DNA from: Pisolithus tinctorius
Lineage: Eukaryota > Basidiomycota > Agaricomycetes > Boletales > Pisolithaceae
Assembly (NCBI GenBank): GCA_024663395.1
Contig: JANFAH010000031.1
Span: 186,001-250,000 of the forward strand
DNA length: 64,000 nucleotides
Direction of reading: 5' to 3'
Shown: piece after piece, positions 1-64,000 of the stretch
Numbering within the stretch: position 1 is the stretch's first letter
Layout of the letters: each line of letters begins with the position of its first letter
Translations under genes and position numbers: made by a program
Notes under the pieces: model-generated
Database searches by the model: none
Seen by the model: the letters and a program-made list of their open reading frames with translations, nothing else
Told to the model about the DNA's origin: nothing

Positions 1-1792
1 CGAATATTAGCCAGTTTTTCGCAATGCTAAAGAAGGACAGTCCTCGACACCAGATGGTATATTACCACGTATGTTCAGTGCACTAGACCATGTGTTCTGC
101 CGTTAACGGCCAGTTTCCGCCATAGGCTGGAATGGGTACCAATACTGTCCCTAAGTTATCCAACATCATCGATATGATGGTCGGAACACATTTTGATGCG
201 CATGTAATGGGTGCGTAATCAATATGCCCACATTCACATTTCAATTAATGAACGCCTTTGTCTTTGGTTCCACAGAGGGCTATGAGTTTTTAATGGAGAG
301 CTGCACGTCTCTATTTGCTTTCCCGCCTGATGTGGGGACTGACGTGGGCTTGCACACAGACCAGGCAGGTGACAAGATATGTCTTTTTGGATTCTCGAGT
401 GGGGCCTACACAGCGCGTGCTCTAGCTGGCATGTAAGAGTTTGGCGTGATGCGCACCACGGGCATATTAACTGGATCCAGGCTCCACAAAGTAGGGCTTC
501 TGCCACGATGCAACCACCAACAAGTCCAGTTTGCGTATGAGATGTACAGTCGGGATGATCGGGAAGGGTGGAGGCAAAGTCGGGCGTTCAAGAAGGCATT
601 TTCGATCGACGTTAATGTCGAGTTTGTCGGCGTTTGGTGAGTTTTCGGATTGGTTCAGACCTTGTTGTTGTAGCCCGTTGCCATTGACGCTTCTGAACCT
701 TCAGGGACACGATTAATTGCATAGGCATCGTACCACGTAGATTGCCGTTCACGAGGTCGAATAATAAGATTCGCTACTTCAGGCATGCGCTCTCACTTGA
801 CGAACAGCGAGCGTATGTATTTTTTCTGTACATTCCTCAGTTCCCAACGGAGAACCATCTTTCCATACAGGCGATTTATACCCAGTTTCTGGCATCAAAC
901 GATAGAAACGAACAATGATACACAGGCAGTTCGCCAAGGCGAGACGCCGCACACCTGTGAGAAAAAATCTTACGCTCTCCATATCACACATCACGAAGAA
1001 AGTGGCCTGGACGTACATCATCGAGGGTGCGAGGACCTAGAGTATCGTTTCTCGCAATCGACGACTCCCACCGACGCGCAGGAAGTGTGGTTTGCAGGTT
1101 GCCATCGAGGTGTGTGCCTGGCATTACGACAAGTGGCCATAAAATGATGAGATCTGATTTTTCCCGGAATTTTAGATGTGGGAGGTGGAGCTGTGAAGAA
1201 CGGTGCCAGGCATAGTCTATCACGCATATCTTTGCGGTGGATGATTAGGGAGTGTTTTAAAGCCAGGACTGGCATCCTCTTCCAGCGGTCAATGTTCCAA
1301 CAAATTGGGATGGATCCTGAAACATTGTATCCTCACGTGCTGGAACGCCCACCGGCTTTGACGAACACGCCCACAGCTTCCCCTGTATCGTGCAAACTCG
1401 AAGGAGACTCGTCAAACAGGGACACCGAGGACACCGATTTCTCGAGTGAAGAGCAAGAGGACCTCGCTGATGCATTAAGTCCCATACATGACAGGCTCAA
1501 GATGACGCCTATCTGGTGGATACTTGAGGGTCTTCCGCAACAGCTGTGCTACCAGAGAGACAAGGACAATGCTTGGGTGACTAAGATCAGGTCTGTCACG
1601 AACGTTTTCTCGCTGTATTAAAATTCACTGTTCTTCCTTAGTGTGAACAGGGGTAGGGGTCGCCGCGTTCCAAGACAAAGCGCGGGCGTTCAGGTGCATC
1701 GGACGGTCAGGATACGAATGGAAGCAGAGGGGTTTCCAGAGAAATATCAGCCTAAGGCGGAGGTCGAGGTCGAACCTACCTGGGTCGACTAA
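1..1792 (+). CDS. DUF2235 hydrolase, copy 1 (5' end outside window)
   Basis: This is a fungal protein with the DUF2235 (Tle1-like alpha/beta hydrolase) domain, the fold of bacterial type VI phospholipase effectors; its fungal substrate is unknown. Inferred exons are 1-68, 126-210, 276-432, 481-636, 705-812, 871-1109, 1176-1590 and 1642-1792, all with GT-AG introns. They sum to 459 codons in frame, ending in TAA at 1790-1792. The nucleophile-elbow motif reads GFSSGAYTARALAG, where copy 3 has GFSRGAYTARALAG. Other conserved blocks are VPRRLPFTR, IRYFRHAL, EVWFAGCHR, LRWMIRE and FQQIGMDP. Compared with copy 3, exon 276-432 has absorbed an intron: the donor is changed and the read-through is open. 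The first exon, with the FDGT motif, lies upstream of the window. Function beyond the family assignment is inference. Confidence 0.82.
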
Positions 1793-2568
1793 GGCGCCTA
1801 GATGGAGGGAAATGGAAGGTCTTTGGTTCGCCTGCTTCAATTGGATGATGATACTAGGCCAGGGTATCATATGTCAGGTGATCAAGAGTGAAATCGAATG
1901 AAATCCCGTTCTGTCTCGTAGTAATGACTGACCACAGTGGGTGGGCGAAGGTCCCAAATGTATGAGATACTGCATAAGCGAGTAATGGAATCTGGATATT
2001 GCTCCTGGGGGGGCCTCTGGATGGAGCAGCGCGCACTGAATAAAGTGATTTTGTCAATGCACGACATGCAAGCCGAATGCAAAGCCCGCATAGTGCGACC
2101 GTTTCCCCTCTGATGCCATCTGCTGTCTTATGGTAGTTACTGAATGCCTCGTGCAGAAGCTTGAAATTGCGGAGCTAGAACAGGTTATTTTATGCGACCC
2201 GCAGTTGGTACAATTCACCTTGAACTCACTTCTACAATCATGTTGAGCTTGGAATTCCTACAGACGATAGAGGCACGTGCCGAGGGCATGTAAGACATAT
2301 AATACATGTAAAAGTGGCGAGCACACTCGGAACAGAGGAAAAGAAAAGAAAGAGAATTGGCAACGCTACGTGTCTCCAGAAAAGTATTTAGTGTCGCACT
2401 GAAGGGTTGGTATGACGTTGCATGAGACAATGAAAAAGTCTGGCAGGGCCGTACGAGACGAGTAGTAACCAAGAAAATCAAGGTAACGATGGTATGTTTG
2501 TAGAGGCGCGAAGTGGAAGTGCTTGACATTGAGGGATCTGCCTTGATCCCAAGCTTGGCACGCAATTG
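1793..2568. other. Intergenic, convergent 3' ends of DUF2235 copies 1 and 2
   Basis: No gene is supported here. The part next to copy 2 (about 2400-2568) resembles the 3' flank of copy 3 (about 9070-9211), sharing blocks such as ATATGACGTTGCATG-like sequence and AAAATCAAGGTAACG. The duplication that produced these paralogues therefore included downstream DNA. Confidence 0.6.
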
Positions 2569-4410
2569 TTAATCCATCCATATTGGTTCAACCTTAAGTT
2601 TCGCTCTCGGAAAATATTTCCCTTCCGGAAGTGCGTCTGCTTCCATCCGGATCTTGACCGATCGATGTATCTTTAGGCCCCGCCGTTGATTGGGGATATG
2701 GCGTCCCCTACCCATGTTCACCCTGAGGTCAAATCAAGAGAAATTCAGGCCAGTTCAGCTCACGGACTCCCAAACGGAAGACGAGAGTTACACACTTGAT
2801 AATCTTGGCCCACATGTCATCCTCTCTCTGGTAGCGCTGCTCTTGGGGCAGCATTTCGAGTATCCACCAATACGGCGTAATCATGAGTTGATCGTACATG
2901 GGGCTGAGCGCATCATAGAGATCCTCCATTTCCTCGCTCACAAATTTGCCGTCAGGATCACACTGGATTACTGCATGGTCATCACAAGGTGCGTTAGGGT
3001 CGGCGTTTGCAGGGCTGTTATAAATGGGCGGTGGACGGCAAACCACGTGAGGGTACAATGTTGAAGGGTCCATGCCAATCTGCTGGAACATCGAGCGGTG
3101 GAAGAGAATTCCCACTTCGGCTTTGAAAATCTCTCGAATCATCCACCGGAGAGGGATACGTGCTAGACTGTTTCGAGTACCATTCTTGACGGAACCACCA
3201 CCGACGTCTGAAACAGAGTTACGAATATTAAGACCATGTCAATTTCTAGCCTGTTCGAGCTTACCGCAGTGACATCCTGCAAACCATACTTCGTCGGAAT
3301 CAGTTTGTAGGGTTGAATGAGTATAGCGACGCTTTTCCCCTTCCCGGACGCCAAGCGCGTTTTCGGCGGCTGTGGACCGATTGTAGATGTTCGGCTCGAA
3401 GCGCCTGTACAGAGATTCAGATATCTAAGCATTAGCATATCGTAAACATCCGTCGAGTACATACACACGGTGTTCATCAAGTGCGAGAGCATGCCTGAAG
3501 TAGCGGATCATGGTGTTCGATCTTGTGAAAGGCAGCCTGCGAGGAATGATGCCCACAGACTTAACAGTATCCCTATTCGAAGCACCCACATGCCAAGAAG
3601 TTAGTGGAACCAAACCCTACGACGTCCCAATTAGTTCAAGAAGCTTACCAAACCCCCACGAATTCGACATCAACGTCGATAGAAAACCCCTTCTTGAGTG
3701 CCGTACTCTGCTTCCAGCCTTCTTCATCATCTTTGCGATACATTTTGTATGCAAACAGAAGATGCTGGTGGTTGCAGCGTGGTAAGAGGCCCACTTTGTG
3801 AAGCCTACAGTGGGGCTAAGCAAGTTCTGGCATTTTGCACCCTACGAAAGCCTTACATGCCCGCCAGCGCGCGCGCGGTGTAGGCGCCTGTGGAAAATCC
3901 AAACAGACATATCCTATTCCCAACCTCATCTGTACAGTTGACGTATCGAAGTCATGCGGAGATGTGAGAAAAGCTCACAATTTTGCATCAAGAACTCGTA
4001 ACCACCTGTCAAAAGCAAACGTAGTCGTTAGCGCCGCAACGAGAGGGGGATGCGGAAGCTCTCCGGCATACCCAAAATGTGAGCATCGAGGTCCTTCCCC
4101 TTCACCGTCAGGGGCATCCCGGCCTTATATTGCGCCGGACATGAATGGTAATAAACGCAGGTCGAACGTGACCAAGCCTACCTGGTAGTACACGACTTGC
4201 TGAGAGGGGTCATCCTTTTTCAACATATCGAATAACTGAACGACGTTCGAGTTCTAGCGGCGAGTGGAAGTCAACAAGCTTTGTGGAACGAACAGGACGG
4301 CGACCACCCACATCTTCGTGGAACTGGTTATATGTGCCATCAAAGCAGAGCACGAGAGTGCGATGGGCGTGCGCAGGGGGAATCACGTCGTCCGAAGACT
4401 TCGACATCAT
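2569..4410 (-). CDS. DUF2235 hydrolase, copy 2
   Basis: This is a paralogue of the other two DUF2235 genes with the same intron positions. It reads from ATG at 4410 to TAA at 2571-2569. The start MMSKSSDDVIPPAHAHRTLV leads into LVLCFDGTYNQF, whose FDGT is the N-terminal DUF2235 signature. The nucleophile elbow is GFSTGAYTARALAG (about 3850-3900). Removing the conserved GT-AG introns keeps every exon in frame. Two differences stand out. The N-terminus lacks the roughly 39-residue leader of copy 3. The exon after the second intron is reduced to 17 codons (AGMPLTVKGKDLDAHIL), against 36 in copy 3. The protein may be a shortened functional paralogue or an early pseudogene; there is no stop codon to decide. 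Confidence 0.8.
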
Positions 4411-4441
4411 GATAATGGAACCCTAAGCTAGGCCCGTCAGT

Positions 4442-4484
4442 AACGCTAAGCGCTCAAAACTCGCCATTTTGAGCGCTTAGTGTT
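4442..4484. repeat. Perfect-stem inverted repeat upstream of HET gene and DUF2235 copy 2
   Basis: The sequence CTAAGCGCTCAAAA, a 7-nt loop, then TTTTGAGCGCTTAG forms a 14-bp perfect stem. It extends to 18 bp with one mismatch (4442-4459 and 4467-4484). It lies in the divergent interval between DUF2235 copy 2 (-) and the HET gene (+). It could be a cruciform or regulatory palindrome, or the fused ends of an excised or collapsed inverted-repeat element. The palindrome is seen directly; its role is not known. Confidence 0.75.
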
Positions 4485-4778
4485 TGCCAGGTGTGCATGC
4501 TGTAATTAGTAGCGTGAGCACACTGACAACGTTACGTGGTTAACGAAGGCGACCGAATAACCTACTTCCCGTGATGTGACATGATCTGTGTCGCCCTGCA
4601 ACGAGGCTTGAGTTGAGGTTTGTTTCAAGTCTTCCACTGTCCTTCGACCAGAAGCATATAAGCTACCCATCGCATCTGAAGACACCACCTTACAGTCTTA
4701 GGTACCCGAAGAAGTACGTGCAATGACCTAGACTAAACGTCGCCCCAGTGCTGAGCTGTTTGTCCACCTCTTAAGGAG

Positions 4779-6545
4779 ATGCGGCTATTGGATGTAGACG
4801 CCGTTCTCGACCGGGAAAAGGACATCCAACGAGCTGATCCCAACGTCGAGGTTCTGAAAGAAGCCGATAGCAAGAGTACAAGTTATGCGATACTCTCACA
4901 TCGCTGGGGAACCGAGGTCAGTTATGAAGAGATGATAGGGCTAATGGAGATGGACGACGGAAAGAGGGAGAAGGTTAGAAACCGTGATGGCTACAAGAAG
5001 ATCATCAAGAGCTGCGAGAAAGCTATGAGCGATGGCCACAAGTTCTTGTGGGTTGATACATGTTGTATCAACAAACAAAGCAGCGCCGAGCTATCAGAGG
5101 CCATCAATTCGATGTATCAGTGGTATCGAGACGCGCAGGTGTGCTATGCATACCTCCATGACATTGACGAGCCAGCCTTTCCTGCTGAACCAGACTATGG
5201 CAAGTTCAATTCTTCCAACGGTTGGCCGGAGTGGTTCTTGCGGGGCTGGACGCTCCAGGAACTCATCGCTCCGAAAGAAGTCCAGTTCTTCAACAGGGGC
5301 TGGATGTGTATTGGTGACAAGCGGAATCTGGCACAGAAGTTAGAGCGCATCACACAAATTCCTGACCGTGTGCTAAGGGGTGGTCTGGTGTCAGCATCTT
5401 CCAGTGTCGCCCAAATTATGTCGTGGGCAGCTGACCGGAAGACAACGCGAGTGGAAGATCGGGCGTATTCGTTGTTAGGGTTGTTCGGGGTGAGCATGCC
5501 GATGTTGTATGGAGAGGGGGAGAGGGCATTCCGACGACTGCAACTGGAAATCATCCGGGAATCCAACGATTGTAGCATATTTGCATGGGATCCCTATGCA
5601 AGGGTGCCGCGGTATGGCAGCGTCCTTGCAGATGACCCGAGCTACTTCAGGGCTTGTCGCTACATCCAGAAGGACCCTGATACATCATTCGTCGACAAGT
5701 TGATCATGTATATCGACAAACACAAACTCGGCCGCCTCAAGAACGAAGCCGAATCGCGCAAAGATGCCAAAAAACTTTCTGTTTTCCTCGCTACCAACGC
5801 AGGTATCCAGATTTGCTTGCCCGTCATACCTTATTCCGAACCCAATCCCGTGCCCTATGAATTTCGTTATCTCGACTCTTCCAGGCCCACCACCCTGAAG
5901 GCTATACTGGCATGTAGCGACCAACATGGAGAACTAATCACAATCGATTTAGCCTCCCGTGGATCTAGCTTCGACAGAACTCTTAGCGATAACGAGCTCA
6001 AACAGACATCCCCAGAGTTCATGGAACTCTATCTTACACATCATCAAGTTGACGAGCCAGCCTGTGGTCTTACGCTCGTCGACGCGAATGCGTCGCACTG
6101 TGGTTTCATACGCTGTGGCACCTTCCCTCGCGAGACGACCGGCAATGCTTTCACCCTTTCGTCTCGCGCGAGCGATCTCATCCTCATAATCTATGCCAAC
6201 TACAGTGCCAAATCTCGTTTTGCAGTTGGGCTTGGAAAACACTTTGGCCGGGAATGGATGCACGTCACTTGTGATGAATGCGTTGCAAATCAACAGGACG
6301 ACTGCAAACCATGGTCGAGCTTTGCTGAGAAAGCATATGACATGATGTGGAGTGCACGGGCACGACTTGCCCAGAAGTATCACAGCGACAAGCTGCACGC
6401 CCACCTTTCCCAATCTATTTGGGCTGCAACGGTTGTTTGGGAAACTGACCTTGTGACGGTAGACATTAAAAAATGTGCTGGTTGTTGTGTTGGACCACAT
6501 GAGTGGACGGTTGGTTCTTTCGTCTGCATACACGTGCGGGTCTAA
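4779..6545 (+). CDS. HET-domain (heterokaryon incompatibility) protein
   Basis: A 588-codon open frame without an obvious intron starts at MRLLDVDAVLDRE and ends in TAA. Residues 1-150 carry the HET domain blocks in order: YAILSHRWG, KIIKSCEKA, FLWVDTCCINKQSSAELSEA, and MYQWYRDAQVCYAYL. Then come WFLRGWTLQELIAPK, RVEDRAYSLLGLFGVSMPML and YGEGERAFRRLQLEIIRESND, the usual end of the conserved part. HET proteins trigger cell death when unlike hyphae fuse, and many fungal genomes hold large families whose partners are unknown. The C-terminal half (about 270-588) shows no domain I recognise. The reading frame is intact and CpG-rich, unlike the repeat block to the right, which suggests a live gene. 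No incompatibility role is shown by the sequence itself. Confidence 0.9.
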   Translation: MRLLDVDAVLDREKDIQRADPNVEVLKEADSKSTSYAILSHRWGTEVSYEEMIGLMEMDDGKREKVRNRDGYKKIIKSCEKAMSDGHKFLWVDTCCINKQSSAELSEAINSMYQWYRDAQVCYAYLHDIDEPAFPAEPDYGKFNSSNGWPEWFLRGWTLQELIAPKEVQFFNRGWMCIGDKRNLAQKLERITQIPDRVLRGGLVSASSSVAQIMSWAADRKTTRVEDRAYSLLGLFGVSMPMLYGEGERAFRRLQLEIIRESNDCSIFAWDPYARVPRYGSVLADDPSYFRACRYIQKDPDTSFVDKLIMYIDKHKLGRLKNEAESRKDAKKLSVFLATNAGIQICLPVIPYSEPNPVPYEFRYLDSSRPTTLKAILACSDQHGELITIDLASRGSSFDRTLSDNELKQTSPEFMELYLTHHQVDEPACGLTLVDANASHCGFIRCGTFPRETTGNAFTLSSRASDLILIIYANYSAKSRFAVGLGKHFGREWMHVTCDECVANQQDDCKPWSSFAEKAYDMMWSARARLAQKYHSDKLHAHLSQSIWAATVVWETDLVTVDIKKCAGCCVGPHEWTVGSFVCIHVRV

Positions 6546-7640
6546 CTATCCATGTGGCCCTAGATTAATCATGCATTTCATTCGAAACTGGATGGAACAA
6601 GTCGGCAGGTTTGGCAGGACGAGTCAGCTTCCATGGAGAGAAGGAAGCAATTTGAGGATATCCGGTGAGCTCACTGCTGCAGAGCGCTATGTGGTGTCTC
6701 TGAAGCTACGTTCCGGAGAATAGGAAGCGCTTTTACACCCTAGTGAACATGGTACCCATCTCCTATCATCTTTACTCAAGTAGCTAATCATGTGAGTTGC
6801 AGCATCAACTTACAGGAACCGAAGTTCATCGCAGTCATGGGGTGCGTTGAGGAACTGCATGAAATCTACAAGCACATACTGATTACGGCGACAGAACAGC
6901 CAGATGGCGGATGAAGCAATCACGTCCCTCTCAAATATGTTTGGGCTCAAGGACTTGACAAATTATGTGCGCATTCTTTCTTTCGACACCTCAACCTGCT
7001 CACCCTCGAAGTATAGGTCGGCGAGATAACATTCTTCAAAAAGCTCCCCCTTATGGTGGGAACTAAGCCAGCCGGTGAAGGTGCTGCAGGCGTGGCAGAA
7101 GGTTAGCCTGCCACATTGAATATACTCGTCTACAAAGCTAAATTTTTCAGTCCCCGGAGACGGTTTACAATCATGCGCACCGAAATCGTCGCCGGGGGCT
7201 CTGGTGGCGATAGGTAATCCACCCAAACTCAGGCAACAATCAATAACCATACAGGACCCACGCCTTGAGGTAGCGTTACCTCTTTTACTCAAGGAGTGCC
7301 AGACTCTTGGCATGTGGTATCGCACATCGAGCCGGAATTCTACTACAAAGCAAAAAATAAAGCACGAGGTGAGGTGCATATCGCAAACTCTGGGTGCTGG
7401 GGTAAGTGTTCCCATCAATCGAAAAGAATTGGGGTAACACTAGTTACAAAGATACTTCAGCATATCAGTATGGCCTTCACGTGTGGGCACTTGTGAGTAT
7501 TCCACCTAGGTCATCTCGTTGTAGTACAATTTATTGTGCATTGATCCTAGATGTATTGATTACGACGGGTCAGTACCATCCCTTTTGATATCCAGTACTC
7601 CAAGTCTCGAACACTACATAGGCAACTCAGCACTGGTTCT
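6546..7640. other. No supported gene
   Basis: About 1.1 kb between the HET gene and the decayed ORF at 7644. Several short open frames occur on both strands, the longest being 151 codons on the minus strand at 6963-7418. None has a recognisable motif, consistent codon pattern or paralogue in the window. Confidence 0.5.
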
Positions 7641-7643
7641 ATA

Positions 7644-8549
7644 TTGCAAGAGATAAATGCACTCCAAACGAAACTCGATGCAACAGAGAACGAAGCTGAA
7701 CAACGAGTACTGGAGGAGGACATCACGGGAAAGGCAGGGAAAGCATCCGGTTGCTATCTTTTGAGACTAATAACGCGGGTGTGTACAGATCCTGTGGTTC
7801 TGTTGGCATGGGATCTGCTTAGAAGTGCACGAGCTATTATCAGAGGCAAGTTGACTCCGATTTCTGTCGATGGTATTTGACATCACTCAGGTCTTGAACT
7901 ACATTCGGAAAGCAGGAGAGGTGTATGTAAGTGGTAACGTGAGCGCCGCAGCGTTCATCGTAATCATTGTCACTAGGGTTTACTCAAGATTGGACAAATT
8001 ATTGAACAAGTCATGCCAGACTTGGATGGCGACCAAGCTCACTTGCAACGGTAGGCGACACCATTCGGTATATAATGTTGATACGAATAGCTGAACTATA
8101 CCGGGCCAGCATCATGGCTGATGCAAGAGCAGGCATGTCGAAGCATCAGTTGTGGCTTGCTGCGACAGCTCCGCAGCACACCAACTCGCGAGATGAAACT
8201 ATTTCTAGGGACAAACCCACTCGAAACACGGAGGAAACCAACCTGGGTACGAGCTCCCAAGTGTCCCCTACATCAGCGGATTTGTGAATTCTGGGCGCTG
8301 GCAAATGTACTTTTGGCTTTACCCGAGCGAGTTCGAGGCGTTCACGAGGATCACAGTGGCGTTGATGGGAATCGCGTAGTCACCGCATACACGTTGGTTC
8401 CTCAATGTAACCAGTCTTCTGTAACGATATCCGATGCTTTGAACATGAGAACAATCCCTATGGCTATGAACAACTGTGCAACATACATATACCATTCATA
8501 CGGGAATGCAATCTCCGCAAGCGCAGGTGACGGGCCACAAACACGATAG
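7644..8549 (+). pseudogene. Decayed or multi-exon gene of unknown family
   Basis: Coding-like stretches occur in successive plus-strand frames. Around 7644-7870 there is EINALQTKLDATENEAEQ followed by DPVVLLAWDLL. Around 7870-8050 there is DITQVLNYIRKAGEVYVSG and a leucine-rich RLDKLL stretch. At 8085-8280 there is ELYRASIMADARAGMS, and about 8230-8380 there is SGFVNSGRWQMYFWLYPSEF. The frame changes could be unannotated introns or frameshifts; a stop interrupts near 8384. I do not recognise the family. The order of the blocks suggests one former protein with an N-terminal helical part and a C-terminal Trp/Tyr-rich part. This remains tentative. Confidence 0.35.
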
Positions 8550-9211
8550 GTGGGTTGAGATCTGAGGTACTAAATGGCCAATCATTCTCTCGAGGACAGG
8601 CTCTGCATAGACCGGTGGGTATATTTCCCATTTTACTTTCGCTATGGACCCGTAAAATGCGGGTCAGCTGGCCTAAAGCTATCTACAAGAGTATGTAATA
8701 CTCCCGCGGGTCACCTGGTGCAACTATTTGAAATGGTGGAGCTCATAGAGGTGCGGTCCCGAAAAAGCACAGGTTAGCGGCACTATACTTACCCAACTCA
8801 CCTAACCTGAAATCATACGGTAACTCCGCAACTTCGTTGATCGGTCTTGAAAACCTTAAAGAAAAGGAGACAGGAACACGTGCCAAAGCATGTAAGATTC
8901 ATAGAACACGCAACTGACTGGCAAGGGAGGCGGGCATAATTGCGCTCGCGGCGCGGTACGTACTATGGTACATTCCGGCAAAAAAAGGTGGACGAAGAAT
9001 TACCAATACTAAATGTATTCAGTAAATGATGCTTGAGCGTAGAGGGCAGCATGTAGTGTTGCTCTATACGTTTGATATGACGTTGCATGGTACAGAGTGA
9101 GAAGGCGCGGGAGGAGTAACCAAAAAAAAAATCAAGGTAACGCTGGCAAGTCTCCGGAGGCACGAAGTGATAGAAATGAGGTTCGTCTTGCTTCCATAGT
9201 TGGCGTAACCT
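8550..9211. other. 3' flank of DUF2235 copy 3, no gene seen
   Basis: No coding region is supported. The sequence from about 9070 to 9211 matches the 3' flank of copy 2, so it belongs to the duplicated block. Confidence 0.5.
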
Positions 9212-11358
9212 TTAATCCACCCATGTGGGCGCAACCTTGATCTTCGCCTTCGGCCAGTATTTCCCTTCCGCAAGTTTGTCTGCTTCCATCCGGATCTTGA
9301 CCGATCGATGTATCCTCAGGGTCTCTCGGTTGGGGACATGGCGTCCCTTACCCATGTTTATCCTGAGGTCGGATCAAAAGAAATTCAAACTGGTTCAGTA
9401 TGCGGACTCCCAAGCGGATGACGAGAGTTACACACTTGATATCCTTGACCCAAGTGTCATCCTCATCTCGCTGGTAGTGCTGCTTTTGCGGCAGCATTTC
9501 GAGTATCCACCAATATCGCGCAATCTTGAGTTGATCGTAGATGGGGCTGAGCGCATCGTCGAGATCCTCCATTTCCTCGCTCACAAATTTGCCATCGGGA
9601 TCACACTGGATTGCTGCATCGTCATCATCGCACGGTACGCCGGGGTCGGCGTTTGTCGGGCTGTTAAAGATAGCTGGTGGGCGGGGGGTCACGTGGGGGT
9701 ACAATGTTGAAGGGTCCATGCCAATCTGCTGGAACATCGAGCGGTGGAAGAGAATGCCTATTTCGGTTTTGAAAATCTCTCGAATCATCCAGCGGAGAGG
9801 GATACGTGCTAAACTGTTTCGAGTACCATTCTTGACGGAACCGCCACCAACGTCTGGAGCGGAGTTGCAAGTATTAAGACCATGTCAATTCCTGGACTGT
9901 TCGAGCTTACCGCAGTGACATCCTGCGAACCATACTTCGTCGAAATCGGTCTGCAGGATTGACTCGGTGTAGCGACGCTCCAGATCCTGAAGACTTGATT
10001 CCTGATGGTGTCCATTCGAGCTGCTTTTCTCATGCAGAAGCTTGTCGTGGGGAATATGAATGGAGGAAAACTTCTTGGTGCTTCGAGGCATTTCCCCTTT
10101 CTGGACGCCAAGTTTTTTGTCGGCGTCTGTGGACCGATTGTAGAAGTTCGGCATAAAGCGCCTGTGAAGGATTCAGATATATGAACATTAGCCTACCGCA
10201 AACGTCAGTTGGGTACATACACTCGGTGTTCATCAAGTGCGAGAGCATGTCTGAAGTAGCGAATCTTGTTGTTTGCTCTTGTGAAAGGCAGCCTGCGAGG
10301 GATGACGCCCACAGAGTTAACAGTATCCCTGTCCAAAGCACCCACATGATACAGAAGTCAGTGGAACCAAACCTCATGTCCTAATTAGTTCAAGAAGCTT
10401 ACCAAACCCCCACGAATTCGACATCAACGTCGATAGAAAACGCCTTCTTAAATGCCTTACTTTGTTCCCAGCCTTCATCATCATCCTTGCTATACATTTT
10501 GTACGCGAACGGAACCTGCTGGTGGTTGCAGCGTGGTAAGAGACCCACTTTGTGAAGCCTGTAGTGGGACTAAGCAAGTGTTCCGGTATACAACACTGTT
10601 ACGGAAGCCTTACATGCCAGCCAGCGCACGGGCAGTGTAGGCGCCTCGCGAAAACCCAAACAGACATATCCTATCTCCTGCCTCATCTGTAGGGTCGAGG
10701 TATCAATCACCATTGTTAGTATCAAATGAAGAAATGGAAATGTCGAAAAAAAAACTCACAGTTTTGCATCAAGAACTCGTAGCCACCTGCAGAAAACACG
10801 TGTTTGTTAGGCGCCGCGATAAGAGGATGCGGGTACCGGTGGCGTACCCATGACGTGAGCATCCAGGTTGTTCCCCACCATCGCATCGATGGTCTTGGAA
10901 AGCTTGGCGTAAAAGGGCGTGGCGATTTGAGGGATAGTGTATGTACCTATCCCCGCCTTATGTTGCGCCAGTCGTGAGTGGTAATGGACTCCGCCCCAAT
11001 GTGAGCAAGCGCACCTGATAGTACACCATTTGTTGGGAGGGATCATCCTTTTTCAGCATCGAGAAAAACTGAACGATGTTCGAGTTCTAGCGGTAAGCGG
11101 AGGTCAGTAAGTTGTGCAAGAGGATCAAAGACAACGACCACCTACATCAGCATCGAACTGGTCGCCTGTACCATCAAAGCAGAGCACGAGAGTGCGACAG
11201 GCATGTGCGGGGGGAATCACGTCGTCCGAACATTCTGACATCTTGATGGTCGAACCACCAGCAGTGGGAGAACGGGCTACGTTTGGGAAGTCGGGATAGG
11301 CGTCAGCGAAATGGGATGCATTGAGAAACTGAGAGGGTGGGGAAGAGTTGTCCGACAT
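9212..11358 (-). CDS. DUF2235 hydrolase, copy 3 (complete)
   Basis: This is the best-preserved member of the trio. Ten inferred exons on the minus strand (11358-11146, 11086-11015, 10956-10848, 10786-10760, 10686-10614, 10558-10403, 10328-10221, 10161-9911, 9853-9436, 9362-9212) sum to 526 codons in frame, a 525-residue protein. Every intron is GT-AG. The N-terminus starts MSDNSSPPSQFL and reaches RTLVLCFDGTGDQFD, the DUF2235 entry motif. The nucleophile elbow is ICLFGFSRGAYTARALAG with GxSxG, followed by VIPRRLPFTR, IRYFRHALALDEH, FDEVWFAGCHC, DVGGGSVKNG and FQQIGMDPSTLYPHV. The domain is known from Tle1-like phospholipases; fungal members are mostly uncharacterised. No signal peptide is evident. 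Confidence 0.88.
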
Positions 11359-12328
11359 GCCTGACGGCTACCTAGCTGGCAGTTGCACGTTGGCAGAGCA
11401 GAACCCCTGTGAACTCTTCTTACTTATATAAGGCGCGGATGATATGAGATATGAATAGCATCCGGCTTCCCTTGCGACCCGAATAACGTCTATCAAGCTC
11501 AAGGGCCAAACGTGTGCTTAGGTTCAGGCGCATCATGTAATTTCTCTTGTCCTGTGTCACTTGCCGTCTCACGTGCGTCGCTCCACCGGCTTCAAATCTT
11601 TGTCTCCCCCGAAAGGAACGAGGGTCAAAGGAATGAATCGTATCAGTGTGATTGGTGGCCATACGTGAAAATGAACTCACCTGGTGGAGCCTTGGAAGGC
11701 AATGCAGTCTTCTCTTCGGGAACTTGGACTTCCGGTTATTGGCAATTGCACCACCCGACACTACAGATTGGCACCCACATGCAAGAGGGCCACCCAGTCG
11801 ATCGGATCCTGTGTGTTCATAAGCGGTTCGTCGTGAGATGAACAATTGATTGACAGACAATAATCCAGCCGTACATATTATTATGCGTATTATTACAAGT
11901 GGGGATTCCTATCAATAGTATTCGGTTAGTCTCGTTCCCAGCCATTCTGGGGATCTACGGGAGCTTCCGTGCGGTGTTTGAAAAAACATCGACGGAGATG
12001 TCCCCACATCAGGGAAACAGCTACGCGACGCGGCTGTTAACAGCTCTTTTGCACTTGAGCGAGCCTTCTCATTGGCCAACAAGTGTCTTAGCGAGTCTTA
12101 CGACAAGTCACTTCTAAACGGAGGCAGGTATAACCTGCTCACTCCCTCGGGTAGTTTTGCAGATGCAGAACGTCTAGTGCAGTTCGTCCGATGAACCCCC
12201 CATGTGTCACACCTTCATAAGCACATGATCTTAAAATGTCAAAGTAGAGAGTAAAATGCATCTGAGTTGTCATGTATGTATGTGACACAACTGTTTGCCT
12301 GGATCTACATTGCTTTCTTGGGGTATGA
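11359..12328. other. Intergenic with end of an inverted repeat pair
   Basis: No gene is supported; the 146-codon minus frame at 11420-11860 lacks any recognisable motif. Positions 11927-12006 form the left member of an inverted pair with 20042-20121. A second block near 12170-12220 (GCAGTTCGTCCGATGAACCC) also recurs inverted near 20010-20035. These mark the outer border of an older element that contains the helicase relic. Confidence 0.6.
11927..12006 (+). repeat. CpG-retaining member of an 80-bp inverted repeat pair
   Basis: The sequence from TAGTCTCGTTCCC to GATGTCCCCA is the inverted copy of 20042-20121. The two differ at six positions, and every one is a CG here and TG or CA there. In the other copy the outer ends, CATTCTGGGG and CCCCAGAATG, are themselves inverted repeats, so this may be a small hairpin MITE; this copy keeps only one of those ends. 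Confidence 0.8.
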
Positions 12329-12560
12329 ATGCCCCCTGTCCAGTCAGTTCTGTTGAACACTGAACATGAGCATGCCAGAGGAGCCAAGTGTCTTGCTATT
12401 GCACAAACTGAGGGTACTCAAAAGTGTCAATACGATTCAAAGAAGACACAGCAAAAGCTCTCTGAGCTTGTACAGAAGCACTTCCATGGCCACAGGCCAT
12501 ATGAGTGGCAACTTGACACTGCTGAAGCCTTGCTCTTGGGTTTGGACAGCATAGTCATTG
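12329..12560 (+). pseudogene. RecQ-like helicase relic, N-terminal piece
   Basis: The open frame leads to a helicase Q-motif-like block (PYEWQLDTAEALLLGLDSI) and stops just before the P-loop, where Ty3 element A is inserted. If the element and one copy of its CATTG target duplication are removed, the frame runs directly into the Walker A motif AGTGAGKT at 19049. That is direct evidence that the two halves were one gene. RecQ-family helicases unwind DNA 3' to 5'. Given the repeat context, this copy may have been cargo of an older mobile element rather than a host repair gene. Confidence 0.75.
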
Positions 12561-12936
12561 TGTTACGCTCGACCGAAGTCAAGACATAGGGAGAGCTCAA
12601 ACACAGACTGTGGTTTCTACTGAGCAAATGGCTGCAGTAACCTCTGTAAACGACAGAGGATTTAGGGCAACACCGGTAAGAGTGGTCCTTGTTAGGGACA
12701 CTAAGGGCAAAGTTCTGAGAACACTGCATATAATTGAGCAGCTCAAGTCTGGGTTTCCAGGACTTGAGCCGACAGTCTAAATACTACATGGGAACGGACC
12801 ATGAGGCATCCACATGTATCGAGGTAACTATGCCATTGGTTGAACAACGACAACACATGTCCTATGCAATGAGCGAGTAACGCTAGTGGTGGGAATAGGG
12901 AGCCGTCGGATCAAAGAGAAGACGGCTCAAAAGGGG
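12561..12936 (-). repeat. 3' LTR of Ty3 element A, truncated
   Basis: This matches 18599-18974 without gaps. The first 69 bp of the LTR (in element orientation) are missing, and at 12937 the sequence switches to the pol C-terminal coding region after LGH. The pol frame therefore reads on into the LTR and stops at 12883. Confidence 0.9.
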
Positions 12937-15900
12937 GTGGCCAAGGTGGCGACAGACGTAACACGCTTGACGATAGCATGGATCAGATGGAGTAAGAGGT
13001 CTATTGAACTCAGTCATGGCGTTCAGCACAGGGGTCGGTGGCAACTGTGCAAGGGTTTTGATGATATTTAGCGTGTAGTCGAGTTCTGCACGGGAGACGC
13101 CAAAGGCGGTCTCGGGGTCTACTTCAGATGGAGAGTCGTGAGACTCGCAGGGTTGAGGGTTAGGGCCTGATAAGCAACAGGCATGGGGTCTGTTGGCTCT
13201 ACGGAGAGAGCAGGACGAGTGGGAGGACGACGATGGCGATGATGCCAGAGGGGAGGTTGACATGGAGGAAACCAGAGGGGAGGTTGCAGTCGAGGGTCTT
13301 CTAGACCCAGGAGGAGGGGGAGCAATTAGCGTAGGGTGCTGATGGACGTTATAGATGAGGTCTGCGCCTCCAAGGACATCGAAAAGTCTAAGTAAAAGGG
13401 GAACCTGCTGAATGGCGATTTCATTCAGGATGGTATGGGCGGGGGACAGAAGGGGGTTCTGGCAGTTGACATAGTGGGAAAGTTCTTCAAGCCGAAGGGC
13501 TTGGATGGTGGCGTGGTATACAAGGTCAAGTGGAGAGTCCTCATCCACTTCATAATAGATGGTGCCGAGAACCGCAGGGTCGGCGATGAAGAGTCGGTAC
13601 GAGGCGATCATCTGATCGCTAGCGGGTTGTCGTTGCCGATGGGCAAACGGAGTGTGGCAGCGAGAAGGTTCTCGGGGGTAAGTGTAGTGATGAGGAGGCA
13701 TTTCAAGAGTAATGTTTCTGATGGTATGGGTGGAACATCGAGTGGGTTGTTTCTGAGAGGGAAAGTCTTTTGGGAAGCATCTTTTATAAGCGGAGAGCAT
13801 ATCATCCGCATGTTCAAGGTGTGACTCTTTCTGCCACGAGTTTTCGGAAGAGGGGTAGCCTTTCCACCTGATTAAAAAGGCGTGTCCGTGGCCAGATTTC
13901 TTGTGGCCAACTATCGCCTCAACCTCGTACTCTTCCTCCTCGTTGATAAGGTCAGGCAGAGGAGCTGGGAAGTTCGGTCCGTGAATGTCATTTTCGTGAT
14001 AGGGTGATAGGAGAGAAGCGTGGAAGACGTTATGAATCTTCCATTGTGAGGGAATCGTGAGGCAATACATAATGGGAGATAGGACGTCGGAGATAGTGAA
14101 GGGTCCTTCTCACTTGGGTGCAAGCTTCCTATTTTCATAGGAGCATTTCAAATTGCATGCTTCTAGCCAAACCTTATCACCTTTCTGGAATGGGGTGAAG
14201 GGTCGTGACAAGCGGTCTTTCATCGTTTTTCTTGCTAGGTCGTGGGCTGCTAGGGCCTCCTCTCTAGCTTTTTGGAGTTCGTCGAGTCTAGACTCGGCGG
14301 CGGGAAGATGGGTTTCCGCAATCAGGGACGGAAGTGGTTTCGGCTCATATCTGTACATGAGATAGAACGGAGATTGATGGGTGACAGAGTGTGGGCGGTG
14401 ATTGTGTGCGAATTCTGCCATGGGGAGGTTGTTCACCCATGAGGTGGGGTCGTTTTGGCAGAAGATGCGGAGATAGGTCTCGACCTCTTGGTTTACTCGT
14501 TCTGTCTCTCCATCAGTTTGTGGGTGATATGCTGTTGACAAGGCAAGAGAGTATCCCAAAAGGGAAGCAAGTTCTTTTGCAAAGGCGGAGGCAAACTGAG
14601 GGCCTCGATCTGATATGATTTTGTCATACAACCTGAAGCGGGAGTAGACTTTCTTGAAAAACAACACCGCAATATCAGCAGCAGAGGCAGTTTTCTTGGT
14701 TGGTGTTAAGATTACCCCCTTTGTAAGCCCATGGTCTACCACGACCAAAAGGGAATCATAGCCATTAGAAACAGGCAGGTCGGTGACCAGATCGCAAGAG
14801 ATCTGTTGGAAGGGGTGGGTCGAGGTGGAGGGAATAGGCATAAGGGGTGGCATTGTTGGGTGCGTGTTAACCTTGTTTTGCTGGCATGTAGCACAGCCTT
14901 CGACATATTTCCGGATGAAAGACGCAAGTCCAGGCCACCAGAACTCGGATGAAATGAGTTGTCGGGTCTTCAGGACACCAGGGTGTCCGGCAGAGGGGTG
15001 GTCATGGTGGTTGGACACGACAGTCCGTCGGAGGACAGGGTCATCGGGGATATACACCCGATCTTTGTAAAGTAGTATGCCGTTGTCGAATTTCCAGTCA
15101 GAGAGGTGAGACTTAAACGGAAGTGGCATATCAATGTTTTCGATGGCCCGAAGCGCTGTCTGGACAACAGGGTCTTTCATGGAAGACGACCCGACTTTCT
15201 GGGTGAGATTTGCGTCAATGAGATTGATGAACAAGGTTTGCGGGAGGAGGGTGACTCCTTTATTGTCATTGTCATCGTCAGGGATGTGGTCAGGTCGGTG
15301 GGAGAGTGCATAAGGTGCAGCCAGGTCTTTTCCTGGGACATGTTCTAGTTGCAGATCGAAGTCTGCGAGGTCAAGGAGCCAGCGGGCCTGGCGACGATTT
15401 AGATTCTGAGGTGACTTGAAGTATGTCAGATTTTTGTGGTCTGTGAAGACCCTGACAGGGAAAGGGGATCCATGGAGATAGTGTCTCCAGGTCTTCAAGC
15501 CTCTGATGACCCCTAGTAACTCTCTGTCGAAGATGTCGTAGTTTCTCTCTGCAGGATTGAACGACTGAGATATGAAAGCACAAGGTTGCCATTGACCATT
15601 TGAGTCTTCCTGGAGGAGGATACCTCCAGTTGCATACTTGGATGCATTGGTAGAGATTGCGAATGGTCGAGAAATGTCGGGCATTCAGAGGGTCGGTTGT
15701 GCCATGAATATCCTTTTCAGGAGTTCAAAAGTGGTCTGGCATTTCTTTGACCATTCCCAAGTGACCATTTTCTTGGTTAGATCAATAAGGGGTCAGGCGA
15801 TATCAGAGTAATAGGGGACGAATCTCCTATAGAAGTTTGCAAATCCTAAAAAGGATCGCACGTCTTTGACCTTTTTTGGGACAGGCCATTCAGCAATGCC

Positions 15901-17403
15901 CTGGACCTTAATGGGATCCATGGCGACGGTGTTTTCTTTAATGATCATCCCTAGGTACTCGACCTCGGTCAGATCAAAGTGACATTTTTCCAGTTTCAGG
16001 GGGAGAGAGAGTTCTCTCATCCTTTCGAGGACACGATGGGTTCTTTGTTTGTGTTCTTCGGGATCGGTAGAGAAAATGAGTAGGTCATCCATATAGATGA
16101 CTAACCATCCTTCAGCGATCATATCTCTGAAAGAGTCGTTCATGAATCGCTGGAAGGTGGCGGGAGAATTGCACAGCCCAAAGAACATGACGGTTGGTTC
16201 GAAGAGACCTTTGTGTGTGATGAAAGCGGCCTTCCATTGGTCCCCTTCTTTAATCCGAACATTGTTGTAGCCGGATCTGACATCCATCTTTGTGAAGATA
16301 GAGGCTCCTTTCAGTTTGTCCACGAGGTCCGAGATGAGGGGAAGGGGATATGCATCCTTCACAGTATTCTTGTTCAGGTATCTGTAGTCCTGGCAGGGAT
16401 GTAGGGAACCATCTTTCTTCCCAACGAAGAAGAAGGGGGCGGCTTTGGGAGACTTCGAGGGATGGATCTTTCCTTCTTGAAGGTTTTCTTCAATAAACTT
16501 TTCGGCGGACTCTTGTTCTGAGGGAGAGAGTGGATAAGCTTTGGCCACCTTGGGGACGAAGTCCTCTACAAGGTTTATGGCATGATCGTATGGTCGTGAT
16601 GGGGGTAAGACCCCATCGGATGGTTTCTCGAAAACCGAGGCGAAGTCTTCGTAGTCCTTAGGGAGGACAGCCTTCGGTTTCTTTCTGTGTTCTTCTTGGG
16701 CTAATTCCGTAGCCGTGGTGATTTTTCGAAGAAGACTATTATTGGGGTTGATCTTCTTGGCTTCTTCGACGAGTTTCCCAACCGACATCACGAAGTGCAC
16801 TCGGATGGTTTCATCTTCTGGTTCTTCATAGTCCATGAACTTGTTTATCCCTTTCTTTTCGGCAGGGGATACAAGGTTCATGGTTGGTTCTTCGATGGCA
16901 ATGGAAAAGATGTTGCATCTCAACTCTTTTGATCTATCGGTTTTCTCGTCGATAGACAATGTGCCCATTCTCCAGTCTACAACTGGGTTGTTTTCTTGAA
17001 GCCAGGGGAGACCCAGAATGATGTTTTCCGTTCCACAATTGATGACATGGAAAAAGGCCTGGTGGACAAGTCCTTCAACCTTAAAATAGAGAGTGGCGGA
17101 AAACAGTATTCTTCCTTTTGAGTTCTGGGTTCCATCGGCGTTTTTAGCGAGGATGGGTTCGGCGAGGCGTTGAGTGGGGATTCGGTGTTTTCACACAAAA
17201 CCCCAATCAATACAAGAGATTTCCGCTCTGGAGTCAACTAGAGCGGTAGTGTTGATGACTTTCAGGGTAGTTTCTGATGCATAAAGGGAGATGGGGATCT
17301 GCATAGTACGTTCTGGTGTAGACGTTACAAGTACAGGTGCAACAGAAACTAAACTGTCCTTAGTTTGGGGAACATCTGGCGTCAACGCAGAGTTCCCATT
17401 CAA
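12883..17403 (-). pseudogene. pol: pol of Ty3 element A (PR-RT-RH-IN-chromodomain)
   Basis: The domains run in order on the minus strand. Protease has ALVDSRAEISCI, with the catalytic DSG changed to DSR (about 17230). RT carries [16 protein letters not shown] and VIYMDDLLIF. RNase H starts FAISTNASKYATGG. Integrase has a zinc-binding HH-CC region (CATCQQNK), the first Asp in SCDLVTDLP intact, and SDRGPQF. The chromodomain is near HAFLIRWKGYPSSENSWQ. A Cys/His-rich tail begins CYVCRHLGH. In-frame stops split it near 17190, 15797, 15685 and 14109; most replace an Arg codon of relatives (CGA to TGA). The C-terminus is fused to LTR sequence by deletion. Confidence 0.92.
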
Positions 17404-18545
17404 AAATCCTTTCCAAGGGCTCTAGCAATGTTCACCAGAGCGATGGACAGACCAGCGATTTTTTCTTCATCATTGCTTTCTTCTACCTCCACAATTTTGC
17501 AGATTTTCTTTACTTTCTTCTGGGGAGTTTTCCCCTTGTCTGGACATTCTCGGGAGAGATGTCCCTTGTTTCCACAACCGAAACATCTTCCTTCTTTGAT
17601 GTGACGGTCTCGTTCTTCTTTGGAGAGTCTCACTCCATCCACGTCCATAGCATTTGGATCTTTTTCTTCAGCAAAATTGTTCCTAGGGTGGAACATTTTC
17701 TTTTCCTTCTTTGTGGAGAATTCGTTCACCTTCCTCCATTTGGTGTCGAACTTTTGCGCTTGGGTGTACCCCTCAGTAATCTTGGTGGGAGTGGTTTCCA
17801 TCATGTGAATCCTGTTTGCGATGAAAGGTTTGAGTCCTTGTGAGAAGAACTTGATCAAGGCGACATCTTCTGTGATGGTAGAGTTGGCGGCAGCGGTTCG
17901 GAAATCAGTGATATATTGCTCCACCGAATCTTTTTGTTTCAGGGTCCGCAGTTTGGCGATTGCAGTTCCAGCGGTGTCAGCGGAGGTGAACAATTCCTTA
18001 AAATTCTTCACAAAATCAGTGAAGGTTCCAAAGCTCGGATTGGTTTTTTCCAGAGCTATTTTCTGGTAGGTGGTGGCCCAAGAATGGGTGACGCCTTTCT
18101 TCATGTATGACAAGGTGTAGACCACCTTCTTGGTGTCAGTGTCATACAGTTCTTTGTTGACCAAGAGGTAGGTCTGTACGGAGTACAGCCAGCTCATGGC
18201 ATTCTTTTGGTCTCCATCAAAATCAGTTGGAGCACCAATCTTTAGTTCGGTGGGTTTGACTCCAGAGACGGCAGTCGTTCCCTTTGACGATGAACCAGAC
18301 ATTGTATTTGGTGGTGGGGTCGGGGGAGTAGGAAGTGTGGCGGGTACTGGTGGGATAGGTGTACCAAGTGAAGCGAGGGACTGGGTGAAGAGGTTCGAGA
18401 GGATTCCAGAGGTAAAGCCTCTATCTGGTTGTTTGGGTTCGTTGGAGGAGGTGTCTGTGACAGTGCTCTCCTGTTCTTCGTCAGATGACAATTCTTCACG
18501 AGTGGGTCACAATGGCACCCAATGTCGGTTGTTTCGGGGGTTCAT
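17400..18545 (-). pseudogene. gag: gag of Ty3 element A
   Basis: The structural capsid/nucleocapsid protein of the element. The ATG at 18545 starts MNPRNNRHWVPL, then a TGA at 18509-18507 stands where the relative at 52481 has CGA, so the copy is nonfunctional at the start. Downstream the frame is open for 363 codons. It has a Pro-rich N-terminal part, a retrotransposon gag capsid block (MSWLYSVQTYLLVNKELYD, SYMKKGVTHSWA) and one zinc knuckle, CFGCGNKGHLSREC, in the last 60 residues. The tail is Lys-rich and acidic. It ends in a stop at 17400, and pol follows in another frame. Confidence 0.9.
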
Positions 18546-18585
18546 GGTGGTGCACTAAGCAGTGACCGTTTTGGCCAAAGGCTGT

Positions 18586-18596
18586 AGACTTGAGCT
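18586..18596 (-). other. Predicted self-primer binding site of element A
   Basis: AGCTCAAGTCT (minus strand) lies 2 nt inside the 5' LTR and is the exact reverse complement of AGACTTGAGCT inside the LTR (18778-18788). No tRNA 3'-end complement starting with TGG is visible at the usual place. The layout matches self-priming as known from Tf1/sushi elements. Confidence 0.7.
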
Positions 18597-18598
18597 TT

Positions 18599-19043
18599 TG
18601 TTATGCTCAACTGAAGTCAAGACATAGGGAGAGCTCAAACACAGACTGTGGTTTCTACTGAGCAAACGGCTGCAGTAACCTCTGTAAACGACAGAGGATT
18701 TAGGGCAACACCGGTAAGAGTGGTCCTTGTTAGGGACACTAAGGGCGAAGTTCTGAGAACACTGCATATAATTGAGCAGCTCAAGTCTGGGTTTCCAGCA
18801 CTTGAGCCGACAGTCTAAATACTACATGGGAACAGACCATGAGGCATCTGCATGTATCGAGGTAACTACACCATTGGTTGAACAATGACAACACATGTCC
18901 TATGCAACGAGCGAGTAACGCTAGTGGTGGGAATAGGGAGCTGTCGGATCAAAGAGAAGACGGCTCAAAAGGGGAATTATGTCCAATGGATCAAAAGCAA
19001 GGTAAACATACAGTAAAAGAAAAGTCAGGGGTGAAACGTAACA
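18599..19043 (-). repeat. 5' LTR of Ty3 element A (445 bp)
   Basis: Read on the minus strand it begins TGTTACGTTTCACC and ends with ATAACA. It contains a TATA-like TATTTAG about 35 nt upstream of AGACTTGAGCT, the predicted start of R. Over the 376 bp shared with the 3' LTR there are 14 differences and no indels; 13 lie at CpG-derived sites. Confidence 0.9.
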
Positions 19044-19048
19044 CATTG

Positions 19049-20059
19049 CTGGTACAGGGGCAGGGAAGACACTTCCCTTTGTAATGCCTCTTCACTTCAA
19101 CAAGAAGAGCCACATTTATCATTATTTCTCCACTGAAGGCTTTGCAGCGAGACCAGGTACTCTCACATACCAGTTTTCTATCAACTGACAAACACCTGCA
19201 TAGAAACATCGGTTTCAGAAAATGGGTGTGTCTGCCATTGATGTCAATGGCGAGACATGGTCCCCTAAGCTCAGACAGGTCAGCAGAATTCCAGTTTTTC
19301 CAGTGGTCACACTAAACTATTCATCAGGACTTCAAGAACAATAAATACCAAGCCATATTGATTGGGCCAGAGATGTGCCTCCAACATGAAGGGTTTCGCG
19401 AGTTACTGAAGTCCCCTGATTTCAGTAATGACCTTGTCAGCATTGTGGTTGACAAGGCTCACTGTATCTCACAGTGGGGGGGCGACTTCCGTGTTGCATA
19501 TAGTAGCCTAGGTGATGTGCACTCGTATGTGCCTACAAACATACCTATCCTTGCAACTTCAGCAACACTGGCTCCTGCTGCCCTGAAAGAGGTGCAGCAC
19601 AAGCTGCAGATGGATCCCATCAACACATTCTTTCTCAATCTGGGAAATGACTGGCCAAACATTACACCATCAGTCATCAAGATGCGTAACAGTAGTGACT
19701 ATGCTGCCTTACTTCCACTGATTGGTCAGGATATCCAAACCGGACCCAACCTTCCAAAGACTATAATATTTACAAACTCAATCCAGAAGACCTTGGAAAT
19801 CCACAGGTTTCTAGGAGAACACCTTCCACCGACATGTGGCCCTTACCTGGATATATTTCATGCACTTCGCAGCACTGCTTCAAAGAGGGAGGCACTCAAA
19901 TACTTCAGAAAAGGGAAAACCAGGGTCCTGATAGCGACAGAGGCAGCAGGGATGGTAAGATATCATCTAGTTGAATGTCATGTGTCATGGTGTGACATGT
20001 TATGCATGGGGGGTTCATCGGACGAACTGCACCAGACATTCTGGGGACATCTCTGTTGA
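19049..20059 (+). pseudogene. RecQ-like helicase relic, main part
   Basis: This continues the relic from 12329-12560. Walker A AGTGAGKT lies at 19049-19072, then a frame break in the segment 19080-19350. The longest frame is 19358-20059: VDKAHCISQWGGDFR is the RecQ motif II region, LATSATLAPAALKEVQ is motif III, KTIIFTNSIQKTLEI is motif IV, and RVLIATEAAGM is motif V. The catalytic DEAH box reads DKAH, so ATP hydrolysis would be lost. After AAGM a GTAAGA donor-like sequence suggests an intron before the piece lost downstream. No RQC or HRDC domain is seen. Confidence 0.85.
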
Positions 20060-20121
20060 TGTTTTTTCAAACACCACATGGAAGCTCCTGTAGATCCCCA
20101 GAATGGCTGGGAATGAGACTA
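20042..20121 (-). repeat. CpG-decayed member of the 80-bp inverted repeat pair
   Basis: This is the inverted copy of 11927-12006. All six mismatches are CG there and TG or CA here. Its own ends, CATTCTGGGG and CCCCAGAATG, form a hairpin, as in a small MITE. Confidence 0.8.
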
Positions 20122-20671
20122 GTATTCGGTTCGGAACATGGATGTATTCCTGTGGAGCCAAACTCAGCATAGAAGGAACAATTGTGAACTTCTACCCCAG
20201 CAGCACTGGGGAGCACAGATCACATCTACAGCTAATGTACTATCCCACTTATGGATAAGCAGTATCCCGTGTATCATGAAACAGCAGTTCATGTATTATC
20301 CAGGGTTGTGACCAGTGTTTCTAGTGCCAGCAGCATGCCACTGGATCATGGCGGTGGCTTCTCCTGGCTGAAAGGCATGGAGTGATTGGCCTGTCGTGAT
20401 TACATAAGTCATTTGTGCATGCACCTATCCATGTGAATTGTGTTCACACAATGGCTTCATGTACACAATGCAAAAAGGGCTAACAGTTGCAAGTCAGCTG
20501 TTAACACAAGTAGTAGTACATGATAGTTGCCAAACATTGAGACTAAATTCCCAGTATGAAAGGGCCATTGACATCTGTAGCTATTAATCTGGAAAGAAAT
20601 GCATGGGAAGTGAAGCTGTGACTGCAAAAACAGACCAGGACCCTGTCACAGTGTGACTGACCTGAAATGGG
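20122..20671. other. CpG-poor intergenic sequence, no gene
   Basis: No open frame or known repeat is recognised. The segment ends in ATGGG, the target duplication of the solo LTR that follows. Confidence 0.5.
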
Positions 20672-20921
20672 TGTAGAAATATCTGTAGGCTACCTCAGTA
20701 GTGAACAAACTACTAAGTGTATTACTGTACCTGTAGGCTACTACAGGATGTCAGTATAGTAGAATATTTGTATTATAAACAGACTTACCCTCAGTAGTGA
20801 ACAAACTACTGAGGGAATACTAGTAGAAGATACTACAAGTATGTGCGCTATTTCAGCTTATGTAAGCAGCCAAAACATCGCACAGTGGTCAAGTACCACA
20901 GGGGCACTTTATGTTCCAACA
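20672..20921. mobile_element. Solo LTR, small family (250 bp)
   Basis: It begins TGTAGAAATATC, ends TGTTCCAACA, and is flanked by the 5-bp direct repeat ATGGG (20667-20671 and 20922-20926). A second copy with its own different target duplication lies at 56945-57200. It contains two hairpins, CCTCAGTAGT...ACTACTaag (about 20693-20718) and CCCTCAGTAGT...ACTACTGAGGG (20788-20815). TG...CA ends, short terminal inverted repeats and 5-bp duplications fit a solo LTR left by LTR-LTR recombination. Confidence 0.85.
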
Positions 20922-22978
20922 ATGGGTACAGTAGGAATGGGTGGGTGCTACCCAGTGACCTAAACAGCCATCACACACAGGCATGCTGACACACAGACTC
21001 CCTGTGGGCAATTGGATTCCCTGCTCCCTCAGCCCTTCCATCCAGGCCTCCAATTGATGGCATCTGCAAGTGAGGCAAGTAACACTGAGGAGTTCCACTG
21101 ACTGGCAATGCCCTCCCTAACACTGTGGATGGAGTCCTTGGTGTACAGCAACACCATCAAGTCCATCAGTGAGGTCAGATTGAAGTACTCACCAAGACAG
21201 AGATGGGGACCAGCAGTGAAGAGACTGAGGGTGCTATCACAGTGAAGACACTGGTGAGATTGTGATGGAGTGAGTACTTGGAGTGTGATGTGAGAGGTAG
21301 GGGTAGGGTCAACAGACAGAGGGTAAATAGATGATGGTTGTGAATGGTCCTCACTTATAAGCCCCTTGATCAACCTCTGATGGAGCCAGCATAAGCTGCA
21401 TGTTATATGTTATGCTTCAATGTTAGGTGCTGAAGCCAGTGATGTGTCATACAGCTTGGCTTTACATTGGCCATTTGTGGTGAGTATGCACTGTGCTCAG
21501 CTGTCATGTTGCAGGATCAGAATGTCTTTTTTCATGAAAGAATTGTCCAGTGGGTGGGTCATGGTGGTCATGCTTTCCCTGCCAACTCAGGGTCTTCCTT
21601 CAAGGAGTCTCACTTCACAGAAAAATTATGGTCCTGGAGGAATCAAACTATGGTCCCTGCTGGAAAAAAATACAGTCCTGGGTGGGTTCTGAGTAGTGTG
21701 GGGGGCAGAATGGCAGAACAGCAATTGGCAAAATCATCTATGGAACTTTGCTTTTGCTACTCTATGGTAGTGATAGCATTAGTACTATATGCTTTCTGAC
21801 AACAAGAGATCCCTAACATTCCATGTCATACTCCCCAGGGCAGCTGATTTATCAATAATAGTGATGTCTTCCTCAAACCCAGTTGTTACACCTCAAGCCA
21901 GCCCCTTCCCTTTTCTGGTCACATGACACCTATGTCATCACGTGCCTTGTGTTCCAGGTCATCATGTCAGTTGTCATCATTATCTGGGCAGGAGTCTGGA
22001 TCTCAGAGTGCCCATATAGAGGGAGGTTGGTTGATGGGTTGGAAGGGCTGCACATTGCTGTGCCTTGATTGATGACTTGTACATTTCCCTTGTCCTGTTT
22101 CTCAGTTTACCCATGTACAGTATATTGGTTATGTTTCACATGTCCATCATCCCACTGCCCCCTCACTGTGCTTTGATTGCATAGCCAGTTTGGGCTTTGC
22201 TGACTCTTACTGAGTCATTTCAATTTCATTGATTACTGTCCACAGTGAGTGTCTACTTACAGGGTTATTGTGTGCCCTCCTCTGGAGGGTATATAGATAG
22301 GCAGTATGATACCCTGTACTCTAGTTTTTCACTACCTTGCAAATCCCCATCATTGTGTCTTCTTCTTGTCTCCTCAGTGTCAGAAAAGAGTTTCCCTCCA
22401 GAAGGATACTATTGAAGTTGACCTTACTAGAGGATCCATAGGGGTTATGACAAGTTTGGCCCATAGTGTGTCCCTCCTTCACTTTGTGCCTAGTCCATTT
22501 GATGAAGTCACTGCATTGGAGCATAACAAAAGCAAAAAACTCTTGCAGTCTCCAAGGCTTGTTCACCTCCCTATGTGTAAATAGACTAACTTGCCTGCAT
22601 TCTTCCATCATGCTATCAAAAATGGAAGAACTCCCTTCTTTTCTTAACCAAACCCATCAGTCTACAGGTAGTCTCTAGGCTGTAAACTCCTCCCTAGACC
22701 ACCCCTATGCTGACAGGTTACCTTTGGGTTATAATTCCTCCCTCAGCCTTCATTCACACTTTTCATCAAGGTGTCTTCACCCTCTTGTAAACCACCCATA
22801 CCACTACCTTGTCCTAGAGGACTTTTTGGAAGAGGTCTCAGAGTAAGGCTGCCTCTACCTCCACACCCCACTGCAGCTTTTCTGTCCTGACATCATGAGA
22901 CAGAGGTCATCCCCAGCTCTGAAGAAGAAGACTGCACATTGGTCTTCATGGATCTTGGATCAGCCTTAAATGATAACC
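20922..22978. other. CpG-free unclassified repeat-like DNA
   Basis: No gene is recognised. A minus-strand frame at 20889-21373 has Cys pairs (CDGCLGH, CTHCWNIKC) that hint at a zinc-binding relic but match no family I know. Short open frames at 22306-22678 show no motif. From 21943 onward I find no CG dinucleotide. Confidence 0.45.
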
Positions 22979-23667
22979 TGGTGTAGGGCCCTGTATACTC
23001 CCTGAGGCTGATACTGCCAGTAAAAGCACTCTGTGCCTTTGGAATTCTTTCTGCTTGCTGCCTCATGTTCTGTCCTACTCCCTTTCAGCTTTGGAGTTTC
23101 TCTAGTCATCAATAAGCTGATCTGAAAAATTCTGCATTCACCTGGAGTTGTCAATAGGCTCTGCCCAGCCACATCACCAGTCATCTGTGCCAGTTCATTG
23201 CTAAAAACCCTGGTTGCCCCCTGTTGCCCCAAATTCCACAATCTGACTCCTCAAACCCATACACTTTTACCTTCTGTGCTGCTGCTGTCCCACCACCCCC
23301 ACTCTCCACCTGTATGCATATCCTCATTCTGTTGGAAGATACCCCCCTTGCCCTTGTTCCTGTTACTCTTGTTTACCACTTGCTGGACTATTTCACATGC
23401 ATCTGTACTTCACTGATGGCTGTCATCCTTTCCTTTATTTTCCAGTCTTTTAGTTTTTCTGCTCCACTTTACTCTGACTTGTACCTATGTCCCATGTACT
23501 ATAAAATTCCACCATAGTGTTGGAAAAATACCACCCACTTTTGGAGTCACTATCTGTGTGTGTTTTGCAAGTTCAAGAGTTCTTAGAGTCTAAAAGTGTC
23601 TATTGAGTCTACAGCATCTACAGTGCCCTCAATTTCCCTGCCCCACCTGCATATTCCAGTCTGCTGC
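22979..23667. repeat. Repeat R, copy 1 (truncated)
   Basis: About 690 bp similar in inverted orientation to 28712-29699. Shared landmarks are CTGTATACTCCCTGAGGCTG near the left end, ATCTTCCAACAG-like sequence in the middle, and TGTTGGAA-TA-ACCACCCAC near 23520. Its far end is missing because TGTGAGTC unit 1 begins at 23668. Confidence 0.65.
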
Positions 23668-25460
23668 TGTGAGTCAAAGTGTGGTTCAGTGGTGAAAACC
23701 AACCAAAACCAACACAAAAGACAATGAAAGCAAGTGGTGGTGTGCCTACACAGTACTTAGATGGTAGAACCTTTAGCTGGGTGGGTTTTTGTGAGCTACA
23801 ACACTCAAAGATGAGTGCTGAGGGTTGGGGGTGCTCCTGACAAAGAAGGAGCAGGAATGTGAGAGATTATGATGGGATAGACTGCTGTCAGCCTACAGAA
23901 GGATGGATGATGACTTAACTCAATGTCCTAAGCTGCACTGAGCTCAGGAAGGACTTGGAGCAAAGTATATTGATGATAGACAATGATAAGCAATGCAGAT
24001 GATAGTTAGACCCTTAATAAAGTCTCAACTATTGAAGCTGATGAATGATTTACTGAGTGATGGTAAAATGCAAGCAAGAGGGGCTCTCTGATGTCTTCTT
24101 CTTCAGCTATCTAAGTACAGTGATTTATATACAGTACAGGGGCATTGCCTGTGGAAAACAAGGTGCAAATGCTTTGTAAGTGATTGGTAAGTGATAAGTA
24201 AGGAATGTAAGTGGTGGGTAATCATCTTAGAAAGCATTGGTGAGCATTGGGAAGGATAAGTAAGCCAAAAAGCAAAGAATCAGTAAGCAAAGTCAAAAGA
24301 TTGGTAAGTATTGGTAATAGGTGAGTCAAGGACAGTCAGAATGTCAAAGTATGAGTCAAGTAATGTCAGAAACTGGAAAAGCATACTGGAATTGCATTAG
24401 GGGGAGGCTGTGCATGTCACATCTTGAAGAGATCACTTCTAGGCCAAGGTGGGATGACAGAGAGGCAGCACTGATCTGATGCTGATATAGTACATCCAAA
24501 AGTGGACAGGGTGAGTCAGATGTCAACAGGGGTCAAGCTTTAGGGGTCTGTAGGGTGACAGGAGCATAGGGGATTGCAACTTCCCCCCCCAACTGTCCTC
24601 TCAGTGAAGCAAATAAAAACTTCATGAATGAGGCTCTGTTGGAAGAGAGGATGAAGGGGGAGAATCTTCTGCTGTATCTTGCAATAAGGAGGCAAGATGG
24701 GTGTCATACTCATCATGGATGTGATCAGGGAGAGTGGAGAACAGTAGATTCTACTGTAGCTGTCACAATTTTGGAAGAATGATGGATGAGACTGGTATGA
24801 AAATGTTGCAGGGAGCAGGGAGGAAGGATCCATATGCTTCTTGGACTGGAGAGACTGAAATGACCACATAAGACCTTTCTAACTGAATGACAGACCTGAG
24901 GCAACCAAAGAATGTCCTTCTAGAGGTCATACTGACAACAAGAATGTGCTGTCCAAGCTGGATGGGCTGAGGGGGGCAGACAAGGATGGGATGTACCAGG
25001 ATGCTTCAGGACAGAAGCTGGTAGATATATGTAGCCATGGTCCCTAGCAAAGGAGACAAGCAAAATGATTGATGTGGAGGCAGCCATATCAGAAGAATTA
25101 GCAAAATGAGCATCTTTTGGAGGGAGTGCTGTAGAAACATGTGGAGTGCACAAATCCTTTCCAATTTTGGAAGGTAGGATCACATGGCTGAGCACTATAA
25201 GTGAGTGTGGGAATGGTGTTGGTATCTGCAGAAATGGCAGAGATGTGTCAAAAACTGGAATGCCATACATGGCACTTAAGAATTTTTATCAGTGCTTAAC
25301 TTGCTTCCTTCCTTTCTCTTTGGCATTGACAACTTGTTCTTGTGCAAAGGATGACTGCTAATGTTTCTGGGAGTCATTCTACACATGAGGGCTATAGTAT
25401 TCATCTCCATTCATCAGCAGTATCCATGTCCACCTCACCAAACACCTTTGGTGTATGACA
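23668..25460 (+). mobile_element. TGTGAGTC repeat unit 1
   Basis: A 1793-bp copy of a repeat found four times in the window. It begins TGTGAGTCAAAGTGTGG and ends GGTGTATGACA. Inside lies a TATA-like TTTATATACAGT and, on the minus strand, a broken open frame (24540-25270) that recurs in the other units. Unit 1 and unit 2 are inverted around a 536-bp copia fragment. No target duplication is clear at this copy. The superfamily is unknown. Confidence 0.75.
24540..25270 (-). pseudogene. Conserved frame of TGTGAGTC unit 1 (broken)
   Basis: Two overlapping minus-strand frames together correspond to the 175-codon frame of unit 2 (26182-26709) and to the frames of units 3 and 4. Shared blocks are VLSHVILPSK, SFARDHGYIYLP, SFLPATFSYQS and ILPPYCKIQQK-like text in an alternative frame. 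I do not recognise a domain. The repeated openness in four copies hints at a real product of the family but could simply reflect recent shared ancestry. Confidence 0.4.
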
Positions 25461-25996
25461 ATGGTGCACATCCACATTCTGGAGGAGAAGCATCAAAAGC
25501 TAGATGTTAAGTCCCTTGAGTGTGCACTCTTGGGATACTTGGAGAATAAAAAGGCATACCTGTGTGTACATCAGTCCACTGGGCAAATTGTTGAAACATG
25601 TGATGCTGTCTTCAATGAAGGGGATGGTGCAGACATGTCTTGAGTCCAGATAGACATGGTAACTAGGGAAATAAGGCATGTACACCTGCAGCTCATGCAC
25701 AAGGGGTGCAAAGGGAGATTGCCTTACCAGAGAGCAATATGACCTCAGATGAACCTGGAAATGAGTCAGATGGTGGAGATGGTGAAGGACACACCTGGGG
25801 CAGTCAAACCAATGAGACAGTGATTGATGATGGCTTGCAGATTGCTGATGATCATGACCACTCAACACTTGAGCCTAAAACTCATATTAAAACAGAGAAA
25901 AACATTAGTGGGTCAAACATGAGCAGAATGATGAAGTATGGACCTCAGAACATCAACACCAAGCACTGTCTGTGGTTTGACACCTGGGCCTCCCAG
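25461..25996 (+). pseudogene. Ty1/copia pol fragment: integrase C-terminus and linker
   Basis: The frame HILEEKHQKLDVKSLECALL followed by GYLENKKAYLC and VETCDAVFNEG is the typical end of copia integrase. An acidic linker follows (DEPGNESDGGDGEGH). The fragment ends at 25996, where TGTGAGTC unit 2 is inserted with a CCAG duplication. The RT part of the same copia continues at 35288. Stops at 25641 and elsewhere mark it as dead. Confidence 0.8.
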
Positions 25997-26181
25997 TGTC
26001 ACACACCAAAGGTGTTTGGTGAGGTGGACATGGATGCAGCTGATGAATGGAGATGAAGACCATAGCCCTCATGTGAAGAAGGACAGCCAGAAATGTCAGC
26101 AGTCATCCCTCACACAAGAACAAGTCATCAATGCCAAAGAAAAAGGAAGGAAGCAAGTTAAGTGCTGATAAAAATTCTTAA

Positions 26182-26709
26182 GTGCCCATGTACAGCATTC
26201 CAGTTTTCAACATATCTCCACCAATTCTGCAGATGCCAACACCATTCCCACACTCACTTATAGTGCTCAGCCATGTGATCCTACCTTCCAAAAGTGGAGA
26301 GGATTTGTGCACTCCACACATTTCTACAGCACTCCCTCCAAAAGATGCTCATTTTGCTAATTCTTCTGATATGGCCACCTCCACATCAATCATTTCACTT
26401 GTCCCCTTTGCTAGGGACCATGGCTATGTATATCTACCAGGAGTTCCTACCAGCTTCTGTCCTGAAGCATCCAGGTACATCCCATCCTTGTCTGCCCCCT
26501 CTCAGCCCATCCAGCTTGGACAGCACATTCTTGTTGTCAGTATGACCTCTAGGAGGACATTCTTTGGTCACCTCAGGTCTGTCATTTGCTTGGAAAGGTC
26601 TTATGTGGTTGTTTCAGTCTCTCCAGTCCAAGAAGCATATGGATCCTTCCTCCCTGCTCCCTGCAACATCTTCATACCAGTCTTGTACATCATTCTTCCA
26701 AAATTGTGA
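26182..26709 (+). CDS. Uncharacterised 175-codon frame of TGTGAGTC unit 2
   Basis: Starts MPMYSIPVFNISPP and runs to ILPKL. It is the longest intact form of a frame found in all four units, always on the strand that reads from the TGTCACAC end. Shared blocks are VLSHVILPSK, SFCPEA, IQLGQHILVVSMTSRR, LERSYVVVSVSPVQEAYGSF and FLPAPCN. A candidate intron, GTGCTGAT...TACAG, lies just upstream and could join it to a short exon with FTQEQ/LTQEQVINAKEKGRK. It has no known domain, is CpG-free, and is probably not expressed now. Confidence 0.35.
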   Translation: MPMYSIPVFNISPPILQMPTPFPHSLIVLSHVILPSKSGEDLCTPHISTALPPKDAHFANSSDMATSTSIISLVPFARDHGYVYLPGVPTSFCPEASRYIPSLSAPSQPIQLGQHILVVSMTSRRTFFGHLRSVICLERSYVVVSVSPVQEAYGSFLPAPCNIFIPVLYIILPKL

Positions 26710-27750
26710 CAGCTACAGTAGAATCTACTGTTCTCCACTCTCCCTGATCACATCCATGACAAGTATGATGCACATCTTGCCTCCTTATTGCAAGATACAG
26801 CAGAAGATTCTCCCCCTTCATCCTCTCTTCCAACAGAGCCTCATTCATGAAGTTTTTATTTGCTTCACTGAGAGGACAGTTAGGGGGGGAAAGTTGTGAT
26901 CCCCTATGCTCCTGTCACCCCACAGACCCCTAAAGCTTGACCCCTGTTGACATCTGACTCACCCTGTCCACTTTTGGATGTACTATATCAGCATCAGATC
27001 AGTGCTGCCTCTCTGTCATCCCACTTTGGCCCAGAAGCAATCTCTTCAAGATGTGACATGCACAGCCTCCCCCTAATGCGATTCCAGTGCACTTTCCCAG
27101 TTTCTCACATTACTTGACTCATACTTTGACATTCTGACTGTCTTTGACTCACCTATTGCCAATACTTACCAATCTTTTGACCTTGCTTACTGATTCTTTG
27201 CTTTTTGGCTTACTTATCCTTACCAATGCTTACCAATGCCTTCTAAGATGATTACCCACTGCTTACATTCCTTACTTATCACTTACCAATCACTTACAAA
27301 GCATTTTCACCTTGTTTTCCATAGGCAATGCCCCTGTACTGTATATAAATCACCATACTTAGATAGCTGAATAAGAAGAAGACATCAGAGAGCCCCAATC
27401 ACTCCTTGACTCTGCTCCATGTGGCACCCCAACTAGGACCCCAAAAAAATTCTTTTGCCCTCATCACACCAGCCCCAGCAGAGGCCCATCACAGGCACTA
27501 GTGATGTACAGTAGTGTTCTTTAGGATTACAACCCCAAAAACCCATCACCCAACTCTCCAACTCCCATAATCAGTAGGACCACCCTACACTCAATGATCC
27601 ATGACCACAACAGGATGAATGTCCTTGAGGTCAGGTTCCCATGCCATGTCAGGCCCCCTGCCAGGACCCTGTACATCCAGTGTGGCCCCACCCAGCAAAA
27701 CAACCTGAAGCAGCAGCATACCACTCAATGACAATATCAATGACCCAGAT

Positions 27751-30298
27751 GTGGAAATCAAAGACATAGAATCAACAAGAACTCTCCTAGACCAAGCATA
27801 CACAATCCATGGAGAGCCAGCCTTGCCAGAACATATCTCCCAAGCACTCTTCTACATATCACAAGCCAAGGGAGTTAACAACATGTTACACTCAATCATT
27901 CATGCCATGGCTTTCCTCATCAGGGAGCTGACAGTACTGGTTTTGGCCAACTCCATCACCAGGGCAGTCACAGACAAGCTTGAAAGTTCAGTACTGATTG
28001 CAATCCCCCCCCACATAGGAAAGATCTCAGCAACCACTGACAACCTAGAGAAGATCAACAAGAAAGCAAGTGAAAATGTCCAGTTGATCAATGCCAAGCT
28101 CAGCAAAACTATTGATTCATCACCCACCACCACCACCCATCCAAACATTAACCATCTGGAAGATAAAGTACAAAGTCTTGCTGACGACATAGGAATGGTT
28201 AAATCAGCACTTGAAGAAGTCAAAATCCTCCTCAAAACCAATGCTCCCCTGGCTCCCTTCCCCATGTCCTACAGGGATGCTCTTGCAACAGCAACAGCCA
28301 ACCCAAACCAGATCCCACTTGGAACTCATCCCACCCCAGAACTTGCTAGGGCTCATGCAGCCCTCAAAGAAAGGCAACTACTGCTAGAACTCAACAGTGA
28401 CCACCTGCTCCTCAATGAAACAACCAGCAGAGAATCATCCATCGACCTCATTAAACAGGCAATTGACATGGTAGACTGCATTGATGGTCCAGGCCCCCAA
28501 CTCAAGTCCATCACCCACCTATGCAACAACTGTATCCTGCTCGAACTCAACAGCCAGGAGTCTGCAATGTGGATCAGAGATGCACCAAACAGAAATGTTT
28601 TCCTGGAGAAATTAGGAGGAATGGCAATGATCAAGGACAGACAGTATAGTATAGTCATACCATTCCTTCCCATCACCACTGAACTTGACAGCCCTGACAT
28701 GCTGTGGGACATGACTTCTGGGAAGCATGTGACTAGAGGAAGGCTGAAGGGAGAATTCCCTAGGCTTGTCCCAAGAGGTACTGCATGGAAGGAGAAGTCG
28801 AGGGTTACCCTAGAAGGGTTGAGGATATGTGTGAGGGTCACAGAAGCTAATTCCAGAGGGCTGTGGACATGCAAAGGACAGTGAGATAGGTATATGAAAT
28901 TCTGAGAAGCTGAGTTGCACCAAGCGGAGTGTGTTTGGAGTGAGGGGGATACGGAATAAGGTGTACAGGACTGGGGGACACAGGAGACATGAAGACCACT
29001 GGAGATGCTGGAGATGCTGTAGACTCAATATATGCACTTAGACTCTGGAAAACTCTTGAACTTGCAGAACACACACTGATGGCAACTCTAAAGGTGGGTG
29101 GTATATTTCCAACATCACGGCAGAATTATATAGTACAAGGAAAGTAGGTATGAGTTGGAGTAAGGTGGGGCAGAAAAACTAAAAGACCAGAAAATAAAGG
29201 AAAGGATGTCAGACATCAGCAAACTACAGATGCACGTGAAATAGTCTGGTGGGTAGTAGACAAGAGTAAAAATGGGACAATGGTAAGGGGTATCTTCCAA
29301 CAGAACAAGGGTACACATACAAGTGAGAGGTAGAGCTGGTGAGAAGGTGCAGCACAGGAGGGCAGAGCATAGCATACTGGCACAAAGTCCAGCTTGCAGA
29401 ATTTAGGGTGACAGGGGAAACCAGAGTTTTTTAGAGGCAAGTGGCATGGATGACTGGTGGCATGGCTACTGAATTCCAGATGACTCTGAGCAAATGTGGA
29501 ATTTCTGGATCAGTGTATTGATGGCTGGGTGACATGCTGAAGGTCAGTAGAAACTCCAAAGGTGACAGGGGTTGGGAGGAAACACGAGGACATGAGCAGG
29601 AAAAATTCCAAAATGGGTTGGTCACAGAGGCCTGCAGAATTTAGTGATGGATTCCTGTTCCAGCCTCAGGGAGTATACAGCTCCCTACAATGCTACACAG
29701 GATGGAAAATGAGAACAACATCCAGACTGGGTCGATATCATGCATCAGATGGATTAAGGACCCTGCAAAATGCTCACCCACCCAGAAAGTAGCCCATGCC
29801 CTCACCTTCATCACCTTGCCTGATACAGCCAACTGCCTCCTGAGGGACAGCTTCTACTGGGGTCTAGACAGGCTCTGCCCATACAAGGACAAAAGGGAGC
29901 CAGTATGGTGCCTTAAATGTCAACAAACAGGCCATCTGGCAAAGGACTGCAAACAAATGGAAGACATGTGCAGCCTGTGTGCCCTACCACACCACACACA
30001 AGGATGCACCTCCCTTATGGTTTTCTGTGTCAATTGCCAAAATGACACCCACCCCAGCAACAACAGACAATGCCCTGACTTCATTAGATGCTGCAATATG
30101 CTACATGACTGCACCCCAGAGAACAGAATGCCATACTTCCCCACTTTGGAGGAGTGGACACAAGTAGAGCTACCCCCACACCCTCTAGACCCCATAAAAT
30201 GGACCAGACCCCCTCCAAACCCATTTGCTGCCCAGGGACAATTAAGACAAATGACCCTAGGTGAGGCCATGAATGTCTGCACTCATGTCCCCAAATGA
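27751..30298 (+). pseudogene. LINE ORF1 (gag-like), interrupted
   Basis: The N-terminal part (27751 to about 28711) is open, with a coiled-coil-like stretch around HLEDKVQSLADDIGMVKSAL and the block PITTELDSPDMLWDM. The reading then enters repeat R. The C-terminal part resumes at about 29700 with IRWIKDPAKCSPTQKVAHAL, the standard Tad1 gag block, and three Cys clusters: CLKCQQTGHLAKDC, CSLCALPHHTQGC and CVNCQNDTHPSNNRQC. ORF1 proteins bind the element RNA. The intact frame 27751-28884 is a chimera of ORF1 and repeat R. Confidence 0.85.
28712..29699 (-). mobile_element. Repeat R, copy 2, inserted in LINE ORF1
   Basis: A 988-bp insertion that begins TGACTTCTGGG and ends CTACACA on the plus strand. 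The flanking pentamers are GGACA and GGATG, compatible with a decayed GGACG target duplication, although the ORF1 frame is not restored cleanly if only that is removed. A related, inverted and truncated copy lies at 22979-23667. TG...CA ends suggest an LTR, but no internal element is seen. Confidence 0.6.
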
Positions 30299-30419
30299 GG
30301 TCAACATAACATGATATGAGGAGGCAGAGGTGCCCCCCCCATCCATACTCAATCACTGCTACATCCTCTACTGCCCTGCCCCAGTTTCCAGCCTGCCCTG
30401 ACATCAACCACACTAGCTG

Positions 30420-30445
30420 AAACCCCCCCCCCCCCCCCCCAACCC
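30420..30445. repeat. Poly-C tract between LINE ORF1 and ORF2
   Basis: A run of about 19 C residues lies in the ORF1-ORF2 spacer. It could be a homopolymer expansion and is a likely sequencing or assembly weak point. Confidence 0.85.
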
Positions 30446-30458
30446 CTCCTCTAATAAT

Positions 30459-33400
30459 GTCTGAAAACCATACTCAAGACAACACACTAACCAAACTATG
30501 AATATGGCAACAGAACCTTAATACTTCCCATATAGCACTACATTCACTAATCAACAGCCAAATAGCTAAGGAATGGGACATAGTTGCATTACAAGAACCC
30601 CTGATAGACCAACTTGGTAATACTAGAGCCAACACCTGATGGAGGGTGGTATACCCAACAATGAAACTAGCACAGGGCACAAAGCCCTGGGCAGTAACTT
30701 TGATAAATTGGAAAATTAGCACTAACACTTGGGAGCAGGTTGACTTCCCATCTGTGGACATGGTGGTTATGAGACTGAGAATGACAAAGGGAATGTACAC
30801 ACTGTTTAACATATACAATGACTGCAAGCATGACCACATGGTGGAAGGTATGGGATCCTTCCTAATGGTGAACATAAGGGACATCAGAAAGGATGAAGGT
30901 GATGGAATGATATGGGTAGGAGACTTCAACAGACACCACCCCATGTGGGATGAAGAACACAATCACATCAGTGCACAAGCTACTAGAACTAGTAGCAGAC
31001 TATGGCATGATCCAGGCCCTGCCCATGCTCCAGTCCTCCTCCTCAGGGAATTGGACATGCCCAGATAATGTGTTCTGTACAGAGTCTATGCTAGCAGATC
31101 TATCCAAGTGCAACACAAGTCCAGAAGACTGCAGTCCCAACACCGATCATCTCCTGGTGCTGACACTACTTGATATGACCCTCACTCCATTGTTGACACC
31201 CCTGTCCTTTAACTTCAGGGAGGTTGATTGGAAGAAGTTCAACAGCTCACTCAAAGCCAAGCTGGCGAGGATTGACCCCCCAGCAACTGTAACTAGCAAA
31301 CCAGAGTTCCAAAGAACAGCCAGAGGCATAGACGAGGCCCTGTGCAGGACCATGGAGAAGGAGGTCCTGAGGACATGCCCACACCCTCACAGAAAAAGAT
31401 GGTGGACAAAGGAATTGATGACCTTGCATAATGAGCTAAAAACACTAAGTAAAGCATCACACACATTCCATGCAATACATGATCACCCCAGTCACAGCCA
31501 ATGAAAGACAAAAGCCAAGGAGTATGATAGGGCCATTCAATCTGCCAAAAAGAACCACTGGAGGGACTGGCTCAAAGAGGTGAACAGCAATGACCTCTGG
31601 ATAGCAAACAAGTACATATCCAAGCCCTATGGAGATGGCAGCAACACTTGCATACCAACACTTAAAAAACTAGATGATGACAGAGTCTCAACCATGCTCA
31701 GCATCAATGAGGACAAAAGTCAAGCCTTCATGCATGCACTCTTCCCACCCCCTCCACCCCAGTCCTCAGTACCACAGGACTACAGCTACCCACCACTGGA
31801 AGTGCAGTGGGCAACCATCACAAAGGACCAGCTCACTTGAACAATCAAAAACCTCAGCCCATACAAGGCCCCAGGGCCTGACAGGGTGGCCAACATAGTA
31901 TTTCAAAAATCTCCAGTCCTGGAAAGCTACTTACTACACCTCTTTAATGCAGTGTTCACATTGCAGACCTATTATGACCCTTGGAGAGAATCAACAATGG
32001 TAATTCTCTGTAAACCTGGAAAAGCAGACTACACCACACTGAAGGCCTATCACCCCATCACACTCCTCAACACCACTGCTAAACTTCTCTCAGTGATTGT
32101 AGCAGAAAACACCACATACATCCTTGAGAAACACCAAATACTCCCAGGCACACACTTCAGTGGTAGGCCAGGCCATTCAACCAAATATTCACTGATTTTA
32201 CTAGAGTCCATGATATGACATGCCTGGTGACAAAAGCAAGTGGTTTTGGCACTCTTCCTTGACATTGAAGGAGTGTTCCTGAATGCTGTCACAGACTGCC
32301 TACTACACAACATGAGGAAGTGGGGTCTGCCTGCAGAAATTGTTAATTACACAGGACAGTTACTCTCCAACAGAAAAACCAAAATCTGCTTTGACGACTA
32401 TGAATCCAACTGGTTCAAAATCAAAAACAGAATAGGCCAAGGGGATCCATTGTCAATGATTCTCTATGTAATCTACAGCTCAGACCTGGTTGATACAGCC
32501 AAAGGTAAAAACAAACTAATGCTAGCCTTCATAGATGACACTGCCTTTATAGCTATTGGTAAAACCTTTGCAGTGACCCATGCCATCCTACATGACATGA
32601 TGGAACGAGATAATGGCAGTTTTGCCTGGTCTGAAGGACACAACTCCCACTTCAAGACTAGCAAGTTTGCACTCATGGACTTCATGCTCAGCTGCAACAA
32701 ACCCAGACCACCACTAACACTAAGAGACACCACCATAAATCTGTCAGCTACTCACAAATTCCTAGGGATTATCCTTGACCAAGAACTAAGGTGGAAAACA
32801 CAAGCAGCACAAGTGCTAGTGGAAGGAACAAAGCAGGCCCTCCTGCTATGAAGACTCTGTGACCTCATGGGGCATTCCCATGAAACAGATGTGATGACTC
32901 TATCAAGCAGTAGTGGTGCCGAAGATAACATATGCAGCATCAGTATGGCTATGCCTGCCATACACTGGGGACCTCTCCTCCAAATCGAGAGGCTCAAGAG
33001 GTATCACAGCATGCATCACCACAGTCTAGAGAATGGCTATCCTAGCAGCAACAGGAGCCATGAGAACCACACCCACAGATGCCCTTCTAGCACATGCACA
33101 CATACTCCCAGCCCCCCAACTTGTCCAACAAATACTACATAGAGCATCCCTATGCCTGGCATCGCTACCAGCTACACACCCACTTCACCAGCACATCAAC
33201 AGAGCAGCAAAAAGGAATGTAAAACACCACCACACAGTACTACACCACCTCTTCCACGACCTGGAAGTCAATCCAAGAACCATTGAAGAGATCCACCCAC
33301 ACTTGCCACCCCCAAATGCCCTCCCCATGTACTCAACTGCCATAGCCCCAGACAAAAAGGAAGTGATCAAGAGCTTCACAAAGATAAAAAACCAGACCCT

Positions 33401-34337
33401 AGTGTTCACAGATGGGTTGTGCACTGACAGAGGGGTCAGTGCAGCAGCAGCCCTGTATGTAGATTACCAACACATTGTCACCCTATGCTACCAGCTGGGC
33501 AGTGTGTCAGAACACACAGTCTTCAAGGCAGAAGTGGCAGCCCATCTTCTGGCTACTAGGGACAAGGTCAGCTTCCCAGCCTCCATACTTGCAGATAATC
33601 AAGCAGTCATACAATCCAGTGAGTGACTGTCAGCCAAACCCAGGCATTATCTACTTATGTGCTTTAGGTCAATGATTTGAGACATATGCAAAAACGAGTG
33701 CCTGTCAAAAAAGGATGTCACCCTACAGTGGATAGCTGGCCACATGGAAATAGAAGGTAATGAACTAGCAGACAGAGAAGCCAAACTAGCAGCAAAGGGA
33801 GACATACCCAATAGCCTGCCAGAAGGCCTCCCATTGACACTAGAAGAATGCCTACCCATCAGTGTCTCAACCCTAAAGCAAGCCTATGCAGCCAAACTTA
33901 AAAACCTCTGGAACAGAGAATGGCAGAGATCCCCACATCACAGCAGAATCTCTCACATCGACTGATTCCTACCCAGTAACTCATTTGTAAAACTAACCAC
34001 CCTGCTCCCTAAAAGACAGTCAGGCCTGTACATTCAACTCCATACAGGTCACATCCTGCTCAACAAACACCTGCACTGCTTCAAACACAGCAATATGCCT
34101 TTCTGCCTGCAATGTGGTGAAACCACTCCAGAAGACATACACCACTTTTTGTTCCAGTGCCCAAGATATGACAGGGAAAGGCATGTCCTCTGTGATGCCC
34201 TGGGTAGGGATACCAGCTTGTTGTTGTACATCCCATCAAATGCTAGAGCACAGCCTCATCTCCTCAAGTATGTGTCAAACATGAAACAACTAAAGGAAAC
34301 ATTTGGTGAGATGTACAAAAGCAAACAAGACACCTGA
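30459..34337 (+). pseudogene. LINE ORF2: APE endonuclease, RT, RNase H, zinc finger
   Basis: The domains are readable in order through several stops. The endonuclease has QNLNTSH near the start, VALQEP (metal-binding Glu) and GDFNRHHPMWDE. RT has NLSPYKAPGPDRV, LDIEGVFLNAV, GQGDPLSMILYVIYS and LAFIDDTAFIA as the catalytic box. RNase H has VFTDGLCTDRG, VFKAEVAAHLL, LADNQAV and GNELADREAKLAA, supplying the D-E-D-D set. The C-terminal zinc-binding motif is CLQCGETTPEDIHHFLFQCP. The architecture fits the Tad1 clade of fungal LINEs, which includes RNase H. It ends at the TGA codon 34335-34337, followed by a 3' UTR of about 520 bp without genes. Confidence 0.88.
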
Positions 34338-35287
34338 TAAAGCCCTAGCATAGGTAACACAACCGTTCACCTGAGTCTACCCAATAAACTGTCCACCCCA
34401 CACCTCACCAGGCCACCACTTAAAAAACCATAATAATCACATCCCCATCCCCACTCGACTTGTCTGACTTGTACACACTCCAGTCACCTCACCCTACCTT
34501 ACTGCTGCCACCACTGCAAAAATGCAGTCCCTACAACATAGTCATCAAACAGCAGAGCTAAAAGAACATGATGTTTCCCTTACCAGCTTGCCTAACAGCA
34601 GCTGAATTAGTGTAGCTTCAGTTTAGTGTCTAGAAACATCTTAAGCCTACCCCACTCCAAGGCAGGGTGTCTAAAACAGCCAGTGGGAACAGAGGACTGG
34701 TGGGGGGCCATAGGCCCTGCCACCAGGGCATTCACTTGCTTGTGAGAGTAGGTGGGCCACAGGGGGCCCCCACTAGACAGCATAAACAATGATAGTATAG
34801 TGCGACATAGGGTCATTAGATCCTCATGCACTTAAAGCAATGAATTAAAATAATAATAAAAATCAGAGAGCCCCTGTTGCTTGCATTTTATCATCACTCA
34901 GTAAATCATTCATCAGCTTCAATAGTTGAGACTTTATTAAGGGTCTAACTATCATCTACATTGCTTATCATTGTCTATCATCAATATACTTCACTCCAAG
35001 TCCTCCCTGAGCTCAGTGCAGCTTAGGACATTGAGTTAAGTTGTCATCCATCCTTCTGTAGGCTGACAGCAGTCTATCCCATTGCATCCTCTCACATTCT
35101 TGCTCCCTCTTTGTCAGGAGCACCCCCAACCCTCAGCATTCATCTTTGAGTGTTGTAGTTCAAAAAACCCCACCCAAATAGAAGGTTCCACCATCTAGGT
35201 ACCACATAGGCACACCACCACTCACTCTTATTGTCTTTTGTGTTGGTTTTGGTTGGTTTTCACCACTGAACCACACTTTGACTCACA

Positions 35288-35965
35288 CCAGTCCTTATCC
35301 AATCCCTATCCCCCCTCTGGCACTTCAAAGGTCATCCTGAGCCAGAAAAACACCTATTCAAGATGATGATCAATGCTGTTTCATCAATGCATATCAAAAA
35401 CATAGCTTACCATCTGTGGAGGATGCAGAGACAGAGGGTGAGGGTGCTGAGACAGAGGTGAGCATGTGAGAAGGTGTGGCAACAGTGAGGCAGAGTGGTG
35501 ATGACCCAGAAAGGGAAGAAGTTACCATGTACCAAACAAGCACAACCTGCAACAATGGGCCTATGATGTTTGCAGAGGTGATGTGTCATGCTGATGCTGA
35601 CTGCTGGTATGCAGTGATGGCCAATGAATTAGTGACATTTCATGCTATAGGATTGTACAAGGAGGTACCATGCCCACCTGACAGGAAAATTATAGATTCA
35701 AAGTGGGTCTACAAGATAAAGCAAGGCCCTACAAGCAACATTGATAAGTACAAAGCCTGACTGGTCACAAAGGGATTCATGCAGGTCCACAGAATTGATT
35801 ATATGGAGACATTCACACCTGTAGCTAAGTTTTCTACCATCAGAACTCTACTTGCCCTCACTGCTAAGTACAATCTGGAGATCCACCAGATTGATGTAAA
35901 GTCCACCTTTCTAAATGGCAAACTTGAGGAGGAAATACATCAGGAAATCAATCAATGTCTATCAT
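35288..35965 (+). pseudogene. Ty1/copia RT fragment
   Basis: This continues the copia fragment of 25461-25996. ADCWYAVMANELVTFHAIGL, IIDSKWVYKIKQGPT, RIDYMETFTPVAKFSTIR and LEIHQIDVKSTFLNGKLEEE are the standard N-terminal blocks of copia reverse transcriptase (RVT_2). One stop sits at 35758 (CGA to TGA is plausible) and a frame change follows. Homology ends abruptly near 35965, before the YVDD box, so this is a remnant. Confidence 0.85.
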
Positions 35966-36480
35966 GCCTTTCATGTGCATGGATAGTCAAAAAAGTCTGG
36001 ATAGTTGCTGGGACTATTTCTAGTAGATTTGATTTCTATTTTGACTATCCATACTATTTTTCTGACTATCTGTCTATTTTTCTGACTATTCATACCATTT
36101 CTGTCTGACTATCTGGTCTATTTTTGACTATTTGTACTATTTGTGACTTTCCAGACTTTTTGCAAGGGTGACTTTTTTGATAGCAGGCTCATGTACTTCA
36201 CAAATAATGCATCACAAGATCTCGTTCATTTACCACAAAGCATAGTAGGAAAAAAAAAATTAAAATGAGCATAGTAAGTGCTTGCATCTTGATTCAAGCA
36301 CAAGTGGGGATTGGACAGTGGAAAGAATGATTAAATGTTTATGCTAATGGGCATCCGAGTGATTGGAGGAGGGATGGGAGAGTATGCGATATATGTATGA
36401 AATATTCTGCACTGTGTGATGTAGGGGATTGTGATGAGGGGACATCCAGCCAAGTCTGTCCTGTCAACTTGTCAGCAAGA
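35966..36480. repeat. Degenerate CTATTTTTGACTAT-type repeat and spacer
   Basis: Positions 35998-36165 contain repeated, imperfect GACTATNNNTACTATTTTT-like copies. The rest up to the unknown ORF end at about 36480 shows nothing recognisable. Confidence 0.5.
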
Positions 36481-36483
36481 TAC

Positions 36484-36836
36484 TCATAGCATACACAAAA
36501 TCTCACAGATGCTTTGATGTAAATCAGTATTAACAGCAAAATAAAGCTCATCCATCAGGTCACCTGGAGAACTGCCATCATCCAACATCTCTGTGGAGGG
36601 GATAACAAGGGTGTGAGCCATAGCAACAATCTCACTCATCACAGCATTATTGTGTTTAGAAATGGATGCATGATAGTCATGAGTGCTGGTGCCCCAATTC
36701 TGCTCAGAGAATGCCAGCACACTCAATGACTCCTTCCTGGACACTTTGTTGAGCTTGAGCAGAGTTTTTGCCATTGCCCTCATACCATGGGTACTCATTT
36801 GATCGTCAACTTGTACCTCCCCCCTTTGGAATAGCC
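36484..36836 (-). pseudogene. C-terminal part of an unknown ORF, split by Ty3 element D
   Basis: The minus-strand frame contains MSTHGMRAMAKTLLKLNK and FSEQNWGTSTHDY. It is probably the C-terminal continuation of the ORF at 43285-44405, separated from it by element D, since CAAAT is duplicated at both edges. I recall similar proteins only as uncharacterised families in mushroom genomes, so no function is given. Confidence 0.55.
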
Positions 36837-36840
36837 AAAT

Positions 36841-37239
36841 TGAAGCAACTAAAGATGAGAGTCTTCTCAGCTATCACTTCAAACCAGAGAGCTTGGGAGT
36901 AGAACCTGTTGAATGAGGATAAGGCTCAAAATGAACTAGATTAGAGAAACCGGCTATGACAAACAACAGGACTTATATACTGCCTTACTGTTTGTATGTA
37001 CTGCCACGAGAGAACGTTCTGGAAAGAAGTAAACAAAAGAGAGAACTATGCTATTGGATGAATGTGAACATGCATTAGTAACGAGGCATGGCCTTACTAA
37101 GTATCATGTAAGCATGAAAGAGTAAACAAAAGGAAAAGTCTGAGATGACTAAGCATCCCTAACACATAACCCTAACCAGAGGGTGGATATATATAGGCAA
37201 CTAGGAAATGTGGAAGTGAAAAGTCTACCGGTCATTACA
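36841..37239 (-). repeat. 3' LTR of element D (399 bp)
   Basis: Pairs with 42898-43284. It contains TATATAAG on the minus strand and CTACCGGTCATTACA at its plus-strand right end. It carries about 12 extra bases (GCTATCACTTCA-like) absent from the other LTR. Confidence 0.92.
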
Positions 37240-37378
37240 CTATCCCCTCCTAAGGTTCAACTTCCAGGCAAGACCAAATAGGATGGATGGTGGTAAATGG
37301 TTCCAGCATGGGTGTAAACAAGCTATCAAAGCTTTCTGATGAGAGGAGAGATAATTTACAGGGTGCCCCAGGGTGGGA

Positions 37379-40300
37379 TCAATAAATGTCCTTGATCGCT
37401 GACTGCAAATTCTTCAAGGCAGAAGCTGGCTCCCAAGTACAATCTTCTTTGGGGTATCCCCTCCAATGCACAAGGAATTGAAGAGCTCCACATTTCAAAT
37501 GGGAGTCAACAACATACTCAACCTTGTATTCAACATCTCCTTTGTCAGTGACCCTCTGCGGTCCAGGCCTGTTAACAGGCTGCCCATCAAGAGCACCGAG
37601 ATAGGGTTTAACCCATGAGACATTCACAACCAGGTGAATCCTCATGTTGTGCAGCAACTTTAACTTAAGGGCATTTGGAAGTACTTCTAGAACTTCATAT
37701 GGTCCAATCTGCTTTTCAGAAAGTTTATGGCTCTGCTGTTCTTTCAAGGACAGATGGTCTGTAGCTAGCCAGACCTGAGATCCAATGGAATAGGAAGGGG
37801 CAGATGAGTGGCATCTATCCACCTGTTGCTTCTGCTGGGAACATGCCTTGGCAAGGTTTGCTTTTACGTCCTGGAACACCTGGAACCAGGATTTAGCAAC
37901 TTCCTCTGCTGCTTCTACCTTCAAAGTTGTCGGTTTGATGCCCATCCTAGGTCTATAGGATCAAGTAACTTCAAAGGGGCACTTGCCAGTAGAAGATGAG
38001 GCAGAGTTGTTATATGCAAACTGAGCCAAGGGAGCCATTCCTCCCAATGAGCCTGTTGTTGGTTGGCATACATCTGTAAATATTGTTGGATCTCATGGTT
38101 CAACCACTCTGTTTGTCTGTCCATCTGTGGGTGGAAAGCTGTAGAAAGTTTTTGCTGTACTCCCAGCATTTTAAATAATTCCTTCATAAAGGAAGAGGTG
38201 AACTGTGGGCCTCAGTCCAATACAATAGAGTCTGGAAGTCTGTGGTGTTTCCAAACATGTGCCAGGTAAAGATGAGCTGTGCTAGCAGCTGTTTCTTCCG
38301 CAGTGCAGGGGATGAACTCTGCTTCCTTAGAGAACCTATCAACAACAACCAAGACATGGGACTTTCCAGAAGATCCCTTGACTCCAAGATCCATGAAGTC
38401 AGTCGTTAACTCTCTCCAAGGCCCATCAGGGACAGGTAAAGGCTTAAGTTCTCCTGCAGGCGGCCTATTTCCAGACTTGCTGGCTTGGCACATTTGGCAA
38501 TGCTTTACATATTCTTCTACATTGGGTTTCAAGGTAGACCACATGAACCAGCATGTGATCAACTCCTGAGTTCCTCTCACTCTGCGATGTCCCGCTAGGG
38601 GGGAGTCATGTAGAGCATTAAGTAGCTTCCTTCTGAGTGCACTAGGCACCCAGACTTTCTCTCTATCATAATGAAGACCGCCTCAGAGCTCACATCCAGC
38701 GGGGACTCCTTCAGCTTTAGCAGACTTGATCCACAGATCTTCCGTGAAGGGATTTCCTAGTTTTACCAAGTGAACCTGACTTGGGTTTATAAATAGGGAT
38801 TCCTCCAACTTTGCCCTTTCTTTTCCTTCTACAAAGTCCTCTCATCTCGACAGGGCATCTGGCCTTCCCATCATGACTCCAGGTTTATGAACTATGACAC
38901 AGTTAAAATGACTAAAGTACTGTGCCCAACACACCTGGTGTGGTTGAAGCTTCTGTGCAGTCATGAACCACTTGAGGTTATGGTGATCTGTCCAAATTTC
39001 AAACTGATACAGAGTTGCCTTGAGGTAATGATGCCATTGCTCTAATGTGTGGATAATGGCCAGCATTTCCTTGTCATGAACCATATAGTTAAGTTCAGCC
39101 CCAGATAGAGAATGACTAGAGTAGGCAATGGGTCTCCAGAGACTGTTGTCACATTCTACTGAGAGCACTGCTCTGGTGGCATAGTCTGAAGTGTCTGTTT
39201 CTAGTCAAAACTTCCAATCCTGATCGGGGAACATAAGGATAGGGGCAGTGGTGAAGGCTTCTTTTAGCATGTCAAATGCCATCTGACACTTGTCATTCCA
39301 AATGAACAGAAGGTCCTTCTTTGTGAGGTTATTCAGGGGTTTCATGATCTGCATGAAGTCCTTAATGAACCATCAGTAAAAGTTCACTAGGCCAAGGAAG
39401 CCATGAACTCTGCAAACATTGGTAGGTATGGGCCAGTCCTGCACAGCAGAGATCTTGGCAGGGTCCATATGTACTCTGTTAACACCAACGATCATTCCTA
39501 AAAAGTCCACCTCTTGCTGTCTGAAGATACACTTCTGTGGTTTGACAAACAGGTCATTTATCTTTAGCCTTCTGAGTACTTCCAGCACGATCTTGTTGTG
39601 TTCCTCTTGATTGTCCATTTTCGTAAATATCATTAGGTCATCGATGTAGCTGACAAGCACATCTTCCATATTGCCAAAGATATCATTCATCATGTTCTGG
39701 AATGTGGTGGGAAAGTTACAGAGCCCAAAGAACATGACCAGGGGCTTGAAAGCACCATGATGGCATACAAAAGCAGCTTTCCACTCGTCACCTTCTTTGA
39801 TCCTAACATTGTTGTAACCCCAATGAAGATCTGTCTTCGTAAAGAGTTTGCAACCTTTCAACTTGTCCACAAGCTGAGATATTAAAGGGAGAGGATATGA
39901 GTTCTTGACAGTGTGCTCATTTAAATATCAATAGCCCTAGACCATATGCTTTTTGCTGTCTTTTTTAGGGAGGAAGAACACTGGAGAGGTTTGTGGTGAT
40001 TTACTAGGCCAAATATAACCCTTCTTGAGCTGACCATCCACGAAGTCACTGACTTCTTTTTGTTCATCAGGGGAGAGAGGGATCAACCTTCCCTTCTTCA
40101 GTACAAACAACTCCTTTAGTTCTATAGCATGGTCCCAAGGTTTCCTAAGCAGCATGCATTCGGATTCCTTTTCAGAGAAGACCGATAAATATTCATGATA
40201 TGCCTTTGGAACAAGTTCCTCAGGGGTTTTATCTGTTTTTGATTTGTCTGTTCCCAGATTTTGAATCCAGGTTACATAAGAGTCCATGGCTTCCCTTTCA

Positions 40301-41139
40301 AGCTTCTCAACCTTGTGTATGAACAAGGTTTTAGGGGCCAACTGTCGGCATCTAGCCAGACATCTACCCATCTTGACCTCGCTGGTTTTCCAATCTATCA
40401 GTGGGTTGTGCTGTTGTAACCAGGTATGTCCCAGGATCATGGTACTACCTCCTAGATCAGTTATCTCAGCAAGAAGTTCCTCGTGATGGTCAAGGTATGA
40501 GACTCGAAGGTGAGCCTGATGTGTAATCCTTCCAGTGGAATTGGGTGAGCCATCGACATTAAATACATCAACTGCCCTTGGCAGCACTATTTTTGGAATC
40601 CGGTTCCTTTTGACAAAGTCCTTATCTATAAATACTCCAGTAGCGCCACTATCTAGCAGCACATTGACCTTGAACACTGAACTGGCATTCATCCATAAAT
40701 CCAAAGGGACCTCCACAGAATCTTTTAGGTTCAGCATGCATCGGGTTTTAGACCATATGGAGGTATTTGCACTACTACCTTCTGGATCAGGGAGATTGAA
40801 AGAAACATTTTTTTGTTTTTTATTGCAAGCGGAATTAAGCAGGCATGGTTTTACATCTGGCCCCGAGCCCTTTTGGGACTCCACTTCAGATGATGTAAAA
40901 GTAAGAGAAGAAGAAACAGATTCTGAACCATTAAATAACTCCTGTGGTTCTTTGACATTGAGAAAAGAGAAACGGTTGAAAGAAACTACTGGTACACTAT
41001 TTTTGGTATTTTTATTTCCAATTTTTGTGTTTTCTTTTATGTTTTTAAGTCTGTATGTAGAATGAAATCTGTAAAAAGAAGAAGAAGGAGAAATAGGAAC
41101 AAGTGTCCATACACTAGAGTCTGCAGGACCCGATTTCAC
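37379..41139 (-). pseudogene. pol: pol of element D (PR-RT-RH-IN-chromodomain)
   Basis: The first frame (41139-39937) has an intact protease site VLLDSGATGVFID and the RT entry WPSKSPQTSPVFFLPKKDS. RT continues with LFTKTDLHWGYNNVRI and VSYIDDLMIFTK. RNase H is around WRPIAYSSHSLSGAELNY and IWTDHHNLKWF. Integrase has CQMCQASKSGNRPPAGEL, ELTTDFMDLGV (first catalytic Asp) and IVLD followed by a stop then GPQF. The C-terminus has a chromodomain around LQFLVHWRGYPKEDCTWEPA. Stops separate the pieces near 39930, 39375, 38841 and 38212; several sit at former Arg codons. Confidence 0.9.
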
Positions 41140-41159
41140 TGCAGCTCCGATTCTTTTAA

Positions 41160-42131
41160 CTGGTTGATATGAGCAATGATCTGTTTGAAGCTCATCCCCT
41201 CCATTGCTTGCAGTTGGGGGTTGGGTCCAATGTCAGTATTTACAGCCCTGACAGGGTGTCCTTGTGGTTGTGCCTGTTTAGGGCACTCGCTTCAATAATG
41301 GCCCTTAAGGCCACATCTGAAACAGGTTATATGGGACTTGTCCTTAGGGGGTCCCTTCCCCTTTCCTTGCCATTGGGCAGCACCTATATACATGGGGGCA
41401 CCAGCCCCGGGCTGTGTTCCTGTGGCAGTGAAGCCATGAGGGTGATTTTGAGGCCATACCCTCAAAGAGGAAACTGTCATGTATTGGTGATTTTCAAAAT
41501 TTCTGGCCACCAACCAGAGTTCCGTTACATACTCTTTGTACATGTCTTTTCTCTTCCCCAGGTGATGCATGAGGCAGAGCACCTTGGGGTTTATGGCCTG
41601 TTCCAGGCACAGGATAGCCAAATCATTGGAAGTGCTTGCCATCAGCTTCCAACTATCAAATTCTGCCAAAAAGGCATCCATTCAAGATTGTCCCTGCCTC
41701 ACCTTTTGCATCTTCTTCCAGGCCCAATCCCCATTGTTCATGGGCCAGAAGTGGGAGTTAAGGTCTGCTACCACCTCATTGATGGTAGGCCAATTTGTGT
41801 TTGCCAAGTGGAAGTCCAACTTGGTGCAGGCATAGTTACCGGCAATCAGACCAGTCATCCAGGTCCAGAAAGCCATGCAGTCCTGGCTTGTATAGTGGTG
41901 GACAGCTGCTTTGCAGTAGGCTCTCATTTTGATCACCCACTCTTCATACTTGTTTATGGAACCATCAAAGGTCCTGGGTTCAGCAACACCCCTTTTCATG
42001 GGGTCAAAGCCAGAAGTTTGCACCACAGCTGGCGCTGGCATATACTGTTGCATGGCTTGTGCCATTGCTGCTGCCATGGCTTGTACCATAGCATAATCAA
42101 CAGGGGGGGGTTGTGGCTGGTTTGGGTCCAT
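41160..42131 (-). pseudogene. gag: gag of element D
   Basis: Starts MDPNQPQPPPVDYAMVQ, followed by an Ala/Met-rich stretch. The capsid-like block includes RTFDGSINKYEEWVIKMRAY. A stop near 41683 breaks the frame, which resumes and reaches the zinc knuckle CFRCGLKGHY followed by a stop and SECP. In the intact protein the knuckle would read CxxCxxxGHxxxxC and bind the element RNA. The opposite strand is open for 346 codons, but this is a shadow of the gag code. Confidence 0.85.
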
Positions 42132-42897
42132 TTCTGCTTGTTAGTAGGACCGGTTTACAAAGGGGGCGGTGAATGGAACGTCAGTTCCAAAGGTTATAGG
42201 GTTGATTAAAAACAAACCCGAGTTTGTTTGGGTTGGGGGAGGGCGAGGGTGAAGGATAAATGAGCTCTGGCATTACCTCACAGAAAAGCTCAAGGGGTGG
42301 AAGGGGGAGCAGGGTGAGTGGGAAAAGTGAGCATGAGAGGCATGGGGTAGAAAGTTCCCTTTTGTAAGGGAGGAACCTAAGAGGGAGATGAAGCTCAACC
42401 TCTTCCTTCTTAACAGCAGGAATGGTGGTAGAGTAAAAGTAATGTAGGTGTACTACTTGCCAATGGTGTTCAGGACCACTAAACACATAGTCCATTCACT
42501 GTCGTGCACCTGATCAATCTCCTAGAGATAGGGAGAGACCAGCCTGGCACACTATGCGAACTACAGTGGGTATGAGAATGTCAACTACAGGTCTACCTCC
42601 ACTGCTGTGTGGGAACTACAACTAAGTACTGGCTTAGCTGCTCTGGACCTTGCAGGCCCTCTTGATCAAGCATTGCCCTTCATGCACCAAGCTCGACCTC
42701 AGGACAGTGTATATACATAGAACCAAAACTCCCTAAGATGTTTGCCCAACTGGCACTGTCACTCGGGTGCTCTCAGTCACACTGACAGAGGTGAGAAAGA
42801 AACTACAGGCGGAACTGCCTACTATGAGTATCGTACTGCTGTTGACCCTCGGTGCTGGGTATGAAGGGATAGGGGAGAAGTTGTAATCTAGTTTGAG

Positions 42898-43284
42898 TGA
42901 AGCAACTAAAGATGAGAGTCTTCTCAAACCAGAGAGCTTGGGAGTAGAACCTGTTGAATGAGGATAAGGCTCAAAATGAACTAGATTAGAGAAACTGGCT
43001 ATGACAAACGATGGGACTTATATACTGCCTTACTGTTTGTACGTACTGCCATGAGAGAATGTTTTGGAAAGAAGTAAACAAAAGAGAGAACTACGCTATT
43101 GGACAAACGCGAACATGCATTAGTAATGAGGCATGGCCTTACTAAGTATCATGTAAGCATGAAAGAGTAAATGAAAGGAAAAGTCCGAGATGACTAAGCA
43201 TCCCTAATGCATAACCCTAACCAGAGGGTGGATATATATAGGCAACTAGGAAACATGGAAGTGAAAAGTCTACCGGTCATTACA
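42898..43284 (-). repeat. 5' LTR of element D (387 bp)
   Basis: On the minus strand TATATAAG lies about 30-37 nt upstream of TAATCTAGTT (42988-42979). The reverse complement AACTAGATTA occurs at 42893-42884, 4 nt inside the LTR, so self-priming is possible here too. Confidence 0.9.
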
Positions 43285-44405
43285 CAAATGGCATGCTCAA
43301 GCTAAAGTAACAGTTAAAACTGTGGATTGATGACTGACAAAGAGTTATGTACTGTGGTGGTGCAAAGGGAAAGTGCCCCTCTGACAGCATGTTTCTTCAT
43401 CACATTGGTGCCCAGTCCTGGAATGTCAGGGCATCTGATACAAGGCCAAAGATGGGTGTGTGCGAAGAGTTGCAGAATGAAGTGTGATTGATAAGCATGT
43501 GCTGGGTTCATCACATTGAGGTCTTGATATAGGAAGGAAAGTGGTCCATCTATGAGTTTGTTGCAAGTTCACCTGACAGCAGTGGCAGACCATGCATCAT
43601 CATCTGGATCTGATGCAAGAAAATGAGCAACAAGTGCAATGGCAGTAGAGCCAAAGTTACTGTGCCACAGACTGAGTCACCGAGTTGCCTGCCCAAAAAA
43701 TGAGTCAAGCATCTAGTTTAAGTGTAAACAGAATAATCTTACCAGCATGAAAGTCAGTGTCCCTGGGCATACTGCATGAGAATCAAAATCCAAGACAAGG
43801 GAGGTTGTGATAATGCGAAGGGCAGTCATGAGCTCCAGATCTGGGATTGCCCATGGATCAGGGAAGGACCCGGCCCACATGAGGAGAGTGGGAAGCATTT
43901 GTTTTGACCATCTTCTATCCTTTTGCAGCGCTTCAGGCAAGTTTGCATTGACAAAACATATGCACCCACAAGTGGTGCTGTTGGTCCCTGTCAAAAGTGG
44001 CCAATCTGATGTGGAACTTGCTAAGGCCAACTCCCTCGATTCCTGAGTCATAGCTTTAGTTCCATGCTGGCTACTGTCACTAACCTTCGCTTTCTTTGCC
44101 AGCTTGTCAATTCTGATATTAGTCTGTGACTCAACATAGGTTAGCAATGACCTTAAGTGAACCAGAGGACATACCATTGTAGTAACACATGGCTCCTCTA
44201 CAACCTTCATGTGAACATTTACATCATGGAGGTCACAGAAAGAACCCCCATTGTCCACATTCTCAACTTTGGACAAGGAGACATATTCAATGTTGTCATG
44301 ATTGGCATGCCTGTGCTTCAAGCTGGCCTGCACTGCATGGGAAATAGGATTTTTGACCTCAAGATCGCTCTCAGCATCAGCACTTGTGTTAGTAGCATGT
44401 GCCAT
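43285..44405 (-). pseudogene. Unknown ORF family, N-terminal and middle part
   Basis: The 230-codon frame 44405-43713 contains SLLTYVESQTNIRIDKLAKK, then a Ser/Thr-rich stretch and DRRWSKQMLPTLLMWAGSFP, followed by DPWAIPDLELMTALRIITTS. Farther down, LSFLYQDLNVMNPAHAYQSH-like and HFILQLFAHTHLWPC text reads on in another frame, implying introns or frameshifts. I think this belongs to an uncharacterised protein family common in mushroom genomes, but I cannot name a domain. Ty3 element D splits it from its C-terminal part at 36484-36836. It may continue upstream (44389-44850). Confidence 0.5.
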
Positions 44406-44795
44406 AGCCTAGAAATAGTACCAGTGTGTGTGAGAGTCTCATGGGCTTTTGTGATCCAAAGAAAAATACCTCAACAGGTTTCTGGTACTGTGTAAACTTG
44501 GCAGAGATGGTAAGGGGGTCCCTGAAGTAATGTTCATCCTCATTGTGGGCTGCTGCAGGAATGTCATTGCTGATCATATGGTGTTTGGTGCTTTCCTGTG
44601 GTGTAGCACACTCCTGATCATCCTCTGTGACAGAAATTTCTGAGCTGACACTGGTGGCTTTAGTTGTTAAGGATGGAACAGTGGAAGGGGGCAGGTTAGG
44701 TGTCCCATCAGTTTGAACCTGGGAGTCCAATGTTACAGAATTGCAGGGGGTACCATTTCCAACAGGTGCAATGCTGCTGGCCCAGCTCTTGACAC
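44406..44795 (-). other. Possible 5' part of the unknown ORF
   Basis: A minus-strand frame with PNLPPSTVPSLTTKATSVSS and ISVTEDDQECATPQESTKHH looks like a low-complexity N-terminal region. It is cut at 44796 by TGTGAGTC unit 3. Confidence 0.35.
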
Positions 44796-46312
44796 TGTGA
44801 GTCAGTGTGGAAAGCTGGTGAAAACCAAACAAATCCAACACCAAAGACAAATATGAGTGAGTGGTGGTTTACCCCATGGAACCTGGAGTGCAGAAAAACC
44901 TAAATGTGGGGGGGACTTCAAGTAGAGGTGCTCCTGGCACAAGTTGTCAACAAGTTACACAGGAGAGGATGAATGAATGCTGATTGAGAAGGGGATGCTG
45001 AACAGAGCAGGGGTGTTCAGCCAAAAGGACTCCTAGTGCAAGTTGATGTCAAGTTATGCAGGAGTAGTGGGATGACTAAGCAAAGACTGCTGACTAAGTG
45101 TGGGGTGGACTGCAGATGATGAAGGATGGCAGATAGACTCTTCCAAATGAGCCTCAACTACCAAGTATACAAATGATGACAGATAGACCCCTTCATGGAG
45201 CCTCAGCTGTCAATGACGAGTTATGTTGAGAAGAACTGACTGACTGCTGAGTGAATGGCTTCTGGTTCACTTGGGGTGTAGCTAAGTACATGGGGGTTTA
45301 TATACTGTGGGGGGAGCACAGCTTGTGACAAACAAGGCACAAACACTTGGTAAGTCATGAGTAATGACTGAGTAATCATGATGAGTAAGCAAGAAATGAA
45401 AAGTAAGCAAGCAAGGAAGATTGGTAACTTCATGAATGGGGCTCTGATGGAGGAGGAGGAGAAGGGGGGATGTCCTCTGCTGGATCTTGCAGTAAGAAGG
45501 CAAGATGCACATCATACTCATCATGGATGCGATCAAGGAGGCTGGAGAACAGTAGACTATGCTGCAGCTGTCACAATGCAGGGAGAATGATGGACAAGAT
45601 TGGAATAAAGACAGTGCAGGGAGCAGGGAGGAATGATCCATATGCTTCATCAACTGGGGAGACCAAAACAACCACATAAGACCTTTCTAACCGAGTGACA
45701 GACCTGAGGCAACCAAAGAATGTCCTTCTGGAAGTCATACTGACAAGGAGAACATGCTGACCAAGCTGCATGGGATGAGACAGGGCTGACAATGATGGAA
45801 TGAACCAGGGGGCTTCAGGACAAAAGCTGGTGGGAATGCCTGGCAGATATATGTAGCCACTGTCTCTGGCAAATGAGACAAGCAAGATGATTGACAAAGA
45901 GGCAGCCATGATTGATGGACTTAGCAAAATGAGTGTCTGATGGATGGAGTGCTGTAGGAATGTGTAGGGTGTGAGGATCCTCTCCAAATTTGGAAGGCAG
46001 AATCACGTGGCTGAGCACTTTAAGTGAGTGTGAGAATGGAGTTGATATCTTTGGAAATGGTGGAGATATGATGAAAACCAGAATGCTGTACATGGGCACT
46101 AAAAACCTTTAATGCACACTTAACTCACTTCCTCTTTTCTCTTTAGCACTGATGACTCATTCTTGTGTGAAGGATGACTGCTCATGTCCAGCAGTCTTTC
46201 TATGCATGAGGCCTTTCATCTTCATCTGCATGCATGGGCATTGCATGCAACTCATCAATGAGTTAGGCAGAGTCAGCTGTAACCATGTCCACAACACCTT
46301 TGGTGTGTGACA
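44796..46312 (+). mobile_element. TGTGAGTC repeat unit 3
   Basis: A 1517-bp copy in the same orientation as unit 1. It starts TGTGAGTCAGTG and ends GTGTGTGACA, with flanks ACAC and GCAC (a possible 4-bp duplication with one mismatch). It interrupts the PIF/Harbinger transposase relic on its right. The conserved minus-strand frame is at 45571-45987, with LERSYVVVLVSPVDEAYGSF. Confidence 0.72.
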
Positions 46313-47118
46313 GCACCATTCTTTCAGATGGTAACAAACACCTTGATAGGGAACCAGAAGTGCATCACAGGTCCCAAACCCTGCATCTGCAGTTGACCCA
46401 TCAAAGCCAGTGAGGGCATATGTGAAGAAGTCAAAATCACAGATGAAGAGACAGTTTTGAGACAGGTAGCCCTTCTGGTTCCTCATGTAAGGCTGGTCCT
46501 CAGCAGCAGTGAATGCTCAAATATGAGCACCATCAACTGCACCAATACAATCCTGGAAAAATCAAAAGCATGGGTCACTAGTAATCACAGTTGATATGGG
46601 AGTGTTATTGGTGGGGAATTGCACTTGGGATGCATAGAATTGTCCCCCAGAAAAGAAAGCCAACCTTGCTTTGAAATATCTAAAAAATTGTGAGAAAAAT
46701 ATCAGACAGTCCAATGGACTCCCTACCTAGTGATGGTCCCTGGTGAGTGTTGGAACCTCTCAGGAACATGCTGGGATGACAACCCAGTAACACGGGTGTA
46801 GAGTAATATCCCAAGTTGTTCCTCCACAGAAGTTCCATTGCAAGAAGGCACAAAACCATGGCAGGTGAGCACCTGCATCAGGTGATCAAAAACCCCATGG
46901 CTGACACCAAGGCAAGTCCATATCCTGTCTGGATGACCATTCAGGAGCTCTAGCATCCACCCCTCACCAGTCAGGATTGAGGTATGGTAGGGGATTGGTT
47001 CTGAATCAGAATGAAAAAGGAGGTCATAGAGGCATAGCACCTGGATCATCACTGCTACTACAAGGGCAGCAAGATGGCAATGATGATGATGATGGAGCTG
47101 CTGTGCTTCAAGATCCAT
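46313..47118 (-). pseudogene. PIF/Harbinger transposase relic
   Basis: The minus-strand N-terminal frame (47118-46723) has YHTSILTGEGWMLELLNGHP, GVFDHLMQVL, EEQLGILLYTRVTGLS and ERFQHSPGTITR, the helical N-terminal part of Harbinger transposases. After a gap (possibly an intron at 46555-46720) the DDE nuclease appears: DCIGAVDGAHI, then YMRNQKGYLSQN, FDFFTYALTGFDGSTADAG and VPYQGVCYHLKEW. The C-terminal catalytic part is missing, cut by unit 3. The first Asp of the catalytic triad (AVDGAHI) is present. Confidence 0.85.
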
Positions 47119-47300
47119 AGCAGAGTTGTTTGATCTGTTATCACAATGTTATCTGTTGAACTACAAGTTGTGTTGTTGTCTTATATAATCATCACATGAC
47201 TACATTACTGAAGCAGAAGCCAGAAACTTGGACTTTGCATTTGTGTGGGCATGCACAGCTTATATAAACATCATGTGACTACTTTGCCAAAGTCAAAGTC
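47119..47300. other. Spacer with no gene
   Basis: Short CpG-free sequence upstream of the transposase relic. A similar AAACATCATGTGACTAC / AATCATCACATGACTAC block is repeated twice (about 47188-47205 and 47268-47282). Confidence 0.4.
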
Positions 47301-47681
47301 CTGGCACTTCAGAACATGATGTACAAACCAGTCCCCTCTCAACCAATGCATTTCTGGAACAGGGACAGTGGTATGGAAGTTAGGGCAAGACAAAATCCTC
47401 TTTACCCCTGGGTGTCATCAGAAGGATATGCTACTGAACTGCCATGGAGCAGAATCCTGTGCTTCTATCTGACCCTGAATATTGCCTTTGGTCACATATG
47501 ACCAAATAATCCTTCCCCAGTCATCTACAGTTCAGATCAGAGCAAGATCTAGTGAACCCTCTTATGGTGCTCAGAGCACAAGGAGGTTTTGTCTCACCCC
47601 AACTTCCATACCACTGTCCCTGTTCCAGAAATGCATTGGTTGAGAGGGGACTGGTTTGTACATCATGTTCTGAAGTGCCAG
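47301..47681. mobile_element. MITE with about 100-bp terminal inverted repeats
   Basis: Left end CTGGCACTTCAGAACATGAT and right end its reverse complement. The two inverted arms (47301-47402 and 47581-47681) match over about 100 bp with few differences, around a centre of about 180 bp. No coding capacity. A target duplication is not obvious. It is next to the Harbinger relic but not shown to depend on it. Confidence 0.85.
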
Positions 47682-48064
47682 ATTGACCTCCATAACATTT
47701 TCAGCCTTCCAAGTACTGATTAGTCCCAGAACACATCAGGCATGGGGGGGGGGGGAAACAGTCCAGGAAATGACTGACAGCAGGTTTTTTAAGGGACTGA
47801 TGGTTCTGAGAGCATGTTATACTGATGGCACTGTGGTGGCCACCAGTATTTGATAAGAATTCCTTGAGAAAATGACCATGTGAGCTAGAGAGATGATTTC
47901 ATGAGTTGTGGTAAAAGAGGGAGGATTAATGGTACAAGTCCAATGTTTGTCATTGTTTACATGCTGACAAATCATCTGGATGATCATGTGGTTTGTTATG
48001 TAATCATTTTTTCCCATCCTCCATGCCCTCAATCCCATCAAAAGGTCACATTTCACAATTTCAC
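47682..48064. other. Spacer, no gene
   Basis: Contains a run of 12 G residues (about 47744-47755) and no recognisable coding region. Confidence 0.4.
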
Positions 48065-48281
48065 CAGTCAGGCACAAAAGTGTTGCAATGCACTTTTCAG
48101 AAAGACTAGGGTGTATCTCAGCATTTATTGCTTTGTTTTGACTGAACCTTAGTGCTCTGGAAAGCTAAGAGTCACCCCTTTCCAATGGTATAGGTATCAT
48201 GATTATCTGTGCAGAATAGCCTGAGCTACATCAACAACAAGTCACACCTCACAAACATTGCAACACTTTTGTCCCTCACTG
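48065..48281. mobile_element. Tc1/mariner-type MITE 1 (217 bp)
   Basis: Terminal inverted repeats of 26 bp with two mismatches (48065-48090 and 48256-48281), starting CAGTNAGGNACAAAAGTG. The right flank is TA, as expected for Tc1/mariner; the left flank is not. Confidence 0.75.
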
Positions 48282-48459
48282 TATTTGCTTTATCAGAGGC
48301 AAAAATGCATTTCATGGTGAAGTAGGGTTAGCTAAGTGGGACCCAAGCCATTTTTATGGCTCAGGATTATGTACATTACATAATCAGTCAGGGTTGAAGC
48401 ACAAAATCCCTCAGAAGTTGTCAAATCTTTATGTTATTTACTAAATAATGACTGACAAC
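48282..48459. other. Spacer between the two mariner-type MITEs
   Basis: No gene or repeat is recognised. Confidence 0.4.
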
Positions 48460-48679
48460 ATCATGCTCAAAAAAGTGTCCCAATGACATGTCATTTTAAA
48501 ATGGCTATATCTTGGTGCTATGTCAAACAAATTACATAAGCATGCAGCCCTGGTTGTCAAGGAAACAGTTAGTACTATTTTTGGTCCTGCAGGAGTTTGA
48601 ACTAATTCCTATTTGCTCTCTCATAAATCTCAACTCTTTCCAAAATCACCCAACATTGGGACACTTTTTTGAGCCACTG
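48460..48679. mobile_element. Tc1/mariner-type MITE 2 (about 220 bp)
   Basis: A 21-bp perfect inverted repeat (48465-48485 and 48659-48674 region) begins GCTCAAAAAAGTGTCCC. The right end is complete with CAGTGG and flanking TA; the left end is eroded. It lies inside the copia relic. Confidence 0.7.
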
Positions 48680-48759
48680 TAAGCAGAGTGACTGCCTGAG
48701 ACCACTGTCATGTCCAGGACATACAATGACTTGCAATTCTCTGCAACTGCTGTGACTGT
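48680..48759 (-). pseudogene. Copia GAG-pre-integrase remnant
   Basis: The minus strand reads NTVTAVAENCKSLYVLDM-like text, the block that follows the copia protease. It continues the copia of 50618-51883, from which it is separated by TGTGAGTC unit 4. Confidence 0.6.
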
Positions 48760-50617
48760 TGTGAGTCAAAGTGTGGAAAGGTGGTAAACACCAAACAAAC
48801 CCAACACCAAAGACAAATGTGAGCAAGTGATGGTTTGCCTCTGTGGAACCTGGAGGGCAGAGGAAATCTAATGTGGGGTGGGGACTTCAAGTGGAGTGCT
48901 CCTGGCACAAGTCAATGACAAGTTACACAGAAGCAGATGAGTGAGTGATGACTGGATGGGGGATGCTGAATAGAGTGAAGGTATTCAGCTGAAAGGATTC
49001 TGGAGTAATGGACTTCAATAAAATGTGCTCCTGGCACAAGTTGATGACAAGTTACACAGGAGTGGATGGATGACTAAGCATGTGTGCTGACCAAGCACAG
49101 ATGATACTTCAGATAGAGAATGGTGGTAGATAGACCCTTGATGGAGCCTCAACTACTGAGTATATGGATGATGACAGATAGACCCTTTCATGGAGCCTCA
49201 ACTGTCCACAATGAGTTATGCTGAGCTGAACTGAACTGACTGCTGAGTGACTTCTGAATTGCTTCTGTTGTAACTAAGTACATGGGGGTTTATATACTGT
49301 GAGGGGAGCACAGCCTATGACAAATGAGGCACAAATGCTTGGTAAGTAATGAGTAAGGACTGAGTAATCATGATGAGTAAGCAAGAAATAAAAAAGTAAG
49401 CAAGCAAAGAGTATTGGTAAGTATTGGTGATGAACAAGTCAAGGACAGTCAAAATATCACAGAATGAGTCAAATAGAGTCAGAAACTGAGTAAGCACACT
49501 GATATCACATTAGGGGGTGGAAATGCAAGTCAGATCTTGGCAGAGACATCTCTGGACCCAAAGATGGCATGACAGATGGATGGTGTTTCCAGATAGGGAA
49601 GTATTAATTCCAGAATTGAAGGGCATGAGTCAGGTGTCAAAGGGCTAGGGCATTGGGGGTCTGTGGGGCAATGGGAGCATAAGTGATTGTGTCTCCCACC
49701 CATTCATCCTCTCAGCAAAGTTAACAAAAGCTTCATGAATGGGGCTCTGATGGAGGAGGAGGAGAAGGGGGGGACATCTTCTGCTGGATCTTGCAGTAAG
49801 AAGGCAAGATGCATGTCATGCTCATCATGAATGCAATCAGGGGGGCTGGAGAACAGTAGATTATGCTGCAGCTGCCACAATGTGGGGAGAATGATGGATG
49901 AGATTGGAACAAAGACAGTGCAGGGAGCAGGGAGGAATGATCCATATGCTTCATCAAGAGGGGAGACTGAAACAACCACATAAGACCTTTCTAACTGAGT
50001 GACAGACCTGAGGCAACCAAAGCACATCCTTCTGGAAGTCATACTGACAAGGAGAACATGCTGACCAAGCTGCATGGGATGAGATGGGGCTGACAACAAT
50101 GGGATGAACCAGGGGGCTTCAGGACAGAAGCTGGTGGGAATGCCTGGCAGATATACATAGCCACTGTCTCTGGCAAATGAGACAAGTGAGATGATTGATG
50201 AAGAGGCAGCCATTTCTGATGGACTTAGTGAAATGAGCATCTGATGGATGGAGTGCTGTAGAAATGTGTAGGGTGCAAGGATCCTCTCCAAATTTGGAAG
50301 GCAGAATCGTGTGGCTGAGCACTTTAAGTGAGTGTGAGAATGGAGTTGATATCTTTGGAAATGGTGGAGATACAATGAAACCTGGAATGCTGTACATGGG
50401 TGCTAAAAACCTTTAACACACACTTAACTTGCTTCCTCTTTTCTCTTTAGCACTGATGACTCATTCTTGTGTGAAGGATGACTGCTAATGACCAGCAGTC
50501 TTTCTACACATGAGGCCTTTAGTCTTCATCTGCATGGCATAGGCATTGCATGCAACTCATTGATGAGTTAGGCAGAGTCAGCTGTAACCATGTCCACAAC
50601 ACCTTTGGTGTGTGACA
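48760..50617 (+). mobile_element. TGTGAGTC repeat unit 4
   Basis: A 1858-bp copy, the longest of the four, in the same orientation as units 1 and 3. It starts TGTGAGTCAAAGTGTGG and ends GTGTGTGACA. It is inserted in a copia relic. The conserved minus-strand frame is open for 223 codons (50375-49704). A TATA-like TTTATATACTGT lies near 49290. Confidence 0.75.
49704..50375 (-). CDS. Uncharacterised 223-codon frame of TGTGAGTC unit 4
   Basis: The longest version of the frame shared by all units. Blocks in order: FLQHSIHQMLISL, SLVSFARDSGYVYLPGIPTS, PMQLGQHVLLVSMTSRR, QLERSYVVVSVSPLDEAYGS, FLPAPCTVFVPISSIILPTL and CIHDEHDMHLAFLLQDPAED. No domain is recognised. A typical start context is lacking, and the frame may only reflect low mutational load. 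If real, it would be the only protein encoded by this repeat family. Confidence 0.35.
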   Translation of the reverse strand: MYLHHFQRYQLHSHTHLKCSATRFCLPNLERILAPYTFLQHSIHQMLISLSPSEMAASSSIISLVSFARDSGYVYLPGIPTSFCPEAPWFIPLLSAPSHPMQLGQHVLLVSMTSRRMCFGCLRSVTQLERSYVVVSVSPLDEAYGSFLPAPCTVFVPISSIILPTLWQLQHNLLFSSPPDCIHDEHDMHLAFLLQDPAEDVPPFSSSSIRAPFMKLLLTLLRG

Positions 50618-51883
50618 CCATGTAAACACCTCACAGACATTTCCTTCAAATGTCACCTGGAGACCTCTAGATGTGAGGGATGGAACCAACACCAGATTTG
50701 TGTCCAAGGCTGGAACATAGTAGACATCCTGTAGGATAGTTCATCCACCCCCACTACAAGTCCCCTGCATGTCAAGTTCAATCTAGCCCTTCCCTACTGC
50801 CATGATGGATCTCCCATCACCAATAACAACTGGTTGCAATGGTTCCAAGACCCTAAATGTGGCAAACCACCACCACTGGCAGCACATATGTGCTGATGCA
50901 CCCAAGTCTACCACCCACTCAGAGGGACTGGTTTCTGGACTCACATGTGCCACAAACAGCCAAAGAGCTGGATCCTCAACTACCTGGGTGACCTTTGCTG
51001 TGAGATCAGCCTTGTCTACTCCCTTCTCTTTCTTCTCTGACAAGGATGAAGTCTTCTCATCATCTGCCTTCTTTTTTGGGCTTGGGTAGTTGTTCTTCAT
51101 ATGCCCAACCTCCTTGCAGTTGTAGCACTTTATCTTTGACTTTTCCTTCCCTTTCCTTTTAGACTTTGACTTTGCACCAGTTCTGGCTGTGAGGGCAGAG
51201 TGACCCTGCAAGCCCTGGCATGTCCTCTCCTCTATGAGGACTTGCAAGATTACAGAGTCCACAGTCAACTTGTCATTTGTTGACATGAGAATGGTTCAAA
51301 GGACCAAGTACAAAGCAGGTAAGGAGATCACCATTGCAATTGCAACCAGTGACTCATTGAGAGTCTGTACAAGTGAGCCCAATGTGAGTGCCTTCTGTTG
51401 CATTGCATTTAGCTGGGTTTCCATCAGGCTATCATCAACAAGAGTTCCACAAAAAAGTTCTCCAATAAGGTAGGCAATTGTCTGTTTCCCTTTGCCCTCA
51501 TACTGTTTGCTAAGGCACTTCCAGATCTCCAATGCAGTTTTTGCATACACAACCCCACTCAGAGGCTCATCCTTGAGTGTCAGGGTAATCTGCACACTGG
51601 CTTCCCTATCTTTCATCATCCACTCCACATGCTTGTCCAGGTGAGTGGCAGCATCAGGAGCCTTTGTGGCTGAACCACCAACCACCTCCCACAGACCTTG
51701 AATCTCAAGAACCTTCTGTACATGAAACTTCCACATTTGAAAATTTCCTCCATCATCTGCAAGAGATGGAATATTGTAGAGCCAACTCAAGGGAGCAGCA
51801 ACCTTGCTAGATGACAACAGAGTGGTAACTGTAGTAGTAGAGGGTAATGAAGTTATGAGTATCTCAGTGTATGAAGTAGTCAC
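50618..51883 (-). pseudogene. Ty1/copia gag, zinc knuckle and protease relic
   Basis: The frame 51883-51296 is copia gag (UBN2-type): WLYNIPSLADDGGNFQMWKF, LWEVVGGSATKAPD and IWKCLSKQYEGKGKQTIAYL. The next frame (51286-50783) has the zinc knuckle CYNCKEVGHMKNNY, in which the last Cys is now Tyr, and the protease WVVDLGASAHMC. There the catalytic DSG reads DLG; a TCG to TTG change at CpG explains it. Farther on, LVLVPSLTSRGLQVTFEGNV begins the GAG-pre-integrase domain before unit 4 cuts it. The rest of pol is absent. Confidence 0.88.
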
Positions 51884-51973
51884 TTTATTGGTACCTAATG
51901 AAGTTATGAGTATCTACACTACATCAGTACCAAGTAAACAAATGTAAGTATAAGTATGCTCACCTCAGTGTAC
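51884..51973 (-). other. 5' leader of the copia relic
   Basis: It contains a short duplication: TAATGAAGTTATGAGTATCT occurs at about 51845 and 51897. Its outer continuation lies beyond Ty3 element B at 57327, because element B is inserted here (TGTAC / TGTAT flanks). Confidence 0.55.
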
Positions 51974-52426
51974 TGTTACATTTCACCCCTGTTTTTCCTC
52001 TTTTCACTGTATGTTTACCTTGTGTTTGATCCATTGGACTATCTTTCCTTTTAGAGCCACCTTCTCCCTGATCCAATGGCTCTCTACTTCCACCACTAGC
52101 ATAATTTGCTTCTTACATGCTTAGGACATGTGTTGTTATTGTTCAACCAATAGCATAGTTACCTCATTACATGCAGACACCTTGTGGTCCATTCCCTTGT
52201 AGTATTTAGACTGCTGGCTCAAGTCCTGGAACCCCAGACTTGAGCTGCTCAATCATACACAGCATTCTCTCAGAACTTTGCCCTCAGTGTCCCTAATCCA
52301 GACCACTCTTACCAGCGTTGCTTAAATCCTTCATCATTTACAAAGGTTACTGAAGCCATTGCTCAGTAGAAACCCATAGACTGCATTTGAGCTCTCCCTA
52401 TGTCTTGACTTCAGTCAAGTGTAACA
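51974..52426 (+). repeat. 5' LTR of element B (453 bp)
   Basis: TGTTACATTTCACC...AAGTGTAACA. AGACTTGAGCT, the predicted R start, is at 52236-52246, and its complement at 52429-52439 lies 2 nt past the LTR end. TATTTAG is about 33 nt upstream of R. Confidence 0.92.
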
Positions 52427-52428
52427 AA

Positions 52429-52439
52429 AGCTCAAGTCT
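52429..52439 (+). other. Predicted self-primer binding site of element B
   Basis: AGCTCAAGTCT, 2 nt inside the 5' LTR, is perfectly complementary to 52236-52246. Confidence 0.7.
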
Positions 52440-52480
52440 CCCAGCCTTTGGCCAAATCAGTCACTGTTTAGTGCACCACC

Positions 52481-53245
52481 ATGAACCCCCAAAATAACCA
52501 ACATTGGGTGCCATTGCGACCCACTCATGAAGAATCATCTTCTGACAAAGAACAGGAGAGCACTGTCACCAACACCTCCTCCAACGAACCCAAACAACTG
52601 GATAGAGGATTCACCTCTGGTATCCTCTCAAACCTTTTTACCCAGTCACTCACCACACTCGGTACTCCCATCCCACCAGTACCTGCCACCCCACTTCCTA
52701 CACCCCCACCCCCACCCCAGATTACAATGTCTGGTCTCTCTCCCTCTGAAAGAGAGTCCACAGAAAGATTCATCAAAGAAAACCTTCAAGAAGGAAAGAT
52801 CTGCCCCTCAAAGTCCCCTCAAGCCACACCCATCTTCTTTGTTGGGAAGAAAGATGGCTCCCTTTGCCCCTGCCAAGACTACCAATATCTGAATAAGAAT
52901 ATGGTGAAGGATGCATACCCCCTTCCCCTTATTTTGGATCTCATCAATAAACTCAAGGGAGCATCTATCTTCACTAAGATGGATGTAAGATCAGGCTACA
53001 ACAATGTCCACATCAAAGAAGGAGATCAGTGGAAAGCTGTGTTCATTATGCATAAGGGACTCTTCAAACCAACCGTTATGTTCTTTGGGTTGTGCAACTC
53101 CCCTGCCACCTTCCAACGATCCATGAATGACTCCTTCCAGGACATGATCACTGAAGGATGGCTGGTCATCTACATGGATGACCTCCTCATCTTCTCCACC
53201 AACCCCAAAGAACATAAATGGAGGACTCATCATGTTCTTGAATGA
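52481..53245 (+). pseudogene. Gag-RT fusion frame of element B
   Basis: A single 254-codon frame. The first 84 residues are the gag N-terminus (MNPQNNQHWVPLRPTHEESS ... TMSG), joined directly to RT at LSPSERESTERF. Relative to element C, the deleted segment runs from about 58515 to 60280 (about 1.77 kb) and includes the capsid core, zinc knuckle and protease. RT blocks [37 protein letters not shown] and VIYMDDLLIF are intact up to a TGA at 53243-53245 (ERM to E-stop-M). A protein from this frame could not assemble particles by itself. Confidence 0.88.
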
Positions 53246-56200
53246 ATGAGGGAACTGTCACTCCCTCTCAAGCTAGAAAAATGCCATTTTGATCTGACTG
53301 AGGTGGAATATCTCAGGATGATCATCAAAGAAAACACCATTGCCATGGACCCTGTCAAAGTCCAAGGTATTAACAAATGGCCTGTCCTGAAGAAAGTCAA
53401 TGACATCCAATCCTTTTTAGGATTTGCCAATTTCTATTGAAGATTTGTCCCATACTATTCAGACATTGCATGACCCCTCATAGACCTTACCAAGAAAACA
53501 ACTACTTGGGAGTGGTCTAGGAAATGCCAGAACACCTTCAAACTCCTGAAAAGGATTTTTATGGCACAACCAACTCTCTGAATGCCCAATACCTCTCAGC
53601 CATTCACAATCACTACTGACACATCTAAATATGTGACAGGAGGGGTCCTCCTCCAGGAAGATTCAAATGGCCAGTGGCAGCCCTGTGCCTTCATCTCCCA
53701 GTCATTTAACCCCACAGAAAGAAACTATGACATCTATGATAGAGAACTGCTTGGGGTTATCTGTGGGTTGAAGTCCTGGAGGCACTACCTCCATGGCTCA
53801 CCATTCCCAGTCAAGGTCTTCACTGACCACAAGAATTTGACCTACTTCAAGGTGCCACAAAACCTGAACCATCACCAGGCTTGCTGGCTCCTAGACCTCA
53901 CAGACTTTGATCTGCAGCTCAAACATGTCCCAGGCAAAGACCTGGCCACCCCTGATGCACTCTCCTGATGACCTGATCATATCCCTGATGACAATGAAGA
54001 TAACAAAGGAGTTACCCTCCTCCCACAAACCTTGTTTGTTAATCTCATCGACACAAACCTCACACAGAAAGTTGTGTCTTCCTCTATGACAGACCCCATG
54101 GTCCAAATGGCACTTCATGCCATAGAAAACATAGACATGCCCCTCCCATTTAAATCTCACCTCTTGGATTGGCGATTTGACAATGGAGTGTTGCTCTATA
54201 AGGACTGGGTTGACATCCCAGATGATCCCTCCCTCCACTGGACTGTTGTGTCCAACCACCATGACCACCCCTCCACAGGACACCCCAGTGTCTTAAAGAC
54301 CCAACAACTCATCTCCTCCAAGTTTTGGTGGCTGGGACTTGCCTCTTTCATCTGCAAATATGTAGAAGGCTGTGCTACATGCCAGCAAAATAAAGTAAAC
54401 ACCCATCTGACAACACCACCCCTTATGCCCATCCCTTTGACCTCAACCTGCCCCTTCCAACAGATCTCCTGCAATCTGGTTACAGACCTTCCCCTTTCTA
54501 AGGGTTACGATTCCCTTTTGGTCATGGTAGACCATGGGCTTACAAAGGGGGTAATTTTAACACCAACAAAGAAAACCACCTCCACTGCTGACATTGCAGC
54601 ACTCTTTTTCAAGAAGGTCTACTCCCATTTCAGATTGTATGACAAGATCATATCCAACTGAGGCCCTCAGTTCGCCTCCACATTTGCAAAAGAACTTGCT
54701 TCCCTCCTGGGATGCTCCCTTGTCCTCTTGATGGCATACCATCCTCAGACCGACAGAGAAACAGAACATGTAAACCAGGAGGTTGAGACATACCTCCAAA
54801 TCTTCTGCCAGAACAACCTCACCTCATGGGTGGACAATCTCCCTATGGCAGAGTTTGCACATAATCACCACCCACATTCTGTCACCCACCAATCACTATT
54901 CTACCTCATGTACAGGTATGAACTGAAACCCCTTCTGTCTCTCATCACAGAAACCCACCTCCCCACCACCAAGTCTAGACTTGAGGAACTCCGAAAGGCT
55001 AGAGAAGAAGCCCTTGCAGCCCACAATCTAGCCTGAAAAACAATGAAAAACTGCCTGTCATGACCCTTCACCCCATTCCAGAAAGGTGATAAGGTTTGGC
55101 TGGAAGCATGGAACTTAAAATGTTCCTATGAAAACAGAAAGATCACTCCAAAACAAGAAGGACCCTTCTCTATCTCTGAAGTCCTATCTCCAATCACTTA
55201 CTGCCTCACAATTCCCACATGATGGAAGATGCATGATGTCTTCCATGCCTCTCTCCTATCGCCCTATCATGAAAATGACATTCATGGACTGAACTTCCCA
55301 GCTCCACCACCTGATCTGGTCAATGAGGAAGAAGAGTACAAAGTTGAGGCAATAGTCAGCCATAAAAGGTCTGGCCATGGCCACACCTTTTTAATCAAAT
55401 GGAAGGGTTATCCTTCATCTGAAAACTCATGGCAAAAAGAAGCACACCTTGAACACATGGATGATATGCTCTCTGCATATAAGAAACGCTTCCCTAAAGA
55501 CTTTCCCCCTCAGAAACCACCCACTCGATGTCCCACTCGTACTGTCAGAAGTATCACTCTTGTAATGCCTCCTCATCATTACACCTACCCCTGCAAGCCT
55601 TCTTGCTGCCACACCCCCTTCACTCATCATCAATGACAGCCTGCTAGCAATCAAATGATCGCTTCATACTGCCTCTTCATCACTGACCCCACTGTCATCA
55701 GCACTGTCTATCACAAAGTTGACAAGAACTCCCCTCTTGACCTAGTTTATCATGCTACCATCCAAGCCCTTCAGCTTGAAGAATTGTCCTACTATGTTAA
55801 CTGACAGAACCCTCTTCTGTCCCCAGTATGTACCATCCTGAATGAAATCACATATGAACAGGTTCCCCTTCTCCTCCATCTCTTTGACATCCTTGGAGGT
55901 GCAGACCTCATCTATGATGTTCACCAATACCCTACATTAATTGCACCCCCTCCTCCCAGGTCTTGAAGACCCTTGACTGCAACCTCCCCTCTGGTTTCCT
56001 TCATGTCATCCTCCCCTCCAGCATCATCCCCATCATCCTCCCAATCCTCCCACTTGTCTCACTCTCTCAGAAGAGCCAATAGACCTCATGCCTGCTGCTT
56101 GTCAGGCTCTAACTCACGACCTTGCAAGTCCCATGACTCCCCATCTGAAGTAGATCCCAAGACCGCCTTTGGCATCTCCAGAGCTGAACTTGACTATACT

Positions 56201-56575
56201 CTGAACATTGTCAAGACACTTGCCCAATTGCCACCATCCCCTGTGCTAAATGCACTTGCTGAGGCAGATCATCCTCTTACCCCTTCCAATCCATGTTATC
56301 ATCAAGCATGCTATGTCTGTCACCACCTAGGGCACATTCATGTCAACTGTGGACTCTATTAGTGTCCCCTTTGCCATGCCACCTGTCCTGGACATACCCA
56401 GGCTCAATGCCTGTCCATATGCCCTTGTCACCCACTACAAGAAAGAATCACCACCCCTGGTGTGGTAGATGATCATACCCTTGTTGGGAGTGAAGATAAT
56501 GATTTATATGACAATGATTTTGATTTTGGCAACTCTGCCATCAGCAATATGACCAGAGAACCTTATGGAGAGTAG
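53246..56575 (+). pseudogene. pol: Remaining pol of element B (RT end, RNase H, IN, chromodomain, Cys tail)
   Basis: It continues with RT thumb (VEYLRMIIKENTIAMDPVKV), RNase H (ITTDTSKYVTGGVLLQED), integrase (GCATCQQNKVNTH, SCNLVTDLP) and chromodomain (GHTFLIKWKGYPSSENSW). The first catalytic Asp of integrase is Asn, and the second motif reads ISN-stop-GPQF. The Cys/His tail is CYVCHHLGHIHVNCGLY, stop, CPLCHATCPG. Compared with A and C there are many Arg to His, Cys, Gln or stop changes (NLNRRQARW became NLNHHQACW), all expected from CG to TG or CA. Stops include 53438, 53578, 53966, 54659 and 55034. Confidence 0.88.
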
Positions 56576-56612
56576 TTGAAGTTGGGGACTTCAATGCTTA
56601 GAAAGGGGGTAA

Positions 56613-57326
56613 TGTTACATTTCACCCCTGTTTTTCCTCTTTTCACTGTATGTTTACCTTGTGTTTGATCCATTGGACTATCTTTCCTTTTAGAGCCACC
56701 TTCTCCCTGATCTGACAGCTCTCTACTTCCACCACTAGCATAATTCACTTCTTACATACTTAGGACATGTGTCATTATTGTTCAACCAATAGCATAGTTA
56801 CCTCATTACATGCAGACACCTCGTGGTCTGTTCCCTTGTAGTATTTAGACTGCTGGCTCAAGTCCTGGAACCCCAGACTTGAGCTGCTCAATCATACACA
56901 GCATTCTCTCAGAACTTTGCCCTCAGTGTCCCTAATCTGGACCATGTAGAAATATCTGTAGGCTACCTCAGTAGTGAACAAACTACTGAGTGTATTAATG
57001 TACCTGTACCTGTAGGCTACTACAGGATGTCAGTATAGTAGAATACTTGTAATATAAACAGACTTACCCTCAGTAGTGAACAAACTACTGAGGGAATACT
57101 AGTAGAAGATACTACAAGTATGTGCGCTATTTCAGCTTATGTAAGCAGCCAAAACATCGCACAGTGGTCAAGTACCACAGGGGCACTTTATGTTCCAACA
57201 GACCACTCTTACCAGTGTTGCTTAAATCCTTCGTCGTTTATGAAGGTTACTGAAGCCATTGCTCAGTAGAAACCCATAGACTGTGTTTGAGCTCTCCCTA
57301 TGTCTTGACTTTGGTCAAGTGTAACA
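56613..57326 (+). repeat. 3' LTR of element B, containing a nested solo LTR
   Basis: The LTR is split by 56945-57200; without it and one GACCA duplication the length is about 453 bp, as in the 5' LTR. Confidence 0.9.
56945..57200 (+). mobile_element. Solo LTR nested in the 3' LTR of element B (256 bp)
   Basis: Ends are TGTAGAAATATC...TGTTCCAACA, with the 5-bp target duplication GACCA (56940-56944 and 57201-57205). It closely matches 20672-20921 and has the same hairpins (57067-57094 is CCCTCAGTAGT, 6-nt loop, ACTACTGAGGG). It inserted after element B. Confidence 0.92.
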
Positions 57327-57761
57327 TGTATGAAGTAGTCACTGAGGTGGAAAAGAATGGTGTGGAAAATTTATAGTGCCATAATTAGTAAGCATAGTGA
57401 CATTGGAATTTAATTCTGAGGGTTGGGGAGAAACTCCAAGCCCTCTGGGCGAAACTCCAAGAGGCTACTGTAATTCCAGAATGCATTCTCAACAGAGGGA
57501 CCTGTCTGAGGGCCAACTGAGATAGACAGAGTTGGATTCAACATTGTTTAGCACAACCTTGTAGAACTAGAGAGCATCTGGAATTAAAGCTGCTGTGGTT
57601 AGAGGCTCATAACCTTCTGTGGGGTTGTGTCCAAGTAGGGACAGACTAATAAGAGAAGATACTCAGGCTTCTATTGGGCGAAGACTGAGGTACAACTAAC
57701 CTAATAAGAGAAGATACTAAATAGCTTCAGTAAGGTAGCTGTAACTCATAATAAGGGAGCC
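57327..57761 (-). other. Probable outer part of the copia relic (LTR/leader)
   Basis: About 435 bp left between elements B and C. It continues the copia leader interrupted by B (TGTATGAAGTAGTCACT also occurs at 51870). It contains a duplicated AATAAGAGAAGATACT (about 57647 and 57703). No coding region is seen. Calling it copia LTR is inference. Confidence 0.45.
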
Positions 57762-58213
57762 TGTTATGTTTCACCCCTATCTTTTCTCTTTTCACTGTAT
57801 GGTTATTGCATGTTTGATCCGTTGGACATTTTTCCTTTCCAAGCCGTCTTCTCTTTGTTCTGATGGCTCACTATTTCCACCACTGGCATAACTCGCTCTT
57901 TACATGCCTGGGACATGTGTCGTCATTGTTCAACCAATGGCGTAGTTACCTTGTTTACATGCAGATGCCTCATGGTCCATCTCCCTGTAGTATTTAGACT
58001 GCTGGCTCAAGTCCTGGAACCCCAGACTTGAGCTGCTCAATCATATGCAGCATCTCTCAGAACTTTGCCCTCAGAGTCCCTAACCAGGACCTCTCTTACC
58101 AGCGTTGACAAAATCCTCCATCGTCTACAGAGGTTACTGCAGCCGTTGCTCAGTAGAAACCAATCGTCTGCATCTGAGCTCTCCCTATGTCTTGACTTCA
58201 GTCGAGCGTAACA
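57762..58213 (+). repeat. 5' LTR of element C (452 bp)
   Basis: TGTTATGTTTCACC...GAGCGTAACA. It retains CG at sites where the two element-A LTRs carry TG and CA, so it shows the ancestral state. AGACTTGAGCT is at 58024-58034. Confidence 0.93.
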
Positions 58214-58215
58214 AA

Positions 58216-58226
58216 AGCTCAAGTCT
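58216..58226 (+). other. Predicted self-primer binding site of element C
   Basis: AGCTCAAGTCT, 2 nt after the LTR, is the exact complement of 58024-58034. Confidence 0.7.
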
Positions 58227-58269
58227 ACCAGCCTTTGGCTGAACCGGTCACTGTTTAGTGCACCACCAC

Positions 58270-59410
58270 AAACCCCCGAAATAATCAATGTTGGGTGCCA
58301 TTGCGACCCACTCGAGAAGAATCGTCATCTGACAAAGAACAGGAGAGTACTGTCACCAACAACTCCTCCGAACCAGAACAACCGGATAGAGGCTTTACCT
58401 CTGGTATCCTCTCAAACCTCTTCACCCAGTCTCTCACCTCACTCAGTACCCCCATCCAACCAGTACCCCCTCCTGTCTTCCCTGCACACCCACCCCCTCC
58501 TCAGAATACAATGTCCAGTTCATTGTTGAAGGCACTGGTCGGCAATGCCACCAAAGCCACAGAACTGAAGATTGGTGCTCCAACTGATTTCGATGGAGAC
58601 CAAAAGAACACTATGAGTTGGCTGTACTCTGTACAGACCTATCTCTTAGTCAACAAAGAACTGTACGACACCAACACTAAGAGGGTAGTCTATGCCCTGT
58701 CATACATGAAGAAAGGTGTCGCCCATTCCTGGGCTGCCACCTTCCAGAAAACTTCTCTGGAAAAGAACCCCCCGAGCTTCAGCACCTTCGCCAATTTTGT
58801 GAAAGACTTTAAAAATTCTTTCACATCCACCGACACCGCTGGTACTGCAATCGCCAAATTGCATACCATGAAACAGAAAGAGTCAGTCAAGCAATATATC
58901 ACTGACTTCTGAACTTCCACTGCCGACTCCACCATCATGGAAGATGTCGCATTGATTGAGTTCTTCTCTCAAGGACTCAAACTGTTCATCGTGAACAGAA
59001 TCCACATGATGGAAACCACTCCCACCAAGATAACAGAGTGGTATATGCAGGCACAAAAATTCGATGCCAAATGGAGAAAGGTCAATGAGTTCTCCAGAAA
59101 GAAAGAAAAGAAGGCATTCCATCCCAGGAATAGCTTTACTGAAGAAAAAGACCCCAACACCATGGACATAGATGGGGTCAGACTCTCAAAAGAAGAAAGA
59201 GACCATCACATCAAAGAAGGAAGATGTTTCAGTTGTGGAAATAAAGGCCATCTCTCATGGGAATGCCCTGACAAAGGGAAGACTCCCCAAAAGAAAGTCA
59301 AGAAGATCCACAAAATTGTGGAAGTTGAAGAAAGCGATGATGAAGAAAAAGTCACTGGTCCATCCATCACCTTGGTGAACATTGCTAGGGCCCTTGGAAA
59401 GGATTTTTGA
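58270..59410 (+). pseudogene. gag: gag of element C
   Basis: The ATG start of element B is ACA here, so the native start is lost; the frame is open from about 58270. The Pro-rich N-terminus is followed by the capsid block (MSWLYSVQTYLLVNKELYD, SYMKKGVAHSWAATFQK), a TGA at 58910 where element A has an Arg codon (DFRTAAANS), and the zinc knuckle CFSCGNKGHLSWEC. It ends at 59410 and pol follows in another frame, as in element A. Confidence 0.9.
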
Positions 59411-62400
59411 ACAGGAACTCTGAGTTGACACCAGAAGTTCCCCAAACTAAGGACAGTCTTGTTTCTGTTGCTCCTGTATTAGTATCTTCCACACCTGAAC
59501 ATACTATGCAAATTCCCATTTCCCTTTATGCATCAGAAACAACCTCAAAAGTCGTCAACACCACCGCTCTAGTGGACTCTGGAGCAGAAATTTCCTGCAT
59601 CAATTGGGCTTTCGTCCAAAAACATTGGATCCCCACCCAACGACTTGCCAAACCCATTCTTGCCAAGAATGCAGATGGGACCCCAAACTCCAAAGGAAAA
59701 ATCCTCTTCTCCGCCACCCTTTACTTCAAGGTTAAAGGACTTGTTCACCAGTCCTTTTTCCATGTCATTAATTGTGGAACAGAGAACGTCATTCTTGGAC
59801 TTCCTTAGCTCCAGGAAAACAACCCCATCATGGACTGGAGAATGGGTACATTATCCATCAATGAAAAGACCAACAGGTCTAAAGAACTGAAATGCAACAT
59901 CTCAATGGTTCCTATAGAAGAACCCACCATAAACCTTGTGACTCCCACTGAAAAGAGAGGGATAAACAAGTTTATGGATTATGAAGAACCCGAAGATGAG
60001 ACCATCCATGCACACTTCGTGATGTCAGTTGGAAAACTTGTCGAAGAAGCAAAGAAGGTCAACCCCAATAATAGCCTTCTTCAAAAGATCACTATGGCCA
60101 CTGAGTTGGCTCAAGAAGAACACAAAAAGAAACCGAAGCCTGTTCTTCCTGAAGACTACAAAGACTTCGCTTCAGTCTTCGAGAAACCCTCAGATGGAGT
60201 CCTACCTCTGTCGTGACCATACGACCATGCCATCAACCTTGTAGAGGACTTCGTCCCCAAGGTGGCAAAAGTGTATCTGCTCTCTCCCTCCAAGTGAGAG
60301 TCTGCAGAGAAGTTCATAGAAGAAAACCTTCGAGAAGGAAAAATCTGCCCCTCGAAGTCTCCTCAAGCTGCACCCTTCTTCTTTGTTGGAAAGAAAGATG
60401 GCTCCCTCTGCCCTTGTCAAGACTACAGATACTTAAACAAGAATACGGTGAAGGATGCATACCCCCTTCCCCTCATCTCAGATCTTGTCGACAAGTTAAA
60501 AGGAGCATCTATCTTTACAAAGATGGATGTCAGATCGGGCTATAACAATGTCCATATCAAGGAAGGAGACCAATGGAAAGCTGCATTTATCACACACAAA
60601 GGACTCTTTGAACCAACAGTCATGTTCTTCGGGTTGTGCAACTCCCCTGCCACCTTTCAGTGATTCATGAATGACTCTTTCTGAGACATGATTGCGGAAG
60701 GATGGCTGGTCGTCTATATGGATGACCTTCTCATCTTCTCCAATGACCCTGAAGAACACAAAAGAAGAACTCATCGTGTTCTTGAATGAATGAGGGAACT
60801 TTCACACCCTCTAAAACTAGACAAATGTCACTTTGATCTCACCGAGGTGGAATACCTTGGAATGATTATCAAAGAAAACACCGTCACCATGGACCCCGTC
60901 AAGGTCCAAGGAATTGCTGAATGGCCTGTTCCTAAGAAGGTTAAAGATGTGTGATCCTTCCTAGGATTCGCAAACTTTTACAGAAGATTCGTCCCCTACT
61001 ACTCTGACATTGCCTGACCTCTTATCGACCTGACAAAGAAAACCACCAGTTGGGACTGGTCAAAGAAATGTCAGAGTGCCTTCAAACTCCTGAAAAGGAT
61101 ATTCATGGCACAACCAACGCTCCAAATGCCCAATGTCTCTCGACCATTTGCAATAACGATGGATGCATCCAAATATGCAACTGGAGGTATTCTCCTACAA
61201 GAAGGCTCAAATGGACAGTGGCAACCCTGTGCCTATCTGTCTCAATCATTTAACCCTGCCAAACAAAACTATGACATCTATGATAGAGAACTTCTGGGTG
61301 TCATCCGAGCCCTGAAATCCTGGAGACATTACCTCCATGGATCCATGTATCCAATCAAGGTCTTTACTGACCACAAAAACTTGACTTACTTCAAGTCGCC
61401 ACAGAACTTAAATCGTCGACAAGCCCGTTGGCTCCTCAACCTCACAGACTTCAATCTGCAACTTGAACACATTCCAGGCAAAGACCTGGCTGCACCAGAT
61501 GCCCTCTCCCAACAACCCGACCATATCCCTGAAGACGATGAGGACAACAAAGGAGTTACTCTCCTCCCTCAAACCCTGTTTGTCAACCTCATCGATACCA
61601 ACCTCACCCAGAAGGTTGCATCCTCATCCAAAAAAGATCCAGTCATCCAGATGGCACTTCGTGCCATAGAAAATGTCGACATGCCACTTCCATTCAAGTC
61701 ACATCTCTCTGACTGGAAGTTTGAAAGTGGAGTTTTACTCTACAAAAACCAGGTGTATATCCCCGATGACCCTACCCTCCAACGAACCATCGTGTCCAAC
61801 CATCATGACCACCCCTCTGCTGGACACCCTGGTGTCTTGAAGACCCGACAACTCGTCTCATCCAAGTACTGGTGGCCTGGACTCGCGTCCTTTGTCTGGA
61901 AATACATTGAAGGCTGTGCTATGTGCCAGCAAAATAAGGTTAATACCCACCTGATGACACCACCCCTAATGCCCATCCCCTCGACCTCGACTCGCCCCTT
62001 CCAACAGATCTCTTGCAATCTGGTTACCGACCTCCCCGTCTCTAATGGGTTTGATTCCCTCTTGGTCATGGTAGACCATGGGCTTACAAAGGGGGTAATT
62101 TTAACACCCACGAAGAAAACTGCCTCTGCTGCCAACATCATGGCCTTATTTTTCAAAAAGGTCTACTCCTGCTTTGGGCTGTATGACAAGATTATATCAG
62201 ATCAAGGCCCTCAATTCGCCTCAGCATTTGCTAAAGAACTCGCCTCCCTTCTTGAATACTCCCTCACCTTATCCACAGCATACCACCCTCAAACCAATGG
62301 AGAAACCGAACATGTCAATCAAGAAGTGGAGACTTATCTCCGCATCTTTTGTCAAAACGACCCCACCTCATGGGTGGACAACCTCCCTATGGCAGAATTC

Positions 62401-64000
62401 ACACATAACCACTGACCTCATTCTGTCACCCATCAATCACTGTTCTACCTCATGTACAGCTATGAACCAAAACCCCTTCTGTCCCTTATCGTGGACACCC
62501 ACCTTCCCACCGCTGAGTCTAGACTCAAGGAACTCCGAAAAGCTAGAGAAGAAGCCCTCGCAGCCCATGACCTAGCCAGAAAAACCATGAAAGACCGCTC
62601 ATCATGACCCTTCACCCCATTCCAAAAAGGTGATAAGGTTTGGCTAGAAGCACAAAATTTGAAATGCTCCTATGAAAATAGGAAGCTTTCCCCAAAATGA
62701 GAAGGACCCTTCACTATATCTGACGTCCTATCTCCAATCATGTACCACCTTGCGATCCCTGCACAATGGAAGCTCCACAATGTCTTCCATGCTTCCCTCC
62801 TATCGCCCTATTGCGAAAATGACATTCATGGACCAAACTTCCCAGCTCCACCACCTGACCTTATCAACGAGGAAGAAGAATATGAGGTTGAAGCGATTGT
62901 CAGCCACAAAAGATCTGGCTGTGGCCATGCCTTTCTAGTCAAATGGAAGGGTTATCCTTCATCCGAAAACTCGTGGCAAAAAGAAACACACCTAGAACAT
63001 GCGGATGACACACTCTCCGCTTATAAAAGGCACTTCCCAAAAGACTTCCCCCCCCAGAAACAACCCACTTGACATTCTACCCACACTGTCAGAAACATAA
63101 CCATTGAAATGCCTCCTCGTCGCTACACCTACCCCCATGAACCATCTCGCCGTCATACCCCCTTTGCTCGTCGGCAATGACAGCCTGCTAGCAATCAAAT
63201 GATCGCCTCGTACTGACTCTTCATCACCGATCCTGCCATCGTCGGCACTGTCTATCATGAGGTGGATGAGAACTCCCCTCTTGATCTTGTGTACCATGCC
63301 ACCATCCAAGCCCTTCGGCTTGAAGAACTCTCTCGCTATGTAAACCGCCAGAACCCCCTTCTCTCCCCTGCCCATACCATCTTAAATGAAATCACCGCCC
63401 AGCAGGTTCCCCTGCTTCTCAAGCTCTTTGATGTTCTTGGAGGTGCAGACCTCATATATAATGTCTGTCAATACCCCACATTGATCGCACCCCCTCCTCC
63501 TGGGTCTCGAAGACCCTCGACTGCAACTTCTCCTCTGGCCTCCTCCATGTCCACTTCCCCTCCAGTGTTGTCGCTGTCGTCCTCCCGCTCCTCCTGCTCA
63601 TCTCACTCTCTTTGAAGAGCTGATAGACCTCACACCTGCTGTTTGTCAGGCCCCAACCCACAGCCCTGTGAGTCTCATGACTCCCTGTCTGAGGTAGACC
63701 CCAAGACTGCCTTTGGTGTCTCCCATGCAGAACTCAACTACACATTAAACATCGTCAAAACCCTTGCACAACTACCACCTTCCCCTGTGCTGAACACCAT
63801 GACTGAGTTCGACAGACCTCTTACTCCATCCGACCCCTGCTATCACCAGACGTGCTATGTTTGCTGCTGTCTTGGCCATGTTCATGTCAATTGTGGACTC
63901 TATGAATGCCCCCTTTGCCACGCCACTCGTCCTGGGAATACTCAAGCCCAGTGCCCTTCCTTATGCCCTCATCATCCTTTACAGGACAGAATTGCCACCC
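59407..64000 (+). pseudogene. pol: pol of element C (partial at window edge)
   Basis: Protease is intact at its active site, VDSGAEISC (about 59575), but a TAG at 59806 replaces Trp in ILGLPW. RT has [31 protein letters not shown] and VVYMDDLLIF. A long open frame, 61105-62415, covers RNase H (DASKYATGGILLQEG) to integrase (GCAMCQQNKVNTH, SCNLVTDLP, ISDQGPQF, HPQTNGETEHVNQE). The first catalytic Asp of integrase is Asn. The chromodomain is at 62740-63072 (HAFLVKWKGYPSSENSW). The C-terminal tail has CYVCCCLGHVHVNC and CPLCHATRPGN. Stops near 60216, 60298, 60661, 60682, 60788, 60953, 61016, 62415 and later are mostly TGA for Arg. Confidence 0.92.

Follow-up and report, generated by a model that had tools for sequence, protein, structure and literature searches.

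In the long terminal repeats (LTRs) of a Ty3 retrotransposon family from the genome of the ectomycorrhizal mushroom Pisolithus tinctorius, CpG undergoes a confined, strand-symmetric and gradual change to TpG or CpA, which is independent from site to site and proceeds in step with age. The best explanation, and a probable one, is chronic deamination of CpG-methylated copies.

Element A and the differences between its LTRs

The window, the 64,000-nucleotide stretch of P. tinctorius DNA analysed here, contains element A, a resident copy of a Ty3/chromovirus (Table 1). Its outer ends lie at 12561 and 19043 with the 5-bp target site duplication (TSD) CATTG on each side, and it combines a TG...CA LTR pair with gag, the reverse transcriptase-RNase H-integrase order, and a chromodomain. 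Uninterrupted coding frames were not found in the element: TGA stops split pol, and the 3' LTR is deleted in part. The LTR comparison ends at 12936 because this deletion removed the U3 start of the left (3') LTR together with adjoining internal DNA. The left LTR is 69 bp shorter than the right one, and in five of five relatives inspected, 277 bp separate the LTR from the internal sequence matching the DNA of A beyond 12936.

Table 1. Features of the window, with positions counted from its first nucleotide.
Feature	Position	Strand	Remark
Duplicated region, first copy	2569..4422		Normal CpG, internal control; local gene cluster member
Duplicated region, second copy	9212..11256		78-85% identical to first copy
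Target site duplication CATTG, left copy	12556..12560		Flanks element A
Element A left (3') LTR	12561..12936	-	Cut off at 12936 by deletion
CpG-derived site	12811..12812		CA here, TG at 18849-18850; CG in 23/66 other family LTR copies
CpG-derived site	12831..12832		TG here, CA at 18869-18870; CG in element C and in 28/66 other LTR copies of the family
Final pol frame of A, carrying a chromovirus-type chromodomain	12883..14070	-	Domain match
RNase H and integrase part of A pol	14110..15684	-	rve match below cut-off
Reverse transcriptase part of A pol	15793..16968	-	Domain match
Gag-like reading frame of A	17400..18491	-	Ty3_capsid and Retrotrans_gag above cut-off; zinc knuckle below cut-off
Element A right (5') LTR	18599..19043	-	Complete, 445 bp; TG...CA termini
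Target site duplication CATTG, right copy	19044..19048		Flanks element A
Old-repeat-rich block	20001..58000		CpG o/e 0.00-0.24 in all nineteen 2-kb steps
Element D, second chromodomain LTR family	36841..43284	-	TSD CAAAT at 36836-36840 and 43285-43289
Element B, A family	51970..57326 (ends approximate)	+	CpG o/e 0.09
Element C, A family	57761..64000 (start approximate; extends past window)	+	CpG o/e 0.41

The two LTRs (12561-12936 and 18599-18974) align without gaps and differ at 14 of 376 bases, as a first-pass annotation of this DNA had reported. Its further statement that 13 of the 14 differences are CpG-derived is correct as a count of bases, but these fall at 11 CpG sites rather than at 13 separate ones. 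The fourteenth difference is a G/C transversion (12761/18799). Presuming 42 of the 376 positions to be CpG-derived (21 sites), at least 13 of 14 differences at such positions are expected with P about 5e-12. At two of the 11 sites, TG in one LTR faces CA in the other, again as annotated, and the CG that element C had been said to keep at one of them (CAATGGCGTAGTTACC) was located at 57935.

CpG decay across the family

Element A is typical in this respect of the 23 LTR pairs of its family that we pooled, A among them. Each pair has matching 5-bp target duplications, and resemblance to the A and B LTRs was the basis of choice for all of them, rather than random sampling or a whole-genome alignment. 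Of their CpG sites, 266 survive in both LTRs, 158 have lost CG in one LTR only, and 98 show TG versus CA; for 93 of these 98, one or more other copies still have CG. CpG hits make up 354 of the 393 LTR differences, while the other 39 substitutions in 10,307 bp comprise 24 transitions and 15 transversions. Per site, CpG decays about 420-fold faster than the rest (418; bootstrap 324-564). The ratio is 279 in the 15 pairs with <60% CpG loss and runs from 257 to 484 across erosion classes, the estimate being soft in the most eroded pairs, which are near saturation. CpG counts per LTR descend from 28 to 0 through many intermediate steps. This is the tabulation over family members that the annotation had proposed as a check, and, together with the CpG-type methyltransferase genes described below, it strongly supports methylation-linked deamination, with a methylation that we infer, over general decay.

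Of 24 pairs computed, L037/L078 was removed before pooling as a redundant assembly copy of L038/L079; L052/L088, with zero CpG remaining, enters the counts and stays out of the rate ratio and the clock test. The 60 LTR loci L013-L072 divide into 38 within the pooled pairs and 22 outside. Among the latter, L037 is redundant, the sister LTRs of L043 (element B) and L047 are split, and L017, L031, L046, L059, L065, L066, and probably L064, are solo LTRs with identical 5 bp on both sides; for the remaining unpooled loci, no sister LTR was among the sequences compared. No LTR was matched in the partner stretches L073, L080, L081, L084, L085, L089, L090, and L091; in L083, the match was partial.

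The LTR pieces of element B show 4 single losses and 9 TG/CA sites versus 2 substitutions of other kinds in 464 bp. The same pattern recurs in a second LTR family: in the LTR pair of element D, 1 CpG site is kept, 10 are lost in one LTR, and 5 are TG/CA, with 1 other substitution in 388 bp, and in a further pair (L099/L100), the respective counts are 2, 6, and 7, with 2 others in 400 bp. CG is wholly absent from three 2-kb steps of the old-repeat-rich block.

Strand symmetry, independence, and relation to age

Both strands are hit alike in the 23 pairs (TG 190, CA 164), and the two LTRs of one element are equally affected (chi2 14.1, 20 df). Strand runs were looked for and none were found, adjacent hits lying on the same or on different strands in 154 and 159 cases, respectively, and in 75 and 89 cases within 30 bp. 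With one fitted rate per pair, site independence predicts 264.4/161.1/97.2 sites in the three classes versus 266/158/98 observed. CpG loss tracks non-CpG substitutions over 22 pairs (rho 0.89). In the clock test on these pairs, which is carried by few non-CpG substitutions (35; 39 overall), the scatter is 13.1 versus 19.2 simulated under proportionality (P 0.75), and an equal non-CpG expectation across all 22 pairs is rejected (P 0.0002). A TpCpG preference of the Microbotryum type was not found: the hit fraction is 0.192 for ACG, 0.170 for CCG, 0.162 for GCG, and 0.132 for TCG, the lowest (four-way test of the preceding base, P 0.058). Nor was the CpA preference of Neurospora-type RIP found, the 10,307 bp containing only 24 other transitions in any context.

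A strong CpG excess was likewise not found in the duplicated gene region of the window, where the ratio is only 3.6-fold. This control belongs to a local cluster of genes at 1-12 kb; the cluster lies on contig 31 and has its allelic counterpart on contig 3. The minus-strand frame of its first copy matches PF09994 weakly, below cut-off. Two DNMT1-type loci give a 9-fold CpG ratio. When LTR sequence is compared from one young element to another, the ratio is only 5.5, in 28 non-independent comparisons among 8 LTRs. Allelic copies, considered for a second clock, were discarded; seven redundant contig pairs with zero substitutions proved uninformative.

Host genes for methylation and repair

A PF00145 search of the genome yields matches at four places, which read as DNMT5- and DNMT1-type. 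DNMT5-type exons are present (best match 7r76, E 1.9e-73), as are DNMT1-type exons; the annotation had named the lack of a cytosine methyltransferase as evidence against its reading, and genes of both CpG types can be read from the sequence. No third methyltransferase type appears among the PF00145 matches, in an exon-by-exon search that could miss RID/Masc1. In basidiomycetes, DNMT1 and DNMT5 together go with CG methylation, and methylation in fungi lies preferentially in transposable elements (TEs), as described in PMC7862722.

Regarding repair, the NCBIfam ung model for uracil glycosylase matches exons on contigs 2, 5, and 84, and the mug model gives a weak two-exon TDG-like match; therefore, glycosylase repair is not simply missing. 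A lack of uracil/thymine glycosylases was rejected as the cause of the high ratio, since the 0 matches obtained with PF03167 were a false negative, ung and mug models having matched. An MBD4-like enzyme was also dropped as a candidate: of the HhH-GPD matches, the six read by eye are presumably MutY-, OGG1-, and Nth-like, with one unclear.

Proposed mechanism and alternatives

Under chronic deamination, the DNMT1/DNMT5-type system of the host would methylate both strands of the CpG sites in A-family copies once these are inserted, and each 5-methylcytosine would turn into T by slow, independent deamination with poor repair. In each LTR, every CpG may in this way be converted to TG or to CA with roughly the same probability, and opposite-strand hits in the two LTRs would leave a TG/CA pair; these outcomes are seen in the LTRs, and the chemistry is the putative part. 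As non-CpG positions change ~400x more slowly per site, LTR divergence is mainly CpG decay and reaches a plateau once the CpG sites are exhausted. The mammalian CpG excess is roughly 10-fold. A ratio of ~400 is far above this and thus suggests very weak T:G repair, unusually rare replication errors, or enzymatic help.

A bolder version, which we put forward only tentatively and hold to be doubtful, is a CpG-specific mutator without RID. It would drive methylated resident TEs to TG/CA at ~400x background, acting on each site and each strand separately, by enzymatic or repair-blocked conversion of 5-methylcytosine and not by mere chemistry, and the transmitted lineage would escape (ratio 5.5). 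LTR pairs would then contain two clocks, a slow one and a fast CpG clock that records how long ago the element inserted, and the retrotransposon expansion of P. tinctorius that has been dated to 20-40 My would represent saturation of the fast clock.

The main rival to chronic deamination is a weak CpG-directed RIP-like process, in which an enzyme would mutate some of the CpG sites of recognised repeats at every sexual cycle, arriving at the same end state over many generations. We regard it as unlikely, and the data disfavour it. Although it could accommodate an effect of about 400-fold that appears in repeats, and CpG-type RIP or RIP-like mutation has been claimed for Agaricomycetes (PMC4457147, PMC6980582, PMC4014442), it agrees poorly with the missing strand runs, the independence of sites, and the clock-like relation to other substitutions. 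Moreover, the ~1.8 kb duplication of the local gene cluster in the same window has normal CpG, TCG is hit least (0.132 versus 0.162-0.192) instead of being preferred, and the PF00145 places include no third type, within the limits of an exon-wise search for RID.

Base-calling or assembly errors at methylated CpG are known in general from long-read assemblies, and this assembly does contain redundant pieces. That the CpG differences are such errors is nevertheless very improbable: CpG per LTR is graded, with TG about as frequent as CA, three 2-kb steps lack any CpG, and the seven redundant contig pairs show zero substitutions in the main alignment, possibly from the same reads. In addition, interior stops occur in 16 of the best 150 of 2198 reverse transcriptase candidates and are TGA in 16/16. 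Ordinary decay or gene conversion between related copies, with a CpG excess by chance, has nothing but the small numbers of element A alone in its favour and is scarcely credible in view of the P value for A and the 23 pairs, and because conversion from other lineages, at a between-element ratio of only 5.5, would add many non-CpG differences, which are absent.

Consequences for LTR dating

The warning of the first-pass annotation that ordinary LTR dating overestimates age is borne out, by 8.9-fold on pooled K and for element A by 18.4 My raw versus 1.4 My. CpG-masked ages of A-family LTR pairs span 0-9 My, and the eight most eroded pairs date to 28-45 My raw versus 1-9 My masked. CpG-site exhaustion alone produces an apparent age of 21-41 My (mean 30.5). 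For P. tinctorius, 944 intact LTR elements have been dated from raw K2P distances and a rate of 1.05e-9 per site per year, giving a burst peak at 25-30 My, and the profile was noted to match, in rough terms, the time when ectomycorrhizal symbiosis arose in Boletales (PMC5689174). This age profile was termed "intriguing", as elements so old still have coding domains, and its authors pointed out that assembly gaps may hide young elements; "CpG" and "repeat-induced" are absent from the main text of that paper. The published peak falls within the CpG-saturation range, and masked ages are far lower. Consequently, both the published dating and the link to symbiosis are directly testable.

Comparison with known systems

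CpG decay of TEs in basidiomycetes is already known. A repeat C-to-T bias at CpG is shared with Ganoderma sinense, where RIP-marked TEs are nearly all methylated (PMC4457147), with Tricholoma matsutake, said to have masc2 without rid/dim2 (PMC6980582), and with Rhizoctonia solani AG8 (PMC4014442). In the latter, genes are also mutated and G follows only about 40% of C-to-T changes (PMC4014442), whereas P. tinctorius spares the duplicated gene region and has CpG hits in 354/393 LTR differences. RIP of Neurospora crassa likewise inactivates repeats by C-to-T transitions, but prefers CpA and depends on RID (PMC4352252, PMC7862722); in P. tinctorius, the target is CpG and the exon-wise search met no RID. 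Neurospora-type action on any duplicate, TE or gene, was not seen at a gene-cluster duplication of the window, where the ratio is 3.6.

Basidiomycetes with Masc2-type Dnmt1 (Amselem et al. 2015, PMC4352252), namely Microbotryum, Melampsora, and Puccinia, share the CpG signature, with a class IIA Dnmt1 and no RID in that account, and a methylation-based process was proposed for them; the P. tinctorius analysis adds LTR-pair rates. The rust Austropuccinia psidii, from another basidiomycete group, resembles P. tinctorius in having methylation genes and, as reported, no classical RIP signature, and in a TE CpG loss that rises with TE age, for which deamination was proposed (PMC8063080). The evidence in the rust is identity to a family consensus (PMC8063080), whereas the TSD-matched LTR pairs of P. 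tinctorius reveal strand, independence, and rate ratio. LTR pairs give the rate of CpG decay, its strand symmetry, and its clock-likeness directly.

CpG sites and the LTRs of element A

The first-pass annotation had placed 13 of 14 differing bases between the two LTRs of element A at CpG-derived positions, and alignment over 376 bases returns exactly these counts. The 13 differences occupy 11 CpG sites, two of which read TG in one LTR and CA in the other (double hits, as opposed to single hits, in which one LTR keeps the CpG), as had been claimed. The sole remaining difference is one transversion, hence a non-CpG divergence of 1 in 376 as stated there. The chance probability of this bias is P ~5e-12. 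CG is found at the two double sites in 23/66 and 28/66 other family members, and the related element C indeed keeps it at one of them.

To judge from sequence, the source organism is the ectomycorrhizal mushroom Pisolithus tinctorius; its genome comprises 92.5 Mb in 221 contigs, with the window located on contig 31. Joining the flanks of element A yields an empty site across which a DEAD/helicase-type frame continues, the junction falling in its AGTGAGKT motif. The frame is perhaps part of an older repeat. Element A pol is broken up by TGA stops, so that the copy is not intact. Moreover, its 3' LTR lacks the U3 start and falls 69 bp short of the 5' LTR in length, and 277 bp of internal DNA beside it, present in 5/5 relatives, are missing. 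CpG o/e drops from 0.80 at 12001-12250 to 0.08 at 12251-12500, indicating a sharp passage from gene-bearing to repeat DNA. Short repeats such as the one in the former interval may escape CpG loss, or may be young.

Features of the window and their CpG context
Feature	Position	Strand	Observations
Duplication	2569-4422/9212-11256		78-85% identical; member of local gene cluster on contig 31
HET-type frame	4779-6545		98% identity to a P. tinctorius protein
Short repeat (~160 bp)	12007-12168		at least 38 matches genome-wide, 80-99% identity; surroundings with normal CpG
DEAD/helicase-type frame	12251-12560 + 19049-20059		CpG-poor; interrupted by element A at AGTGAGKT
Element A (Ty3/chromovirus)	12561-19043	-	LTRs with TG...CA ends; flanked by a CATTG target duplication; gag, RT, RNase H-integrase, chromodomain
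Large inverted repeat	24094-25464/25993-27379		arms ~1.4 kb, 528 bp spacer, pieces 89-95% complementary; surrounding stretch nearly CpG-free
Element D (second chromodomain LTR family)	36841-43284	-	
Direct repeat (888 bp)	45428-46315/49731-50620		21 TG/CA and 4 single CpG hits vs 24 other substitutions
Element B (A family)	51970-57326 (ends approximate)	+	
256-bp insertion in element B 3' LTR	56945-57200		96% identical copy at 20672-20921; same 2 CpG preserved in both, very few CpG around

CpG loss across the A family and other repeats

With the LTRs of elements A and B as search queries, at least 40 and at least 41 places were listed, 60 of which became loci; 20 further stretches were taken to locate sister LTRs. 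This gave 24 LTR pairs flanked by matching 5-bp target duplications. One pair is a redundant duplicate of another; the remaining 23, which draw on 38/60 loci, were pooled. Tabulated by context over 10,307 bp, their CpG sites comprise 266 kept in both LTRs, 158 single and 98 double hits, against 24 transitions and 15 transversions elsewhere. The resulting per-site rate ratio of CpG to other substitutions is 418 (bootstrap 324-564); for weak, moderate, and strong erosion it is 320, 257, and 484, based on 4, 7, and 24 other substitutions, respectively. At 93/98 TG/CA sites, at least one other copy carries CG, compared with 14/51 TG or CA dinucleotides common to both element A LTRs. Element B shows a similar tendency; its LTR is split, and it was left out of the pool.

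A second LTR family, represented by element D and one further pair (L099/L100), has no match to the element A LTR within the window; over 788 bp, 3 of its CpG sites are kept, with 16 single hits and 12 double hits vs 3 other substitutions. The 888-bp direct repeat is a further repeat with the same tendency. The 256-bp insertion is probably young, since it keeps 2 CpG amid CpG-poor surroundings. The probable solo LTR L064 is flanked by CATGC and TGTGC, which would fit opposite-strand hits on a host CGTGC. Among the best 150 of 2198 candidate RT matches, 16 contain an interior stop (at least 2 look like redundant copies), and 16/16 are TGA, a stop codon that can arise by transition at CpG.

Course of the loss and proposed mechanism

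Independent loss with one rate fitted per pair predicts 264.4/161.1/97.2 kept, single, and double sites, matching the observed 266/158/98. Adjacent hits lie on the same strand in 154 cases and on different strands in 159 (75 and 89 within 30 bp), TG and CA products number 190 and 164 (P 0.18), and left and right LTRs are equally hit (chi2 14.1, 20 df). CpG loss follows other substitutions with rho 0.89 and no excess scatter (22 pairs), and the preceding base has little effect (hit fraction A 0.192, C 0.170, G 0.162, T 0.132; P 0.058).

A PF00145 search of the genome returned four places (E up to 0.01). On contig 6 the exons match Cryptococcus DNMT5, the 7r76 chain that carries the name Rad8 (E 1.9e-73 and 2.8e-42); exons on contig 3 match DNMT1 (E 2.7e-20), with a second DNMT1-type locus, 98.6% identical, on contig 59. 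DNMT1 with RFD plus DNMT5, with CG preference, is the main basidiomycete set (PMC7862722).

On the preferred reading, transposon copies would be stably methylated at CpG by the predicted CG-type methyltransferases, and methylated CpG in resident copies would deaminate to TG or CA on either strand, site by site. An independent, strand-symmetric, clock-like, CpG-only loss within transposon copies, in a genome with such genes, matches this scheme. A weak CpG-directed process acting at each sexual cycle would take on the same appearance in the long run. A RIP burst, for its part, is at odds with loss that is independent, strand-symmetric, and clock-like. As to deamination linked to methylation, which the first-pass annotation had preferred to general decay, the CpG-confined pattern fits its prediction, and the repeats themselves would be methylated.

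Sequence spared from CpG loss

The duplication near the left end of the window, whose frames have at most a weak, sub-cut-off Pfam match (PF09994), shows 73 kept, 48 single, and 3 double CpG sites vs 234 other substitutions over 1,831 bp, a ratio of 3.6. The two DNMT1-type loci give a ratio of 9, and eight young A-family LTRs compared with each other 5.5 (28 comparisons, not independent). Consequently, recently transposed lineages retain CpG, and it is the resident copies that have lost it; non-CpG differences among the young LTRs may stem from reverse transcription errors without CpG preference.

Contig 3 carries a region allelic to the gene cluster in the left part of the window (window 1-12000 vs G000:C3:4263864-4360462, 99-100% in the query stretch); in both regions identical neighbouring genes enclose a large block. 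Several pairs of stretches (L001/L002, L037/L038, L053/L054, L065/L066, L069/L070, L078/L079, L090/L091) show no substitution in the main alignment. The assembly thus has redundant pieces, which inflate copy counts.

Insertion dating

Using K2P and the rate of 1.05e-9 applied to P. tinctorius in PMC5689174, element A is 18.4 My old from raw K and 1.4 My after CpG masking; the pooled overestimate is 8.9-fold, bearing out the warning that LTR dating would exaggerate ages. Once every CpG is lost, TG/CA should make up half of the sites; raw K therefore plateaus near N/L (CpG number over LTR length), corresponding to 21-41 My (mean 30.5) for the studied pairs. The eight pairs with >60% CpG loss date to 28-45 My raw vs 1-9 My masked. 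Masked ages rise too if the true non-CpG rate is below 1.05e-9; raw K would be nearly devoid of age information after CpG exhaustion, whatever that rate.

PMC5689174 reports for P. tinctorius an LTR age peak at 25-30 My, with most elements at 20-40 My and coding domains still present, a profile roughly coinciding with the origin of ectomycorrhizal symbiosis, and cautions that assembly gaps may conceal young elements; 'CpG' and 'repeat-induced' are absent from its main text. As our 23 pairs were selected by similarity to two LTRs and are non-random relative to its 944 elements (another assembly, 71.0 Mb), we strongly suspect, short of proof, that the published peak reflects CpG saturation.

Comparison with known systems

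CpG mutation of basidiomycete transposons and its link to Masc2-type Dnmt1 have been published (PMC4352252, PMC6980582, PMC4457147, PMC8063080). Among the titles and abstract openings searched, we recognised no paper on how CpG saturation affects LTR ages, whether in Pisolithus or in other mushrooms; the present analysis adds a quantified CpG decay rate and a testable correction of the published age profile.

Glycosylase genes are present in the genome. An Nth-like HhH-GPD glycosylase exon occurs at six places on contigs 17, 34, 51, and 194 (L096-L098; 3/6 inspected by eye), some of them perhaps redundant contigs; base-excision repair genes do not usually occur in so many copies. The mammalian CpG excess is much smaller than the ratio of ~400 found here, which would be raised by a rate set by time rather than cell division together with few replication errors, or by poor T:G repair.
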